Source of the DNA: Vreelandella massiliensis
GTDB lineage: Bacteria; Pseudomonadota; Gammaproteobacteria; Pseudomonadales; Halomonadaceae
NCBI RefSeq assembly: GCF_900155385.1
Contig: NZ_LT699745.1
Coordinates: 882,946 to 946,945 of the forward strand
DNA length: 64,000 nt
Direction of reading: 5' to 3'
Below the pieces are notes generated by a model. The model ran no database searches. It worked only from the letters and a program-made list of their open reading frames with translations, and was not told the origin of the DNA. Made by a program: the position numbers and the translations under genes. The first letter of the stretch is position 1, and every line of letters starts with the position of its first letter. Below are positions 1 to 64,000 of the stretch, piece after piece.

Positions 1-2
1 CG

Positions 3-182
3 CCGCGTGGGCTGCTTGGCGCGCAGCCGTTTGCCGATCGCGCGGCGGCCAGCCGCGCCGAATACGCGTTGAAGCAACAACGCCCCGAGCAAAAACGCCG
101 TTGGGCCGCCGCGTGGCGCTGCTCCGACACCTGGGATAACGAGGAAAAAAACACCTGCCATGTTGACGTTTCACAGCGATAA
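3..182 (+). CDS. 3' end of an unidentified gene (partial)
   Basis: An open frame enters from the left edge and stops at TAA 180-182, giving about 59 residues rich in Arg, Ala, Gln and Trp. It overlaps the start of the next gene by 23 nt, which would fit translational coupling. I do not recognise the product. A second frame is also open until the stop at 137-139, so the choice of frame is uncertain. It was preferred because its composition (charged, helical, ending in a hydrophilic tail) looks more protein-like. Confidence 0.35.
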   Translation, partial: PRGLLGAQPFADRAAASRAEYALKQQRPEQKRRWAAAWRCSDTWDNEEKNTCHVDVSQR

Positions 183-1203
183 AACCAGCCTGCGCCAAGC
201 CAACACCGAACTCCACGACGGCACCCTGGTCACGCCGTTTGAGAGCCCCGAACGGGTGGCGTTGATCCTAGCCTGCCTAAAGCAGGCGCAGTTGGGTGAG
301 ATACGAGAACCGCCCGCCTTGGGATTGGCGCCGGTATTGGCGGTACACGATCGAGGCTACGTCGATTTTTTGCAAAGCTGCTGGCAGCGCTGGCAAGCGG
401 CGGGGCACGCCGGCGAGGCGATGGCGAATATCTGGCCGGCGCGCACGCTGCGCGATGACCGTATTCCTAAGTCGGTCAGCGGGCAGCTCGGCTACTACGC
501 GCTCGCAGCGGAGACGGCCATCACCGACGGCACTTTCGAGGCGGCCATGGCGAGCAAAGACGTGGCGCTCGCGGCGGTCGCGCATACGCTTGCCAGTGGC
601 GAGCCGAGCTTTGGACTTTGCCGCCCGCCGGGGCATCACGCCGCGTTTGATCAATTCGGTGGCTACTGTTTTTTCAATAATGCCGCAATCGCGGCCCAAT
701 ACGCCCGCGATGCCGGCAAGAAGCGGGTGGCGATTCTGGATGTCGATTTCCACCACGGCAATGGCACCCAGCAGATTTTCTTTGATCGCGACGACGTGCT
801 GTTTGTCTCGATTCACGGCGACCCGGCGGTGACGTTTCCCTACTATCTTGGCTACGCCGATGAAACCGGCCGTGGCCCTGGTGAAGGGTTTAACGTCAAT
901 TATCCGCTACCGCCGGGTACCGATGTCGCCACTTGGCTTGCCACGCTGGATCAGGCGCTGGCAGACATCCAGGCGTTTGATCCCGAGCTTGTGGTGATAT
1001 CGCTAGGGGTGGATATTTTCGAGGGCGACCCGATCAGCGCGTTCACGTTTAAGAATGACGACTTTGTGACCCTCGGTGAGCGCCTAGCGACGCTTAAACG
1101 ACCGACCACCTTTTTGCTGGAAGGGGGCTACGCGGTGGCAGACATCGGCGTCAATGTGGTAAACGTACTGCGTGGTTTTGGCGGCGATAGCGGTAGGGCG
1201 TAG
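160..1203 (+). CDS. Acetylpolyamine amidohydrolase / histone-deacetylase-family enzyme
   Basis: The 347-residue product belongs to the zinc-dependent arginase/HDAC fold, whose members remove acetyl groups from acetylated polyamines or lysines. The signature RPPGHHA is at about 155-161 (catalytic His159/His160). The zinc ligands are Asp196 and His198 in DVDFHHGNG, and Asp285 in SLGVDIFEGDP. The transition-state Tyr is Tyr324 in LEGGY. These positions lie one residue from those of the characterised acetylpolyamine amidohydrolase of Mycoplana, so a small acetylated amine substrate is more likely than a protein; this is inference. The ATG has only a distant GAGG (141-144), perhaps because translation is coupled to the preceding frame. 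speA lies 2.3 kb downstream, so polyamine recycling would make sense, but the genes are not in one operon. Confidence 0.88.
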   Translation: MLTFHSDKTSLRQANTELHDGTLVTPFESPERVALILACLKQAQLGEIREPPALGLAPVLAVHDRGYVDFLQSCWQRWQAAGHAGEAMANIWPARTLRDDRIPKSVSGQLGYYALAAETAITDGTFEAAMASKDVALAAVAHTLASGEPSFGLCRPPGHHAAFDQFGGYCFFNNAAIAAQYARDAGKKRVAILDVDFHHGNGTQQIFFDRDDVLFVSIHGDPAVTFPYYLGYADETGRGPGEGFNVNYPLPPGTDVATWLATLDQALADIQAFDPELVVISLGVDIFEGDPISAFTFKNDDFVTLGERLATLKRPTTFLLEGGYAVADIGVNVVNVLRGFGGDSGRA

Positions 1204-1295
1204 GATAGGGCGTAGCGATAGATGGTGCCGCGCACGGATGACTTTTGCACTAAATTCGGGCAGGCTAACGCACTCATCGCTTGGGGGAGGTTTTG

Positions 1296-1613
1296 GTGGC
1301 AGTTTACGGCGGTATACAAGCGCGTGAGCTGGGGTACTGGCTGGACGCGTTAATCAACGCAGCCTATGATCGGCGCTGCCCGCTCTCAAGCGTGCACGGC
1401 GGCTTTGCCCGTGCGCGCACTGCCCGTCAAGACCTTTTGGACATGGCCAACCGCTACCGCTGTAACCAGCAAAGCGCTGACGTCACCGCCGCCGCGCTGG
1501 GGCGCTGGTGCCAGAGCTACCTGACCGAAGAAGAGTGGTACCAGCTCACCGGTGCCCGCCTGAGTGCAAGCGATACCCCGGCGGATTGGCTGCTTCGCCA
1601 CCACGCCGGCTGA
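1296..1613 (+). CDS. Small conserved-looking hypothetical protein
   Basis: About 105 residues, with no family that I recognise. It is hydrophilic, with a Cys-containing centre, a Trp-rich second half (RWCQSYLTEEEWYQL) and no signal peptide or membrane segment. I chose the GTG at 1296 because GGGGGAGG (1283-1290) sits 5 nt upstream. A longer in-frame TTG at 1281 would include the ribosome-binding site in the gene. It follows the amidohydrolase by about 90 nt on the same strand and is closed by an intrinsic terminator at 1646-1668, so it ends that transcription unit. Codon use matches the neighbours. Confidence 0.6.
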   Translation: MAVYGGIQARELGYWLDALINAAYDRRCPLSSVHGGFARARTARQDLLDMANRYRCNQQSADVTAAALGRWCQSYLTEEEWYQLTGARLSASDTPADWLLRHHAG

Positions 1614-1645
1614 TCCCAACGATGACGATATAGCCCTCGCACAAT

Positions 1646-1668
1646 CCCACTTGCAGAGTGGGGTTTTT
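1646..1668 (+). terminator. Rho-independent terminator before ectD
   Basis: A perfect 6-bp stem (CCCACT / AGTGGG) with a 5-nt loop is followed by GTTTTT. It separates the preceding small gene from ectD, which therefore probably has its own promoter between here and 1725. Confidence 0.7.
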
Positions 1669-1738
1669 GGGCTACCCTACTGCCCGTACTACCCATTGAT
1701 TCGCGTTTAATCACAACTTTTTATAGGGGGTTGATTAG

Positions 1739-2716
1739 ATGGCAGTCAAGAACATGCCTTTCCGTAACACCACGCAAAAACAGTACAGCGAAATGACCGA
1801 CATGCCTTCCGCGCAGCGCGCGTCGGTGAAGGATGTCTACCCCACCCGTTTGAGCAAAGCGCCGGACGCGCTTTGGCAGCCTCGCCAGGACGGTGTGGTC
1901 AAAGGCCGCGAGCTTGAAGGCCCGCTGACGGCCGCGCAGCTTGACGAGTTTGAGCGCAAAGGCTTTCTGTTTATTCCCAATTTGATCAGCGGTGAAGAGC
2001 TCAAGGAGCTGCGCCAAGAGATGACGGCGCTGCTGGAAGAGGACGCCTTCCGCGGCCGCGATTTCAGCGTCACCGAGCCGAAAAGCCAGGAAATTCGCTC
2101 GCTGTTTGCCGTGCATTTTCTTTCCCAGCGGCTTGGCGAGCTGGCGAAAGATGAGCGCTTCGCGGGTGCGGCGCGTCAAATTATCGGCGCCGACCCTTAC
2201 GTGCATCAGTCGCGGATTAACTACAAGCCGGGTTTTGCCGGCAAGGGCTTTAACTGGCACTCCGATTTTGAGACCTGGCACGCCGAAGATGGCATGCCGC
2301 GCATGCACGCGGTCAGCGCCTCGTTGATTCTGACGAAAAACCACGAGTTTAACGGCCCGCTGATGCTTATCCCCGGCTCCCACGAGAAGTTCGTGCCGTG
2401 TCTGGGGGAGACCCCCGAGGATAACCACAAAAGCTCGCTGAAAGCCCAAGAGGTAGGCGTGCCCGGCCCACAAGCGCTTACCGAGCTGGTCAAGGAGCAC
2501 GGCATTGAAGCGCCGAAAGGCGAGGCTGGGGGCCTTCTGCTGTTTGACTGCAACGTGCTGCACGCCTCCAACGCCAACCTCTCGCCGGACCCGCGAAGCA
2601 ACGTGTTCTTCGTCTATAACCGTCCAGATAACCGCTGCCAAGCGCCGTTTGCCGCGCCCAAGCAGCGCCCGAGCTTCCTGGCGCACCAGCCCGGTGAGCA
2701 GTGGACGCCTGAATAA
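1739..2716 (+). CDS. ectD: Ectoine hydroxylase (ectoine 5-hydroxylase)
   Basis: This Fe(II)/2-oxoglutarate dioxygenase converts the compatible solute ectoine to 5-hydroxyectoine in the cytoplasm. The 325-residue length is typical. The iron facial triad is visible as His174 and Asp176 in FNWHSDFETWH and His275 in CNVLHASNAN. The segment around FNWHSDFETWHAEDGMP is the family signature. AGGGGG at 1725-1730 sits 8 nt before the ATG. ectABC is not in the window; in Halomonas ectD is usually apart from ectABC, so this is the normal arrangement. It is probably monocistronic. This gene is the strongest pointer to a halophilic host. I see no convincing osmotic promoter. Confidence 0.96.
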   Translation: MAVKNMPFRNTTQKQYSEMTDMPSAQRASVKDVYPTRLSKAPDALWQPRQDGVVKGRELEGPLTAAQLDEFERKGFLFIPNLISGEELKELRQEMTALLEEDAFRGRDFSVTEPKSQEIRSLFAVHFLSQRLGELAKDERFAGAARQIIGADPYVHQSRINYKPGFAGKGFNWHSDFETWHAEDGMPRMHAVSASLILTKNHEFNGPLMLIPGSHEKFVPCLGETPEDNHKSSLKAQEVGVPGPQALTELVKEHGIEAPKGEAGGLLLFDCNVLHASNANLSPDPRSNVFFVYNRPDNRCQAPFAAPKQRPSFLAHQPGEQWTPE

Positions 2717-2824
2717 ACGCGCGTTCACGCAAAAATCGGGGTATAGCACTATTGCCATGGTGGGGTAGACTGTTGCGTCCGCCGTGAAGCGGCGGCACGC
2801 ATCAGGAGAAGGAGACGACCCACC

Positions 2825-3490
2825 ATGCGCTTTGTTCCCCACTTTACCGATGGCCAGGCGTTTTCCCAGCCGCTAGGCAAAATCGTCTGTATCGGCCGCA
2901 ACTACGCTGATCACGCCAAAGAGCTGGACAACCCCGTGCCCACCGAGCCGCTTCTGTTTATCAAGCCGGCCACCAGCGCGGTGGATTTGCGCGAGCCGCT
3001 CAATCCGCCGTTTTCGCGCGGGGAGGTTCATTACGAGATCGAATTGGCGCTGCTGGTGGGGGATACCTTGACCGATGCCACCCAGGACGAAGCCCAACGC
3101 GCCATCGTCGGCATTGGCCTGGCGATGGACTTAACCCTGCGCGATGTGCAAACCCAGCTCAAAGAGAAAGGGCACCCGTGGGAAATCGCCAAAGGGTTTG
3201 ACGGTGCCTGCCCGCTATCGCCGTTTTTGCCCCTAGAGCGTGTCCCCAACTGGAACGCGCTTGCCTTCACCTTGGAGATCGACGGCGAAGAGCGTCAACG
3301 CGGCGAAGGGGCCGACATGATTTTCCCCGTGCCCACGCTGGTGGCGGAAATGAGCCGCCACTTCACCCTGGAGCCGGGGGATGTGATCTTGACCGGCACC
3401 CCGGTGGGAGTGGGCGAACTCCCCCGCGGTGCCAAGCTCAAAATGACGCTCACCGGCGGGCTGGAAATCACCGGCAGCGTAGTGGAGTAA
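2825..3490 (+). CDS. Fumarylacetoacetate hydrolase family protein (FAHD1/YcgM-like)
   Basis: The 221-residue single-domain FAH-fold enzyme resembles YcgM/FAHD1, whose members hydrolyse acylpyruvates or tautomerise/decarboxylate oxaloacetate. The divalent-metal ligands are visible as Glu71 and Glu73 in HYEIELALL and Asp102 in LAMDLTLRD. Near the C-terminus, the segment DVILTGTPVGVG is characteristic of the family. The start is supported by a strong purine-rich site (AGGAGAAGGAG) just upstream. It stands alone between ectD and the convergent speA, so the context does not reveal the substrate. The exact reaction cannot be assigned from sequence. Confidence 0.88.
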   Translation: MRFVPHFTDGQAFSQPLGKIVCIGRNYADHAKELDNPVPTEPLLFIKPATSAVDLREPLNPPFSRGEVHYEIELALLVGDTLTDATQDEAQRAIVGIGLAMDLTLRDVQTQLKEKGHPWEIAKGFDGACPLSPFLPLERVPNWNALAFTLEIDGEERQRGEGADMIFPVPTLVAEMSRHFTLEPGDVILTGTPVGVGELPRGAKLKMTLTGGLEITGSVVE

Positions 3491-3499
3491 GCGTTACTT

Positions 3500-3551
3500 A
3501 AGTCTGTTCAAGCGCGTTACTCAAGCACGTCATTCAAGTGCGTCATTCAAG
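3500..3551. repeat. Four degenerate 13-bp tandem repeats
   Basis: Successive 13-mers ending in TCAAG run from 3500: AAGTCTGTTCAAG, CGCGTTACTCAAG, CACGTCATTCAAG, TGCGTCATTCAAG. The last two differ by only two bases. The array fills the gap between two convergent genes, and the final copy supplies the stop codon and last codons of speA. Confidence 0.6.
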
Positions 3552-5462
3552 ATAGGTATAGCCGCTTAGGCCGTCGCTTAAGCTTTGGGCGAAGTGGGTC
3601 TGCTCATGCGCGGAGAAGCCGCTGGCGGTGAGCTGGTCCATCAGTTTCTTTTTCAGCACCTCGGCGTCGAAATTGACGTAGGCCAGCACGTCGGCCACCC
3701 GGTCGCCCGCCACGGGGTTGGAGAGCATCCACTCGCCGTTAGCGTCGAGGGCGGCGTCGATGGAGTCGGTATCGCCGAACAGGTTGTGCAAGTCGCCCAG
3801 AATCTCCTGGTAGGCGCCGACCAGGAAGAAGCCTAGCCAGCGCTCCTCACCGTTGACCCACTCGGGCAGTGGCAGGGTGCTCTCCACCCCTTGGCCATCC
3901 ACGTAGTGATCGATACGCCCGTCAGAGTCGCAGGTGATGTCCTGAATCACCGCGCGGCGCGTGGGAGGCTGGTCGAGCCCCGAAAGCGGCAGCACCGGGA
4001 AAATCTGTTCAATGCCCCAAATATCGGGTACCGATTGAAACAGCGAGAAATTGACGAACAGTTTGTCGGCGAGTTTCTCGGCAAGCTCATCTTGAATCTC
4101 GCGGTGGGCGCGGTTGCGGCTATCCAGCTGCGCGCGCAGCCGTGCGCAAGCGGCGGTATACACGCGTTCACCCTCGGCGCGCGCGGTGACGCTGCTAAGC
4201 CCCATGACAAAGCGTTCTTGCAGCTCGCTGATAGCATGGAGCAAGTCATGCCACGCCTCGACCAGCACCCGCGGCTCTTGCGCTTCTTCAAGCCGCTCAA
4301 ACACCTGCCACAGCGTCTCAACGTAAGCGTCGTCAAGGGCCTGGCGCTCGGGCGGGGTGGCATCGATGCGCTCTTCGTCGATCACGTTGGTGATCAGCAC
4401 CGCATGATGGGCGGTCAGCGCGCGGCCGGATTCGCTAATCAGGTGCGGCTGCGTAAGCCCTTGCTCCTGACATAGCTGGGCGAAGGCGTGAACCACATTG
4501 CGGGCGTACTCGGCCATGGAGTAGTTGGCCGAGCAGAAACTGCGCGAGCGGGTGCCTTCGTAGTCGACCCCCAGGCCCCCGCCAACATCCACGGTATCCA
4601 CCGGCGCGCCGAGCTCGACCAGGCTTTGGTAGAAGCGCGCGCACTCGCGCAGGCCGCGCTGAATGTCGCGGATATTGGCGATCTGCGAGCCCAGGTGGAA
4701 GTGCACCAGCTGCAGGCTGGCCAGCGCATCGCGCTCGCGCAGGGTCTCGACAACCTGCAAAATCTGGCTCGCCGTAAGGCCGAACTTGGATTTCTCGCCG
4801 CCGGTATTTTGCCATTTGCCTTTACCCACCGAGGCCAACCGCGCGCGTAGGCCAATGCGCGGGCGCACCTCCAGCGCTTTTGCCTCCTCCAGAATCAGCT
4901 CAAGCTCGGAAAGCTTCTCCACCACCAGGTAGACCCGGTGGCCGAGCTTCTCGCCGAGCAGCGCCAAACGCACGTACTCGCGGTCTTTGTAGCCGTTGCA
5001 CACGATCAGCGACGAGCCGCTATCCGATAGCGCCAGCACCGCCAAAAGCTCGGGTTTACTGCCGGCTTCAAGCCCTACGCGGCCGTGGCCGCGCTCGCTG
5101 GTGGCGAGAATCTCCTCCACCACGCGGCGCTGCTGGTTGACCTTGATCGGGTAGACCGCCGTGTAGCCGGCGCTGTAGTCGGCCTCCTGCATCGCTTGGT
5201 CGAACGCACCGCACAGCTGCTCCACGCGGTCGTGCAGGATGTCGCTAAAGCGCACCAGCACTGGCAGGCGCAGCCCGGCGCTTTGTAGCTGATGCACCAG
5301 GCCCGTCAGCGGCAGCGCAGGACCGTTCGTCTCGCTGCCGTGGGGGCGCACCAGGGTTTGACCGCCCTCGTCCACGTCGAAGTAGCCGCTGCCCCACTGA
5401 TCGATATTCCAAGTGCGCCGAGCGCGCAGGGTGGGGCTTGCGGCGGAGGCCATATAACTCAT
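3543..5462 (-). CDS. speA: Biosynthetic arginine decarboxylase
   Basis: This PLP-dependent fold-III enzyme makes agmatine from arginine, the first step of the arginine route to putrescine. The 639-residue length is typical of SpeA. The PLP lysine is Lys107 in YPIKVNQQ. The glycine-rich phosphate-binding segment VDVGGGLGVDYEG and the later RLEEAQEPR region match the family. The ATG overlaps the stop of the upstream homoserine-kinase gene in ATGA (5459-5462) and has GAGG 8 nt upstream, so the two are coupled. Because that upstream gene is frameshifted, ribosomes may terminate early and lower SpeA translation; this is inference. Its last codons fall inside a 13-bp repeat array. Confidence 0.96.
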   Translation of the reverse strand: MSYMASAASPTLRARRTWNIDQWGSGYFDVDEGGQTLVRPHGSETNGPALPLTGLVHQLQSAGLRLPVLVRFSDILHDRVEQLCGAFDQAMQEADYSAGYTAVYPIKVNQQRRVVEEILATSERGHGRVGLEAGSKPELLAVLALSDSGSSLIVCNGYKDREYVRLALLGEKLGHRVYLVVEKLSELELILEEAKALEVRPRIGLRARLASVGKGKWQNTGGEKSKFGLTASQILQVVETLRERDALASLQLVHFHLGSQIANIRDIQRGLRECARFYQSLVELGAPVDTVDVGGGLGVDYEGTRSRSFCSANYSMAEYARNVVHAFAQLCQEQGLTQPHLISESGRALTAHHAVLITNVIDEERIDATPPERQALDDAYVETLWQVFERLEEAQEPRVLVEAWHDLLHAISELQERFVMGLSSVTARAEGERVYTAACARLRAQLDSRNRAHREIQDELAEKLADKLFVNFSLFQSVPDIWGIEQIFPVLPLSGLDQPPTRRAVIQDITCDSDGRIDHYVDGQGVESTLPLPEWVNGEERWLGFFLVGAYQEILGDLHNLFGDTDSIDAALDANGEWMLSNPVAGDRVADVLAYVNFDAEVLKKKLMDQLTASGFSAHEQTHFAQSLSDGLSGYTYLE

Positions 5463-6458
5463 TGGCGAACCTCGGGGATCGGCAGCGCGCCGTGCTTAAG
5501 GCGCGCGTGCAAAATGGTGCGAAAGCGCTCCGGGTCGTGGGGCGTCAAGTCGTGCGCGGGCGGGTCGACGTAGACGACCAAAAGCCGCGAGAGCCAGTAG
5601 CGCAGCGCGGTCATGCGCAGCATTACCGGCCAGAGCTTGCGCTCATCGCGGGAGAGCGGGCGGCGCGTCTGGTAGGCGCTTAGAATCGCGTCGTGGCGCT
5701 CGGCGTTTAAGCGTCCATCGGCGTCGGAGGCCCAGTCGTTGATCACGATCGCCAGATCGAAGAGCAGATCGCCGGTGCAGCCGTTGTAAAAATCAATCAT
5801 GCCGCCGAGCCGGTCGCCGTCGAACAGGGTGTTATCGCGGAACAGGTCGCCGTGAATCGCGCCATGCGGCAACTCGCCGTGCTGACTGAACGCGGTTTCG
5901 AAGTCGTCGACCTCGTTTTTCATCAGCGTTTGGTCATCGGGGCTTAAATAGGTCAGCACCTTATGATGCATGGCCCTTAGCCAGTGCAGATCCCGGGGGT
6001 TGGGACGATGACCGGGGAAGTGCTGCGACACCACGTGCATTCGCCCCAGGGTATCGCCGAGTGCTCGGCACTGCGCGAGGTTGGGGGCTTCGGGGTGGCG
6101 GCCGGGCAGGCGCGGAAAGAGCAGCGCCGGCTTGCCGGCCAGGGTGTGCAGCGCCACGCCCTCGCGGTCGTGTACCGGCCAGGGTGTGCAGCGCCACGCC
6201 CTCGCGGTCGTGTACCGTGCCGGGCACCGGCAGGCGGTGCTCGTCGAGGTAGTCGAGAAGGTCGACAAAAAACGGCAGCTCCTCGTGCTCACCCTGCTCA
6301 AAGAGCGTCAATACCAGCTCGCGGCGGTCGGTGGTGACAAAAAAGGTGGAATTTTCCGTGCCGCCCGCCACGCCCTGAAGGGCGGTAAAGCGGCCAACGT
6401 CGAACTTGTCCAAAAACGCTGCGACCTGTGCGTCGCTAAGCGGAGTGAATACAGCCAT
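5459..6458 (-). pseudogene. thrB: Homoserine kinase, disrupted by a 40-bp tandem duplication
   Basis: The gene encodes the choline-kinase-like (HSK2) homoserine kinase that phosphorylates homoserine for threonine synthesis. Starting at ATG 6458, the frame reads a normal N-terminus (MAVFTPLSDAQ...) down to VHDREGVALHTLAG. A direct 40-bp duplication (6135-6217) then shifts it, and the remaining two thirds, including the catalytic segment HGAIHGDLFRDNTLF and IDFYNGCTGDLLFD, lie in another frame. Deleting one copy gives exactly 320 codons (319 residues), the usual family length, joined as HTLAGKPALLFPRLPGRH. As read, the protein would be truncated soon after residue 95 of normal sequence. It could be a real mutation, a reversible slippage event or an assembly error. 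Confidence 0.9.
6135..6217. repeat. 40-bp tandem duplication inside thrB
   Basis: A 43-nt stretch at 6135-6177 recurs without a mismatch at 6175-6217, a period of 40 bp. Since 40 is not a multiple of three, the second copy shifts the thrB frame. The absence of any divergence between copies points to a very recent event or an artefact. Confidence 0.95.
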
Positions 6459-6584
6459 GAGAGTCTCGCCCAGGTTGCTAAGCCCTCTATTGTAGCGGCT
6501 TGGGGCGTCACTTGGCAGCGCCTGGGGCGCCGATTGCGTTATGATGGGGGCAATTTTTACCGCAAGATAACTAAGGTGGACAAC

Positions 6585-9350
6585 ATGGCTCGCGCTCCCA
6601 TTGTGCTGGTGGATGGCTCTTCGTATTTGTACCGTGCGTTTCACGCGCTGCCGCCGCTGACCACTTCCCAGGGGCAGCCCACTGGCGCGGTGAAGGGCGT
6701 GCTCAACATGCTCAAGCGCCTGATCAAGGACTACCCGGAAAGCCCCATGGCGGTGGTGTTCGATGCCCCGGGCAAGACCTTCCGCGACGACATTTACGAA
6801 GCGTATAAGGCCCAGCGGCCGCCGATGCCGGACGACTTGCGCCGCCAGGTGGAGCCGCTGCACGAGTGCGTGAAATCGCTAGGCCTGCCGCTTCTGTGCA
6901 TCGAAGGGGTCGAAGCCGACGACGTCATTGGCACGCTGGCGCGAAAGGCCACCGAGTCCGGGCGCGACGCGGTGATCTCCACCGGCGATAAGGACATGGC
7001 GCAGCTGGTCAACGCGCACATCACGCTGGTCAACACCATGAAGGAGGAAACCCTGGACGAGGCGGGGGTGGAAGAGAAGTTTGGCCTGCCGCCGTCGTTG
7101 ATTATCGATTATCTCGCCTTGATGGGCGATAAGGTCGACAACATTCCCGGCGTGCCGGGGGTGGGGGAGAAGACCGCCATCGGCCTGCTGCAAGGCATGG
7201 AGGGCGGGCTCGATACCATCTACGCCGATCTCGAACGGGTCAAAACGCTGGGTTTTCGCGGCGCCAAAACGCTGCCCAAAAAACTCGAGGAGCACCGCGA
7301 GCAGGCGTTTCTCTCATACCGGCTTGCCACCATCAAAACCGATTGCGATCTGCCGGTGGGGCTCGATGATCTGGATATCGCCCACCCCGACCGGGAACGC
7401 CTGCTTGAGCTCTACCGTGAGCTTGAGTTCAAGCAGTGGCTCGCTGAGCTTTTGGAGGGCAAAGACGAAGGCGTTGACGATATCGAAGGCGGCGCGACGC
7501 TGGATGACGAGGCGGACGGGCAAGGCACCGGCGCATCGCAAGGGCGCCAGGATCATGTCATTACCGCGCAAGACGATTTCGACGCCTGGCTTGCGCGGCT
7601 ACAACAGGCCGACGCTTTCTGCTTCGACTTGGAAACCACCAGCCTGAACTATATGGAGGCGGACATCGTCGGCATTGGGCTTGCGCTTGAAGCCGGCGAA
7701 GCGGCGTATATTCCAGTGGCCCACGACTACCTGGACGCCCCCGAGCAGCTTGCACGCGACGCGGTTTTAAAGGCGCTCAAGCCGCTGCTTGAAGACGGCG
7801 ATAAAACCAAAATCGGCCAGAACCTCAAGTACGATATGTCGGTGCTGGCCAAGGCGGGTATCGCGCTTGCCGGGCCCCTCGCCGACACCATGCTCGCCTC
7901 CTACGTGCTCAACTCCACCGCCACGCGTCACGACATGGATTCGCTCGCGCTTAAATACCTCGGCGAAAAAACCACGACGTTTGAGGAGATCGCCGGCAAG
8001 GGGGCGAAGCAACTCACCTTCAATCAGATCGCCCTGGAGCAAGCCGCGCCCTACGCCTGCGAAGACGTCGACATTACCCTGCGCCTGCACGCGACGCTGC
8101 GGCCCCAGGTGGAGAAAGAGGGCGCGCTTGCCGAGGTGCTGGATAGCCTTGAGCTGCCGCTGGTACCGGTGCTCTCGCGCATGGAGCGTAATGGGGTGGC
8201 GCTGGATGCCGAGCGTCTGCACACGCAAAGCCGTGAGCTGGAAAGCCGCATCCATGAGTTGGAGCGGAAAGCCTTCGATCTCGCCGGGCGCGAATTTAAC
8301 CTTGGCTCGCCCAAGCAGCTAGCGGAGATTCTGTTCAACGAGCAGAAGATTCCGGTGATCAAGAAAACCCCCAAAGGCGCGCCCTCCACCGCCGAAGCGG
8401 TGCTTGAGGAGCTGGCGCTGGACTATCCGCTGCCCAAGGTGATCATGGCGCATCGTGGGCTTGCCAAGCTGAAGTCGACCTACACCGATAAACTCCCGCG
8501 TTTGATCAACCCGCGCACGGGGCGGGTGCATACCAGCTACCATCAGGCGGTGACCGCGACCGGGCGGCTGTCGTCGTCGGACCCCAACCTGCAAAACATC
8601 CCCATTCGCACCGAGGAGGGGCGCAAGATTCGTCAGGCATTCACCGCGCGCCACGGGTACCGCATTGTCGCCGCCGACTACTCGCAGATCGAGCTGCGCA
8701 TCATGGCGCATCTCTCTGAGGATAAAGGGCTTTTGAGCGCCTTCGCGGAAGGCAAGGATATCCACGCGGCCACCGCCGCCGAGGTGTTCGGCACCACGCT
8801 TGAGAAGGTCTCCAATGAACAGCGTCGCAGCGCCAAGGCGATCAACTTCGGGCTGATCTACGGTATGAGCGCCTGGGGGCTGTCGCGCCAGCTGCATATC
8901 GAGCGCAACCAGGCGCAAACCTATATCGATCGCTACTTCGACCGCTACCCGGGTGTGGCGCGCTACATGGAGCGTATTCGCGCCCAAGCCGCAGAGGACG
9001 GCTTCGTCGAGACGGTGTTCGGGCGGCGCCTCTATTTGCCGGAGATTAACGCGCAAAACCGCAACCGTCGCCAAGGCGCCGAGCGCACCGCCATCAATGC
9101 GCCGATGCAGGGCACCGCCGCGGATATCATCAAGCGCGCCATGATCGACGTCGATGCCTGGCTTGCCGAAAGCGATTTTGATGCACTGATGGTGATGCAA
9201 GTTCACGACGAACTGGTGTTCGAGGTCGCCGAGGGCCACGTCGAGGCGTTTATCGAAGAAGTGAAAAAACGCATGCAGGCCGCCGCCGAGCTCAGGGTGG
9301 AACTTACCGTCGAAGCCGAAAGCGGCGCCAACTGGGACGAAGCGCACTGA
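6585..9350 (+). CDS. polA: DNA polymerase I
   Basis: A 921-residue repair and Okazaki-fragment-processing polymerase with all three domains. The 5'-3' exonuclease spans roughly 1-290 (STGDKDMAQLV, DKVDNIPGVPGVGEKTA). The proofreading 3'-5' exonuclease, at about 320-510, begins with FCFDLETTSLNYM, which keeps the catalytic Asp and Glu. The polymerase spans about 540-921 with motif A DYSQIELRIMAH, the O-helix RRSAKAINFGLIYG and motif C MQVHDELVFEV. The ATG at 6585 follows AAGGTGGA. The open frame extends back to 6081, but that part is a shadow of the opposite-strand thrB. It is transcribed divergently from thrB and ends at a strong terminator. Confidence 0.97.
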   Translation: MARAPIVLVDGSSYLYRAFHALPPLTTSQGQPTGAVKGVLNMLKRLIKDYPESPMAVVFDAPGKTFRDDIYEAYKAQRPPMPDDLRRQVEPLHECVKSLGLPLLCIEGVEADDVIGTLARKATESGRDAVISTGDKDMAQLVNAHITLVNTMKEETLDEAGVEEKFGLPPSLIIDYLALMGDKVDNIPGVPGVGEKTAIGLLQGMEGGLDTIYADLERVKTLGFRGAKTLPKKLEEHREQAFLSYRLATIKTDCDLPVGLDDLDIAHPDRERLLELYRELEFKQWLAELLEGKDEGVDDIEGGATLDDEADGQGTGASQGRQDHVITAQDDFDAWLARLQQADAFCFDLETTSLNYMEADIVGIGLALEAGEAAYIPVAHDYLDAPEQLARDAVLKALKPLLEDGDKTKIGQNLKYDMSVLAKAGIALAGPLADTMLASYVLNSTATRHDMDSLALKYLGEKTTTFEEIAGKGAKQLTFNQIALEQAAPYACEDVDITLRLHATLRPQVEKEGALAEVLDSLELPLVPVLSRMERNGVALDAERLHTQSRELESRIHELERKAFDLAGREFNLGSPKQLAEILFNEQKIPVIKKTPKGAPSTAEAVLEELALDYPLPKVIMAHRGLAKLKSTYTDKLPRLINPRTGRVHTSYHQAVTATGRLSSSDPNLQNIPIRTEEGRKIRQAFTARHGYRIVAADYSQIELRIMAHLSEDKGLLSAFAEGKDIHAATAAEVFGTTLEKVSNEQRRSAKAINFGLIYGMSAWGLSRQLHIERNQAQTYIDRYFDRYPGVARYMERIRAQAAEDGFVETVFGRRLYLPEINAQNRNRRQGAERTAINAPMQGTAADIIKRAMIDVDAWLAESDFDALMVMQVHDELVFEVAEGHVEAFIEEVKKRMQAAAELRVELTVEAESGANWDEAH

Positions 9351-9370
9351 TATTTTTTTCTCCCACACGA

Positions 9371-9403
9371 AAACGCCCGCTGCCATGGCAGCGGGCGTTT
9401 TTT
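9371..9403. terminator. Bidirectional intrinsic terminator between polA and the ferric-binding gene
   Basis: A 30-nt perfect inverted repeat (9371-9400) centred on CCATGG ends in six Ts on the plus strand and starts with four As, which are Ts on the minus strand. It can therefore terminate both polA and the convergent iron-binding-protein gene. Confidence 0.85.
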
Positions 9404-9438
9404 ATAGCGTTTGCGGTGCGCGCGAGGGCGCGCCGGGC

Positions 9439-10464
9439 TTAACGCCAGCCAACGCGATCGAAGATGCGGATCGCTTCAGGGTTGTTTTCACCCAGCTCGC
9501 TGATGTTCAGGTCGTCTTTCTCAAAGTTGCCCCAAGACTCCAGCACCGGGTCTTGCTTCACGCCATCCACCACCGGGAATTCGTTGTTGCCAGAGGCGAA
9601 GACTTCCTGGGCGGTGTCGGAGGCCAAGAACTCAAGGAAGCGTACGGCGTTCTCGCGGTTGGGTGCGCCTTCAACCACGCCAGCACCGCCAACGTTGACG
9701 TGCGTGCCGCGACCGTCTTGGTTGGGGAAGATAATGCCCACTTTGCGCGCGGCTTCACGGTCGGCGACATCGTCCGACTTCAGCAGGCGCACGTAGTAGT
9801 AGTGGTTGGCAACGGCCAGGTCACACTCGCCGCTGGCAACGCCGCGAATCTGATCGGTGTCACCGCCTTCCGGGTCGCGCGCCATGTTATCGACGACGCC
9901 CTGGGCCCACTCTTCTGCACCCTCTTCACCGTGATGGGCGATCATCGAGGCCAGCAGAGACTGGTTGTAAATGTTGTTGGACGAACGAATGCACACTTCG
10001 CCTTCGAACTGCGGGTCGGCCAAGTCTTCGTAGGAGCTGATCTGGCTCGGGTCGAAGTTCTCGCGGTCGTAGAAAATCACCCGCGCACGCTGGCTAAAGC
10101 CGAACCACTTGCCCTCTGGGTGGCGCATGGCTTCCGGCAGACGCTCGTTGAGGACATCCGACTCAACGCTCTGGAAAATGCCGTCTTGCTCGGCGCGCCA
10201 CAGGCGACCAGCGTCGACGGTCATCATCACGTCAGCGGGGCTGGCCACGCCTTCGCGCTGAATACGCTCGATCAGCTGATCGGAGTCGCCTTCGAGCACA
10301 TTAACCTCGATACCGGTCTCTTCGGTAAAGGCGGTGTAAAGGCGCTCGTCGGAGTCGTAGTGGCGCGCGGAGTACAAGTTGATCTCGTTGGCCAGTGCCG
10401 TGCTGGCAAAAGCGCTACCCACTAGAACGGCTGCAACGGGCGCTGCAAAACGTGCGGTTTTCAT
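9439..10464 (-). CDS. fbpA: Ferric iron ABC transporter, periplasmic Fe(III)-binding protein
   Basis: This is the periplasmic receptor of an FbpABC/FutABC-type Fe(III) importer. Starting at MKTARF (ATG 10464, GAGGAC upstream), it is 341 residues with a signal peptide cleaved near ALA-NE. Mature features typical of the class are NLYSARHYDSDE at the N-terminus and the tyrosine cluster ANHYYYVRLL, which supplies Fe(III)-binding tyrosines. An in-frame start 15 codons upstream overlaps a Fur-box-like sequence and is less likely. The ATPase gene lies divergently upstream and the permease gene 1.3 kb further on the minus strand, so the usual operon is split. Iron repression is likely. Confidence 0.9.
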   Translation of the reverse strand: MKTARFAAPVAAVLVGSAFASTALANEINLYSARHYDSDERLYTAFTEETGIEVNVLEGDSDQLIERIQREGVASPADVMMTVDAGRLWRAEQDGIFQSVESDVLNERLPEAMRHPEGKWFGFSQRARVIFYDRENFDPSQISSYEDLADPQFEGEVCIRSSNNIYNQSLLASMIAHHGEEGAEEWAQGVVDNMARDPEGGDTDQIRGVASGECDLAVANHYYYVRLLKSDDVADREAARKVGIIFPNQDGRGTHVNVGGAGVVEGAPNRENAVRFLEFLASDTAQEVFASGNNEFPVVDGVKQDPVLESWGNFEKDDLNISELGENNPEAIRIFDRVGWR

Positions 10465-10488
10465 CGTCGAACGTCCTCTTTCTTGATG

Positions 10489-10507
10489 GCTAATGATAAT
10501 ACGTTGC
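10489..10507. promoter_or_regulatory. Candidate Fur box between fbpA and fbpC
   Basis: By hand, this 19-mer matches the GATAATGATAATCATTATC consensus at 13 of 19 positions, with an unbroken 10-base match (TAATGATAAT). It lies 25 nt upstream of fbpA and 160 nt upstream of the divergent fbpC, so it could serve both. Confidence 0.5.
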
Positions 10508-10667
10508 ATTACTAAACGCTTTCATTTAAACGCTTAGCGCATGTCGCGTCAAGCCAATGAGAAAGAAAACCATCCAAAGTGAAGGCGATCGAGCAAGAAG
10601 GGTGCATTGGTGGTCAATAGAAAATAGAATGCAAATACCTTTCAATCCTCTCAACGGCGGAGTTGTC

Positions 10668-11807
10668 ATGACGGTCACGATGAACACAGCGGAAGTCGCA
10701 GCGCCAGCCAGTGCACTGACGCTGAGCGGCGTGCGCCATACCTTTGATGGCAATACCGTGGTGAAAGGCATCGACTTGGAGATTGAGCCCGGCGAAGTGG
10801 TGTGCTTGCTCGGGCCTTCCGGGTGCGGAAAAACCACCCTGCTACGCATTGCCGCCGGGCTTGAAGTCCTGCAAGAGGGCAGCGTGGCCCTCGAAGGCGA
10901 TGTGATCGCCGCTCCGGGGCAGCGCCATGTGCCGCCCGAAAAGCGCAACGTCGGGCTGGCCTTTCAAGATTCGGCGCTGTTTCCCCACCTCACCGTGCTG
11001 GAAAACGTCATGTTCGGGCTCAAAAAGATGCCCGCGCCCAAGCGGCGCAAGCGCGCCGAGGCGCTGTTGGCGCAGTTGGGCATGGCCAACTACACGCAAA
11101 CCTACCCGCACATGCTCTCCGGCGGGCAGCAGCAGCGCGTGGCGCTGGCCCGCGCCTTGGCTCCCGAGCCTCGGCTAATGCTGCTGGATGAGCCGTTTTC
11201 CAGCCTGGATGCGCGCTTGCGCGATCAAATCCGCGACGACACCCTCCATGTACTGAAAAAAGTCGGCGCGGCAACGCTGCTGGTCACCCACGACCCGGAG
11301 GAGGCGATGTTCATGGCCGATCGCATCGCCCTGATGCGCGACGGCAGGATCATTCAGGTAGGCACCCCGCGCGAGCTTTACTGCGCGCCTAACGACCCCT
11401 TTGTGGTGACGTTTTTTGGTGAGGTGAATGAACTTGATGGCACGGTGAAAAACGGCAAGGTCGCAACGCCAGTGGGAAGCGTCGAAGCCGGCTGGCTGCC
11501 CGAAGGGAGTCAGGCGAAAGTGATGATTCGCCCCGAGGCGCTGCGGGTTGCCGAACGCGACGGAGACCCCAAAAACCACGACCAAAGCCATGTGATCATG
11601 GCCAAACTGTTGGGTCGCACCAGCTTGCTCCACCTGTGCGCCCACGGGAGCCAGGGCGATGAAGCGCACCTGCACGCGCGGGTACCGGGGCTTTTCCTCC
11701 CCGATGAAGGGCAGCCCGTGGATATCCACCTGGACCTTTCCCAGGTGTTCGTGTTTGCCTCACCCGACGCTGCTGCCGGGACGAGCGCGACGCATCGCCA
11801 CGCTTAA
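10668..11807 (+). CDS. fbpC: Ferric iron ABC transporter, ATP-binding protein
   Basis: ATPase of the Fe(III) importer, 379 residues from ATG 10668 (GGCGGAG just upstream; the longer open frame to 10557 lacks a ribosome site). The nucleotide-binding domain shows Walker A GPSGCGKTT, signature LSGGQQQRVALARAL, Walker B LMLLDEPFSSLD and the H-loop LLVTHDPEEA. A C-terminal TOBE-like region follows from about residue 255 (FFGEVNELDGTV). It is divergent from fbpA and convergent with fbpB. Its last 48 nt overlap the end of fbpB on the other strand. The His-containing tail (SATHRHA) is encoded within this overlap. Confidence 0.9.
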   Translation: MTVTMNTAEVAAPASALTLSGVRHTFDGNTVVKGIDLEIEPGEVVCLLGPSGCGKTTLLRIAAGLEVLQEGSVALEGDVIAAPGQRHVPPEKRNVGLAFQDSALFPHLTVLENVMFGLKKMPAPKRRKRAEALLAQLGMANYTQTYPHMLSGGQQQRVALARALAPEPRLMLLDEPFSSLDARLRDQIRDDTLHVLKKVGAATLLVTHDPEEAMFMADRIALMRDGRIIQVGTPRELYCAPNDPFVVTFFGEVNELDGTVKNGKVATPVGSVEAGWLPEGSQAKVMIRPEALRVAERDGDPKNHDQSHVIMAKLLGRTSLLHLCAHGSQGDEAHLHARVPGLFLPDEGQPVDIHLDLSQVFVFASPDAAAGTSATHRHA

Positions 11808-13448
11808 CAGAATCACCGGAATAATCCCCACCACCACGATCGCGAGCGAGGCCGTCGAGGCCTCCGCTAGGCGTTCGTCGGCGGCCAGGTTGTGTGCGCG
11901 CACGGCCAGCGTATCGAAGTTGAACGGGCGCAAAATTATGGTGGCCGGCAACTCCTTCATGACGTCGACAAACACCAAAATCCCGGCCGCCAAGAGGCTG
12001 CTGCGCATCAGCGGTGTGTGAATGCGCCGCAGCGTGCCGCCCGCCGTTTGCCCCAGCGTGCGCGCGGCGGCGTCCATGCTCGGCGTGACTTTGCCCAGGC
12101 TCGCTTCCACGGCGTTAAACGACACCGCCAAAAAGCGCACCACGTAGGCGTAAAGTAAAATAAACGCCGACCCGCTAAAAATCAGCCCGACAATCTGGCC
12201 GTAATGGGCGTGTAGCCAGGTGTTAATGGCGTTATCCAGCCAGGCAAAGGGAATCAAAATACCGACCGCCACGACCGAGCCGGGAATGGCGTAACCCATG
12301 GCGGCAATCCGCGAACTGACCCGCGCGAAGGGGGTGTTGTGGATGCGCACGCCGTAGCTCAACAGCATCGCCATGCCCACCGCGAGAAGCGCGGCAAGGG
12401 TCGCAAGCGAAAGGCTATTGAAGGCGAAGCTGATAAAACGCGTGCCGAACAGCGAATCGCCCTCGACGATGGCCATCTGCAGCAAAATCGCGCTGGGGAG
12501 CAAAAAACCGATCAACACCGGCAGTAAACAGGCGATAAAGGCGCTCGCCGCGCGCCACCCGTGGAGCGGGTACTCCGGCAGTTGCTGGTAGCGGTTGGTG
12601 GAGTGAAAGTAACGCCGTTTGCCGCGCGAGACGCGCTCGATCAGCACCAGCGCCACCACAAAGGTCAAAAGGCAAGCCGCGAGCTGCGCGGCGGCCACCG
12701 GCTCGCCGAGGCCGAACCAAGTGCGATAAATCCCTGTTGTGAAGGTATCGACGCCGAAGTACTGCACCGCGCCGAATTCGTTGAGCGTCTCCATCAACAC
12801 CAGCGATACGCCGCCTACCAGCGCGGGGCGCGACAGCGGCACGGCGACCGTGGCAAACAGGTGCCAAGGCCCGCGCCCCAAGGTGCGGCCCACATCCAGC
12901 ACGCACACCGACTGCTCCAGAAAAGAGGCCCGGGCCAGCAGGTACACGTACGGATAGAGCACCAGCGTAATCAGTGCCGCGGCACCGCCAAGCGAGCGGA
13001 TCTCAGGGAAAAAATAGTCGCCGTACGCCCAGCCAAAGGTATCGCGCAGCAGGGTCTGCAAGGGGCCGGCGACCTGGAGAAAATCGGTGTAGGCGTAGGC
13101 GATCACATAGGTGGGCACCGCCAGCGGCAGCAAAAGCGCCCACTCGAACAGGCGCTTGCCCGGAAAGCGGCACATCACCACGAGCCACGCCGTCCCCGTA
13201 CCAATCAAGAGGGTGCCGGTACCGACAATCAGCACCAGCCAGAACGTATTGGTTAAATAGCGCGGGAGCACGGTGCTGGCGAGGTGCTGCCAGACGCCTC
13301 CGGTGGGCATGAAGATGTGGGCGAAAATGACAATAACGGGAAGCGCGACGGTGAGCGCAATCAAGAAAAGCGTCACTGACCACCCGTTGACGCGGCTGAA
13401 GAAGCGTTCGGTGAGGGCAGAAAGCCCGCGACTGTCTGAATGGGACAA
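11760..13448 (-). CDS. fbpB: Ferric iron ABC transporter, fused permease
   Basis: A 562-residue inner-membrane permease with two homologous halves, each carrying about six membrane segments and an EAA-type coupling loop (DVGRTLGRGPWHLF in the first half, DAAARTLGQTAGGTL in the second). This fusion is typical of FbpB/FutB. The start is a TTG at 13446-13448 with an ideal AAGGAGG six bases upstream; no better ATG exists nearby. It is separated from fbpA by the opposite-strand fbpC, with which it overlaps by 48 nt at the 3' ends. A Fur-box-like sequence lies 46 nt upstream, so it likely has its own iron-responsive promoter. Confidence 0.9.
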   Translation of the reverse strand: MSHSDSRGLSALTERFFSRVNGWSVTLFLIALTVALPVIVIFAHIFMPTGGVWQHLASTVLPRYLTNTFWLVLIVGTGTLLIGTGTAWLVVMCRFPGKRLFEWALLLPLAVPTYVIAYAYTDFLQVAGPLQTLLRDTFGWAYGDYFFPEIRSLGGAAALITLVLYPYVYLLARASFLEQSVCVLDVGRTLGRGPWHLFATVAVPLSRPALVGGVSLVLMETLNEFGAVQYFGVDTFTTGIYRTWFGLGEPVAAAQLAACLLTFVVALVLIERVSRGKRRYFHSTNRYQQLPEYPLHGWRAASAFIACLLPVLIGFLLPSAILLQMAIVEGDSLFGTRFISFAFNSLSLATLAALLAVGMAMLLSYGVRIHNTPFARVSSRIAAMGYAIPGSVVAVGILIPFAWLDNAINTWLHAHYGQIVGLIFSGSAFILLYAYVVRFLAVSFNAVEASLGKVTPSMDAAARTLGQTAGGTLRRIHTPLMRSSLLAAGILVFVDVMKELPATIILRPFNFDTLAVRAHNLAADERLAEASTASLAIVVVGIIPVILLSVAMRRARPGSSVG

Positions 13449-13493
13449 GTGAACCCTCCTTGAGAAACGATCGGCGTGTGAGCGTCACGCAGC

Positions 13494-13512
13494 GATAATG
13501 CGATGAAATATC
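13494..13512. promoter_or_regulatory. Candidate Fur box upstream of fbpB
   Basis: GATAATG at the left and ATATC at the right give 13 of 19 matches to the Fur consensus by hand count. Its location 46 nt before the TTG start of the ferric permease supports iron control. Confidence 0.5.
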
Positions 13513-13563
13513 AGTCGCGAATAGTAGCACCTGAGCGCTCACCGTGTACAAAACCTGCGAGCC

Positions 13564-13600
13564 AAAAAACGCCGCCTGCGTTGGCGTAACGCAGGCGGCG
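13564..13600 (-). terminator. Intrinsic terminator after the TRAP operon
   Basis: On the minus strand, a perfect 13-bp stem with a 5-nt loop (GGCGT on the plus strand) is followed by six Ts. It lies just beyond the stop of dctM and closes the TRAP transporter operon. Confidence 0.88.
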
Positions 13601-13626
13601 CAGCGATGCTGAAACGCAGAAAGCGT

Positions 13627-14952
13627 CTAGCCTAGCAGTATCGCCGGCAGGCCGGTGATCAACGCCGGGAAAAACGCCATCAGGATACACGCGAATAGGA
13701 TGATCGCGACAAAGGGAATCACCGCTTTGTAGAGATCCACGATTTCAACCCCCGGCGGCGCCACCCCTTTGAGGTAGAAGAGCGCGTAGCCGAACGGCGG
13801 CGTGAGGAAGGACGTTTGCAGCACCACGGCCACCATCACCACGAACCACAGCACATCGACGCCCATGCTCTCCACGATGGGCAGCATGATGGGGAAGCTC
13901 AGCAGCACGATGCCCGTCCAGTCGAGGAACATGCCCAGAATAAACACCAAAAAGAGCATCAAGAGCAGGGCACCCACGGTGCCACCGGGCATCGAGAGGA
14001 CCAAGTCGCTGATCACGGTCATGCCGCCGCCCAGGGAGAACACCCCGGTAAAGGCGGTGGCGCCGACCAGCACCAGCATCACCATGGTGGTGGTTTTGCC
14101 CGCCTCGATCAGGGTGTGGTAGCAGGTGGAGAGCTTACGGTCGCCAAAGATCATGAACAGGAGAAAGGCGATGAACACGCCAATGGCCGAAGCCTCGGTC
14201 GCAGTGGCGATACCGGTGAACAGCGCGCCCAGTACCCCCAGGATCAGCGACATCGGCGGTACCACGTACTTCGCCAGCATGATCAGAAGTTCTTTGGTGC
14301 TGACTTCTGCGCGCTCTTCGGCTGGCACCTTGGGGCCGTAAGAGGGTTTGACAAAGCAGATGATCAGCACATACAGCGCGTACATCACCCCGAGCATCAA
14401 GCCGGGCACGAGCGCGCCAGCAAACAGCGCCCCTACCGACACCGGGGAGTAGCTCGCCATCAAAATCAGCATGATGCTAGGGGGGATCAAGATCCCCAGG
14501 CAGCCGCTGGCCATGATCACACCGGCGCTTAACTCTTTGTTGTAGCCGTACTTCAGCATTGGCACCAGGGCAATCATGCCCATGACAGCAATGGAGGCGC
14601 CGACGATACCCGTGGTGGCGGCCAGCAGCACCGAGACCACGACCACGGTCAGCGCTAATCCGCCGCGTAGGTTGGCGAGCAGCAGGCGCATGGCATCGAA
14701 CATCTTCTCGGTCACGCCCGAGTCGTTCAAAAAGCGCGCCATTAAAATAAACAGGGGAATCGCCACGAGGACGTAGTTATCCATGGCGTTGCCATAGACG
14801 TTATTGATGATGATGCCGAGGGTATTGATACCGGGGCCAAAATAGGCGCCAACCACGGCAACACCGCCGAGCACAAAGGCCAGCGGATGGCCCATGAACA
14901 GGCCGATCAGTAGGCCGCTAAACATCACGACGGTCAGTAATTCTGCACTCAT
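13627..14952 (-). CDS. dctM: TRAP transporter, large permease subunit
   Basis: A 441-residue DctM-family protein, the translocating subunit of a sodium-driven TRAP transporter, with about 12 membrane segments. Characteristic stretches are LFMGHPLAFVLGGVA near the N-terminus, IVGASIAVMGMIALVPM in the middle and the LDWTGIVLLSFPIMLPI segment. The start overlaps the stop of dctQ in ATGA, so the two membrane subunits are coupled. The best match of the whole set is to the group annotated as mannitol/chloroaromatic or alpha-keto-acid TRAP systems; the substrate is not determined by sequence alone. Confidence 0.92.
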   Translation of the reverse strand: MSAELLTVVMFSGLLIGLFMGHPLAFVLGGVAVVGAYFGPGINTLGIIINNVYGNAMDNYVLVAIPLFILMARFLNDSGVTEKMFDAMRLLLANLRGGLALTVVVVSVLLAATTGIVGASIAVMGMIALVPMLKYGYNKELSAGVIMASGCLGILIPPSIMLILMASYSPVSVGALFAGALVPGLMLGVMYALYVLIICFVKPSYGPKVPAEERAEVSTKELLIMLAKYVVPPMSLILGVLGALFTGIATATEASAIGVFIAFLLFMIFGDRKLSTCYHTLIEAGKTTTMVMLVLVGATAFTGVFSLGGGMTVISDLVLSMPGGTVGALLLMLFLVFILGMFLDWTGIVLLSFPIMLPIVESMGVDVLWFVVMVAVVLQTSFLTPPFGYALFYLKGVAPPGVEIVDLYKAVIPFVAIILFACILMAFFPALITGLPAILLG

Positions 14953-15452
14953 GCGTGGTTCTCCTCACGCAGCTCAATAATAGCGCGCAGTACGATGGCA
15001 ATGGCCTGGAGCAAGATCAACACAGCGGCGAGCACGATCACGCCTTTCACCGGATAAACCGGGATCGAGACCATGCCGTAGGTGGTTTCGCCACGGCTGA
15101 AGGAGCGCTCAAAAAACGCCCAGCCCTGGGTCAGCATCAGCCAGATAAACGGCACGAAAAATACCAGATAACCGATCAGCTCCAGGATTGCCTGTTTTTT
15201 ACGCGTTAACAGGCGCTTTAGCACATCGACTTCCACGTGGGCGTGGTGACGAAGGCCGTAGGCGGCCATGAGCATAAAGTGGGCGCCAAAGAGCATTTTG
15301 GTGACATCGAAGGCCCAGTCGCTAGGGCGACCAAGGAAAAAGCGCATCGCGATGTCATACAGCACAATCAGCGTGATGACCGCGATAAGAGGCGCCACAA
15401 TTCGCCCAAAGAGCTCATTGAACGAATCAATGGCTTTTGCGATCGCATGCAT
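14949..15452 (-). CDS. dctQ: TRAP transporter, small permease subunit
   Basis: A 167-residue DctQ-family protein with four predicted membrane segments. The conserved DVTKMLFGAHFMLMAAYGLRHH-type region (about 44-65) is typical of the TRAP group with TakP-like binding proteins. It forms the membrane complex with DctM, whose start overlaps its stop. GGGAGACC precedes the ATG. An intrinsic terminator separates it from the binding-protein gene upstream, so it probably depends on read-through. Confidence 0.88.
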   Translation of the reverse strand: MHAIAKAIDSFNELFGRIVAPLIAVITLIVLYDIAMRFFLGRPSDWAFDVTKMLFGAHFMLMAAYGLRHHAHVEVDVLKRLLTRKKQAILELIGYLVFFVPFIWLMLTQGWAFFERSFSRGETTYGMVSIPVYPVKGVIVLAAVLILLQAIAIVLRAIIELREENHA

Positions 15453-15488
15453 GGGAGGTCTCCCGGTTCTTAATGAAGGCTCTTGACG

Positions 15489-15521
15489 AAAAAACCGCCC
15501 CGGCGCAAGCGCCGAGGCGGT
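15489..15521 (-). terminator. Intercistronic terminator between dctP and dctQ
   Basis: On the minus strand, a GC-rich stem of about 11 bp with one G-T wobble is followed by six Ts. It sits immediately after the dctP stop and before dctQ. Partial termination here would leave the binding protein in excess over the membrane subunits. Confidence 0.75.
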
Positions 15522-15533
15522 ATCGGGGGTGGA

Positions 15534-16637
15534 TTACATGCAGGCTTCGATTTCTTCGAGAGACGGCAGGTTGTCGATGGAGCGGCTCATGTTGTACGGC
15601 ACGGTCAGGTCACGCCAGTTCGCGTAGTGCTCCATGTAGCTGATCATGGAGTGGTAGACCTTGGCATGCATCGGATCTTCGCAAGCACCGCGCAGGATCA
15701 CTTCGTTGGTGGCGTCCTGGATGGTCGCAAGATCTTCCTCGCCGAGGGTGGTGATTTCAACACCGTCTTCGCGGAACTTGATTGTCGCATCGGTAGAGGT
15801 GCGCTCAGACCATGAGAGCGACCACGTCATGGTGGCTTCGGCGGCGATTTTCAGAATCTCCCGCGTCTCTTCCGGCAGCGCATCCCAGGCGTCTTTGTTG
15901 ATCATCACGCCGAACACACTGGCGGATTGGTGCCAGCCAGGCGTGGACCAGTAATCGGCCACTTCGGAGAAGCCGGCATTGTAGTCGACGCCCGGCGTGG
16001 AGAACTCACCCGCGTCGATCACGCCACGCTCGATCGCCTGATAGACTTCGCCGCCGGCCAGGGTGACCTGGGAGCCGCCAAGCTTCTCAAGTACGCGGCC
16101 CTGGTCACGGCCGGAGAGGCGCAGACGTTTGCCCTCAAGGTCAGCGATGCTCTCGATCGGCGTGTTACCCATAAAGCCGGATTCGTTGTTGGTAATACCG
16201 TAGGGCAGGTAGACCATGTTGTAGTCGCCGTACACCTCTTGGTAGAGGTCAAAGCCGCCCCACTGCTGAATCCAGTTGAGGTAGTCGACCCCGTTGAACA
16301 AGCTGGTGGTGGTAGCTAGCGGCGAGAACGCCGGGCTGCGGCCAGCCCAGTAACCGGGCCAATCGCCGGCGGCTTGAATCGCTCCGGTTTCGGTGGCGTC
16401 AAACACCTCGGTGCCGGGCATCAGCGTGCCGCCCGCGCGGAAGTTGATTTGTAACTCGTCGCCGGCCAGTTTGTTGACCATATCAACCCAGTGCTGATCG
16501 ATTTTGATCAGATCCAGGTTATCCGGCCAGGTCGTGGTCATGGTCCACTGCTCTTGGGCGTGCGCGGTGGAGGAGAGCGCGGCGAGGGCGATGCCCGCGG
16601 CAAGGCCGGTAACGGCAAATTTGGTCATCTTTGTCAT
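15534..16637 (-). CDS. dctP: TRAP transporter, periplasmic substrate-binding protein (TakP-like)
   Basis: A 367-residue DctP-family receptor with a signal peptide ending near STAHA-QEQW. Segments such as YQAIERGVIDAGEFSTPG and YWSTPGWHQSASVFGV resemble Rhodobacter TakP, which binds alpha-keto acids such as pyruvate. The same branch is often labelled mannitol/chloroaromatic. A 2-oxoacid ligand is thus plausible but unproven. AGGAAG precedes the ATG. It is the first gene of the dctP-dctQ-dctM operon. Its upstream region has two palindromes that could bind a regulator; no regulator gene lies next to it. Confidence 0.9.
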   Translation of the reverse strand: MTKMTKFAVTGLAAGIALAALSSTAHAQEQWTMTTTWPDNLDLIKIDQHWVDMVNKLAGDELQINFRAGGTLMPGTEVFDATETGAIQAAGDWPGYWAGRSPAFSPLATTTSLFNGVDYLNWIQQWGGFDLYQEVYGDYNMVYLPYGITNNESGFMGNTPIESIADLEGKRLRLSGRDQGRVLEKLGGSQVTLAGGEVYQAIERGVIDAGEFSTPGVDYNAGFSEVADYWSTPGWHQSASVFGVMINKDAWDALPEETREILKIAAEATMTWSLSWSERTSTDATIKFREDGVEITTLGEEDLATIQDATNEVILRGACEDPMHAKVYHSMISYMEHYANWRDLTVPYNMSRSIDNLPSLEEIEACM

Positions 16638-16707
16638 TTTAACTTCCTGATGAGGTTGGCGATTAGCGTTATTCGGTTAAGCGATTTTAATCAATGGCTT
16701 GAGGGTT

Positions 16708-16719
16708 AATAACGTTATT
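16708..16719. promoter_or_regulatory. 12-bp palindrome, candidate operator
   Basis: AATAACGTTATT is a perfect palindrome about 70 nt upstream of dctP. It is flanked by an outer inverted pair, TGGCTT (16695-16700) and AAGCCA (16721-16726), with unequal spacers. The binding protein is unknown. Confidence 0.4.
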
Positions 16720-16775
16720 GAAGCCACTACTTGTTGCGAATTGCGCAAGTAGCGCCCTACCGTGCAAACAAATAT

Positions 16776-16789
16776 TTACGTTAACGTAA
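16776..16789. promoter_or_regulatory. 14-bp palindrome, candidate operator
   Basis: TTACGTTAACGTAA is a perfect palindrome about 140 nt upstream of dctP and 240 nt upstream of tmcA. It shares the AACGTTA-type core with the palindrome at 16708, which would fit two sites for one dimeric regulator. Confidence 0.4.
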
Positions 16790-17029
16790 GTTATCTGCCT
16801 GCCATCACGACAACAAATTAGCACAGACGCCCGGCTGCAGCGCAATATCAGTAAAAAATGACGGATCAACGCCGATGCGTAGTGAGAATTTCTTAAAGTC
16901 TATATTTATCAATAAGTTGTATTTATTTAGCGAAGCTTTTATGACGAGGGCTAGGGAGCAAAGCGTTGAAAAATCGATATTTTTACAACCAAAGTCGTAA
17001 GCGTTTGACCAATTTAAAAGCGCCATTTT

Positions 17030-19183
17030 ATGCGCCACGTTAAACGCCCGTTAGGTTTACCCCCCGCGCTGGCTGCGGTGCTTGTGCATAGGCAACGCCT
17101 TGAGCGCCGTGGCTTTCGCCAATGGCTGTGGCTTTCGGGTGAGCCCGCCCATGCCTACCGCGAAGCGCGAAGGCTCTGGAGCGCTCGCAACTGGCAAGCG
17201 CCGCTTTGGGTGGGCAGCTATCAAAAACGCGTACCGGAAAACCCAGAGCTCGCCGCTGATATACCCGTCTTGCCGGCCTCGCAGGCGCGCACGCGGCTAG
17301 GCCAAGAGCATCAGCTGATCATCTTTGATGCCGCAAGCGGCGGGCTAGACCCGGACGCCCTCGGCGCGCTCGGCGGCACGCTGATTCCCGGTGGCCTGCT
17401 GGTACTGATCACCCCGCCCGACTGGGGCAGCGCCCCGGATTGTGATTATCGCCGCCTGGCGGATTACCCCTACGCTTGGGAAACCCTCACGTCCCACTAT
17501 CTGGGGCGGCTTGCCCGCTTGCTGTGTGACGACCCCGGCGTGATTCGCTGGCAAGCAGGGGAGGGGGTGCATTTGCCGCGTTTGCCCGCCGCGCCGCCTC
17601 GCACCAGCCCGCCCACGGACACGGAGTGTCTGAGCGTTGACCAGGCCCAGGCGGTAGCGAGGCTCACCGCGCTTAAGCGCCGCCGCCCGCTGGTGATCAC
17701 CGCCGATCGCGGGCGCGGCAAGAGCGCGGCTTTGGGGATTGCCTGCGCGCGGCTGCTGGGCCAAGGCGTTGAGACGATTTGGGTCACCGCACCGCGACCG
17801 GCTGCCGTGGTGCCGTTATTTGAGCGTGTGGCCGCGCTGTGCCCACTAAGTGAACGGCCCTCATCTCATGAGGTGCGACTCCCCAGCGGGCAGCGTGTGG
17901 CCTTTATCGCCCCGGATGCGCTGAGCGCCGGGGTTGAAAGCGGCGAGCTCGGCGGCGATGGCGGTTATTTGCTGGTGGATGAAGCCGCCGCGATTCCCGC
18001 CGCGCTGCTGGGCCGTTGGCTGAAGGCCTTTCCGCGCATTGCGTTCGCCACCACGGTGCACGGCTATGAAGGCTCGGGGCGCGGCTTTGCGCTGCGCTTT
18101 CGCGACCAGCTTGACCGTCACGCGCCGCAGTGGCGCGAGCTGACCCTTGAGACCCCCATCCGCTGGCGCCAAGGCGACCCGCTGGAGGCGACCCTCAACA
18201 GATTGCTGCTATTAAAAGCGCCGCTGCCGCCGCTCACCCACGCTAGCGGCCCCTCTTGCCGCGTAAGCCAGGCGCGGCTGGCACAGGATGAAACCGCGCT
18301 TGGCGCGCTGTTTGGCTTGCTGGTGCAGTCGCACTACCGCACTTCGCCGGCGGATGTGCGCCAGTTGCTGGACGGCCCGGCGACGCAGATTCGCGTGGCC
18401 GGGCCTATTGATGCGCCGCAGGGCGTGGTGGTGACCCGCCGCGAGGGCGGCTTTGCCCCTGAGCTTGCCGAGCAGGTCGCCCGAGGCGAGCGCCGCCCCC
18501 AAGGGCACTTGTTGGCGCAGTCGCTGGCGGCCCACGGTGGTTGCCGTCGTGCGGTAGAGGCGCATTGGCGCCGGGTGACGCGCATCGCCGTTCACCCCGA
18601 GGCGCGGCGTCACGGCCATGGCCAGGCGTTATTGACGGCGGAGATCGAGGCGGCCCGCGATGAGGGCGCTGACCTTTTTGGGGCCACGTTTGGCGCCGAG
18701 GCTGGGCTTGTGCGCTTCTGGCGCCAAGCGGGGTTTATCCCGGTGCGGGTGGGCATCTCCCGGGATACCGCCACCGGCGAGTTCGCCGTTATGGTGGCCA
18801 GGGCGCTCAGCCCCCGGGGCGAGCGCGTCTTAACCGAGCTGTGCGAGCGCTTTCACGCGGGGCTCTTCAGCCTTTTGCCGTTTGAGCTGCGCGCGCTGCC
18901 CGCTGATGTATTGGTGCAGCTACTGGGTGATGGGCCGCGACGTCGCTTAAGCGCGGTACTACACCAAGACACCATGGATGTGGCGTACGCCCGGCGCGAT
19001 CCACGCCTGGCGCGGGCCGCGCTGCAAGCACTCGCGGTCAACGCCGCCCAGCAAACGCTGACGCCCGCGCAGCAAGAGGCCCTTCTCGGCGTGGCCGGCT
19101 GGGCGTTTCAAAACCGTTTGCTAGCCGAAGGCCACAAGGCTGCCACTGCCGCGCTACGCGAGGCAGTGGCGGCGCTGCTCTAG
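17030..19183 (+). CDS. tmcA: tRNA(Met) cytidine acetyltransferase
   Basis: TmcA makes N4-acetylcytidine at the wobble base of elongator tRNA(Met), using acetyl-CoA and ATP. The 717-residue protein has the N-terminal DUF1726-like domain, a RecD-type helicase domain with Walker A TADRGRGKSA (about 224-233) and Walker B YLLVDEAAAIP, and a GNAT domain with RIAVHPEARRHGHGQALL (about 518-535). A C-terminal tRNA-binding part ends the protein. The length is slightly above that of E. coli TmcA. The ATG at 17030 has no obvious Shine-Dalgarno site. It is monocistronic or co-transcribed with pepD 50 nt downstream. Confidence 0.93.
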   Translation: MRHVKRPLGLPPALAAVLVHRQRLERRGFRQWLWLSGEPAHAYREARRLWSARNWQAPLWVGSYQKRVPENPELAADIPVLPASQARTRLGQEHQLIIFDAASGGLDPDALGALGGTLIPGGLLVLITPPDWGSAPDCDYRRLADYPYAWETLTSHYLGRLARLLCDDPGVIRWQAGEGVHLPRLPAAPPRTSPPTDTECLSVDQAQAVARLTALKRRRPLVITADRGRGKSAALGIACARLLGQGVETIWVTAPRPAAVVPLFERVAALCPLSERPSSHEVRLPSGQRVAFIAPDALSAGVESGELGGDGGYLLVDEAAAIPAALLGRWLKAFPRIAFATTVHGYEGSGRGFALRFRDQLDRHAPQWRELTLETPIRWRQGDPLEATLNRLLLLKAPLPPLTHASGPSCRVSQARLAQDETALGALFGLLVQSHYRTSPADVRQLLDGPATQIRVAGPIDAPQGVVVTRREGGFAPELAEQVARGERRPQGHLLAQSLAAHGGCRRAVEAHWRRVTRIAVHPEARRHGHGQALLTAEIEAARDEGADLFGATFGAEAGLVRFWRQAGFIPVRVGISRDTATGEFAVMVARALSPRGERVLTELCERFHAGLFSLLPFELRALPADVLVQLLGDGPRRRLSAVLHQDTMDVAYARRDPRLARAALQALAVNAAQQTLTPAQQEALLGVAGWAFQNRLLAEGHKAATAALREAVAALL

Positions 19184-19233
19184 CGGCGCGGTCGGCAGGG
19201 CGGTAAAGTAGCCCGGTAAATTTTGGAGCTAAC

Positions 19234-20688
19234 ATGAACGAACACCTTGAAACGCTCGATCCGGCGCCGGTATGGCGCCATTTTCGTACCCTGTGCAACA
19301 CACCGCGTCCCTCCGGTGAAGAGGCGGCGCTGGTGGCCACGCTAGAAGCGTGGGCCGATGCCCAGGGGCTGGCGCACGATCGCGACGCCTTCGGCAATCT
19401 GCGCATCAAAAAGCCGGCGTCGCCCGGCAGCGAAAACGCGCCGGGCGTCATTCTTCAGGGCCACCTGGACATGGTTGCCCAGGCGAATGCCGGCACGCTG
19501 CACGACTTCAGCCGCGACCCGATTCGCACTTACGTCGAAGCGGGCTGGCTGCACGCCGACGGGACCACGCTTGGGGCGGATAACGGCCTTGGCGTGGCGG
19601 CCGCGCTTGCCGTGCTGGAAGATAACACCTTGACCCACGGCCCACTGGAGGCGCTTTTCACCCTGGAAGAGGAGACCTCGATGGGCGGCGCGCTGAATCT
19701 GGCCGAGGGCTGGCTTGAGGGCGCGCGCCTGATCAACCTTGACTCCGAGGAGCGCGGCGAGGTGTACATCGGCTGCGCCGGCGGTAGCGACGTGGTGGTG
19801 GACGCCCAGCTACCCACGGCGGCGATAAGCGCCGAAGAGCGCGGCCTTGAGCTGGCGCTGACCGGGCTTAAAGGGGGCCACTCGGGCATGGATATCCACC
19901 AGCCCCTAGGCAATGCCAACCGCCTGCTGGTGCGCGTGCTGCGTATGCTGGAGCCGCTTGGCGCGCGGCTCGCCGCTTATAGTGGCGGTACTCTGCGTAA
20001 CGCCATCCCCCGTGAGGCGTTTGCCACCGTGGTGCTGCCCTCGGACAGCGTCGAGGCGGCGATGGCGCAGGTGAAAACGCTGGAAGAGACGCTGAGACGC
20101 GAGCAGGGCCGCTTGGATAACGGCTTGACGCTTACGGCGGCGCCTGCGCCTTTTGACGGTGAGGCGTTGACCCATGACGCCAGCGCCATGCTGGTGGCGA
20201 CCCTTCACGCCGCCCCTTGCGGGGTGGAGCGCATGAGCGCCGATGTGCCGGGTGTGGTGGAGACCTCCAACAATTTGGGCGTGGTCAGCCTCAGCGCGGG
20301 GCGCTTTCACCTCTGCGCACTGGTGCGCTCGCTTCACGATAGCGCGGTGACGGCCATGGTGGATCGCTTTCAGGCGCTGTTTGGCCTGATGGGCGCGCGA
20401 GCGCGCGCCGAGCACGGCTACCCAGGCTGGGTGCCCAACCCCGAGGGCGAACTGCTGGCGGCATTTAAAGCCCAGCATGAAAGCCTTTTGCAGCGTGAGC
20501 CGGGGGTCAAGGTGATTCATGCGGGCCTTGAGTGTGGGATTATCGGCAGCAAGTACCCGCACCTGGACATGATCTCGTTTGGGCCTTCGATCCGTGGCGC
20601 CCACTCGCCCGACGAGCGGGTCGAGCTGGCTTCGGTCACGGAGTTCTGGCAGATGCTGAAAGCGCTACTGGCGGCGACGGCGCGCTAA
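19234..20688 (+). CDS. pepD: Aminoacyl-histidine dipeptidase (Xaa-His dipeptidase)
   Basis: A 484-residue M20-family zinc dipeptidase of the PepD/carnosinase-like type, cytoplasmic and broad in substrate. Metal-site motifs are visible: ILQGHLDMV, TLGADNGLGVA, the catalytic TLEEETSMGG and LINLDSEE. Near the end, LECGIIGSKYPHLDMISFGP and GAHSPDERV contain the distal metal-binding His. GGAGC lies just before the ATG. An intrinsic terminator follows the gene at 20719-20745. Confidence 0.93.
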   Translation: MNEHLETLDPAPVWRHFRTLCNTPRPSGEEAALVATLEAWADAQGLAHDRDAFGNLRIKKPASPGSENAPGVILQGHLDMVAQANAGTLHDFSRDPIRTYVEAGWLHADGTTLGADNGLGVAAALAVLEDNTLTHGPLEALFTLEEETSMGGALNLAEGWLEGARLINLDSEERGEVYIGCAGGSDVVVDAQLPTAAISAEERGLELALTGLKGGHSGMDIHQPLGNANRLLVRVLRMLEPLGARLAAYSGGTLRNAIPREAFATVVLPSDSVEAAMAQVKTLEETLRREQGRLDNGLTLTAAPAPFDGEALTHDASAMLVATLHAAPCGVERMSADVPGVVETSNNLGVVSLSAGRFHLCALVRSLHDSAVTAMVDRFQALFGLMGARARAEHGYPGWVPNPEGELLAAFKAQHESLLQREPGVKVIHAGLECGIIGSKYPHLDMISFGPSIRGAHSPDERVELASVTEFWQMLKALLAATAR

Positions 20689-20718
20689 CGGCCACGATCA
20701 CTGCCTGCGGACACACAA

Positions 20719-20745
20719 ACGGCGCCTCTTGAAGGCGCCGTTTTT
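20719..20745. terminator. Intrinsic terminator between pepD and dps
   Basis: The stem ACGGCGCC / GGCGCCGT with a 7-nt loop is followed by TTTTT on the plus strand. It terminates pepD; on the minus strand the trailing T run is weaker but may also serve dps. Confidence 0.82.
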
Positions 20746-20767
20746 CTATCAGCCGGCCGTTTAGGCT

Positions 20768-21244
20768 TCAGTGGCCCAGGTAGGCGTTGAGCATCCACAC
20801 GGTTTTTTCCTGCTCGCGGATGTAGTCGCCCGCTTGCGCCGCGGTGCCTTCGTCGTCGGCATCGGAGGCGAGTGCGAGCACTTCGCGCTGCAGCTCGATC
20901 AGCGCTTGATACCCCTCCAGTACGCCCTTGACGCACGCTTTACCGTCGTGAACGTCTTTATCTTCCTGAATGCGCGAGAGCTTAACGTAGTCGCTATAGG
21001 CGTGTACCGGCTTGTGGCCCAGGGTCAGAATGCGCTCGGCGACTTCGTCGACTTTCATCAGCAGGTCGGTGTAGAACTCCTCAAACTTGGCGTGCAGCTC
21101 GAAGAAGTCGTTGCCCTTCACGTTCCAGTGGTAGCCGCGCACGTTCATGTAGAAAATCTGATAGTTGGCCAGCAAATCGTTGAGCTTTTCCGCGAGCTGG
21201 CTGGCGCTGCCGGTGTGCAGGCCAATGCTATTGGTATCGGTCAT
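20768..21244 (-). CDS. dps: Dps-family DNA-protection ferritin
   Basis: A 158-residue four-helix protein of the Dps/bacterioferritin-comigratory class, which forms a 12-mer that oxidises and stores iron and protects DNA. Ferroxidase residues are visible in YHWNVKG (His) and in the helix FFELHAKFEEFYTDL followed by VDEVAER. The N-terminus is short, without a Lys-rich DNA-binding tail, so direct DNA binding may be weak (inference). AAGGAGG lies 8 nt before the ATG. It is monocistronic. I could not define an OxyR or Fur site in the 164 bp upstream. Confidence 0.93.
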   Translation of the reverse strand: MTDTNSIGLHTGSASQLAEKLNDLLANYQIFYMNVRGYHWNVKGNDFFELHAKFEEFYTDLLMKVDEVAERILTLGHKPVHAYSDYVKLSRIQEDKDVHDGKACVKGVLEGYQALIELQREVLALASDADDEGTAAQAGDYIREQEKTVWMLNAYLGH

Positions 21245-21408
21245 AAAGGGTGCCTCCTTGTCAGTGCCGCGTGTTAGCGGCGGTTGCGGAACATCTCCAG
21301 CATAAAGGGTCTAAGCGCCGTGGTGAAAAAGAGGTTTTGCATGGCGCTTATAGCGTTAGAACATCAGCTTAAGTTGCAGCGTGTTTATGCCGGCGGCCGC
21401 CGGGCTTT

Positions 21409-22545
21409 TCAAGTGCGCGCTGCCTGCCATAGGTAAATAAGGCTTTCGCAGCGCGCTTCCAGCAGCGAGGCGGTGCGCGCCACGGCGTCATTAAGCGCGA
21501 TGGGGCCATCGGCCAGCGCGAAGGCGGCGGTCACGCCCTCGGCGTAACACGCTTGCCAGCCGTCGCCTAAACTCCCCGCGAGCACAATCACCGGTTTGCC
21601 CATTTTGTGCGCCGCGCGGGCGACGCCGATCGGCGTTTTCCCCGCCAGGCTTTGGCCATCGAGGCGGCCTTCGCCGGTGATCACAAGCTCGGCGCGTGCT
21701 AGCCGGTGGGCCATGCCCGCCTGCTGCATGATGATCTCGATGCCGGGCTTAAGGTCGGCGGCGAGAAAGGCGCGCGCGGCAAAGCCCATGCCGCCGGCGG
21801 CGCCGGCGCCGGGCAGTTCGCGGTGATCCACGCCTAGGGTGCGCGCGGTGATGTCGGCAAAATGCGCAAGCGCCCGGTCGAGTTCGGCGACCTCCTCGGG
21901 GGTAGCGCCTTTCTGCGGGCCAAACACGCGGCTTGCGCCGTGGCGGCCGAGCAGCGGATTGTCCACGTCGACGGCGGCTTCCACGTGCAGGCGCGAAAGG
22001 CGCGGGTCAAGGGCGCTTACATCGAGCGTGTCCAACGCGGCTAACGCCGCCCCGCCGGGAGCGAGCGGGCGTTTGTCGCGATCCAGGAGTTTGGCGCCCA
22101 GGGCGGCCAGCATACCGGCGCCGGCATCGTTGGTCGCGCTGCCGCCGAGCAGCAGCAGGGCTTTCTCGGCGCCGGCGTCGAGGGCTTGGCGAAACAGCTC
22201 CCCCGCGCCGTAAGTGGAGTTGATGCGGGCATTGCGTTCATTATCGGCAAGCGCTTGCAAACCGGACGCTTCTGCTAGCTCGATAAACGCGGTACGCTCC
22301 GCTTCAAGCCACCCCCACGCGGCTTGAATAGGGCGCCCCAGCGCGTCGTGCACGTGGGCGTGGCGCTGCTCGGCGCCAGTGGCGGCGATCAACGCCGCCA
22401 GGCTGCCCTCACCGCCATCCGCCAGGGGACAGAGGTCAACGTGCAGGTGGGGCGCGGCGCGTTTTATCCCTCGCGCCATCGCCTCGGCGGCCATTTGGGC
22501 GCTTAGCGCATCTTTGAAACTGTCGGGGCAGAGTAGAATGGACAT
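21409..22545 (-). CDS. Glycerate kinase
   Basis: A 378-residue GarK/GlxK-family kinase that phosphorylates glycerate. The start at MSILLCPDSFKDALSA (ATG 22545) matches the family's conserved N-terminus; the open frame continues 17 codons upstream but without family similarity. Typical motifs are PLADGGEGS, ALLLLGGSATNDAGAG, a GAAGGMGFA glycine-rich loop and VITGEGRLDGQS. The gene is monocistronic and divergent from the DUF1007 gene, with only 33 nt between the start codons, so the two promoters must overlap the coding regions. Whether the product is 2- or 3-phosphoglycerate cannot be read from the sequence. Confidence 0.92.
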   Translation of the reverse strand: MSILLCPDSFKDALSAQMAAEAMARGIKRAAPHLHVDLCPLADGGEGSLAALIAATGAEQRHAHVHDALGRPIQAAWGWLEAERTAFIELAEASGLQALADNERNARINSTYGAGELFRQALDAGAEKALLLLGGSATNDAGAGMLAALGAKLLDRDKRPLAPGGAALAALDTLDVSALDPRLSRLHVEAAVDVDNPLLGRHGASRVFGPQKGATPEEVAELDRALAHFADITARTLGVDHRELPGAGAAGGMGFAARAFLAADLKPGIEIIMQQAGMAHRLARAELVITGEGRLDGQSLAGKTPIGVARAAHKMGKPVIVLAGSLGDGWQACYAEGVTAAFALADGPIALNDAVARTASLLEARCESLIYLWQAART

Positions 22546-22578
22546 GAGGACTCTCTTGCGTAACGAAGGAAACCGAGT

Positions 22579-23253
22579 ATGAAGAGCGTAACCCAAAGCG
22601 CCGCACGGCGCTGCGCCATTGGCGTTGTGGTACTGCTCGCCGGCGGGCTATCGCCCTATCTCTATGCGCACCCGCACGGCTGGGTCGACATAAGCGTGCA
22701 GGTGGTCACAGACGAGGAGGGCCATGCCACGGCGCTGCACCAGACGTGGCGGATGGATCCTTTCTACAGCCTCGTGGTGTTTGAAGAGCTTTCCCAGGGG
22801 GGAGCGGCGAGTTTAGACGCAGGCTTGGATCAGCTTGGCCATGAGATTCGCGACAACTTGGCGGGGCAGCACTACTTCACCGAGGTGCGGCTTAACGGCG
22901 AGCGCCTGGCGCTGGGTGAGGTCGCCGATTACACCGCCCTGCGGCGAGAGGGACGCTTACACTTTATGTTTCGCTTGCCGCTGGCTGAGCCCGCAGCGCT
23001 GGAAGGGCGTAAGCTGACGTATCAAATCTTCGACCCGACGTACTACCTGGAAGTCGTGCATGAAGCCGAGGATAATCAGGTGCGAGACACGGCCCTGACG
23101 CTGCGCGGCGAGCTTGATTGTGCCCTGCGCGTCGAGCCCGCCGACCCTGACCCCGAAGTGGTCATGCAGGCGGCGCTGTTGGATAGAGACGAAACGGGCG
23201 AGCCGGGGCTTGGGCGTTACTTCGCGGAAACCGGGGTGGTGGCATGTCGTTAA
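22579..23253 (+). CDS. DUF1007 family secreted protein
   Basis: A 224-residue protein with a signal peptide (about 1-30, ending near PYLYA) followed by HPHGWVDISVQV, the hallmark start of DUF1007. The His-Pro-His at the mature N-terminus could bind metal. Its function is not established. Members are commonly paired with NicO-type metal permeases, as here: the permease start overlaps this gene by 10 nt. I infer that it helps periplasmic metal handling for that permease. Confidence 0.85.
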   Translation: MKSVTQSAARRCAIGVVVLLAGGLSPYLYAHPHGWVDISVQVVTDEEGHATALHQTWRMDPFYSLVVFEELSQGGAASLDAGLDQLGHEIRDNLAGQHYFTEVRLNGERLALGEVADYTALRREGRLHFMFRLPLAEPAALEGRKLTYQIFDPTYYLEVVHEAEDNQVRDTALTLRGELDCALRVEPADPDPEVVMQAALLDRDETGEPGLGRYFAETGVVACR

Positions 23254-24293
23254 GCGGGCGTCAATGGGGTATTGCATTTGGGCTGATAGTGCTTGCGGCA
23301 GCGTTGGCTTACGCCGTGTCGGCGGGTGCGTTTCAGGCGCTGAGCTATCAACTGTTGGGCTGGCAGCGCGATCTGCACCGGGCGCTAACGCTGACGTTGA
23401 CCGAACTGTCGCAAACGCCCTCGGCGTCGACGTGGATGATGCTGATCGGCGTAAGCTTTGGCTATGGCGTATTTCACGCGGCGGGTCCGGGGCACGGTAA
23501 GGCCGTATTGGCGACGTATCTGGCCTCCCACGGCGGCGCCACCCGCCGAGCGCTGGGGCTCTCGTTTGCCGCCTCAATGCTGCAGGGCGTTACCGCCATC
23601 GCGCTGGTGGTCGTGCTGGTGCATGCCCTGGGGTGGGTGACCCGCCAGGCCATGGGCAGCGTGACGATGGTGGAGCAGGCGAGTTTTCTGCTGGTCGCGC
23701 TACTCGGCGCGTGGCTGTGTCTGCGCGCGTTCAGGCAGCTTCGCGCGGCGTATCGCCCTGCGCCCTTCGTCCGCGTCGATCACCGCCAAGGTCTTTATCT
23801 CCAGGACCCTCAGCGCCAGGACCTTCATCACCCTACGTTTCATCATACTCACGGCGAGGCGTGTGGCTGCGGCGCGGCCCACCATGTGGCGCCCACTCAG
23901 GCGCTGGATTGGCGCACGGCCGCGATGACCGTGGGGGCGATTGGCATGCGCCCATGCAGTGGCGCGGTCTTGATGCTGGGCGCGGCGAGCCTGCTGGGTC
24001 AGTTTGTGCTGGGGGTGGCGGCCGTGGTGGCGATGTCGCTGGGCACGGCGCTGACGGTATCGGCGCTGGCGCTGGCGACGCTGTTTGCCCGCGACTGGGC
24101 CAAACGGCGCTTGGTGAGCCAGCAGCAGCGCCAAAGCGGGCAAAAAGTCGCCGGCTGGCTGGCGCTGACCGGCGGTATCGTGATTGTCGCCTTGGGTGTG
24201 TCATTAAGCGTGACGGGAGCCGCGCAGCCTGCCAGTACGCCCCTGCTGAACGAGCCGTCAGCACGCCAAGAGGCAAACCCACTGAGGGGTTAG
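23244..24293 (+). CDS. NicO/RcnA-family nickel/cobalt (metal) permease
   Basis: A 349-residue inner-membrane protein of the NicO superfamily with about six membrane segments. Family motifs are HAAGPGHGKA (78-87) and GMRPCSGAVLMLG in the second half. A His/Cys-rich loop at about 180-214 (HHPTFHHTHGEACGCGAAHH) is the likely metal-sensing or delivering segment. Translation is coupled to the DUF1007 gene by a 10-nt overlap. RcnA relatives export Ni/Co; the DUF1007 pairing has been linked in other genomes to zinc-regulated sets, so the metal is uncertain. The 3' end overlaps the convergent HIT gene by 4 nt. Confidence 0.87.
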   Translation: MSLSGRQWGIAFGLIVLAAALAYAVSAGAFQALSYQLLGWQRDLHRALTLTLTELSQTPSASTWMMLIGVSFGYGVFHAAGPGHGKAVLATYLASHGGATRRALGLSFAASMLQGVTAIALVVVLVHALGWVTRQAMGSVTMVEQASFLLVALLGAWLCLRAFRQLRAAYRPAPFVRVDHRQGLYLQDPQRQDLHHPTFHHTHGEACGCGAAHHVAPTQALDWRTAAMTVGAIGMRPCSGAVLMLGAASLLGQFVLGVAAVVAMSLGTALTVSALALATLFARDWAKRRLVSQQQRQSGQKVAGWLALTGGIVIVALGVSLSVTGAAQPASTPLLNEPSARQEANPLRG

Positions 24294-24727
24294 GTGTCGT
24301 TCTGGGGAACCAGACTCAGCCCTTCAATCAGTGCCAGCAGTCTGTCACGTACCTCGGCCTGATGGTCGAGGCCATACGTTTCTGGCGTGCCCTTGCCCCA
24401 GACCGGGCCGGGCCACGCCTCGTCGTCGTGATAGCGCACGATGAGATGGACATGCAGCTGGCTGACCACGTTGCCGAGGGTGGCGATATTCATCTTGTCG
24501 CCGTCAAAGCCCGCTTTCATGGCCTCTGCAAGGGCAGAGGCCTCGCGCCAGAGCTGGGTTTGATCATCGGGAGACAGTTCGAACACTTCGCTGACATTGG
24601 GCTGGCGGGGGACCAGCACCACCCAGGGGAAGCGCGTGTCGTTCATGAGCAGCACCCGGCACAGCGGTAGTTCGGTGACCGGGAGGGTGTCCGCTTCCAA
24701 GCGCTTATCCAAGGCGATATCGTGCAT
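24290..24727 (-). CDS. HIT-domain (histidine triad) protein
   Basis: A 145-residue HIT-fold nucleotide hydrolase/transferase. I chose ATG 24727 (AAAGGAA 7 nt upstream) over a 45-codon extension without family similarity. The triad region reads QLHVHLIVR: the first of the three usual histidines is Gln, while the middle, catalytic His is kept. The following YHDDEAWPGPVWG is typical of a bacterial subfamily that carries this Gln naturally. The substrate is unknown. The gene stands alone, convergent with nicO. Confidence 0.85.
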   Translation of the reverse strand: MHDIALDKRLEADTLPVTELPLCRVLLMNDTRFPWVVLVPRQPNVSEVFELSPDDQTQLWREASALAEAMKAGFDGDKMNIATLGNVVSQLHVHLIVRYHDDEAWPGPVWGKGTPETYGLDHQAEVRDRLLALIEGLSLVPQNDT

Positions 24728-24898
24728 GTTAGGTTCCTTTGTCTCGGCGTGAAACATGAGCATAGCAGCCTTAATGAGCGTAATCCCATCATTGCTGTTA
24801 CGCTTAAAAAGCGCGGTGAGATAATCCATAGGGCTGCGCCGATCCATGTTTAATCGATGCAATGTACCGATGAAAGGTAAAAAGGGAAGGAGAGTGCA

Positions 24899-25057
24899 AT
24901 GAAAAGTGCAATGAAACGATTCAGCATCAAAAAAGCCCTCGCAGGCAGCTTTATTGCGCTAATGGCCATGGGCGCGCTCAGCGGCTGTAATACCATGGCG
25001 GGTCTTGGCCAAGACGTGGAAGAGGGCGGTGAAGCCGTCCAGGAAGCGGCTAGCTAG
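24899..25057 (+). CDS. Entericidin-family small lipoprotein
   Basis: A 52-residue protein from ATG 24899, with AAGGGAAGGAG just upstream. It has a Lys-rich start, a hydrophobic signal segment and a lipobox LSGC with the lipidated Cys at residue 30. The mature part is tiny (NTMAGLGQDVEEGGEAVQEAAS without the Cys, given here in outline: Asn-Thr start, acidic middle, Ala-rich end). This is the pattern of EcnA/EcnB, outer-membrane-associated lipoproteins linked to stationary-phase or stress lysis control. No second entericidin gene is adjacent, so a toxin/antidote pair is not evident. Confidence 0.82.
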   Translation: MKSAMKRFSIKKALAGSFIALMAMGALSGCNTMAGLGQDVEEGGEAVQEAAS

Positions 25058-25123
25058 CACTCCCACCCTCCGTGGCGCGTAGGTTTTTGGCGCCACGGCT
25101 CCGCCTCCATCAACATCGCGCCT

Positions 25124-25648
25124 TCAGCTTGAGGCCTCGTGTTGCTGTTGGGTCAACTGCTCTTCGCGCTCGGCTTGCTTGCGCAGTTTTTTGCGCAGCG
25201 CGGCTTTCTCAAAGCGCAGCTTCTGCAGCGGCGTTTCCAAGCGCAGCGGCGGCACGCGGGCGGGCTTTCCCTTCTCATCCACCGCCACCATGCTGAGATA
25301 GCAGCTATTGGTGTGGCGGATGACTTTTTGGCGAATATCCTCCGCGACCACCTTGATGCCGACTTCCATGGAGGAGCGTCCGACGTGGTTCACGCAGGCG
25401 AGAAATGTCACCAACTCCCCCACGTGAATCGGCTGTTTAAACAGTACCTGATCTACCGACAGCGTGACCACGTAGTGGCCCGAGTAGCGGCTGGCGCAGG
25501 CGTAGGCGACTTCATCGAGCTTTTTGAGAATCGCGCCGCCGTGGACTTTGCCGCTGAAGTTGGCCATATCCGGGGTCATCAGCACGGTCATGGAGAGATC
25601 GCGCTGCCCGGGGAGCGGCGCATCGTGGGCGTCATGGGAAGAAGACAT
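25124..25648 (-). CDS. Acyl-CoA thioesterase (hotdog fold, YciA/BACH-like)
   Basis: A 174-residue hotdog-fold acyl-CoA hydrolase. The helix segment GKVHGGAILKKLDEVAY, containing the Asp that activates water, and the strand VTLSVDQVLFKQPIHVGELV are diagnostic. After about residue 135 the protein ends in a charged, Lys/Arg/Glu/Gln-rich tail predicted to be helical. It releases CoA from acyl-CoAs in the cytoplasm; chain-length preference cannot be told. It is followed on the same strand by nothing close and preceded by the DUF1622 gene 27 nt upstream, so the two may be co-transcribed. Confidence 0.9.
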   Translation of the reverse strand: MSSSHDAHDAPLPGQRDLSMTVLMTPDMANFSGKVHGGAILKKLDEVAYACASRYSGHYVVTLSVDQVLFKQPIHVGELVTFLACVNHVGRSSMEVGIKVVAEDIRQKVIRHTNSCYLSMVAVDEKGKPARVPPLRLETPLQKLRFEKAALRKKLRKQAEREEQLTQQQHEASS

Positions 25649-25675
25649 GGGGCTCTCGTCGTTGAGGGGGATCGG

Positions 25676-26059
25676 TTAAGACGGTAGATGGTGGTCGTCG
25701 TCGCGCCGGCGGCTGTATTGGCGCGTTTGCCAAGGCCAGTGGCCCTCGACCTCGACGTGCAGGGTAAAACCCAAAAACGCCCGAATCAGCACCACGGCGG
25801 CGAGAGTGGCGACCTGTTCACCGGTGTTGACGACAATCACGGTTTTGACCAAGTCGCCGGCAATCAAAAAATCCAAGCCCACTAAAATGGAGCGGCCAAT
25901 GCCGTGGCGATACGCCAGGTACGCATGACGGCTGTCGTAGAAGTGGGGGTGGCGAGCAAAGCGATAGGTGGCGATCACAAAGCCCGCCACCATCACGGCC
26001 ACGCCCACGGCCTCCACCGTGAGCGCGACGTATTCGATCCAGTGCAAAAATAGCGACAC
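25676..26059 (-). CDS. DUF1622 family small membrane protein
   Basis: A 127-residue protein with three predicted membrane segments and the conserved RHGIGRSILVGLDFLIAGD segment of DUF1622, followed by a KTVIVV helix. The start is a GTG at 26059 with AGAGG 5 nt upstream. The C-terminal tail is Arg/Asp/His-rich and probably cytoplasmic. The molecular function of the family is unknown. It lies 27 nt upstream of the thioesterase gene on the same strand. Confidence 0.82.
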   Translation of the reverse strand: MSLFLHWIEYVALTVEAVGVAVMVAGFVIATYRFARHPHFYDSRHAYLAYRHGIGRSILVGLDFLIAGDLVKTVIVVNTGEQVATLAAVVLIRAFLGFTLHVEVEGHWPWQTRQYSRRRDDDHHLPS

Positions 26060-26114
26060 GGCTACCTCTTGGGTCTTTTTTTAGCACTTAATGTTCAGCA
26101 TGTATTGTCAGCGC

Positions 26115-27431
26115 TTAAAACCATACCAGACCCGCGGAGATAATCGCACCGGTGATAAACAGCTGCACCAGGCAAAAGCCCATGATGTCCTTGGCCTTGA
26201 GCCCGGCAATGGCCAGAACCGGCAGCGCCCAGAACGGCTGCAGCAGGTTGGTCCAGGCGTCGCCCCAGGCAACCGCCATGGCGATACGTGACACATCCGC
26301 GCCCAGCGCTTCGGCGGCCGGCAGCATCACCGGCGCCTGCACGGCCCACTGGCCGCCGCCCGAAGGCACGAACAGGTTGACGATGCCGGCGCTAATGAAC
26401 GTCCAGAACGGCAGCGAGGTTTCGGTCGCAAAGGAGACCAGCCACGCCGACATGCTTGCCGCGAGACCCGACTGGATCATGATCGCCATGATGCCAGCGT
26501 AGAAGGGGAACTGAATAACGATGCCGGCGCCGCCCTTGACCGCTTCGTTCAAGCTGGTCAAAAGGCTACGCGGCGTGCGGTGCAGCACAATGGCGAGAAA
26601 CAGGAACATAAAGTTGACCACGTTCAGGTTCAGCCCGCCGCCGCGCAGCACGAAGTGGTCAAGCAGAAAGATAAGCCCCGGGATGCCCACCAGCCAGGCC
26701 AACATCACGCTGTTTTCCAGCCGCTCCGCCGGGCGGGTAATGCGCACGGGGGCTGAGTCGTCGGTGGCGTCTTCAAGCTGGGCGCGGTCCACGTAGATAC
26801 TGTCTTTTTCGTCTGGCAGCATCATGCGGTTGACCAGCGGCATGACGATAAACAGGCATACCACGATCGCCAGGTTAAAGAAGGCAAAGATCGTGGAGCC
26901 GGTACCAATCACGCCGATTTGGTCGGCGGTAAAGTGGCCGTCGGTGGCGATCGTCAGCGGAATCGAGCCCGCAAGCCCGCCGTGCCAAATCACAAAGCCC
27001 GAGTAGGCGCTGGCCACCAGCAGGCGGTAGTCGACTTTCACCAGCTTGGCCAGCTCCTTGGCGAACAGCGCGCCCACCACCAGGCCAAACCCCCAGTTGA
27101 TCCAGCTGGCGGCAAGCGACACATAGGTCACCAGCAAAATCGCACCGCCAGGGCTTGCGGCGAAGCCGGCGATTTTTTGCAGTAGGCGTTTCACCGGCGG
27201 CGAGCTCGCCAGCATAAAGCCGGTCACCAGCACCAGCAGCATCTGCATCGAGAAGGTGAGGAGGTTCCAAAAGCCATCGCCCCACATCCGCATCACCGCC
27301 AGTGGCGTCTGGCGTTCAACGGCAATCGCCGCGACCGCGGCAATGACCGTGAGGAGCAAAACAAAAATATAAGGGTCGGGCAAATAGCGATCGACCAGCT
27401 TCACGGCCGGTTTTGAAATCATCTTTAACAT
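26115..27431 (-). CDS. atoE: Short-chain fatty acid transporter family protein
   Basis: A 438-residue AtoE-family permease with about 11 membrane segments. Family-typical stretches are YLPDPYIFVLLLT near the N-terminus, SLAASWINWGFGLVVGALFA, SGFVIWHGGLAGSIPLTIA and the FVPSGGGQWAVQAPVM segment near the end. It likely carries short-chain fatty acids such as butyrate across the inner membrane. It is not next to the ato degradation genes, so the symbol reflects the family only. The Shine-Dalgarno site is weak. Confidence 0.85.
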   Translation of the reverse strand: MLKMISKPAVKLVDRYLPDPYIFVLLLTVIAAVAAIAVERQTPLAVMRMWGDGFWNLLTFSMQMLLVLVTGFMLASSPPVKRLLQKIAGFAASPGGAILLVTYVSLAASWINWGFGLVVGALFAKELAKLVKVDYRLLVASAYSGFVIWHGGLAGSIPLTIATDGHFTADQIGVIGTGSTIFAFFNLAIVVCLFIVMPLVNRMMLPDEKDSIYVDRAQLEDATDDSAPVRITRPAERLENSVMLAWLVGIPGLIFLLDHFVLRGGGLNLNVVNFMFLFLAIVLHRTPRSLLTSLNEAVKGGAGIVIQFPFYAGIMAIMIQSGLAASMSAWLVSFATETSLPFWTFISAGIVNLFVPSGGGQWAVQAPVMLPAAEALGADVSRIAMAVAWGDAWTNLLQPFWALPVLAIAGLKAKDIMGFCLVQLFITGAIISAGLVWF

Positions 27432-27527
27432 AAGTGACTCGCTTTTATTGGTTGCTTTTATGCGGTATGACGTGCGCTACCAATATACGACTTTTGCACC
27501 AAATTTTGCAGTGATGGTGTTTTACTC

Positions 27528-27580
27528 TTCGACAGGCTCAGAGCGAACGGCGACCACCCGGTCATCCTGAGCTTGTCGAA
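27528..27580. repeat. REP-like intergenic palindromic element
   Basis: Inverted arms of 14 nt (TTCGACAGGCTCAG at 27528-27541 and CTGAGCTTGTCGAA at 27567-27580) pair with one G-T wobble around a 25-nt middle. Very similar TTCGACAAGCTCAG-type palindromes are known as dispersed intergenic repeats in many proteobacteria. It lies between the convergent-side end of MATE and the start of atoE. Confidence 0.75.
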
Positions 27581-27592
27581 GGAGCCAGGCGC

Positions 27593-28924
27593 TTAGCGCC
27601 AATGGGTCAGCCGATAGCGGCGGTAGTAAAGGAGCAGCACGCCCGAGCGCACCAGGGTAAACAGCGTGAAAGAGAACCACAGCGCGTGATTGTGAAGCTC
27701 ATGCTCAAGAAGTCGGGTGGCGAGCCACCAGGTGGGCAGATAGACCGCCAGGGCAATAAAAATGCTATTGCGCATCTCCGTCACCGCCGTGGTGCCGATA
27801 AAAACGCCGTCGAACAGATAGCTCCATACCGCGATCAACGGCATGACCACCATCCAGGGCAGGTACACCGCCGCCGTGGCGCGCACCTCCGGAAGTCCCG
27901 TGAGCAGGGCAATCAGCGCATTACCGCCGAGCGCGAACGCCAATGAGGCGGCTATCGTCGTCCAGAGTGAAAAGCGTGCCGCCGCTTTTACCGTGGCGGC
28001 GAAGGCCTGCCAGTCGCGGCGCCCGTAAGCGCGCCCTACGAGCGACTCTGCGGCGTGGGCAAAGCCATCCAGCGCGTAGCTTGTGAGCATGATGAACTGC
28101 AGTAGCACCGCGTTGGCCGCCAGGATGGTGTCCCCCTGGCGTGCCCCCTGAGAGGTGAAAAACGCGATCGCGAATAGTAGCCCCAGGGTGCGCAAGAAGA
28201 GGTTGGCGTTAACGTGAAACAGCGCGCGGTAAGCGCCCAGTGAGGTGAGTTCGCGGCGCAAAAAGCGCCCGTCAAGAGTGCCGAGCTGGCGCAGTACCAG
28301 CGTGGCGCCCACGATAAGCGCCGAGTAGTCGGCCAGCACGCTCGCCCAGGCCACGCCGTCGCTGGTCATCTTAAGGCCCACCACGAACCAGAGATCCAGC
28401 ACGATATTGACGCTATTGGTGAGCACTAAAATCAGAAGCGTCACGCGTGAATTCTGCTGACCGAGAAACCAGCCCAAAATCGCGTAGTTCGCCAGCACTG
28501 CCGGGGCCGAGAGGATGCGGATTTCGGCGTACTCCCGCGCCAGGGGCGTGGCCGTTTCGCTGCCATCAAGCAGCGTAAGGCCCAGCGAAATCAGCGGCGA
28601 GGAGAACGCAATCAGCAGCGTGCCGATCACCGCGGCCATGATCAGCGCCTGGCCGAGCAGGTTGCGCACCGCCTCGTCGCTTTCGCGCCCGACCGCCTGG
28701 GCGGTGAGCCCGGTGGTGCCCATGCGCAAAAAGCCAAACCCCCAGTAGAGAAAGCTAAACAGCGTCGCCCCCAGCGTCACGGCGGCCAGGTAGCGCGAGT
28801 CCGGCAGGTGACCCACCACGGCGGTGTCCACCAGCCCCAGCAGCGGAACGGTGATATTGGAGAGAATAATCGGCCACGCCAGCGCCCAGATGCGCTGGCG
28901 TGATGGCGAAACGGCCAAGGACAC
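27593..28924 (-). CDS. MATE-family efflux transporter (DinF-like)
   Basis: A 443-residue multidrug and toxic-compound extrusion protein with 12 predicted membrane segments. The DinF branch is suggested by WPIILSNITVPLLGLVDTAVVGHL at the N-terminus (conserved Asp33 in the first transmembrane region) and YWGFGFLRMGTTGLTAQA. It would export cationic compounds using a sodium or proton gradient. The start is a GTG at 28924, nine nt after the ferredoxin stop, so it is likely co-transcribed with that gene. Confidence 0.9.
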   Translation of the reverse strand: MSLAVSPSRQRIWALAWPIILSNITVPLLGLVDTAVVGHLPDSRYLAAVTLGATLFSFLYWGFGFLRMGTTGLTAQAVGRESDEAVRNLLGQALIMAAVIGTLLIAFSSPLISLGLTLLDGSETATPLAREYAEIRILSAPAVLANYAILGWFLGQQNSRVTLLILVLTNSVNIVLDLWFVVGLKMTSDGVAWASVLADYSALIVGATLVLRQLGTLDGRFLRRELTSLGAYRALFHVNANLFLRTLGLLFAIAFFTSQGARQGDTILAANAVLLQFIMLTSYALDGFAHAAESLVGRAYGRRDWQAFAATVKAAARFSLWTTIAASLAFALGGNALIALLTGLPEVRATAAVYLPWMVVMPLIAVWSYLFDGVFIGTTAVTEMRNSIFIALAVYLPTWWLATRLLEHELHNHALWFSFTLFTLVRSGVLLLYYRRYRLTHWR

Positions 28925-28933
28925 GGCGGTGGG

Positions 28934-29191
<258 letters not shown>

Positions 29192-29264
29192 TCACGTATG
29201 GCGTCGCCACCCAGGTGTCGCGATGGGCGATACCTGAGTGTTTTACTCAACAATAGGCGGTTGG

Positions 29265-31630
<2,366 letters not shown>

Positions 31631-31819
31631 GCCGGGTTCCTCGTGGTGCGGTGGTGGTCAAAATCGTTATCGGCACACGAACGGTAACGGGATTGTCGCG
31701 TGCGCTTCATCATTTACTGGGTTGTGATCATAGCACCGGGCGTGCAACGGCGTCATGCTACAAGCACGGGAGCCTGTTAGAATCTGGCGCTTTTCCGCCA
31801 CTATTTTGTGAGAAACGCC

Positions 31820-32485
31820 ATGTTAAAGCGATCGCGCGCGGTGCAGTCCAACCAAACCGGGCCGCACCAGGATGTCTCGCGCCGTGTGGCACGGGCGCTT
31901 GCTCACCCGTTACAAAAGCCTGTTGCCGCGCACACGCAGGCCGCGTTTGACCACGCCGCAACCTGGCTTGGCGAACGTAACGCGCCCTTGATTCTCGATT
32001 CGGGCTGCGGGGTGGGGCTCTCCACACGGCGCTTGGCGGCGGCTTTTCCTAGTCACGCGGTGATTGGGGTTGATCGCAGCGAGGATCGCTTGGGGCGCGA
32101 TCACGGTGAGTTGCCGGATAATGCCCTGTTAGTGCGCGCCGATTTGGTCGATTTCTGGCGCTTGGCAGCGCGCGCGGGTTGGTCGCCTGAGCGTCACTAC
32201 CTGCTTTACCCCAATCCCTATCCCAAGGCGGCGCATTTAAACCGGCGCTGGCACGGACACCCGGTCTTTCCCACGCTGCTGGCGCTGGGTGGGCGTCTGG
32301 AGCTGCGCTCGAACTGGCAAATTTACCTTGAGGAGTTCGCCGAAGCCGTGGTGCAGGCCACCGGCAAGCAGCCGGTCGTTGAAGCCCACCACCCGAACGG
32401 CGACTATTTAACGCCCTTTGAAGCAAAGTATGACCACAGCGGCCAGGCTCTCTGGCGCCTTACCGTGAATTTGGAGCGTGTATGA
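31820..32485 (+). CDS. TrmB-like SAM-dependent methyltransferase
   Basis: A 221-residue Rossmann methyltransferase of the tRNA (guanine-N7) methyltransferase superfamily. The SAM-binding motif is ILDSGCGVGLST, and the motif normally reading PDPWPK+H is here PNPYPKAAHLNRRWHGHP. The divergence at the catalytic-region motif suggests a paralogue of TrmB that may have another RNA substrate. I chose ATG 31820 over a GTG four codons upstream. Its last base triplet overlaps the SMR transporter start (ATGA), so the two form an operon. Confidence 0.82.
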   Translation: MLKRSRAVQSNQTGPHQDVSRRVARALAHPLQKPVAAHTQAAFDHAATWLGERNAPLILDSGCGVGLSTRRLAAAFPSHAVIGVDRSEDRLGRDHGELPDNALLVRADLVDFWRLAARAGWSPERHYLLYPNPYPKAAHLNRRWHGHPVFPTLLALGGRLELRSNWQIYLEEFAEAVVQATGKQPVVEAHHPNGDYLTPFEAKYDHSGQALWRLTVNLERV

Positions 32486-32811
32486 CCTTCGTCTATTTAG
32501 TTCTCGCGATTGTGGCTGAAGTGGTGGCGACCAGCGCGCTCAAGGCCTCCATGGGTTTTACTCGCCTGCTGCCGAGCATCGTGGTGGTAGTGGGCTACGG
32601 CGTGGCGTTTTACTTGTTAAGCTTGGCGCTGCGCACGCTGCCGGTCGGCGTGGCCTACGCGATCTGGGCGGGCCTTGGCATCGTGCTGGTTACCCTCGTC
32701 GGCATCGTGGTATTCGGCGAGCGCCCCGATTGGCCCGGGATCCTCGGAATAGGTCTGATTGTGGCCGGCGTGGTGCTTCTGCAGGTATTTTCCAAGATGA
32801 GCGTTCACTAA
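32482..32811 (+). CDS. Small multidrug resistance (SMR/EmrE-like) transporter
   Basis: A 109-residue four-helix exporter. The essential membrane Glu13, Tyr59 and Trp62 align one position from EmrE Glu14, Tyr60 and Trp63, which supports a proton-coupled drug/quaternary-amine exporter rather than a guanidinium (Gdx) type. It would work as an antiparallel dimer. Quaternary amines such as betaine are important in halophiles, so a compatible-solute role is possible but is inference. The start overlaps the stop of the upstream methyltransferase. Confidence 0.92.
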   Translation: MTFVYLVLAIVAEVVATSALKASMGFTRLLPSIVVVVGYGVAFYLLSLALRTLPVGVAYAIWAGLGIVLVTLVGIVVFGERPDWPGILGIGLIVAGVVLLQVFSKMSVH

Positions 32812-32849
32812 TTTTGTTTGTAAAAAATTAAGCATGTGAAGGTTTCAGG

Positions 32850-34337
32850 ATGCAAAGACGAAGGATGCAAAGAGTGAATAACGCGTTATTACCCAGGCGC
32901 CCCCGGTGGATGGTCGCTTCGCTCGCGGCGCTGACGCTGCTGGTAAGCCCGGCGGCGATGGCGGACTTTTCACGTCTGGCGGCGCTGCAAGAGAGCGGCT
33001 TTGCCATTAGCGCCGAGGCGCGACTTTTGAACAGCCCCAAGGCGACGCTTGCCAGCATCAACCCCCGGGAGATGCGCTCCCCCGCCTCGGTGACCAAGGC
33101 CTACCTGGCCGCCGCCGCGCTTAACCGCTTCGGCCCGCAGCACCGCTTTACCACTGAGTTAGTGAGTCGCGGTGACATCGACGCCAACGGCGTGCTGCAG
33201 GGCGATCTGGTGTTTAACGGCGGCGGCGACCCCGGGCTTACCAGCGAAAACCTTTGGCGCCTGGTGCAGCGGCTGCAGCAGGCCGGCGTGCGCGAGGTGG
33301 CGGGTGGCTTGGTGGTGAGCCAGTGGCGCTTTGGCCCGGTGGCGTGCATCACCACCGACCGCTGCGAGGCGCTGGACCGGGTGGCGAATAGCTACAGCGC
33401 GCCGCTCTCCTCGGCCGGGGTGAACTTTGGCAGCTGGTGCGTCAATGTGGCGCCTGCGGTCGCGCCGGGCGAGCCCGCGCTGATTACGCATTGCGATGGC
33501 CCGTCGTCGCTCACAAGGGTGGATAACCGCGTCACGACCCGCCCCGATAATAGCGGCACCGAGCTCAACGCCGAGCGCATTACCGACGAGCGCGGCGATA
33601 TCATGCGCATCAGCGGGCAGATCTCCACCAATGCCTGGCCCCGGGATGTCTACCGGGCGGCGAGCGACAGCGCCGCGCAAACCGCGCAAACCCTTCACGC
33701 CATGCTCATCCGCTCGGGCATCGCGATGGGCGCTGAGCCACGGGTGACCACCGAGCCGCCGCCTCAAGGCGCAAGCCGGCTGGCGGCGGTCGATAGCAAG
33801 CCGGTGCAAGAGATTCTCTTACGGGTGATGAACTACTCCAACAACTACATGGCCGACGTGCTGGCGCTGAACTTGGTCGAGACGCCCAAAGCGCAGCTTC
33901 GCCAGGCTGGCGAAGCGCTTGAAGCGTATGCGAACAGCTTGCCCGACCACGGTCCGATCACGCTGGAGAGCGGCAGCGGCTTGACCACGGAAAACCGCAC
34001 CAGCGCCCACGGGGTTAACGTCATGCTTGAGTCGATGTTTCACCAAGCGTCGCTCTTTCCCAGCTTTGTCGCCGCCTTTCAGTCGCCCGCCAATGGGGTG
34101 ATGCGCTTTATTCGGCGCGGTTCCGAGACGTTCCAACACAACGTGATGCTCAAAACGGGGACGCTCAACCAACCGTTCGCGGTGCGGGCCGTGGCGGGCT
34201 ACTTTCGCACCGAAAGCGGGCGCTGGGGTGTATTCAGCGTGCTGGTGAACGGTGATTCGCGCACGCCCTATCTCAACTGGACGAAGGTGCTTGAGCCGCT
34301 AGCACAGGACCTTGACGCCATGATTCAGGCCCATTAA
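32850..34337 (+). CDS. dacB: D-alanyl-D-alanine carboxypeptidase/endopeptidase (PBP4)
   Basis: A 495-residue class C penicillin-binding protein (S13 family) acting on peptidoglycan in the periplasm. It has a signal peptide ending near PAAMA-DFSR. The active-site motifs are SPASVTK (SxxK), YSNNYMAD (SxN) and LKTGTLNQ (KTG). The length matches PBP4. GAAGG about 8 nt before ATG 32850 supports this start over an ATG five codons later. It follows the SMR gene by 38 nt. Confidence 0.93.
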   Translation: MQRRRMQRVNNALLPRRPRWMVASLAALTLLVSPAAMADFSRLAALQESGFAISAEARLLNSPKATLASINPREMRSPASVTKAYLAAAALNRFGPQHRFTTELVSRGDIDANGVLQGDLVFNGGGDPGLTSENLWRLVQRLQQAGVREVAGGLVVSQWRFGPVACITTDRCEALDRVANSYSAPLSSAGVNFGSWCVNVAPAVAPGEPALITHCDGPSSLTRVDNRVTTRPDNSGTELNAERITDERGDIMRISGQISTNAWPRDVYRAASDSAAQTAQTLHAMLIRSGIAMGAEPRVTTEPPPQGASRLAAVDSKPVQEILLRVMNYSNNYMADVLALNLVETPKAQLRQAGEALEAYANSLPDHGPITLESGSGLTTENRTSAHGVNVMLESMFHQASLFPSFVAAFQSPANGVMRFIRRGSETFQHNVMLKTGTLNQPFAVRAVAGYFRTESGRWGVFSVLVNGDSRTPYLNWTKVLEPLAQDLDAMIQAH

Positions 34338-34372
34338 CCGCCAACGCTTGGCTTGCTACGTGAGGTCGCACG

Positions 34373-34744
34373 ATGAAACCGGGTCATACGGGCTTAACGC
34401 ACTTAAAGCACTCCACGCACTACTCGTTAAAAGGCCTAAAAGCGGCGTTTCGTCACGAAGCCGCGTTTCGCCAAGAGGTGGCGATCACCCTGGCGCTGCT
34501 ACCGCTGGCGTGGTGGATCGGGGATGGGCCGCTCGCCTGGCTGTTGCTGGTGGGCAGCTGCGTGCTGGTGTTGATCACCGAGCTTTTGAACAGCGCGATC
34601 GAAAGCGTGGTCGATCGCATTGGTACGGAGCCCCACGAACTCTCCGGGCGCGCCAAGGATATTGGCTCGGCCGCGGTGATGTTGGCGCTGATACTCGCCG
34701 GGCTGACCTGGGGCCTGCTAGGCTGGCAAAAGTTCTGGGGATAG
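34373..34744 (+). CDS. dgkA: Diacylglycerol kinase
   Basis: A 123-residue three-helix membrane kinase that recycles diacylglycerol released by osmoregulated glucan or lipid modification. The catalytic segment ELLNSAIESVVDR contains the conserved Glu, Asn and Asp residues, and the N-terminal amphipathic GLKAAFRHEAAFRQE helix is typical. It lies between dacB and glnE on the same strand with short gaps. The membrane location is the inner membrane. Confidence 0.95.
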   Translation: MKPGHTGLTHLKHSTHYSLKGLKAAFRHEAAFRQEVAITLALLPLAWWIGDGPLAWLLLVGSCVLVLITELLNSAIESVVDRIGTEPHELSGRAKDIGSAAVMLALILAGLTWGLLGWQKFWG

Positions 34745-34780
34745 GCTTTTTCGGATAAAACAACAACCCGCGAGGATGCT

Positions 34781-37735
34781 ATGGAACTCAACGACGACGT
34801 GTTACCGCTGGACTTTCTGCCCGCCTCTTTGACGGCGACGGCGCAACAGGCGCGCGAGCGCTTAAACGAAGCACTCGCGCAGGCGGATAACATCGCGTCG
34901 ATGACCGACCAGGAGCCGCCCTCGGAAAGCTGGGAAGCCTTGAGCGCGTCGCGTCGTGAAGCGCTTGCCCGGGTGGTCACGGTCTCCACCTTTGCGCTGG
35001 ATGTGCTGGTGCGCACACCCACGCTGCTCGCCGAACTCGATGCCGCCGGCGAACTGGACGCCACCCCCAGCCGCGAGACGCAGGCGGCGTGGCTGGCCGA
35101 GCGTTTGGACGAGGCCGAGGATGAGACTGCCATGCACCAGGCGGTGCGCCGCTTTCGCCAAGCGCGCATGCTCGGCATTGTCTGGCGTAATATTAACCGC
35201 CCCGAAGGCTATGCCATGTGGGACACCGCGCGGGCGGTCTCGGCGTTGGCCGAGGTGTGCTTGGAAGGGGCGCTTGGCTGGCTAGAGGCCTTCTTAGAAC
35301 CGCGCTGGGGACGGCCCGCGCCGCGCCGTGACGAGAGTGAACAGCGCCTGGTCGTGCTGGGCATGGGCAAGCTCGGCGCCGGGGAGCTCAATCTCTCCTC
35401 GGATATCGACCTGATTTTCGCCTTCCCCGAGAGCGGCGAAACCCAGGGCGGGCGCAAGGCGCTCGACCACCAGGAGTATTTTACCAAGCTAGGGCAAAAA
35501 CTGATCGCCGCCCTCGATGCGGTAACCGCCGACGGCTTCGCCTTTCGGGTGGATATGCGCCTACGCCCGCTGGGCGATGGCGGCCCGCTGGTGGGCAGCT
35601 TCTCCGCGCTGTCGGCCTACTACCAAGACCAGGGACGGGAGTGGGAGCGCTACGCCATGCTCAAGGCGCGCCCGGTGGCGGGGGATCTTGACGCGGGCGA
35701 TGAGCTGCTGGCCAGTTTGCGCCCCTTTGTCTACCGCAAATACCTCGATTTTGGCGCCATCGAGTCGCTGCGCGAACTGAAAGCGATGATCAACCGCGAA
35801 GTGAAGCGCAAGGGCATGGAGAGCAACATCAAGCTCGGCCCGGGCGGTATTCGCGAAGTGGAGTTCGTGGTGCAGGCGTTTCAGCTGATTCGCGGCGGTC
35901 GCGATACCGAGCTACAGGTCACCTCGCTTTATCGCGCGCTCAGCCGCCTGCCCGACCTGGGGCTCTTACCCCAGGCGGTGGTGGAAGAGCTTCTCCCCGA
36001 TTACGCCTTTCTGCGCGATGTGGAACACGCCCTGCAGGCGTTGGAAGATCGCCAAACGCAGCGCCTGCCGGATGACGCACTCGACCGCGAGCGCGTGGCC
36101 TTGGCGCTGGATATGGAGGACTGGCCGGCGGTGGTCGCCAAGCTCGATGAAGTGCGCGAGCGGGTGCGTCACCACTTCGATGCGGTGATCGCCGACCCGG
36201 AAGAGGACGTGGAAGAGGCCAGTCGCAGCGAGTCGAGCCTTGAGCAGTGGCGCTTGGTATGGCGCGGCGAGTTAGAGCAGGAGGAGGCCGAAACCTATTT
36301 GGCCCAGGCCGGCTTCAAGGAGCCCGCCAAGGCGCTTAAACGCCTGAGTGGGCTTTACCATTCGCGGGCGGTGCAAAGCATGCAGCGGATCGGCTACGAG
36401 CGCCTGGATGCGCTGATGCCGCTGCTGCTCGACGCGCTGGCACAAAGCGAGACGCCGGACACTGCGCTGCCTCGGGTGCAGCCGCTGCTTGAGGCGGTAC
36501 TGCGCCGTACCGCTTATCTGGCGCTTTTGCGCGAGAACCCCCAGGCGCTTGAGCACCTCACGCACCTGTGCTCGGCGAGCCCCTGGATCGCCGAGCAGCT
36601 CGCCCGCTACCCGATTCTGCTCGATGAGCTGCTGACCCCGGAGTCGCTCTATACCCCGGCGGATAAAGCGCGGCTTGCCGACGAGCTGCGCCAAACGCTC
36701 AACCGTATTCCCGAGGATGACGAAGAGGCGCAGTTGGAAGCGCTTAGGGTGTTCAAGCACGCGCAGACCTTGCACGTCGCGGCCTCCGATATCGCCGGCA
36801 CGCGTCACCTAATGAAAGTGAGCGATTACTTAACCTATATCGCCGAGGTGATCCTCGATGCCGTGCTCGCCATGGCGTGGAAGCACTTAACGCGCAAGCA
36901 CGGCACCCCGCCCGGCATGAGCCGTGATACGGCCGCGTTTCTGATCGTCGGCTACGGCAAACTCGGCGGTATCGAGCTGGGCTATAGCTCCGATTTGGAT
37001 CTGGTGTTTCTCCACGACAGCGACGGTAAAGGCACCACCGACGGCGATCGCGCGCTGGATACGCCGGTGTTTTTTACCCGCCTGGGGCAGCGCATTATTC
37101 ATCTGCTGACCGCTGTGACCCCCGCCGGCTCGCTCTACGAAGTCGATATGCGCCTAAGGCCCTCGGGAAACGCCGGGCTTTTGGTGACCTCTCTTGATGC
37201 CTTTGCCGACTATCAGCGCGAAAACGCCTGGACCTGGGAGCATCAGGCGCTGGTGCGCGCCCGCGTGGTGGCGGGGAACGCGGCGCTGGCCGAGAAGTTC
37301 AACACCGTGCGCGGTGATATTCTGGCGCAGCCGCGTAGCCGAGAGGCGCTCTGCGAGGAGGTGGTCAAGATGCGCCACAAGATGCGCGACCACCTGGCAA
37401 GCAAAAAAACCGGCACCTTCAACCTCAAGCACGACGCCGGCGGCATGGTGGATATCGAGTTTCTGTGCCAGTACGCAGTGCTGGCGTTTGCCCATGAAAC
37501 GCCCGCGCTGCTCGATTACAGTGACAACATCCGCATTCTGGAAACCCTGGCATCAAGCGGGCACTTGCCCGAGGACGAAGCCGAGCGTTTGCGCGACGCG
37601 TATCTGGCCTATCGCAGCACCACCCACCGCGCGGCCCTGACCGGTGAAAAAGCCAGCGTGGAGGAGGGCGATTTTCAGGCCGAGCGCGAGATCGTGACCA
37701 CGCTGTGGGCGCGTTTTCTGGGGGACGAGGCGTAA
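34781..37735 (+). CDS. glnE: Bifunctional glutamine synthetase adenylyltransferase/adenylyl-removing enzyme
   Basis: GlnE adds AMP to, or removes it from, glutamine synthetase in response to PII and glutamine. The 984-residue length is typical. Two nucleotidyltransferase domains are visible: the N-terminal removase with LGMGKLGAGELNLSSDIDLIF (about 192-212) and the C-terminal transferase with VGYGKLGGIELGYSSDLDLVF (about 722-742), each keeping GxxS...DxD. Helical regulatory segments lie between. The TAA stop is followed immediately by the ATG of the AEC transporter. Confidence 0.96.
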   Translation: MELNDDVLPLDFLPASLTATAQQARERLNEALAQADNIASMTDQEPPSESWEALSASRREALARVVTVSTFALDVLVRTPTLLAELDAAGELDATPSRETQAAWLAERLDEAEDETAMHQAVRRFRQARMLGIVWRNINRPEGYAMWDTARAVSALAEVCLEGALGWLEAFLEPRWGRPAPRRDESEQRLVVLGMGKLGAGELNLSSDIDLIFAFPESGETQGGRKALDHQEYFTKLGQKLIAALDAVTADGFAFRVDMRLRPLGDGGPLVGSFSALSAYYQDQGREWERYAMLKARPVAGDLDAGDELLASLRPFVYRKYLDFGAIESLRELKAMINREVKRKGMESNIKLGPGGIREVEFVVQAFQLIRGGRDTELQVTSLYRALSRLPDLGLLPQAVVEELLPDYAFLRDVEHALQALEDRQTQRLPDDALDRERVALALDMEDWPAVVAKLDEVRERVRHHFDAVIADPEEDVEEASRSESSLEQWRLVWRGELEQEEAETYLAQAGFKEPAKALKRLSGLYHSRAVQSMQRIGYERLDALMPLLLDALAQSETPDTALPRVQPLLEAVLRRTAYLALLRENPQALEHLTHLCSASPWIAEQLARYPILLDELLTPESLYTPADKARLADELRQTLNRIPEDDEEAQLEALRVFKHAQTLHVAASDIAGTRHLMKVSDYLTYIAEVILDAVLAMAWKHLTRKHGTPPGMSRDTAAFLIVGYGKLGGIELGYSSDLDLVFLHDSDGKGTTDGDRALDTPVFFTRLGQRIIHLLTAVTPAGSLYEVDMRLRPSGNAGLLVTSLDAFADYQRENAWTWEHQALVRARVVAGNAALAEKFNTVRGDILAQPRSREALCEEVVKMRHKMRDHLASKKTGTFNLKHDAGGMVDIEFLCQYAVLAFAHETPALLDYSDNIRILETLASSGHLPEDEAERLRDAYLAYRSTTHRAALTGEKASVEEGDFQAEREIVTTLWARFLGDEA

Positions 37736-38629
37736 ATGATCGGGCAGATTCTCGCCACGCTCTTGCCGGTGTTTCTGATTGCCGGCTGTGGCGCGGCCTA
37801 TGGGCGCTTTCGCACACCGGATATCCGCAGTCTCAACACGCTCAATATGGAGCTGTTCGTCCCGCTTCTGGTGTTCGCGGTGCTGGCCGACCGTCAGGCG
37901 CCGCTTGCCGACTACGCTTGGCTGGCGCTCGCGGCGGCGCTGGTGGTGCTCGGCTCGGGGCTTGTGCTCTGGCCGCTCGCCAAGTGGCTTAAGCTCGACA
38001 CCCAGGTGTTTTTACCGCCGATGATGTTCAATAATTCCGGCAACATGGGCGTGCCGCTTCTGGTGTTGGCGTTTGGCGAAAAGGCGCTGCCGGCGGCGAT
38101 CGTGGTGTTTATCGTCGAGATGCTGCTGCACTTCTCGGTGGGGCTTTACATGCTCGACCCGCGCACCTCGCTGTGGCGCTTGCTGCGCATGCCGATCGTG
38201 TTCGCAAGCCTTGCCGGGCTCACCGTGAACTTGGGTGGCGTGCCGCTGCCGGGGTGGCTTTTAGAAGCGATGAATACGCTGGGCGGGGTGTGTATCCCGC
38301 TGATGCTGTTCGCGCTCGGCGTGCGGCTATTGGAAATTGACTTCAGCGACTGGCGCACCGGCCTACTGGGGGCGCTACTCTGCCCGCTGTCGGGTTTGGT
38401 GATTGCGCTGCCGCTGATGCTACTGCTGCCGCTGAACCCGCTACAGTTGGCGGTGCTTTTGGTGTTTGCCGCACTGCCGCCCGCGGTGCTCAACTATCTT
38501 GTCGCCGAGCAATATAAGCTCGCTCCGCAGAAGGTCGCCTCACTGGTGCTGATCGGCAACCTGGGTAGCCTGGTGATCATGCCGCTGGCGCTCGCCGCGG
38601 CCTTTGCGTGGCTGGTTCCCCCGGCCTAG
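37736..38629 (+). CDS. AEC (auxin efflux carrier) family transporter
   Basis: A 297-residue inner-membrane carrier with about 10 segments. The motifs MMFNNSGNMGVPL and LFVPLLVFAVLA are typical of the AEC family, members of which transport malate, malonate or other small acids. The start directly abuts the glnE stop with no gap, suggesting translational coupling, though the functional connection is unclear. The substrate cannot be told. Confidence 0.85.
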   Translation: MIGQILATLLPVFLIAGCGAAYGRFRTPDIRSLNTLNMELFVPLLVFAVLADRQAPLADYAWLALAAALVVLGSGLVLWPLAKWLKLDTQVFLPPMMFNNSGNMGVPLLVLAFGEKALPAAIVVFIVEMLLHFSVGLYMLDPRTSLWRLLRMPIVFASLAGLTVNLGGVPLPGWLLEAMNTLGGVCIPLMLFALGVRLLEIDFSDWRTGLLGALLCPLSGLVIALPLMLLLPLNPLQLAVLLVFAALPPAVLNYLVAEQYKLAPQKVASLVLIGNLGSLVIMPLALAAAFAWLVPPA

Positions 38630-38631
38630 GG

Positions 38632-38985
38632 CTAGGCGCTGCGATCTTTGTCTTTGACCTCGTAGTGCCCCTCAAGCACATCCTGCGGCTTGCGCGATTC
38701 GCGGTAAGCGTGGCCGCTGCCGATATCCTGCGCCTGGTGGGCGCGCATCGCCTCCATGCGCTTTTTCATCTTATGGCGCACAAACGGCATCATCGCCCAA
38801 CCCACCAGCAAAAACATGAGCCCGAGCACCAGGCCGATGATCAACAGCGCGCCGAACGCCAGCCAGGTGAAAAACAGCTTGATGGTACCCATTAGGCCGT
38901 CGGGGCGCGTTTGTGCCGCGCGTTCGCGCCACTGGTGGGCAGCCTGCCAAGCGGCATTGCGTTGATCGTGGTTTGGGTGTGGCAT
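38632..38985 (-). CDS. Hypothetical protein with hydrophobic central segment
   Basis: A 117-residue protein from ATG 38985, which has GGAGG 6 nt upstream; 13 more codons are open but lie before that site. A soluble His/Gln/Arg-rich N-terminus is followed by two close membrane segments around residues 35-70 (FFTWLAFGALLIIGLVLG, then MFLLVGWAMMPFV). A basic KMKKRMEAMRAHQ region and an acidic end follow. I do not recognise a family. It converges on the AEC gene with 2 nt between stops. Confidence 0.6.
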   Translation of the reverse strand: MPHPNHDQRNAAWQAAHQWRERAAQTRPDGLMGTIKLFFTWLAFGALLIIGLVLGLMFLLVGWAMMPFVRHKMKKRMEAMRAHQAQDIGSGHAYRESRKPQDVLEGHYEVKDKDRSA

Positions 38986-39167
38986 GAGAGCCTCCAAATG
39001 GGAGTGTTCGCGGCATTGGAACACACTTTTCTTGCTGAGTTCATCCGGCTGGATCGCACTTGCTTGCCCTCAACAAGGCTCAAGGGCAGGTTTTGAACCG
39101 TATATTAACGGTGCAGGGCAGAAAAGAACTTGGTAGCATCAAGGCGTAACAAGCGAAATTTCCTACG

Positions 39168-39389
39168 ATGATGGTCTTGGTGCGCAAGCCGCGACGCGAA
39201 AGCGCACCCTCTGAGGGAGCGGCGCATGGAGATCAGCGTCTGATGAAGGGGCAGAGTCGGCACGGAGCCACGCCGCGCGGCGATAAAGGCGCTGCGTTTG
39301 ATCGCTGGCTGAACCGCGTGGTGAGCGTTGCGGTCACAGCCGCGCTGCTGGTGGGGCTGGCCGCGGTACTCGCGCACTGGCTGTTATAA
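39168..39389 (+). CDS. Possible small single-membrane-segment protein
   Basis: A 73-codon frame whose last 25 residues form one good membrane helix ending in a short LL tail, with a basic Arg/Lys-rich first half. Starts are possible at 39168 or 39243; neither has a strong ribosome site. It is followed 37 nt later by the UMF1-family transporter on the same strand. Without homologues it may not be real. Confidence 0.35.
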   Translation: MMVLVRKPRRESAPSEGAAHGDQRLMKGQSRHGATPRGDKGAAFDRWLNRVVSVAVTAALLVGLAAVLAHWLL

Positions 39390-39426
39390 CCTTCAACCAC
39401 AGGGTCTTCAAAAACAGAGTCTTTGC

Positions 39427-40767
39427 ATGCTCACCGCTTCCACCGGTTCCCGTCAGTACGCCTCTCGTCGTGAAATATTCGGCTGGGCGATGTTTGATTT
39501 CGCCAATCAAGCCTACACGCTGCTGATTATTACCGTGGTGTTCGGTGAACTTTACACCACCGTGATCGTGGGGGAGCGTGGCGGTGATTACCGTCTGGCG
39601 AATTTCCTCTGGAGCATGGCGCTGGCCATCAGCTATTTACTGGTGGTGGTCACGGCGCCACTGTGTGGGGCGGTGATGGATTACCGCGCGCAGAAAAAGC
39701 GCTTTCTGTTTATAAGCTATATCGCCACCGTGGTGACCACCGCGCTTTTGTACTTTGTCGCGCCGGGGTATATCTGGCTAGGCTTCGCGCTGATCATTCT
39801 CTCCAACTACGCCTACTCCATGGGCGAATCCTTTATCGCTGCGTTTCTGCCCGATCTAGGGCCGCCGAGTGCCTTGGGGAAAATTTCTGGCTTTGGTTGG
39901 GCGCTAGGGTATATTGGCGGACTTTTCGCCGCGGGATTTACACTGGTGGTGTTAGGCGAGGCGACGGCGGAGAACTTTGAGCGCATCCGCTGGGTGGGGC
40001 CCTTTGCCGCGGGGTTTTTCCTGGTCGCGGCCATCCCCACGTTTTTGACCCTGAAAGAGCGTGGCGAGCCGCAGCCGGTGGCGGCCTCTTACCGCCACAT
40101 TGCCCGTCTGCGCGTTACGTCCACGCTGCGAGATTTGCGCTACTTCAAGGACTTGGGCGTGTTTTTGGTCTCGCTGCTCTTCTCCATGGCCGGGGTCTAC
40201 ATCATTATCGCTTTCGCCTTTATCTACGGCGCGCAGGTGATTGGCTGGGATGAGGGCGTGCGCAATATCATGTTTATCATTGTGCAGGTCACGGCCGCCG
40301 CCGGTGCCCTGGGGTTTGGCTGGGTGCAGGATCGCTTGGGCGCCAAGCCAACCTACCTCATTACCCTGGCCCTTTGGGTGCTAGCGATTGTCTGTATCTG
40401 GGCAACACCCATGATCACCGACCTAGTGAACCGGCACTTTGGTTGGCAGTGGCAGTCTCAGTATGTGTTTCTGGTGGTGGGGACGCTGGCCGGGGCTAGC
40501 CTGGGTTCCAGTCAGTCGGCGAGCCGGACGCTGGTGGGGCTATTTTCACCGCTCTCCAAAACCGCGGAATTTTTCGGCTTTTGGGGGTTGGCCAATAAGT
40601 TGGCGGGGGTGTTGGGTATCGTGATGCTTGGCACACTGCAGGCGCTGGTCGGCTTGCAGGCATCGATACTGCTCTGTGCGGTACTGTTCATTACCGCTAT
40701 GCTGCTGTGTAGTCGGGTGAACGAGGCCCGGGGGCGGGCCGCCGCCGAACAGTGGCAGGCGTCTTAA
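39427..40767 (+). CDS. MFS transporter, UMF1 (Atg22-like) family
   Basis: A 446-residue major-facilitator protein with about 12 segments. The UMF1/Atg22 branch is indicated by REIFGWAMFDFANQAYTLLI near the start and by SNYAYSMGESFIAAFLPDL and SRTLVGLFSPLSKTAEFFGFW later. Fungal Atg22 exports vacuolar amino acids; bacterial substrates are unknown. I chose ATG 39427, since the longer frame back to 39328 overlaps the preceding small ORF and lacks family sequence. The aspartic-protease gene follows by 19 nt. Confidence 0.88.
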   Translation: MLTASTGSRQYASRREIFGWAMFDFANQAYTLLIITVVFGELYTTVIVGERGGDYRLANFLWSMALAISYLLVVVTAPLCGAVMDYRAQKKRFLFISYIATVVTTALLYFVAPGYIWLGFALIILSNYAYSMGESFIAAFLPDLGPPSALGKISGFGWALGYIGGLFAAGFTLVVLGEATAENFERIRWVGPFAAGFFLVAAIPTFLTLKERGEPQPVAASYRHIARLRVTSTLRDLRYFKDLGVFLVSLLFSMAGVYIIIAFAFIYGAQVIGWDEGVRNIMFIIVQVTAAAGALGFGWVQDRLGAKPTYLITLALWVLAIVCIWATPMITDLVNRHFGWQWQSQYVFLVVGTLAGASLGSSQSASRTLVGLFSPLSKTAEFFGFWGLANKLAGVLGIVMLGTLQALVGLQASILLCAVLFITAMLLCSRVNEARGRAAAEQWQAS

Positions 40768-40786
40768 ACGGCGCAGGAGGTGGAGC

Positions 40787-41314
40787 ATGTCGCAACGCAA
40801 CGGCACCGGCCTGGTGATGATGCTGCTGTTTTGGGTGCTGCTGATGGCGACCGGCACATGGTGGCTACACGGCGGGCTCGAGGAAATGCTGCGCCCCAAT
40901 GCGCATATTGCCCAGAGTGATAGTGACGGTGGGCCAGTAACGTTAAAGCGCAACCGCGCGGGGCACTTTCAGGCGCCGGGGTTTATCAACGGCAAACCGG
41001 TCACCTTTTTGCTCGATACCGGGGCGACCTACGTGGCGGTGCCGCAAAGCTTGGCCGATACCCTGGGCTTGGAGCCGGAGCGCAGCGCCTGGTTTAACAC
41101 CGCCAATGGCCGAGTGGAGGGCAATTTAACCCAGCTCGATGAGGTGCGCTTGGGCGGGATCCGCATTGAGAACGTTCAAGGCTCGATGGGTCCCGGCATG
41201 GAGCGCGACACCGTGCTATTGGGCATGAGTTTTCTCAACTTACTCGCCATTGAGATGTCACAAGGGGAAATGGTGCTGCGCTTACCCCAAGCGTGCGCGG
41301 ATCCGCCTTGCTAA
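40787..41314 (+). CDS. Membrane-anchored retropepsin-like aspartic protease (TIGR02281 type)
   Basis: A 175-residue clan-AA protein. An N-terminal membrane segment (about 8-28) is followed by a single protease domain with VTFLLDTGATYVAVP; the catalytic Asp is Asp77 in DTG. As with retroviral proteases, the active site would need a homodimer. The domain would face the periplasm. GCAGGAGG precedes the ATG. Its substrates are unknown. It is probably in an operon with the UMF1 transporter. Confidence 0.87.
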   Translation: MSQRNGTGLVMMLLFWVLLMATGTWWLHGGLEEMLRPNAHIAQSDSDGGPVTLKRNRAGHFQAPGFINGKPVTFLLDTGATYVAVPQSLADTLGLEPERSAWFNTANGRVEGNLTQLDEVRLGGIRIENVQGSMGPGMERDTVLLGMSFLNLLAIEMSQGEMVLRLPQACADPPC

Positions 41315-41353
41315 GCCGCGAGCTTGTTAAGCGCTAGTGCCTGTGCTTAGCTT

Positions 41354-41372
41354 AACTATCATTACCATTATC
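41354..41372. promoter_or_regulatory. Candidate Fur box upstream of a small membrane protein
   Basis: Read on the minus strand, this 19-mer matches the Fur consensus at 14 of 19 positions by hand. It consists of three hexamers, GATAAT, GGTAAT and GATAGT. It lies 46 nt upstream of the PLDc_N gene start at 41419. Confidence 0.5.
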
Positions 41373-41418
41373 ATTTATGCCTTACGGTTATGTATGGCGT
41401 TACGGCTAAGGAGTTGCC

Positions 41419-41598
41419 ATGGGGATTGAAGTTGGGGGACTGTTAGGGCTCATCTGGCTGCTTATTGTTATTTGGGCCATTGTGAAAGTGGCCAAAAGTT
41501 CGGCCGGAGGGATTTCCAAGCTGCTATGGATTTTGGTGCTGCTCTTTTTTCCCTTTATTGGCCTGCTCATTTGGCTGTTGTTGGGGCCAAAAGGGTAG
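41419..41598 (+). CDS. PLDc_N-domain small membrane protein
   Basis: A 59-residue protein of two hydrophobic helices joined by a short basic/Gly/Ser linker (VKVAKSSAGGISK). The second helix ends with FFPFIGLLIWLLLGPKG, the hallmark of the phospholipase D nuclease N-terminal (PLDc_N) family, here without any catalytic domain. TAAGGAG lies 5 nt before the ATG. Such stand-alone proteins occur widely and have no established role. A Fur-box-like site upstream suggests iron or stress control; a terminator follows. Confidence 0.85.
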   Translation: MGIEVGGLLGLIWLLIVIWAIVKVAKSSAGGISKLLWILVLLFFPFIGLLIWLLLGPKG

Positions 41599-41616
41599 CC
41601 AACCACGCAAGCGTTC

Positions 41617-41646
41617 AAGGCAAGCTTTAGGGCTTGCCTTCTCTTG
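41617..41646 (+). terminator. Probable terminator after the PLDc_N gene
   Basis: A perfect 9-bp stem (AAGGCAAGC / GCTTGCCTT) with a 6-nt loop is followed by the T-rich CTCTTG. A second small hairpin, TGTGCC / GGCACA, follows at 41651-41666 without a T run. Confidence 0.6.
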
Positions 41647-41814
41647 TCGATGTGCCTTCCGGCACAAATGTAGTTATCCTTATTTCGTTTTACGCATCAT
41701 TTCGTTTACATGAAGTTGCCCTAATTAACTACGTATCCTGACGCATTACATCACCACCCGCCTCAGTACAGGGGAGCGGGCGAAGCGCGCACTAAAGCGG
41801 AGCAATGAAGACGC

Positions 41815-42573
41815 ATGGTCGATCACTTAGAAAAACAGTTTGAAGCGCTTGGCGCACAAGAGCCAACGGTGCCTGACTACCCCGATCAGGACCATATTTT
41901 GATTATTGAAGACGATCAGCGCCTAGCCGAGCTAACGCGTGACTATCTCGAAGCTAACGGCTTTCAAGTCACGCTAGAAGCCGATGGCTCCAAAGGAGTG
42001 GATCGCATTTTAACCCTGCAACCCGATTTGGTGATTCTGGATTTGATGCTGCCCGGCGAAGACGGGCTGTCGATTTGTCGGCGCGTTCGCCCCAATTATG
42101 CCGGCCCCATCATGATGATGACCGCGCGTACTGACGATTTGGATCAGGTGCTAGGGCTTGAAATGGGGGCGGACGATTACGTGCCCAAGCCGGTGCAGCC
42201 GCGTGTCCTGCTAGCGCGCATGCGCGCGCTTTTGCGCCGAGCCGATGGCCCGGCGCCTGGTGGCGAAATGCGCCTCACCTTTGAAAACCTGGAAATTGAT
42301 AACGCCACCCGCGAGGCGTGGCTGGCCGGCGAGCGTATTGACCTGACCAGCGCCGAGTTTGATCTCTTGTGGCTTCTGGCCAGCAATGCCGGGCGAGTGT
42401 TGACCCGGGAGGAGATCTTCAGCGACCTGCGAGGGATCAAGTACGACGGACAGGACCGCTCCATCGACGTGCGTGTGTCGCGTATCCGGCCCAAAATCGG
42501 GGACGACCCCAATCAGCCTCATCGAATCAAAACCGTGCGGAGTAAAGGCTATTTGTTTGTCAAAGATAGCTAA
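41815..42573 (+). CDS. rstA: OmpR-family response regulator, RstA-like
   Basis: A 252-residue regulator with a receiver domain (phosphoacceptor Asp76 in LVILDLMLPGEDGL) and a winged-helix DNA-binding domain. The C-terminal EEIFSDLRGIKYDGQD and HRIKTVRSKGYLF segments are closest to RstA. A 25-residue N-terminal extension precedes the receiver. It is followed 27 nt later by its kinase gene. In enteric bacteria RstAB responds to PhoPQ and acid; here only the pairing is visible. Confidence 0.9.
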   Translation: MVDHLEKQFEALGAQEPTVPDYPDQDHILIIEDDQRLAELTRDYLEANGFQVTLEADGSKGVDRILTLQPDLVILDLMLPGEDGLSICRRVRPNYAGPIMMMTARTDDLDQVLGLEMGADDYVPKPVQPRVLLARMRALLRRADGPAPGGEMRLTFENLEIDNATREAWLAGERIDLTSAEFDLLWLLASNAGRVLTREEIFSDLRGIKYDGQDRSIDVRVSRIRPKIGDDPNQPHRIKTVRSKGYLFVKDS

Positions 42574-42600
42574 TCACGCTCCGCCAAAGGGATAAGCGCC

Positions 42601-44211
42601 ATGCGCTGGGGGCTCAAGCAAAGCGCTTTTTTGCGTTTTTATCTGCTGCTGGGCATGGCGCTGCTGATCATTTTCGTGATGGCGCTTGGCGGACGGATGC
42701 TGATTGAAAAAATCCGCCAGGAAGCCTATCGCGAGGAGTTGGCTACGTTTCCCATGTCGCTGCTGGTGAAAGAGCTCTCGCCGCTGTCGCCACGGGAGCG
42801 CCAAACCCGGCTGGATGAGCTAGCCGAGCGGTTGGGCATGACGCTCACGCTGATTCCCTTGAATGTCGCCGACCTAAGCTACTTCGAGCGCGCTCGCCTG
42901 GAGCGCGGGCAAGTATTAGTGGAAGCCTCGCCGTGGCGCTTGCGCCAACGCCTTAACGATACGCCTTGGCTGATTCATGCTCGGGTTGCCGAGTGGCACG
43001 ACCAGCAGTGGCAAGCGAGTATTGCCTTGGCGGCCGAGCGGCTCGCGGCGTTTCCTCCCGCCGAGCGGGAAGCGCAGCTTGCCACCTTGGATAGCGGCAG
43101 TTGGCCGCTGACACTGCGCGATTCGCTCCCGCCGGGGTTGACCGCCATCCAGCAGGAGAAATTGGCCCAAGGGCACGTGATTACCCGGCTACGCGGTGAA
43201 GCCTTTGACGTCACTCTTCTGACCGCGCTGCCGGCGGGCTCGGGCGAGTCGCCCTCCCAGTGGCTCGAAGCCGGCCCCATGGAGCGCGACGAGCTGCTGC
43301 CGCTTAATCTGCATCTGCCGCTACTAATCGGCGTGATGGTGGTGCTGACGCTGGTGATCTACCTGATCATGCGCCGCATTGAAGCGCGCATGGCGCGGCT
43401 TGAACTGGCGGCAACGCGCATCGCCGGTGGGCGCTTGGAAACCCGTGTCAAGGTGGAGAGTGGCGACTTTCTGGGTCGCGTGGGCATGGCCTTTAACGCC
43501 ATGGCCAACCAAGTGCAGTCGCTTCTGCGCGGCCAGCAAGAGATGATCCGGGCGGTTTCCCACGAACTGCGCACGCCGGTGGCGCGGATTCGCTTTGCCG
43601 TGCAGATGGTCGAGGACATGACCGACCAGCCCGCCATTCGTCGGCAGCTTCAAGGCATCGACGCGGATATCGCCGAGCTTGATGCGCTGGTGGACGAAAT
43701 TCTCACCTACGCCCGCTTAGGCGGCGAGACCATCAACGGCGCGGAAATGGAGATGTCGTTTGTGGATTGCCGCGCGATGGCCAAACGCGTACTGGATACG
43801 CTCTCTCCCTTGCACGACGACTTGACGCTCACCCTCGCGCCCGGCCCCGAGATAGAACTTCTCGCCGAGCCACGTTATTTACAGCGCGCCCTGCAGAACC
43901 TGGTCAGCAATGCCTGTCGCTACGGCCACTCGCAGGTGGAAGTGCGCCTGTGGGATGAACCCAATTTGGTGCGTATCGACGTGGAGGACGACGGCCCCGG
44001 CGTACCGGTGGAGTCGCGCGGGGAGATCTTTAAGCCCTTCGCCCGCCTGGACGATAGCCGCACGCGTAGCTCCGGCGGCTATGGCTTGGGGCTTTCGATC
44101 GTGCAAAAAATCATGTCGGGCCACGGCGGAAGCATCAGCGTGGATGCGAGCCCAACGCTGGGCGGGGCGCGTTTTACCCTGCTGATTCCGCGTCGCGAGC
44201 CGCCGGCTTGA
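42601..44211 (+). CDS. rstB: Sensor histidine kinase, RstB-like
   Basis: A 536-residue inner-membrane kinase. Two membrane segments (about 10-30 and 238-257) enclose a periplasmic domain of some 200 residues. A HAMP domain (RRIEARMARLELAATRIAGG) and the H-box AVSHELRTPVARIRFAV follow, with phospho-acceptor His321. The ATPase domain shows LVSNACRYGHSQ, DDGPGVP and GYGLGLSIV. It is the partner of rstA. The last 38 nt overlap the end of the convergent metR gene. Confidence 0.91.
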   Translation: MRWGLKQSAFLRFYLLLGMALLIIFVMALGGRMLIEKIRQEAYREELATFPMSLLVKELSPLSPRERQTRLDELAERLGMTLTLIPLNVADLSYFERARLERGQVLVEASPWRLRQRLNDTPWLIHARVAEWHDQQWQASIALAAERLAAFPPAEREAQLATLDSGSWPLTLRDSLPPGLTAIQQEKLAQGHVITRLRGEAFDVTLLTALPAGSGESPSQWLEAGPMERDELLPLNLHLPLLIGVMVVLTLVIYLIMRRIEARMARLELAATRIAGGRLETRVKVESGDFLGRVGMAFNAMANQVQSLLRGQQEMIRAVSHELRTPVARIRFAVQMVEDMTDQPAIRRQLQGIDADIAELDALVDEILTYARLGGETINGAEMEMSFVDCRAMAKRVLDTLSPLHDDLTLTLAPGPEIELLAEPRYLQRALQNLVSNACRYGHSQVEVRLWDEPNLVRIDVEDDGPGVPVESRGEIFKPFARLDDSRTRSSGGYGLGLSIVQKIMSGHGGSISVDASPTLGGARFTLLIPRREPPA

Positions 44212-45112
44212 TCCCCGACAGCACCGCAAACGAGGTTTCGCGCGCGGTGCGCAAGAAGTCCTGCATCCAGGGCGCCTCCGCGCTCTCTTCTCGAATCGCG
44301 GCGTAAAGCGTGCTCCAGACGCCGCTCTCCCCAAGGCTCACCGCGCTCACGTAGTCGCGCTCCAGGTATTCGGTCAGCGCCCAGTTGGGCAGGGCGCACA
44401 CGCCCCGGCCGCTGGCGACGAGCTGCATCATCATGATCGTCAGCTCAGCGGTGCGGATCTCTCTGGGGCGCACTCCCGCCGGGTTGAGAAAGTGGGTAAA
44501 CACGTCCAGGCGCGACTGCTCCACCGGGTAGGTGATCAGCGTCTCCTCTGCTAGCGCCTGCGGGGTGATGTAGCGCTGGTGCGCAAAGGGGTGCTGGCGC
44601 GCCACGGCCAAAAGCCCCTCGTAGCGAAACAGCGGCGCATAGCGCACGCCCTCAAGCGGCTGCGGGTCGGCGGTGATGACCAGATCAAGCTGCTCGCGGG
44701 AAAGCGCCGGCAGCGGGTCGAAGTGGTGCCCACTGGGAATATCGATCTCCACTTCCGGCCAGTGATCGCGAAAGTAATCCACCGTCGGCATCAGCCACTG
44801 AAAGCAGCTATGGCACTCGATGGCCATGTGCAGTCGCCCCTGCTCGCTGCCGGAAAGCCGGGCAATATCGCGCTCGGCGCGGCGCACCTCGGGGAGCACT
44901 TGATCGGCAAGCGTCAGCAGGCGCAAGCCGGCGTGGGTGAACTCAACCGGGCGGGTCTTGCGGATAAACAGCGGACTCTCGACGCGGCTTTCCAGATCTT
45001 TTAGCTGGTGCGAGAGCGCCGACTGGGTGAGGTGAACGCGCTCGGCGGCCTCCACCAGCGAGCCGGTTTCGCGCAGTGCCAGCAGCGTGCGTAGATGACG
45101 AAGTTCAATCAT
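44174..45112 (-). CDS. metR: LysR-type regulator of methionine genes
   Basis: A 312-residue LysR-family activator with the N-terminal helix-turn-helix (LVEAAERVHLTQSALSHQ) and a co-inducer domain. Divergence from metE and overall similarity (GRLHMAIECHSCFQWLMP) support MetR, which uses homocysteine as co-inducer. A near-perfect MetR box lies 3 nt upstream of its start, which would allow autoregulation. The 3' end overlaps rstB. Confidence 0.93.
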   Translation of the reverse strand: MIELRHLRTLLALRETGSLVEAAERVHLTQSALSHQLKDLESRVESPLFIRKTRPVEFTHAGLRLLTLADQVLPEVRRAERDIARLSGSEQGRLHMAIECHSCFQWLMPTVDYFRDHWPEVEIDIPSGHHFDPLPALSREQLDLVITADPQPLEGVRYAPLFRYEGLLAVARQHPFAHQRYITPQALAEETLITYPVEQSRLDVFTHFLNPAGVRPREIRTAELTIMMMQLVASGRGVCALPNWALTEYLERDYVSAVSLGESGVWSTLYAAIREESAEAPWMQDFLRTARETSFAVLSGIKPAARDAESAG

Positions 45113-45114
45113 GG

Positions 45115-45127
45115 TGATTTATATTCA
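45115..45127. promoter_or_regulatory. MetR-binding-site candidate in the metR-metE gap
   Basis: TGATTTATATTCA matches the TGAANNNNNTTCA consensus with one mismatch, in the 100-bp divergent region of metR and metE. A weaker partial match is at 45146-45158. Confidence 0.6.
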
Positions 45128-45212
45128 TTTTAAATATTAAAAATATTAGTTTGATTCACTTTTTGTCGGCGCCCAGACTATGCGAAATCATTCACGTTGA
45201 AGAGCAATCATC

Positions 45213-47523
45213 ATGACAGTTTCTCATATTCTTGGCTATCCGCGTATCGGCGCCCAGCGCGAGCTGAAAAAAGCCACCGAAGCCTACTGGCGCGGAGAAC
45301 TCTCCCGCGAAGCGCTAGAGAGCGAGGGCAAAACGCTACGCCGCCGGCACTGGCAGGCGCAGTTCGACGCCGGGCTCGACTATGTCAGCGTGGGCGACTT
45401 CGCTTTTTATGACCAGGTGTTAAACGTCTCTGTACTGCTCGGTGCCGTGCCCGAGCGCTTTAACGCCCAAGACGAGATTGCCCATGGCGATATCGACTTC
45501 GACACGGCATTTCGCATGGCGCGGGGGGCGAGCCCCGAGCGGGGAGCCCGCTGCGGCGTGTGAAATGACTAAGTACTTCGACACCAATTATCACTACTTG
45601 GTGCCTGAGCTGCATCGCGGGCAGCGTTTTGCCCTCGCGTCCCAGCGCCTTTTCGCCGAGGTGGATGAAGCACATGACGCGGGCTTTGCCCCGAAAGTGA
45701 CGCTGACCGGGCCGTTGACCTGGCTGTGGCTGGGCAAGACAAAAGGGCAAACGCAACAGGCGGCGTTTGACCGCTTAACCCTGCTGGATAGCGTGCTGGA
45801 CGTCTACGTGGAGGTGCTCAACCGCTTGGCCAAGCAGGGCGTTGCGTGGGTGCAGCTCGATGAGCCCGCGCTGGTGCAGGATCTGCCGCTTGCCTGGCAG
45901 CAGGCGTACGAGCGCGCCTATCATCGCCTGCAGGCCGCACCGGTGAAGCTGATGGTGGCCACTTACTTTGGCGCCCTCGGCGATAACCTTTCGCTCACCG
46001 CGCGCTTGCCGGTGGCGGGGCTGCACGTGGATGCAGTGCGCGCGCCGGAGCAGCTCGAAGGCGTAATCGACCGCTTAAGCCCGCACCAAGTGCTCTCCGT
46101 GGGGATTATCGATGGGCGTAACGTTTGGCGCGCGGACTTGGCCGTGCTGCGTGAGCGCTTGATGCCGCTCAAGGTGCGTCTGGGGCAGCGTCTTTGGCTG
46201 GCGCCGAGCTGCTCGCTTCTGCACGTGCCGGTGGACTTGGACGCCGAAACCGAACTGGACGATGAGCTCAAAAGCTGGCTTGCGTTCGCCCGGCAAAAGC
46301 TCGATGAGGTGGTGACACTCACGCGGCTATTAGACCACCGCGCGAGCCCTGAAGACGAAGCCCGTTTGGCGGCGGCCACCCAAGCACTGGATGCGCGCCG
46401 AGCCTCTACCCGGATTCATCGCCCCGACGTTACTCGGCGCCTTGAGCAGGTACACCTGGCGGATAGCCAGCGTGGTGCGGCTTATAGCGAGCGCGCGGTG
46501 GCGCAGCGCCGAAAGCTTGCGCTGCCGCTTTTTCCCACCACCACCATTGGCTCCTTCCCGCAGACCGATGCGATACGCGCCGCGCGCCGGGCGTATAAAA
46601 ACGCCGAGATAACGACTGCGGCCTACGAAGCTAAGATGCGCGACGAGATCGCCTACGCGGTGGCGCGCCAGGAAGCCCTGGACATCGACATGCTGGTGCA
46701 TGGCGAAGCCGAGCGTAACGACATGGTGGAGTACTTCGGCGAGCAGCTGGATGGCTTTGCCTTTACTCGCTTTGGCTGGGTGCAGAGCTACGGCTCGCGC
46801 TGCGTCAAGCCGCCGATCATCGTCGGCGATGTGGCGCGCCCGGCGCCGATGACGGTGCGCTGGAGTGAGTACGCGCAATCGCTCACCGACAGGCCGATGA
46901 AAGGCATGCTCACCGGGCCGGTAACGATTCTGCAGTGGTCGTTTGTGCGCGATGACCAGCCGCGCGAAACCACCTGTAAGCAGATCGCCTTGGCGCTGCG
47001 CGATGAAGTGATTGATCTTGAGCGCGCCGGCATTGGCGCCATTCAGGTCGATGAGCCGGCGCTGCGAGAGGGCCTGCCGCTGCGCCAAGGCCAGTGGCAA
47101 GCGTACCTGAACTGGGCGGTCGAGAGCTTCCGGCTCAGCGTGGCAGGCGTGGATAACGCCACCCAGATCCATACCCACATGTGCTATTCAGAGTTCAACG
47201 ACATCATCGGCGCGATCGCCGCCCTCGATGCCGACGTGATCACCATCGAAACCTCGCGTTCGGATATGGAGCTGTTGGAGGCGTTTCAAGACTTCGCCTA
47301 TCCCAACGACATCGGTCCCGGCGTGTACGACATCCACACCCCCAATACGCCGGAGGTGGCATGGATGGTGAGCCTGATGGAGAAAGCACTAGAGAAAATT
47401 CCCGCCGAACGGCTGTGGGTCAATCCCGACTGCGGGCTTAAAACCCGCCGCTGGGAAGAGGTGGAACCGGCGCTGGCCAATATGGTGGCGGCCGCCAAGG
47501 AACTCAGGGCGCGCCACGGCTAG
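45213..47523 (+). pseudogene. metE: Cobalamin-independent methionine synthase, single-base frameshift
   Basis: MetE transfers a methyl group from 5-methyltetrahydropteroyltriglutamate to homocysteine. The frame from ATG 45213 reads a normal N-terminus but ends at 45563; the remainder is in another frame from about residue 105. The break lies in a run of six Gs (45523-45528). With five Gs the join reads [19 protein letters not shown], which matches the family, and the total becomes 769 residues. Zinc-ligand motifs are intact in the second part: [10 protein letters not shown] (His, Cys), [10 protein letters not shown] and [10 protein letters not shown] homopolymer sequencing error is a serious alternative to a true mutation or slippage switch. 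Confidence 0.92.
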
Positions 47524-47612
47524 GGCTTGTGATGCGGATTTGACGCGGCCCAGCGCCTTGGTCATGGTACTGTCATGGCTGATGGCGTCAGAGATAGCAG
47601 GGAGCCGCGTCG

Positions 47613-48731
47613 ATGAATCCGGACAACACCAACCTTCTTGAAGCCCCCGAGTGGCTGCCTTCATCGCTGGTGGCGGCGTGGGACTTTCTCGCCGCCTACC
47701 AGTGGGCGCTGGCGTTTATCGTGGTGCTTGTGGGTATCACCCTCGCGGTGGTGGGGCGGGCGTTGGTGCTGTTCTTTGGCGGCAAAGCGATTTCACGCCT
47801 GAGTAAGAACCTGGGTCATCGCCTGCTGCGCATCGCGGCCAATGTCGCGGCCTGGATCGTCGCGTACATTGCCATGGTACTGGCGATACAGGCGCTTGAG
47901 TTCGGCGCCTCCACCGAGAATATCCTGCTGCGTGTGGCGACCAGCCTGCTGGTGCTGCGGCTGATGAAAGAGGCGCTGCATGCCGGGCACGTGGCCATGG
48001 AGATCCTTCGCCGCGTGCAGCGGCGCTACGCCATCGTCGATGACCGCACCATTCCGCTATTTGATCTGCTGGTAACGGCGCTTATCATCGCCGTGAGCGG
48101 CTATGTGCTGCTTGAAGTGTGGGAGGTCGATCCCACCGCCTGGCTGGCCTCCGCCGGGGTGGTGGGCATCGCGGTCGGGTTTGCCGCCCGCGACACCCTG
48201 GCCAACCTCTTCGCCGGCTTTTTCATCATTGCCGATGCGCCCTACAAACTGGGCGATTACATCGTGCTGGACACCGGCGATCGCGGCGAGGTGACCAAGG
48301 TGGGCATTCGCTCCACCCGGCTGCGCACCCGCGATGATGTCGAGATCACCGTGCCGAATGCGGAGATGGCCAACACTAAGATCTACAACGAGTCGGGCGG
48401 TCGTTGGGTGAAGTTTCGCATCCGCTTGGAAGTGGGCGTGGCCTACGGCTCGGATGCCGAGGAGGTGGTGTCGCTACTGGAGCGCATCAGCGCCGAGCAT
48501 CACAGCGTCTGCGACGTGCCGGCGCCCCGGGTGCGCATGCGTGGCTTTGGTGACTCTAGCCTCAATTTCGAGCTGCTGTGCTGGGTGAGTCATCCCGCCC
48601 AGCGGGGTTTGGTCAGTCACGAACTCTACATGCACATTTATCGGGCGCTGAACGAAGCCGGCATCGAGATTCCCTTTCCCCAGCGCGATGTGTGGCTGCG
48701 CGAGCAGGGCAAACCGCCCGCGGCCGACTAG
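47613..48731 (+). CDS. MscS-family mechanosensitive channel
   Basis: A 372-residue small-conductance mechanosensitive channel, which releases solutes on osmotic down-shock. About four or five membrane segments precede the pore helix and the MscS beta domain (WLASAGVVGIAVGFAARDTLANLFAGFF, quoted here as its Ala/Gly-rich core). ADAPYKLGDYIVL and STRLRTRDDVEITVPNAE are typical of the cytoplasmic vestibule. It suits a halophile that accumulates ectoines. It converges on ppk1 with 13 nt between stops. Confidence 0.92.
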   Translation: MNPDNTNLLEAPEWLPSSLVAAWDFLAAYQWALAFIVVLVGITLAVVGRALVLFFGGKAISRLSKNLGHRLLRIAANVAAWIVAYIAMVLAIQALEFGASTENILLRVATSLLVLRLMKEALHAGHVAMEILRRVQRRYAIVDDRTIPLFDLLVTALIIAVSGYVLLEVWEVDPTAWLASAGVVGIAVGFAARDTLANLFAGFFIIADAPYKLGDYIVLDTGDRGEVTKVGIRSTRLRTRDDVEITVPNAEMANTKIYNESGGRWVKFRIRLEVGVAYGSDAEEVVSLLERISAEHHSVCDVPAPRVRMRGFGDSSLNFELLCWVSHPAQRGLVSHELYMHIYRALNEAGIEIPFPQRDVWLREQGKPPAAD

Positions 48732-48744
48732 ACGTTCAGCGCAC

Positions 48745-50940
48745 TCAACTTTTGCTGGCGTAAGCGTAAAGCAGCGTTTCTTGGGCGCTGATCGGGGCGC
48801 TTTCGCCTTCCTCCTGTTTTTGGTAGCTGCCGTCGGGCTGCAAAAGCCAGCTCTGGCAGTTATCCACCAAGTAGGTCTCCAGGTCCTTGCGCACACGGGT
48901 GGCGAGCTTTTTATCCAGCAGCGGAAAGCACGTCTCCACGCGGTGGAACATGTTGCGCGACATGAAGTCGGCGCTGGAGCACCAGATTTCGGGTTTGCCG
49001 TCGTTATGGAAGTGGAAAACGCGGGTGTGCTCCAAAAAGCGGCCAATAATCGAGCGCACGCGAATGTTGTCGGAAACGCCTTCGATGCCGGGTTTTAAGC
49101 AGCACATGCCGCGAATGATGAGATCGCACTCCACGCCGGCCTGCGAGGCGCGGTAGAGCGAGCGGATCAGCTTGGGCTCGGTCAGCGAGTTGCACTTGAT
49201 GATGATATGCGCGCGCTTGCCTTTGCGCGCGTTTTGCGCCTCGCGCTCGATCATTTCGCTAAGCCGCTCGTGTAGGGTAAAAGGTGCGTGCAACAGCGTA
49301 TCGATTCGCCGCGCGCGGCCCATTCCCGAAAGCTGCTGGAAGACGCGGTGCACATCGGCGCACAGCGCCGCGTTCGCGGTAAGCAGGCTGTAGTCGGTAT
49401 AGAGCTTGGCGGTTTTGGAGTGGTAGTTGCCGGTGCCCAGATGGGCGTAGTGGCGCAGCTCGCCTTTTTCGCGGCGCACGATATGCAGCATTTTGGCGTG
49501 GGTTTTGTACGCCATGATGCCGTAAATCACGATGGCGCCGGCCTCTTGCAGGCGCGAGGCGAGCTGCAGGTTGTCGGCTTCGTCAAAGCGCGCGCGCAGC
49601 TCGATCACCACCGTGACCTCTTTGCCGTGGCTGGCGGCATCCACCAGGGCGCTGACAATCGGCGAATCGGCGCCGGTGCGGTAGAGCGTCTGTTTGATCG
49701 CCAGCACATCCGGGTCGCGTGCCGCTTCGCTGAGCAGGTCTTCGATCGGCGAGAACGACTGGAAGGGGTGGTGGAGCAGAATATCCTGCTTGCGAATGGC
49801 GTCAAACAGGCTGCCGCTTTTGAGCGCTTTGGGGATGCCCGGGGTAAAGGGGCGGTAGAGTAGCTCGGGGCGGTCGACATCGCCGAGCACGGCCATCATG
49901 CGGGTAAGGTTCACCGGCCCTTCGACGCGATAGAGGTCGTCACTCTCTAGGTGGAACTGGCGCAGCAGGAAGTCGGTAAGATCCTCGGGGCAGTTATTGG
50001 CCACTTCAAGGCGCACGCCGCTGCCGTAGCGCCGCGCCAGCAGCTCGCCGCGAAGCGCCGAGGCGAGATCCGAGACCTCTTCGGGGTCAACGGTCATATC
50101 GGCGTTGCGGGTTAAGCGAAACTGGTAGCAGCCGCGCACGCGCATGCCGGGAAAAAGCTCCTCGGCGTGGGAGTGAATCATCGACGAGAGAAACACGTAC
50201 TCCGAGAACCCCTCCTCGCAAAGCTCCTTGGGCAGCGCCATCAGCCTTGGTAGCGAGCGGGGCGCGGGCAGAATCGCCATGCCGCCGGAGCGGCCAAAGG
50301 CATCCTTGCCTTCCAGTTCGACGATAAAGTTCAGGCTCTTGTTGACCAGGCGCGGGAAGGGGTGCGACGGATCGAGCCCGATGGGGCTGATGACCGGCAT
50401 GATTTCATTGTCGAAAAACGCCCGCACCCACTTTTTTTGCGCCTCGGTCCATTGATTGCGGCGGCGAAAACGCAGCCCCTGCGCTTCTAAGGCGGGCAGG
50501 AGGGTGTCGTTGAGAATCTGGTACTGGCGGCTGATCTGCTCGTGGGCAATTTGCGAGATTTCACTCAGCACCGCCTTGGGAAGACGACCGTCCGCGCCGG
50601 TGGTATCGTCGCCGAGGGCGATTTGATGCTTGAGCCCGGCGACGCGAATCTCGAAGAACTCATCCATGTTGGAGGAGAAAATCAGCAAAAACATCAGCCG
50701 GTTGAGCAGCGGGTGGGCATCGTCTAGCGCCTGCTCAAGCACGCGAATATTAAACTGTAAGTGGGAGAGCTCGCGGTTGAAGTAAAGCTGAGGGTCGTCG
50801 AGGTCGGTCTCGGTTTGGCTCTCGCGTGCCTGAACACCGGTCGGCGTGCGATTAACCCGTAGCGGCGGCGCCTCGCTGTCGCTCAGGGTGGGGTCGTTGC
50901 CTGGGGCAGTGGGGGGTGTATCGGACGCTTGGGAATCCAT
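48745..50940 (-). CDS. ppk1: Polyphosphate kinase 1
   Basis: PPK1 polymerises the terminal phosphate of ATP into polyphosphate. The 731-residue start (ATG 50940, AAGGAGCGG upstream) is preferred to 19 further open codons. The N-terminal 50 residues are a low-complexity, acidic/Pro-rich extension. Family features are FNRELSHLQFNIRVLEQA, MDEFFEIRVAG, the autophosphorylated His region YKTHAKMLHIVRREKG and HLGTGNYHSKTAKLYTDY. A Pho-box-like sequence lies about 50 nt upstream. It is on the same strand as hemB upstream. Confidence 0.94.
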   Translation of the reverse strand: MDSQASDTPPTAPGNDPTLSDSEAPPLRVNRTPTGVQARESQTETDLDDPQLYFNRELSHLQFNIRVLEQALDDAHPLLNRLMFLLIFSSNMDEFFEIRVAGLKHQIALGDDTTGADGRLPKAVLSEISQIAHEQISRQYQILNDTLLPALEAQGLRFRRRNQWTEAQKKWVRAFFDNEIMPVISPIGLDPSHPFPRLVNKSLNFIVELEGKDAFGRSGGMAILPAPRSLPRLMALPKELCEEGFSEYVFLSSMIHSHAEELFPGMRVRGCYQFRLTRNADMTVDPEEVSDLASALRGELLARRYGSGVRLEVANNCPEDLTDFLLRQFHLESDDLYRVEGPVNLTRMMAVLGDVDRPELLYRPFTPGIPKALKSGSLFDAIRKQDILLHHPFQSFSPIEDLLSEAARDPDVLAIKQTLYRTGADSPIVSALVDAASHGKEVTVVIELRARFDEADNLQLASRLQEAGAIVIYGIMAYKTHAKMLHIVRREKGELRHYAHLGTGNYHSKTAKLYTDYSLLTANAALCADVHRVFQQLSGMGRARRIDTLLHAPFTLHERLSEMIEREAQNARKGKRAHIIIKCNSLTEPKLIRSLYRASQAGVECDLIIRGMCCLKPGIEGVSDNIRVRSIIGRFLEHTRVFHFHNDGKPEIWCSSADFMSRNMFHRVETCFPLLDKKLATRVRKDLETYLVDNCQSWLLQPDGSYQKQEEGESAPISAQETLLYAYASKS

Positions 50941-50986
50941 AACCGCTCCTTGTGAAAAATAGCGCAATACTCCCAGTATGGCGGAT

Positions 50987-51023
50987 AAAGATGACAACGC
51001 GGTGTCACCTTGTTGTCATCTTT
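50987..51023. promoter_or_regulatory. Candidate PhoB site / long inverted repeat upstream of ppk1
   Basis: A perfect 12-bp inverted repeat (AAAGATGACAAC / GTTGTCATCTTT) encloses 13 nt. Within it, TGTCA occurs at 51003 and again at 51014, the 11-bp spacing of a Pho box. A further TGTCA lies on the opposite strand at 50992-50996. Confidence 0.4.
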
Positions 51024-51058
51024 CGCTCGTGGCGTGAGCGACATCAATAAAGTGGAGG

Positions 51059-52102
<1,044 letters not shown>

Positions 52103-52178
52103 TTATCGCTTATGGCGAGTATATCAGGACCGCTGTTGGGGAGAATATGGCGGGGCATAATGAGCGGCCAATGCTCTC

Positions 52179-52207
52179 TTGTGGAGGCTGGGCAAACTGC
52201 ATAAAGT
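52179..52207 (+). promoter_or_regulatory. Candidate sigma-70 promoter for elbB
   Basis: TTGTGG (52179-52184) and TAAAGT (52202-52207) are separated by 17 bp, about 45 nt upstream of elbB. It may also drive the sensory cluster that begins 36 nt after elbB. Confidence 0.4.
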
Positions 52208-52250
52208 GAAGCGCTAATAGTGATACCGTATTAATAAAAAGGAGAACAGC

Positions 52251-52910
52251 ATGACCAAACAGGTGGCGGTAATCTTGGCCGGCTGCGGCGTTTTTGACGG
52301 CTCGGAAATTTATGAAACCACGCTGACGCTGCTGCGCCTCGATCAGCTGGGCATCGGCTATCGCTGCTTCGCGCCGGACATGGAGCAGCGTCACGTGATT
52401 AACCACATGACTCAAGAGGTTGCCGAGGGGCAACGTCGCAATGTGCTAGAAGAGTCCGCACGGCTTGCGCGTGGCGACATCAGTCCGCTCGGCGAACTCG
52501 ACGCCGATGATTTTGACGCGGTCATTGTGCCCGGTGGCTTCGGTGTGGCCAAAAACCTTTCGGACTTCGCCACCGCCGGCGATGGCATGGCGGTGATCGA
52601 GCCGCTCAAAGAGGCCTTGGCCGGGTTTCGCGACGATGCCAAGCCCATTGGGTTGATGTGTATCTCCCCGGTGATGGCCCCGCGCCTGCTGGGTGAGGGC
52701 ATTGCCGTGACCGTGGGCCACGACCCGGGCGTTTCGGGTGCGATCAGCGCCATGGGCGGGCTACACCGTAGCTGCGCCGTGGAAGATATCGTGGTGGATT
52801 ACGAGAACCGGGTGGTTTCCACGCCCGCCTATATGCTCGCCACGCGCATCAGCGAAGCCGCGACGGGGATTTTCAAGCTGGTGGACCGCATCGACGAAAT
52901 GATGGGGTAA
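52251..52910 (+). CDS. elbB: Isoprenoid biosynthesis protein ElbB (DJ-1/PfpI-like glyoxalase)
   Basis: A 219-residue DJ-1-superfamily protein. The family start VAVILAGCGVFDGSEIYE and the nucleophile elbow IGLMCISPVM, with its reactive Cys, are diagnostic; E. coli ElbB has weak glyoxalase III activity and has been linked to isoprenoid synthesis. AAGGAG lies just before the ATG. Only 36 nt without a terminator separate it from the sensory cluster, so it could head that operon; this is inference. Confidence 0.93.
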   Translation: MTKQVAVILAGCGVFDGSEIYETTLTLLRLDQLGIGYRCFAPDMEQRHVINHMTQEVAEGQRRNVLEESARLARGDISPLGELDADDFDAVIVPGGFGVAKNLSDFATAGDGMAVIEPLKEALAGFRDDAKPIGLMCISPVMAPRLLGEGIAVTVGHDPGVSGAISAMGGLHRSCAVEDIVVDYENRVVSTPAYMLATRISEAATGIFKLVDRIDEMMG

Positions 52911-52946
52911 GCCATCGGGAAGCACTGGCAAAGGAGCTGTCAGAAC

Positions 52947-53906
52947 ATGCAAATGTCGCAAAAAATGCCCTCGCCGCGGGCCATGAGGTGGGGGCTTATT
53001 CTGCTGGGCTGGCTGATGGCGTTATGGGTCACGCAGGGCCAGGCAAGCGGTGTCACCGAACCCGCCGCCCGCGTGGGTTTTGCCCAGGACACGCTGGCGA
53101 ACGACTGGCGATGGCAGCAGGTGCAAGACGTTAAGGCGGTACTTGACGACTACCCAGCGATCGAGTTCGTTCATACCAATGCCGAGGGCAGCGTGGCGCT
53201 GCAAGCGCAGCAGATTCGTCGACTCGCCGAGACGGTGGATGTGCTGATCGTTAGCCCCCGTGCGGAAGCCGTATTAAGCCAAGTGATTGCCGAGGTATAC
53301 AACGCCGGAACACCGGTCATAGTTCTCAGTAGGGGGCTTGATAATCAGCGCTTTACCAGTTTTATCAGGCCCAGCAATACGATTATCGGTCGCGCAGCGG
53401 CCCAGCATTTAACCCAGGCATTAGGCGGCGCTGGCACCATCTTGATGCTTGAGGGGTTGGAAGGGGTGAGCACGACCCAACAGCGCAGTCAAAGCTTTGC
53501 GCAGGCCTTAGCCCACTACCCCAACATAGCGCTTATCGTGAGAACCGCTAACTTCCTGCGCGTGGATGCGCTGCGTGCCGTGCAAGAGTTGATGGCAAAG
53601 GGCGTGGCGTTTGACGCCATTTATGCTCAGAGCGACAGCATGGCAGTGGGCGCGCGCATGGCCATGACAAACGCCGGCCTTGATCCATCCGCGATACCCA
53701 TCGTGGGCATTGACTACATCCAGGAAGCGCAAGAAGCCCTGCTTAACGGGACGCAGAGTGCCAGCTTCACTTACCCCACCGGAGGAGGCAAGGCGGCAGA
53801 GTTCGCGCTGCGCCTACTTCAGGGGGAGCCGGTGCCAAAACATTGGTTGCTGCCGACCGTCAAGGTCACCGCGGATAACGCTGAGGACGTGGAGCCTATT
53901 TTTTGA
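52947..53906 (+). CDS. Sugar-type periplasmic binding protein, sensor partner
   Basis: A 319-residue protein with a signal peptide ending near GQASG and a Peripla_BP_4 (RbsB/LuxP/TorT-like) domain. Two-lobe features include IRRLAETVDVLIVSPRA, AGTPVIVLSRGL, GTILMLEGLEGVSTTQQR and GVAFDAIYAQSDSMAVGA. No ABC transporter genes are nearby. The stop overlaps the start of the membrane kinase (TTGA), as in LuxP-LuxQ and TorT-TorS arrangements, so I infer that it presents a ligand to that kinase. The ligand is unknown. Confidence 0.85.
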   Translation: MQMSQKMPSPRAMRWGLILLGWLMALWVTQGQASGVTEPAARVGFAQDTLANDWRWQQVQDVKAVLDDYPAIEFVHTNAEGSVALQAQQIRRLAETVDVLIVSPRAEAVLSQVIAEVYNAGTPVIVLSRGLDNQRFTSFIRPSNTIIGRAAAQHLTQALGGAGTILMLEGLEGVSTTQQRSQSFAQALAHYPNIALIVRTANFLRVDALRAVQELMAKGVAFDAIYAQSDSMAVGARMAMTNAGLDPSAIPIVGIDYIQEAQEALLNGTQSASFTYPTGGGKAAEFALRLLQGEPVPKHWLLPTVKVTADNAEDVEPIF

Positions 53907-55741
53907 TCCGTTTCAATTCACTGGTCTTTAAACTACCTGCCCTGGTTCTAGTGACAGTGAGCGCCGCCTTGGCGCTAAGTGGCTACTTGATTGATCAGCG
54001 GCTGCTGAGCTACCACCGACAAACGGCCACGGCGTTGATGGAGGAGGGGGCGCAGCGTATTCAGGATATCATCTGGCAAACGGAATCCGAGCTTTTTGCC
54101 GAAGCGCAACGGCTTTTGCAGCACGAGCAGCTGCAGGCAACGCTTACCTTGATCAATGACTTTCAGGATAGCGAAGAGTACCAGCCTTTTGTGTTTGACC
54201 CCGAAAAACGCCTTGTGGCGGAGCAGCTGCTCAATACGGTACAAAACGGCACGTCATCGGCCGCCTTTCTGTTCGATAACCATAATGCGCTCGTTAGCTA
54301 CGCCCTCGTGGCACAAGGTCGAACGGAAGCGGGGTTTCTCAGCTATGTCGATGGCGCACCCAAATTACGGCACTACGCCTCAACCGGTGACGCCTCGCGC
54401 TTACACTACCCGGGTGATATTACCTCCTGGCGACCGCAAAATGTCTTGGGAGAGCGCTACCGCTTCGTCGGCGACCGACTTTTTCTGACCAAGTCGTACC
54501 GTAACTTCGAGTGGCAAAATAGCCTCGGAACACTCGTTATCGCGCGAGAGCTGTCGCAGGCCATGCTGCAGTCGGCACTTCCGAGTGGCGTGCATGCCTA
54601 CCTTTTTCATCCTCAGCAAAACGCCTTCATGGTGGAAGGCGAGAAGCGGCTTGTTACCCCGCGGGAGGCCTCATCGCAGTGGCAGCACGATGACGCCGGG
54701 TTCTGGCGCCCGTTTACGCCAGCCAGCCCTGAAGCCGATGGGTTCGAGGTCATGCTTCACTATCCGGCCGCGCAGTACCGTATCGAGCAGCGGGCCACGC
54801 GAGACGGGGTGATCGCCGCGGTCCTTATCACGGCGCTGCTTGTGCTGCCGATAAGCTTTTGGTTGGTGCGGCGCTTTATGGTGGTCCCTCTTGTGCAACT
54901 GATGCGCGGCGTCAATCGCATCAGTCGAGGTGACAAAGAGCCGATCGTGGTCGCTGCGCAAAACAGTGAGCTTGGCCAGCTGGCTAACGCGGTTAACGCC
55001 ATGTCGGACAAGCTGCAGCAGCGTGAGCAGCGAATTAGCCGCTATGCGAAGGAGATGGAGCGCTTGAGCCAGGTGATGGCGCACCACTTTCAAGAACCAT
55101 CGCGACGCCTTGTGCTCTTTTCACGCCAGCTGCAAAACGCTTCGTTGCCGCGTGAAGAGGACCGCCAAGCAGTGGTTTTTATTCGTGCGCAGGCCACGCG
55201 GTTAAGTGCCTTGGTGGATGGCGCCCGCCGTTACCTCGAAATATCCCGAACCTCGCCGCGCCTCGCACCGGTCGACCTTAATCAGGCACTGAAAGCGGTG
55301 TTGGCCGACCCGAAGATTCACGCGCAGATAACGCAGTGGCAAGCCGATATTCGTACCGCTGACCTTCCCGTCGTGCAGGCCGATTCAGCCCATATACACG
55401 CCTTATTCACTATTCTCGTGGATAACGCGCTGTGCTATCGTCATGCCGAGAGATTAATTATGCTTCGGCTTTGGTCTGAAGAGGATGCCGGGCAGTACCG
55501 GGTGTATGTGCAGGATAACGGGGTGGGTATTGCCCCCGAGCATCACCATCGAGTGTTCTCGCTGTTTGAGCGTTTGGTAACCGATAGTCAGGGGTATCCG
55601 GGCGTGGGCCTTGGGTTGTCCATGGCGCGCCAGATCATGCGCCAGCTAGGCGGTCGTATCGCGATTCATACCAGTAGCCCGGAGGGCACCACTTTTGTTC
55701 TGGTTTTTTACAAGGACATAAAAGATGAATCAAGCGCGTAA
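53903..55741 (+). CDS. Sensor histidine kinase with HAMP and HHFQEP-type H-box
   Basis: A 612-residue kinase starting at TTG 53903, with GGAG 8 nt upstream and overlap with the preceding stop. Membrane segments at about 10-30 and 303-324 enclose a large periplasmic sensor domain. A HAMP (about 325-375), a coiled linker and a phytochrome-type HisKA follow, with H-box MAHHFQEPSRR: phospho-acceptor His394 is followed by His395 where Asp or Glu is usual. The ATPase domain has LVDNALCYRH, DNGVGIAPE and GVGLGLSMA, so ATP binding looks intact. Translation continues into the receiver gene with a 17-nt overlap. Confidence 0.9.
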   Translation: MIRFNSLVFKLPALVLVTVSAALALSGYLIDQRLLSYHRQTATALMEEGAQRIQDIIWQTESELFAEAQRLLQHEQLQATLTLINDFQDSEEYQPFVFDPEKRLVAEQLLNTVQNGTSSAAFLFDNHNALVSYALVAQGRTEAGFLSYVDGAPKLRHYASTGDASRLHYPGDITSWRPQNVLGERYRFVGDRLFLTKSYRNFEWQNSLGTLVIARELSQAMLQSALPSGVHAYLFHPQQNAFMVEGEKRLVTPREASSQWQHDDAGFWRPFTPASPEADGFEVMLHYPAAQYRIEQRATRDGVIAAVLITALLVLPISFWLVRRFMVVPLVQLMRGVNRISRGDKEPIVVAAQNSELGQLANAVNAMSDKLQQREQRISRYAKEMERLSQVMAHHFQEPSRRLVLFSRQLQNASLPREEDRQAVVFIRAQATRLSALVDGARRYLEISRTSPRLAPVDLNQALKAVLADPKIHAQITQWQADIRTADLPVVQADSAHIHALFTILVDNALCYRHAERLIMLRLWSEEDAGQYRVYVQDNGVGIAPEHHHRVFSLFERLVTDSQGYPGVGLGLSMARQIMRQLGGRIAIHTSSPEGTTFVLVFYKDIKDESSA

Positions 55742-56153
55742 AGTGCTGCTAGTGGAGGATGATCAGGCCGATGCTTACATCACGCGGCGTATTTTTCAGG
55801 AGGTCGCCGCGGATATTCGTCTTGAGCATGCAGAGACGGGCGAAAGCGCGCTGGCATATTTGGAGGCGAACCAGCAGGCAGGCAAGGACGCTTTTCCCGC
55901 GCTTATCCTGCTGGACCTGAATATGCCCCGGATGGATGGCTTTACCTTTTTGCAGCATGCGAAACAGAGGCCGGAATTTAGCCCCATCCCCGTGGTGATT
56001 CTCACCACCTCGGTATCCCAGAGCGATATTGACCGGGCCTACGCACTAGGCGCTGCCGGTTACCTGGTGAAACCCACCGGTATCGATGAATTTAGCCAAC
56101 ACATTCAGCAGTTAACTGCGTATTGGTTTGGCTTGGTAAGGCGCCCCAGCTGA
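55725..56153 (+). CDS. Stand-alone receiver (Rcp1-like response regulator)
   Basis: A 142-residue CheY-like protein without output domain. The acidic pocket is in LLVEDDQAD, the phospho-acceptor is Asp64 in ILLDLNMPRMDG, and Lys116 is in GYLVKP. The pattern resembles Rcp1-type receivers that partner phytochrome-like kinases, which fits the HisKA type of the kinase before it. It overlaps that kinase by 17 nt. Confidence 0.92.
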   Translation: MNQARKVLLVEDDQADAYITRRIFQEVAADIRLEHAETGESALAYLEANQQAGKDAFPALILLDLNMPRMDGFTFLQHAKQRPEFSPIPVVILTTSVSQSDIDRAYALGAAGYLVKPTGIDEFSQHIQQLTAYWFGLVRRPS

Positions 56154-56181
56154 ATACAGGGATTTTTCGAAGGGTGTAACA

Positions 56182-57516
56182 ATGCAAACACTATCCGTGC
56201 TTCTGGTCGAGGACGAGCCGGGAGACGCTGAGCTTATACGCTACAGCCTGAAGTTCAGTGGCGGTCAGCACACCGTTGAGTGGGTTCAGAGCTTAGGAGA
56301 ACTACGGGCGCAGCTTGACACTGCTAAAGCACCGTTCGACGTTATTCTGCTCGATCTGAACCTGCCGGATGCCAGCGGACTTGAAACTGTCTCACGCTGC
56401 AAGGCGATGGCGCCTGATACTCCGGTTGTGGTGCTGACGGGCCACGATGATATGGACTTCTCGCTGAAAACACTGGAAGCCGGCGCGCAGGACTACCTGA
56501 TCAAAAACCGCCTAGAGGCGGATGCACTTTTGCGCGCGATGCGCTACGCCATGGAGCGTCATCAGCTGGAGCATCGCCTGCAGCAGTCGGAAGAGCTGAT
56601 GATGGCGGCGATAGAGGGCGGCGACCTGGGTGTCTGGGAGTGGAATCTCAAGACCAATGCCTGCCACAACAGCGAGCGTGTGCTCAAGACCTGTGGCTTT
56701 AGCACTGAGGACGGCGATCTGCCCGTCTCGGCGGACGAGTGGATGCAGCGCATTCACCCAGATGACATGGCTGCGTTCAACAAGGCGCTCAAGCAGCACC
56801 TTAGAGGGGAGACCAAACGCTACCAGAACGAGTTTCGCTTTCGGCACAAACAGGGGCACTGGATCTGGCTATTCGCCTCCGGTCATGTGGTGAGCTGGGA
56901 CCGGGAAGGTCATCCTGAGCGCATGGTGGGCATTCAGCAGGAGATTACCGAGCGCAAGGCCATGGAGCAGCAGCTGCGCGATTTGGCCATGCACGACCCG
57001 CTCACGGGGCTTTTGAATCGACGCAGCTTTATGAACGCCATGGACCGCGAGTATGGCCGCGTCAGGCGCCACAAGGGGTATCAGGCGGGGGTGCTGATGC
57101 TGGATATCGACCGCTTCAAGCACGTTAATGATACCTACGGCCACGCCGTGGGCGATGACATTCTCAAGGCATTTGCCCACGTGATTGCCGACCACCTGCG
57201 CGAAAACGACGTGTTTGGCCGCTTGGGCGGCGAAGAGTTTGCCATCCTGCTACCGGACACCGACCTAGACGGGAGTGGTTACGTGGCTGAAAAAGTGCGC
57301 ACCGCTATCGAGGCCATGCGCGTTGAAGGCGCCGGTCAAACAATCGCCATTACCACAAGCGTGGGGGTCGATCGGCTCTTGGCTGAGGATGAGCGCCCCG
57401 ACGGCGCGCTGGCGCGTGCCGATGCCGCGCTCTATCACGCCAAGCAAAATGGCCGCAACCGTGTCAGCCATTACGACAAGGACGTGAAAGCCGCCACCGG
57501 AACGTCGACGCCATAA
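56182..57516 (+). CDS. Receiver-PAS-GGDEF diguanylate cyclase
   Basis: A 444-residue response regulator whose output makes cyclic di-GMP. Receiver domain at 1-125 with phospho-acceptor Asp58 in ILLDLNLPDASG; PAS_3-type domain at about 137-260 (GVWEWNLKTN, WMQRIHPDDM, GHWIWLFASG); GGDEF domain at about 265-430. The active site is GGEEF (349-353), with the inhibitory I-site RxxD at Arg340-Asp343, so the cyclase is predicted active and feedback-controlled. It is the only recognisable output of the cluster. The next gene begins after its stop. Confidence 0.93.
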   Translation: MQTLSVLLVEDEPGDAELIRYSLKFSGGQHTVEWVQSLGELRAQLDTAKAPFDVILLDLNLPDASGLETVSRCKAMAPDTPVVVLTGHDDMDFSLKTLEAGAQDYLIKNRLEADALLRAMRYAMERHQLEHRLQQSEELMMAAIEGGDLGVWEWNLKTNACHNSERVLKTCGFSTEDGDLPVSADEWMQRIHPDDMAAFNKALKQHLRGETKRYQNEFRFRHKQGHWIWLFASGHVVSWDREGHPERMVGIQQEITERKAMEQQLRDLAMHDPLTGLLNRRSFMNAMDREYGRVRRHKGYQAGVLMLDIDRFKHVNDTYGHAVGDDILKAFAHVIADHLRENDVFGRLGGEEFAILLPDTDLDGSGYVAEKVRTAIEAMRVEGAGQTIAITTSVGVDRLLAEDERPDGALARADAALYHAKQNGRNRVSHYDKDVKAATGTSTP

Positions 57517-57536
57517 TGCCCGCCAAGGAGCCTATC

Positions 57537-60482
57537 ATGCTGTTGTGTACGCGCCGCACGGGGCCGAGCCGGTTGCTCCTGCTGGTCAGCCTTTGGCTAC
57601 TCAGTCTTTGGTTACCCTCCGCGTCGGCCCTGGCGACCCCAACCACGACGCTAGGGGTGTTTGCCTATCGCGACGCTGAAACGGTGCGTGAGCGGTTCGC
57701 TCCAGTGGTAGAGGCGATGCAGTGGGCCTTGCCCGGCCATCAAGTCGAGATGAGAGTGCTCTCGCTGGATGCCTTGGATGCGGCCATCGAGGCGTCAGAG
57801 ATCGACTTCATCCTGACCAACCCCCGTCACTTTCTCGCCGTTCGCCAGCGCCAAGCGGTCACCGGCGCACTGGCGTCGCTGCAAACGCAGTACAGCGGAC
57901 GCATGCTCAGCTCGCTCGCGGGGGTGATCCTCACTCGACCCGACGCTCATATCACCACGCTCGATGCCCTGGAGGGGCGACAGATCGGTGTGCCGGGCAA
58001 GCGCTTTTTAGGCGGCTTTCTGGCCCAGGCGTACGAAATCTACCGTCACGGTGAAAATCCGGAGCGCTTTGCCGAGTATATCGAACTCGGCTCCCACGAT
58101 GCGGTGATGGAAGCGCTGCTCGCCGGGGAGCTGGATGTGGGCTTTGTGCGCAGCGGCATCCTCGAAAGCTGGCGGCAACAGGGCAGGGTGGAGCGCGGCG
58201 GTTTAAAGGTTCTCTCTATTCAGAGCAACGAGCGCTTTCCCTTGGCCCACTCGACGCGACTTTACCCCGAGTGGGCGTTCGCCGCGATGATGGACGTACC
58301 CACGGAGGATGTGCGCCGAGTAACCCAGGCATTGCTGGGGCTTAAAAGCGAGCCGGTACGCTTTGACCCGCCGCACGACTATCTAAGCGTTGAAATGGCC
58401 GCGAGAGCCTTGGGGGTGGCGCCCTTTGAGCGTGAGTCGTTTTGGGAGCAGCTGCGCTACGAGTTTGGTCCTCTCTTATGGCTGGTGTTGGGCTTGGCGG
58501 CGGCGCTTTTAGCGGCAATGGCGACGCTGGCTTGGCTCTATTTTCGTCAGCGGCGCCTTTATAAGCGTGTCAAAGCGCTGTTTCATTACTCGCCGAGCCC
58601 CAAGTTGTTGCTACACCCCGAGGGCGGCACGCTGGTCATTGATGACGCCAACCAAGAGGCGGTGAACCTCTTTGGCATGGCGAGTCGAGAGAGGCTCGTG
58701 GGGCACTCTGTTATCGACCTTTCCCCCGCCACACAGCCCGACGGTGAGCCATCTCAAGTGAAGGTACGGGCACTCATGTCACCGTCCCATCCTGAGCGGC
58801 AGACCTTCCACTGGACGCACCTCACCGCGCAAGGCGAGACACTGCTCACCGAGGCCACGCTGATGCGCTTAAGCGATGTCGCCGCTTGGCGCAAAAAAGC
58901 GGTCTATATCGTGGCGCTGCGTGATATCACCCAGCAAGCGCGTTTTGAGGCGCAGCTGGTCGAGGAGCGCAACGCGCTGAAAAATATTCTCTGGGGCACC
59001 GCCGCGGGTACCTGGGAGTGGAACGTGCAGACCGGCGAAACACGCTTTAATGAGCGCTGGGCTGAGATGGTTGGGTACCGTTTGGAAGAGCTTGCGCCCA
59101 CCACCATCGACACTTGGATGACATTTTGCCACCCGGAAGACCTCAAACGCTCGGAGGCGATGCTCGCCGAGCACTTCGCCGGTAAGCGCGATGCCTATGA
59201 TATTGAAGCCCGCATGCGCCATCGAGAGGGACACTGGATATGGGTGCAGGATCGGGGGCGGGTCATCTCCCGCACCGAGGCGGGCGAGCCGCTATGGGTC
59301 GCGGGAACGCACACCGACATTACCGCACGCAAAGAGGCCGAGGCGCGCGTTAGCGCGATGGTGGCACAAATGCAAAAGCACGCGGCGCTGCTTCCCGGCA
59401 TGCTGTATCAATACTGGTATCACCCCGACGGACGTTCGGCCTTTCCCTACGCTAGCGAGGGCATCGAAGAGATTTACGGCCTAACGCCCGAGCAGGTCAG
59501 GGAGGACGCCAGCGCGGTTTATACTTTGATCGACCCCACCGATGTCGAAGCGGTGACACGCAGCATCGAGCGCTCCGCCGCCACGCTCTCGCCTTGGCGG
59601 GCGACCTATCGCGTTAATCACCCCGCCGGGTACCAGCTCTGGGTCGAGGGCATCGCCACGCCGGAGCGCTTGGAGGATGGCAGCACCATGTGGCACGGCT
59701 ACCTGCGCGATGTCACCGACGAGCACACCACACAGCTACAGCTAGAGCAGTATCGTGAATCGCTGGAGCGCTCCAACCAGGAGCTTGAGCACTTCGCCTA
59801 CGCCGCGTCGCACGATCTGCGCCAGCCGCTGCGTATGGTGACAAGCTACGCGCAGCTGCTTGAGCGGCACCTGAGCGGCCAGCTCGATGATGATGGCAAG
59901 ACCATGCTGCACTACATGCGCGATGGTGCCCAGCGCATGGATAGCATGCTGCTGTCGCTTTTGGATTACTCGCGGGTGGGCCGCAAAGGGCAGCCGATGC
60001 AGGCCATGAAGCTAAAAGACGCCCTTGATGAAGCCTTGCACTTCTTGACGCCGACCATTCAGGAGGCGGACGCCACCATCACGGTGGAGGGGGAGTGGCC
60101 ACAAGTCTTTGCCAGCCCCGATGAAATGATGCGCTTGTTCCAGAACCTGCTCAGCAATGCGGTGAAATACCGCAGCCCAGACAAAGCCACAGCGGTGAAT
60201 ATCCGCATCGAGCCAGCGCCCAGCCAGGCGCACTGGCAAGTCAGCGTGTGCGATAACGGCATCGGCATTGCGCCTGAACAGATCGATCGCTTGTTCAAGG
60301 TTTTTCAGCGCCTGCATACCCGTGAACAGTACGAGGGGAGCGGTGTGGGACTGGCCGTTTGTCGCAAGATTGTTGAGCGCCATGGCGGGCGCATCTGGAT
60401 CGAGTCCGAAGGCGAGGGCAAAGGAAGCTGCTTTGTGTTCACGCTGCCCATGACACCCACCGCCGAGGAAGCAACCCCATAA
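57537..60482 (+). CDS. Sensor histidine kinase with PhnD-like periplasmic domain and three PAS domains
   Basis: A 981-residue kinase; ATG 57537 has AAGGAG 6 nt upstream, better than the ATG at 57516. Signal peptide about 1-28; a PhnD-like (phosphonate/phosphate-binding fold) domain about 30-290, as in the tetrathionate sensor TtrS; membrane segment about 312-335; three PAS domains about 345-470, 480-605 and 610-740; a canonical HisKA with YAASHDLRQPLRM (His759) and an ATPase domain with LLSNAVKYRS, DNGIGIAPE and GSGVGLAVC. The stop overlaps the next start (TAATG). The ligand is unknown. Confidence 0.92.
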   Translation: MLLCTRRTGPSRLLLLVSLWLLSLWLPSASALATPTTTLGVFAYRDAETVRERFAPVVEAMQWALPGHQVEMRVLSLDALDAAIEASEIDFILTNPRHFLAVRQRQAVTGALASLQTQYSGRMLSSLAGVILTRPDAHITTLDALEGRQIGVPGKRFLGGFLAQAYEIYRHGENPERFAEYIELGSHDAVMEALLAGELDVGFVRSGILESWRQQGRVERGGLKVLSIQSNERFPLAHSTRLYPEWAFAAMMDVPTEDVRRVTQALLGLKSEPVRFDPPHDYLSVEMAARALGVAPFERESFWEQLRYEFGPLLWLVLGLAAALLAAMATLAWLYFRQRRLYKRVKALFHYSPSPKLLLHPEGGTLVIDDANQEAVNLFGMASRERLVGHSVIDLSPATQPDGEPSQVKVRALMSPSHPERQTFHWTHLTAQGETLLTEATLMRLSDVAAWRKKAVYIVALRDITQQARFEAQLVEERNALKNILWGTAAGTWEWNVQTGETRFNERWAEMVGYRLEELAPTTIDTWMTFCHPEDLKRSEAMLAEHFAGKRDAYDIEARMRHREGHWIWVQDRGRVISRTEAGEPLWVAGTHTDITARKEAEARVSAMVAQMQKHAALLPGMLYQYWYHPDGRSAFPYASEGIEEIYGLTPEQVREDASAVYTLIDPTDVEAVTRSIERSAATLSPWRATYRVNHPAGYQLWVEGIATPERLEDGSTMWHGYLRDVTDEHTTQLQLEQYRESLERSNQELEHFAYAASHDLRQPLRMVTSYAQLLERHLSGQLDDDGKTMLHYMRDGAQRMDSMLLSLLDYSRVGRKGQPMQAMKLKDALDEALHFLTPTIQEADATITVEGEWPQVFASPDEMMRLFQNLLSNAVKYRSPDKATAVNIRIEPAPSQAHWQVSVCDNGIGIAPEQIDRLFKVFQRLHTREQYEGSGVGLAVCRKIVERHGGRIWIESEGEGKGSCFVFTLPMTPTAEEATP

Positions 60483-61789
60483 TGCATCGCCGAATTCGTC
60501 TGCGGCCACTGTTGGCCGGTTGCGTACTTATGCTGATTCCCCTATGCAGCTGGGCGATGCCGGATTTCGAGACATTTTTTACCCATCACTCGACGCCAAT
60601 GTGGATGGTTTCGGTGGATAGCGGCGAGATATTGCGCGCCAACCTAGCCGCCCATGAGTTCTACGGTTTCGATAACCTGGAAGGCATGAAGGTTGCGCAC
60701 ATCAATATGCATACCTCCGAACAGGTCGAGCAGGAAATCCAGCAAGCGGCACAAGCCGAGCGCAACCATCTTTATTTTCGTCACCGCCTGGCTAACGGCG
60801 AAGTCAAAGTCATGGGGGTTTATACTGACCGGTTCGAGGTGGATGGGCGAGCGGTATTGATCTCGTCGCTGTACGACACCAGCAACTTCGAAAGCAGTGC
60901 CGAACGCCACTATATCGAGCGTGTCGAAGAGCAGGTTGATCTACAGACCCAGCAGCTTCAAGCTGCCAGAGCGAGAGCCGACAGGTTAGCGATCGGCGCC
61001 TCGTTGCTGCAGTTCGGGGTGATTACTGTATTGATCGTGATTTTGCTGCGCCTGCGCCGCTCGCAGCGAGAAAACCGCCGGCTGATTGATGAACTGTCGT
61101 TTCGCAACAAAGAGCTTGAGCGCCTAAGCCATGTGATGGCGCACCATTTCCAGGAGCCCGCGCGGCGCTTGGTGAGCTTCGCCCAGCAGCTAACGCGCCG
61201 GCTAAGTGATAGCGAGGATGAAACCATCCACATAGCGGTCGGCTTTATCCAAACCCAGGCCAAACGCTTGAGCGACCTTGTCAGCGACGTGCAGCGTTAC
61301 CTGGGGCTGGACAGTATTCCCCCCGCACCGGAAAACCTTGACCCGCAGGCTATCCTCGAAAGTGTGTATCAAAGCGACGCGCTACTGCGGGAGGCGCGCA
61401 CAGCGGATGCGCTCGAAATCCCCAAGCCACTGCCGAAGGTGTATGTCGACGCCAAGCAACTCACGCTGATTTTCCGGGTGCTACTGAGCAATGCCTGGCG
61501 CTATCGCCATCCTGAAAGAGCGCTTCGCATCCGCGTGACGGGGCAACGCTGCAATGAACGCGTCGAGTTGTGCGTGGAAGATAATGGCAGCGGTATCGCG
61601 CCTGAGTATCGCCAGCAAGTCTTGGATATGTTTGCCCGGCTGGTTCCCAATACACAGGCGTATCCCGGCACTGGTATGGGCCTTGCCTTGATCGTCAAAG
61701 CCCTTCGCAGCGTTAACGGCCAGGTCAAGGTAGAGGATGGCCTTGAGGGGGGCACCGCCATTGTATTCGACTTACCCGCAGCGAGGTGA
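60482..61789 (+). CDS. Sensor histidine kinase with extracytoplasmic PAS and HHFQEP-type H-box
   Basis: A 435-residue kinase. An N-terminal hydrophobic segment (about 8-26) ending in SWA looks like a signal peptide or anchor. A PAS-like domain (about 28-135: MWMVSVDSGEILRANLAA, YGFDNLEGM) lies before a membrane segment at about 172-190, so it should face the periplasm. The H-box is VMAHHFQEPARRL with His221 followed by His222, the same variant as the kinase at 53903. The ATPase domain keeps LLSNAWRYRH, DNGSGIAPE and GTGMGLALI. Its start overlaps the previous stop. Confidence 0.9.
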   Translation: MHRRIRLRPLLAGCVLMLIPLCSWAMPDFETFFTHHSTPMWMVSVDSGEILRANLAAHEFYGFDNLEGMKVAHINMHTSEQVEQEIQQAAQAERNHLYFRHRLANGEVKVMGVYTDRFEVDGRAVLISSLYDTSNFESSAERHYIERVEEQVDLQTQQLQAARARADRLAIGASLLQFGVITVLIVILLRLRRSQRENRRLIDELSFRNKELERLSHVMAHHFQEPARRLVSFAQQLTRRLSDSEDETIHIAVGFIQTQAKRLSDLVSDVQRYLGLDSIPPAPENLDPQAILESVYQSDALLREARTADALEIPKPLPKVYVDAKQLTLIFRVLLSNAWRYRHPERALRIRVTGQRCNERVELCVEDNGSGIAPEYRQQVLDMFARLVPNTQAYPGTGMGLALIVKALRSVNGQVKVEDGLEGGTAIVFDLPAAR

Positions 61790-61792
61790 GGT

Positions 61793-62233
61793 ATGCCAGA
61801 ACCCCAAAATCTGTTTAACGTGTTACTCGTGGAGGATGAACCGGCCGATGTCCATTTGACCAAAATGGCGTTTAAGGAGGGTCGCTTGCTGGTCAACGTG
61901 CACAGCGTGGGCGATGGCGTCGAAGCGCTGGCGTACCTGCAGCGTGAAGGCGAGTACCGCGACGCCCCGAAACCAGAGCTTATTCTGCTCGATCTGAACA
62001 TGCCGCGGATGGGGGGGAAGGCGTTTCTTGAGCATTTCAAGAAGCTCGAAAAGCTAAGCCGCATCCCCGTGGTGGTGTTAACCACCTCCGAGGCCGAGCG
62101 AGATATCCTGGAGTCCTACGACCTCGGGGCTTCGGGGTTTATCGTCAAGCCGGTGGATGTGGATCAGTTCATCGCCGCTATCAACACACTGGGCGATTAC
62201 TGGCTAGCGCTGGTCAAGCAGCCGCGCACGTAA
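61793..62233 (+). CDS. Stand-alone receiver (Rcp1-like response regulator)
   Basis: A 146-residue CheY-like protein, a paralogue of the one at 55725. Asp67 in ILLDLNMPRMGG is the phospho-acceptor, and a Lys in GFIVKPVDV completes the site. No output domain follows. GAGGTGAGG lies before the ATG, 4 nt after the kinase stop. It ends the cluster, 32 nt from the convergent tatC; I see no hairpin terminator between them. Confidence 0.92.
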   Translation: MPEPQNLFNVLLVEDEPADVHLTKMAFKEGRLLVNVHSVGDGVEALAYLQREGEYRDAPKPELILLDLNMPRMGGKAFLEHFKKLEKLSRIPVVVLTTSEAERDILESYDLGASGFIVKPVDVDQFIAAINTLGDYWLALVKQPRT

Positions 62234-62265
62234 AGGCCGCTACTTGCCAGCACGAAAAAGTGGGC

Positions 62266-63051
62266 TTAGTTACTGCCTTCTGAGGCGTCCTCCGCCTCTT
62301 GGCGTTTTTTCCTGCGGACTAAGCGCCCAAACAGTAGGCCGACTTCGTACAGCAGGTACATTGGCACGGCGAGCAGGCTTTGCGACACCACATCGGGCGG
62401 GGTGAGGAGCATACCGATCACAAAGCACGCCAAGACGATGTAAGGGCGCTTTTTCGACAGGCTCTCGACGGTGGTGGCGCCGGACAGGATCAGCAAGAAA
62501 GTGGCGATGGGGATTTCAAAGGCGATACCAAAGGCAAAAAAGAGCTTCAGCACGAAGTTCAAGTACTGGTTGATATCGGTCATGACCGTGATGTTTTCCG
62601 GCCCGGTCTGGGTGAAAAACGCAAACAAGAGCGGGAACACCACATAGTAGGCAAAGGCGGCACCGGCATAAAAAAGCCCCACGCTTGAGGCCAGAATGGG
62701 TATCGCCAGGGCTTTTTCGTTGTCGTAAAGCCCAGGGGCCACAAACGCCCACGCCTGATGGAGAATAAACGGCACCGAAATAAACACGGCCACCACCAGC
62801 GTCAGCTTAAAGGGCGCGAGAAAAGGCGAGGCCACCTCGGTGGCGATCATCTGCGAGCCTTCCGGCAGCAGCGCCATAAGCGGCTGGGCGACAAAGGTGT
62901 AGATATCGTTGGCAAACGCGTAGAGACCGAGAAAAATGACCAGCACCACGATCACCGCGCGCATCAACCGCGAGCGCAGCTCAATCAAGTGCTCGATTAA
63001 CGGGGCTTGGGCCTGCTGAGGGTTCTGCTCCGAGGAGTCGCCGTTGCTCAT
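62266..63051 (-). CDS. tatC: Twin-arginine translocase subunit TatC
   Basis: A 261-residue six-helix inner-membrane protein that recognises twin-arginine signal peptides. Conserved elements are LIEHLIELRSRLMR at the N-terminus and YFVVFPLLFAFF-type and FGIAFEIPIATFLL segments. The start overlaps the tatB stop (ATGA). The C-terminal tail is Lys/Arg/Glu-rich and cytoplasmic. Confidence 0.96.
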   Translation of the reverse strand: MSNGDSSEQNPQQAQAPLIEHLIELRSRLMRAVIVVLVIFLGLYAFANDIYTFVAQPLMALLPEGSQMIATEVASPFLAPFKLTLVVAVFISVPFILHQAWAFVAPGLYDNEKALAIPILASSVGLFYAGAAFAYYVVFPLLFAFFTQTGPENITVMTDINQYLNFVLKLFFAFGIAFEIPIATFLLILSGATTVESLSKKRPYIVLACFVIGMLLTPPDVVSQSLLAVPMYLLYEVGLLFGRLVRRKKRQEAEDASEGSN

Positions 63052-63497
63052 CGCTGTTCTTCGTCCTTTTGAGAGTGAGCCTTTTGAGAAGAATCCGGTT
63101 GAGCCCCGTCCTGCCGAGCCGATGAGGACGCGTCGGGCGATGCGGACGTGGCATCTTCACGCACGGTGTTCAGCGCATCGTCTAGCCGCGCCGTGGCGTC
63201 CGCTAACGTCCGCTCCTCTTTTTTAGAGGCCGGCGGGGTCTCCGCCAGGCTTTCCACGTCCTGTTTGGCTTTATTCAGGCTGTCGTCGAGCGACTTCTGC
63301 TGCTCGTTGAGTTTTTGCCTTAGCTCTTCGGCCTCGAGTTGGGCGCTGATTTCGCGCTGCATGCCCGATACCGTGCGCTTGATCTTGCCCACCCAAAGCC
63401 CCGCTGTTCGGGCGGCACGCGGTAGGCGTTCGGGGCCGAGCACTAAAAGCCCGACCACCGCAATGATCAACAGTTCGAGAAAGCCGATATCCAGCAT
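63048..63497 (-). CDS. tatB: Sec-independent translocase protein TatB
   Basis: A 149-residue protein with one N-terminal membrane helix (DIGFLELLIIAVVGLLVLGP), the conserved ERLPRAARTAG stretch and a long amphipathic helix, then a low-complexity charged tail rich in Ser, Asp and Gln. It couples TatC to TatA. It lies 3 nt after tatA and overlaps tatC. Confidence 0.94.
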   Translation of the reverse strand: MLDIGFLELLIIAVVGLLVLGPERLPRAARTAGLWVGKIKRTVSGMQREISAQLEAEELRQKLNEQQKSLDDSLNKAKQDVESLAETPPASKKEERTLADATARLDDALNTVREDATSASPDASSSARQDGAQPDSSQKAHSQKDEEQR

Positions 63498-63500
63498 GGC

Positions 63501-63770
63501 TTATTTGCGCTCGTCGCTTTGTTCAGCCTGTTTCTCTTTGGCCTGAACATCGTAGGTATTGCCGCTCTCTTCGTGGCTGACTTTCGCCTGGGGGGAGTCA
63601 GCGTCTTTGTCTTTATCGCCCTCTTTCTCTTCTTCATGGATGGCTTTCTTGAAGCCCTTGACCGCGCCACCCAAGTCGGTGCCCACGTTGCGCAATTTTT
63701 TGGTGCCGAAAATCAGGATAATGATCCCCAGAACAATCAGCAGCTGCCAAATACTGATACCACCTAACAT
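63501..63770 (-). CDS. tatA: Sec-independent translocase protein TatA
   Basis: An 89-residue pore-forming subunit from MLGGISIWQ (ATG 63770, GAGG upstream); the open frame continues seven codons further without need. After the membrane helix come [21 protein letters not shown], the family signature, and an unusually acidic/Lys-rich tail, as expected in a halophile. Confidence 0.95.
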
Positions 63771-63826
63771 ATGCGTGTCCTCGTTTTGCATGCGACAAGG
63801 GAATCTTGCGCGGTGTAAAAGCTTTT

Positions 63827-64000
63827 TTATGTGTGTTGACGGGCGGCTTTTTCGTCGTGGCCCGACATCCCAAAGCGGCGCGCCAGTTCATCCAGTACGC
63901 CTTGGTGATCCAACCCCAAGTGGGAGAGCATCACCAAGCTATGAAACCACAGATCGGCGGTTTCAGCGATAAGCGCTTGGCGTTTCGTGTCATCGCCCTG
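63827..64000 (-). CDS. hisE: Phosphoribosyl-ATP pyrophosphatase, 3' part
   Basis: Fifty-seven codons run in from the right edge to TAA 63827-63829. [20 protein letters not shown] and [20 protein letters not shown] match the C-terminal helices of HisE, which hydrolyses phosphoribosyl-ATP in histidine synthesis. It precedes tatABC on the same strand, a common order in this group. The N-terminus is outside the window. Confidence 0.93.

Follow-up and report, generated by a model that had tools for sequence, protein, structure and literature searches.

A seven-gene cluster around a diguanylate cyclase in Vreelandella massiliensis, with one canonical histidine kinase and two predicted phosphatase-type sensors

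The genes and their products

The window, which is the whole stretch of 64,000 nt of Vreelandella massiliensis DNA that was analysed, holds a cluster of seven ORFs at 52947-62233, all on the + strand and here named A to G. The ORF list, the junctions and the Pfam domain calls (E-value up to 0.01) agree with the positions and domains that a first-pass annotation had read at the locus.

52947..53906, + strand: gene A, free periplasmic binding protein of the sugar-binding type (Pfam Peripla_BP_4, 9e-37)
53903..55741, + strand: gene B, membrane sensor with a DrBphP-type transmitter, predicted to be phosphatase-only (Pfam HAMP and HATPase_c; HisKA unmatched)
55082..55099, + strand: H-box HHFQEP of B (His394; H+1 His, H+4 Glu, H+7 Arg)
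55725..56153, + strand: gene C, single-domain receiver of the DrRR/Rcp1 class (Pfam; PDB)
56182..57516, + strand: gene D, diguanylate cyclase and hub of the cluster (Pfam receiver, PAS_3 and GGDEF)
57226..57240, + strand: active-site motif GGEEF of D
57516..60482, + strand: gene E, PhnD/TtrS-like outer domain, PAS domains and canonical histidine kinase (Pfam Phosphonate-bd, PAS, HisKA and HATPase_c)
59811..59828, + strand: H-box HDLRQP of E (His766; N-box Asn present)
60482..61789, + strand: gene F, PAS-like domain and DrBphP-type transmitter, predicted to be phosphatase-only (Pfam HATPase_c; HisKA unmatched; PAS below cut-off)
61142..61159, + strand: H-box HHFQEP of F (His221)
61793..62233, + strand: gene G, single-domain receiver of the phytochrome-receiver class (Pfam; PDB)

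A and B overlap by 4 bases and B and C by 17, D/E and E/F by 1 base each, and gaps of 28 and 3 bases separate C from D and F from G. Neither an Hpt domain nor a DNA-binding domain was found in the A-G proteins (Pfam, E-value up to 0.01), and Pfam shows no hybrid kinase within the cluster. Sigma-70-like sites in 52200-62500 were uninformative, 0 as compared to 3.4 in shuffles, and no Rfam family was found at gathering scores in 50000-64000.

The sensors differ in their outer parts. The closest solved structure to A is 2x7x, 'SENSOR PROTEIN' (E-value 5.9e-33). In our reading, two hydrophobic segments of B enclose about 270 residues; its AlphaFold model has pLDDT 72 and pTM 0.46, and the matches listed for the model by Foldseek and VIA all fall on the kinase half. 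The periplasmic domain of LuxQ-type sensors is a tandem PAS/dCACHE; a Cache domain was not matched in the B sensor of four members at E-value up to 5. F appears, also in our reading, to consist of a signal peptide or TM segment, a PAS-like domain, a TM segment and the transmitter (predicted model, pLDDT 69). E matches the NCBIfam model of TtrS with 166.5 bits over a best stretch of 44-352, far below the equivalog cut-off of 750, and its transmitter and PAS domains differ from those of TtrS. In LuxP-LuxQ and NspS-MbaA the gene of a free binding protein lies next to that of the membrane sensor which it probably gates, and NspS-MbaA has cyclic di-GMP as output. The sugar-type protein A, encoded beside the membrane sensor B, resembles LuxP-LuxQ; unlike the sensors of these systems, B carries neither the receiver of a hybrid kinase nor a GGDEF domain.

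C, D and G all keep the receiver Asp. Judged from its motifs, D is an intact REC-PAS-GGDEF cyclase with the receiver and GG(D/E)EF of the PleD/WspR type, its GGEEF being intact and preceded by an RxxD motif five residues upstream. The best PDB match of C is 6xvu (E-value 2.4e-30), which is DrRR, the receiver of DrBphP itself (PMC8292422). G matches, in order, 5te9, 5ic5, RcpA, AtRR1 5brj, Rcp1 and then DrRR 6xvu at 8e-22. A receiver-only partner of the DrRR class thus adjoins both B (C, with DrRR best) and F (G, with other class members scoring higher). C and G are 45% identical to each other and only 31-32% to the receiver of D, which belongs to another class.

Two classes of transmitter

The first-pass annotation counted three kinases in the cluster. 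Judged by residues, E alone among the transmitters of the window unit keeps a canonical kinase site (HDLRQP and an N-box Asn). The H-box of B and F reads AHHFQEPxR, and in place of the first N-box Asn B has Ile and F has Val; the ATP-binding motif DNGxGI is retained in both. In an alignment of 57 proteins, 31 of the HH-type and 26 of the HD-type (four short L133 fragments excluded), H+4 is Glu and the first N-box Asn is lost in 31/31 HH-type proteins, the replacing residue being I in 8, A in 8, V in 7, L in 4, Q in 2, E in 1 and F in 1. The second N-box Asn is kept in 31/31. All HD-type proteins have H+4 Gln (26/26) and retain the first N-box Asn (26/26). The search expression already included H+1 and H+7 (Arg), so the free read-outs are only H+4 and the N-box. 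The DHp domains divide in the same way, with 56% identity for B-F, 68% for E and H (an additional kinase of some relatives, see below), and 19-24% across the classes. The pattern HH[FL]QEP gave 25 matches in the genus, 22 of them within D clusters and the other three out of frame with ORFs of at least 50 aa. With B as query, the class-wide search gave matches in 6/274 genomes at E-value 1e-30; the five outside its own genome match the transmitter only, and since one of them (L157) carries AHHLMEPSRRL, the HH class extends beyond the family.

The E transmitter is closest in PDB to 8f71, named RpBphP2 (E-value 1.4e-47). B matches 8f71 and then DrBphP, 8sgk/8avv (E-value 8e-21), and when B and F are aligned to 8sgk/8avv the DrBphP signature residues fall opposite each other. 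DrBphP of Deinococcus radiodurans, with H+1 His, H+4 Glu, H+7 Arg and an N-box His, is described as having no kinase activity and as dephosphorylating DrRR, a receiver-only partner of the same class as C and G; H+1 His is called very rare among histidine kinases (PMC8292422). The same account reports that Agp1, which phosphorylates DrRR, loses its kinase activity by D529H, that Agp1 with Glu at H+4 is not turned into a phosphatase, that DrBphP with Gln at H+4 keeps its phosphatase activity, and that the related receiver AtRR1 is not dephosphorylated by DrBphP (PMC8292422). The shared signature suggests that B and F are phosphatase-only and remove phosphate rather than supply it, which would leave one kinase where three had been counted. 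As H+4 Glu made no phosphatase of Agp1, the residues alone do not fix the activity, and since E has an H+4 Gln, compatible with phosphatase activity in DrBphP, E may be bifunctional. Unlike DrBphP, B and F have no phytochrome light-sensing module (Pfam, E-value up to 0.01), their inputs look periplasmic, and the two share their cluster with a diguanylate cyclase and a canonical kinase.

Recurrence and mobility of the cluster

In 82 genomes of the genus, all hits above thresholds to A (6 copies), B (6 loci) and F (16 loci) lie inside D clusters, and no orthologue of A, B or F was found away from D. D is found also without them, and some D clusters lack A-B-C, others E-F-G. G lies immediately 3' of F in 16/16 F loci, C lies behind B in 5/6 B loci, and C still adjoins D in four loci that have lost B or keep only a remnant of it (L087, L134, L140, L141). 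Halomonas salicampi (L032/L139) has the complete order ABCDEFG as well, and parts of it are found repeatedly around D, which is more than chance. The genes thus do not assort independently, and the neighbourhoods support that the seven genes are one evolving unit with the diguanylate cyclase D as its hub. It had been proposed that the inputs converge on the cyclic di-GMP enzyme; the neighbourhoods, which centre on D, are in favour of this, as is, by analogy, the occurrence of the A/B-type input and the F-type sensor with cyclic di-GMP domains at other places in the family. In the relatives L046-L048, for instance, the A homologue adjoins a B-like sensor carrying GGDEF-EAL. Several relatives have an eighth gene, H, encoding a PAS-PAS kinase 3' of G. 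Both this gene and the non-canonical H-boxes of B and F had been missed in the first-pass annotation.

The unit is inserted between elbB and tatC, which are adjacent in 28/29 other genomes examined, and a second copy of the cluster lies elsewhere in the same genome. The ORFs beside copy 2 look transposase-like to us, and broken copies of the cluster occur (L133, L151, L152). The trees of D and F place copy 2 together with H. salicampi and V. arcis, a group to which the window copy does not belong. Recent duplication as the source of the window copy is therefore not favoured; the two may stem from an old duplication.

Lineages that share about 50-76% identity keep the gene order. L088 and L089, from two further genera, have an HD-kinase, an HH-protein, a receiver and a D-like protein side by side; these D-like proteins belong to another lineage and lie on long branches. 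Outside the genus the association is looser, with a receiver-like ORF directly behind 8/12 HH proteins, and for one HH protein (L091, genome G026) no D or receiver relative was found in the 12.3 kb up to the contig end. No published account of the seven-gene layout was found in the titles and abstracts searched, a coverage that leaves out most subscription journals.

A possible kinase and phosphatase circuit

We give an even chance to a mobile unit in which one kinase feeds the cyclic di-GMP enzyme while two ligand-gated sensor phosphatases, with their single-domain receivers, drain phosphate. Binding of a solute at the PhnD/TtrS-like domain would lead to autophosphorylation of E, which would phosphorylate D, and probably C and G too, and raise cyclic di-GMP. 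B would respond to A and its sugar-like ligand, F to its own outer PAS-like domain, and both would strip phosphate, first from C~P and G~P. E would thus probably switch the cyclase on, and B and F would probably turn it down. If C/B and G/F are such ligand-controlled drains or adaptors on the flow from E to D, two of the three inputs would subtract from the signal. Counted against the drains are the loci where C stands beside D with B missing or reduced to a remnant, and the looser association outside the genus.

By analogy, this logic is closer to the kinase and phosphatase circuit DivJ-PleC-DivK-PleD than to a phosphorelay. The Caulobacter system is described with the same parts working together: sensors of both kinase and phosphatase type, a receiver-GGDEF cyclase and a single-domain receiver (PMC10790692). 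PleC is bifunctional; B and F, by contrast, lack a kinase site and come each with a receiver and an outer sensor of their own. To our knowledge the genes of the Caulobacter system do not lie in one cluster. AsrK-AsrR of Vibrio furnissii also joins an external ligand, a membrane kinase and a response regulator changing cyclic di-GMP, but is described as a single kinase with a single regulator of phosphodiesterase activity (PMC11796354).

More tentatively, and with some doubt, the cluster may be a subtractive signal integrator, where phosphatase-only 'kinases' serve as ligand inputs and their own receivers as drains, tuned against one kinase to set one cyclase, and which is transferable, its input modules swapped or lost and the cyclase kept. 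If true, this would give pairs of the DrBphP-DrRR type their missing kinase and output context. H+1 His marks a lineage (31 aligned) that in the genus is found only beside a diguanylate cyclase, in the same clusters as a canonical kinase and a DrRR-class receiver, and with seven co-encoded proteins the purpose of phosphatase-only sensors and the source of the receiver phosphate become testable. It also warns that an input may be given the wrong sign when 'kinases' in gene clusters are counted from domain names.

The divergence of the DHp domains, the unlikeness of the D receiver to C and G, and the inactivity of DrBphP on AtRR1 mean that E may not serve C and G, which would then have no kinase inside the window unit, and that B and F may not touch D. 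The cluster would in that case hold three largely insulated two-component pairs that travel together. D and cyclic di-GMP would be under E (in relatives also H), and the single-domain receivers of B-C and F-G would reach other targets by protein contacts. The segregation of two transmitter and two receiver classes fits this, as do the places of G behind F and C behind B, and the top NCBIfam match of C is the exopolysaccharide regulator EpsW, far under its cut-off (51.5 as compared to 200). We nevertheless find insulation unlikely, as A, B and F were not found apart from D in the 82 genomes and their sensors belong elsewhere to proteins with cyclic di-GMP domains.

The lost kinase site could also mean that B and F, in the manner of the pseudokinase DivL, have no catalytic activity and serve as scaffolds, which bind C~P and G~P and act on E or D through contact. 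The structure matches of the B model include DivL (4q20), and so do the sequence matches of B and F; receiver-only proteins that bind and modulate kinases are also described (PMC12471899). Against this stand the ATP-binding motif kept in B and F, and the second N-box Asn and the H+4 Glu, important for dephosphorylation by DrBphP, kept in all 31 aligned HH-type proteins, and we judge it quite improbable.

Phosphate leaves a receiver onward via a histidine step, and as the cluster has neither Hpt nor hybrid kinase, a classical phosphorelay cannot be seen in it. The phosphorelay proposed in the first-pass annotation, with three active kinases and two shuttle receivers leading into D, agrees with the gene order and co-inheritance, but with the phosphatase-only signature on two of its three kinases as well it has very little probability left. 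Equally remote is an assembly by hitchhiking on mobile elements with no joint function, to which the varying composition, the insertion at elbB-tatC, the transposase-like ORFs and the broken copies could point, but against which stand the order kept across lineages, the translational overlaps and the recurrence in two other genera of an HD-kinase, an HH-protein and a receiver next to D-like proteins of a different lineage.

Gene layout, insertion site and second copy

The genes A–G lie on the plus strand at 52947–62233, with junctions ranging from a 17-base overlap to a 28-base gap, and the Pfam result matches the domain list of the first-pass annotation.

Genes of the cluster (by Pfam domain match) and its insertion borders
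A, + strand: binding protein
B, + strand: HAMP transmitter
C, + strand: receiver
D, + strand: receiver-PAS-GGDEF
E, + strand: PhnD-like domain, PAS domains, HisKA and HATPase
F, + strand: PAS-like part (under the Pfam cut-off) and transmitter
G, + strand: receiver
52911–52946 and 62234–62265: insertion borders, elbB–tatC

The receiver aspartate is kept in C, D and G, and D also retains GGEEF, with an RxxD motif lying five residues before it. No Hpt or DNA-binding domain was found in the A–G proteins by the Pfam search.

The cluster is flanked by elbB and tatC. The elbB gene is present in 80 of the 82 genomes of the genus, and 30 of these loci were examined, the window among them. In 28 of the 29 others tatC follows about 80–155 bases after elbB, the remaining one stopping at a contig edge; the window cluster is therefore an insertion between the two genes. 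A second cluster, C-D-E-F-G-H, lies elsewhere in this genome (C2:469464-477590; L087 7465–15591), H being an extra PAS-PAS kinase gene; gene by gene it is 64–70% identical to C–G of the window. In the D and F trees the second copy forms a group with H. salicampi and V. arcis from which the window copy is excluded, a position that fits a recent duplication less well than acquisition or a duplication of older date. Upstream in the second copy, ORFs that we read as transposase-like occupy the place where A–B would stand.

Modules around the cyclase in the genus

Among the 82 genomes, D has 22 copies in 18 genomes (E up to 1e-90), F 16 loci in 15 (E up to 1e-50; 20 match rows, four being second pieces of one gene), A six copies in five (E up to 1e-40), and B, as full protein or large pieces, six loci in five; the remaining matches of the B search were F-type transmitters. 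All 16 F loci, six A copies and six B loci lie inside a D cluster, so that the independent assortment which could have spoken against a unit was not seen. Under independent presence, and with the kinship of the genomes ignored, the chance of the genome counts is 8e-14 for F, and 3e-4 for A as well as for B. The A–G cluster is real, recurrent and mobile.

D-E-F-G is present at 16 of the 22 D copies (E is broken in L133). The others are A-B-C-D with H (L136), A-B-C-D with the contig ending within E (L142), A and D (L144), D by itself (L143) and two broken D clusters (L151, L152), while H. salicampi (L032/L139) carries all seven genes and H. A-B-C and E-F-G form two modules that can occur separately with the same cyclase. 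The E homologues of L134, L148, L149 and L150 have no match to the PhnD part, and the kinase still adjoins D. A short piece resembling the end of B lies 5' of C in L141 (the same place as L035), and the ORFs 5' of C in L087 and L140 are presumably transposase-like (read from translations), so A–B was probably lost secondarily at these three loci.

In L145 a GTP cyclohydrolase II gene (8424–9059) lies directly 5' of D, whose substrate is GTP, probably by coincidence.

Two classes of transmitters and receivers

The H-box of E reads HDLRQP and its N-box is normal; B and F have AHHFQEPxR at the H-box. The PDB matches of B and F were first 8f71 (labelled RpBphP2) and second 8sgk/8avv (labelled bacteriophytochrome), which we take, from the printed residues, to be the Deinococcus bacteriophytochrome DrBphP. 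In the alignments to 8sgk/8avv, HHFQEP of B and F stands opposite HHMQEP, and with a constant offset of 14 the His, His, Glu, Arg and His of these structures correspond to His532, His533, Glu536, Arg539 and His648 of PMC8292422. According to that paper, DrBphP is inactive as a kinase and removes phosphate from its receiver DrRR, a His at H+1, next to the H-box His, inactivates the kinase Agp1, and such a His is very rare and goes with an unconserved N-box Asn. In PMC12471899 the Deinococcus phytochrome is named among phosphatases, and single-domain receivers among the modulators of kinases.

Proteins with [AST][HST]?H[HD][FLM]xxPxR, long enough for the N-box, were taken from 29 fetched loci and the window; 57 from 25 loci, window included, were aligned, with identical segments once and four short L133 fragments left out. 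With His at H+1, Glu stands at H+4 and the first N-box Asn is lost in 31 of 31, the second being kept; with Asp at H+1, Gln stands at H+4 and both Asn are kept in 26 of 26. The DNA pattern HH[FL]QEP gave 25 matches in the 82 genomes (reversed control, one), 22 in cluster proteins and three out of frame with any ORF of at least 50 aa. Thus, of the three kinases proposed earlier, E alone is canonical, and B and F are by sequence phosphatase-signature transmitters.

The DHp identity is 56% for B–F, 68% for E–H and 19–24% across classes, and the receiver identity is 45% for C–G and 31–32% for either against D, so that transmitters and receivers each fall into two classes. The best PDB match of C is 6xvu (E 2.4e-30), the DrRR structure (PMC8292422); G matches other phytochrome-class receivers better (6xvu at 8e-22), and the D receiver has a different match set. 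G directly follows F in 16 of 16 F loci and C follows B in five of six (exception L150). The association loosens beyond the genus, where 8 of 12 His-type proteins have a receiver-like ORF directly behind them.

L091, outside the genus, is an exception to the cluster rule: relatives of D and of the receivers are both absent from the 12.3 kb fetched with its AHHFQEP transmitter (8997–10310). The AHHLMEPSRRL transmitter of L157 (1483–3618) comes from another bacterial family of the same taxonomic class, so the His-type transmitters extend beyond these clusters.

Proposed mechanism, inputs and relatives

By sequence the unit comprises a single canonical kinase and a single intact cyclase, together with two transmitters of the phosphatase signature and two single-domain receivers. 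E may pass phosphate to D, and perhaps to C and G, while B would remove it, gated by a putative ligand of A, and F likewise, gated by its outer domain. The first-pass annotation, with three kinases and two shuttle receivers acting on D, was right about a real and recurrent cluster and partly misread it; the sign of two inputs is probably negative. Agp1 phosphorylates DrRR (PMC8292422), a precedent for a canonical kinase with such a receiver. Against the mechanism, the split into two classes on each side could restrict E to D, in which case C and G have no kinase in the unit. Also against it, the same paper reports that AtRR1 is not acted on by DrBphP and that Glu at H+4 did not turn Agp1 into a phosphatase, and C remains beside D without intact B in L087, L134, L140 and L141. 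The cluster is a new variant within known two-component logic.

The closest solved relative of A is 2x7x (labelled sensor protein), a fructose sensor, and the outer part of E matches the TtrS model far under its cut-off. Direct evidence that a stimulus binds a kinase of a cyclic di-GMP network is exceptionally rare, according to the review PMC8846402. Other papers treat a kinase-regulator pair (PMC11796354), the PleC switch (PMC10790692) and a Halomonas cyclase different from D (PMC12421958).

In three genomes of another genus an A homologue (38–42% identical) adjoins a protein ending in GGDEF-EAL, whose front half is B-like (hhalign probability 99.6; single pair 29% over residues 3–158, E 2e-11) and whose part beyond HAMP is probably non-homologous. 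F residues 10–193 match (36%, E 3e-30) the start of a hybrid kinase of 1196 residues that also carries receivers and GGDEF, and such hybrids occur in three genomes of two genera. Both inputs therefore occur elsewhere with a cyclic di-GMP domain. In L153, L154 and L155, from three genomes, the sensor of F type is part of a hybrid made up of PAS, kinase, three receivers and GGDEF, and in all three a further hybrid kinase, which has an Hpt domain, is encoded next to it. In L088 and L089, from two further genera, an Asp-type kinase, a His-type protein, a receiver and a D-like protein (REC-PAS-GGDEF by domains in L089, and in L088 recognised solely from its similarity along D) stand together; the kinase sensors differ, and the D-like proteins form long separate branches in the D tree. 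A related cluster in L045 has a receiver-PAS-GGDEF-EAL-CZB protein (11013–13532; CZB, chemoreceptor zinc-binding domain), and in L043 a receiver fused to ankyrin repeats (6323–6979) lies directly 3' of a D-like gene.
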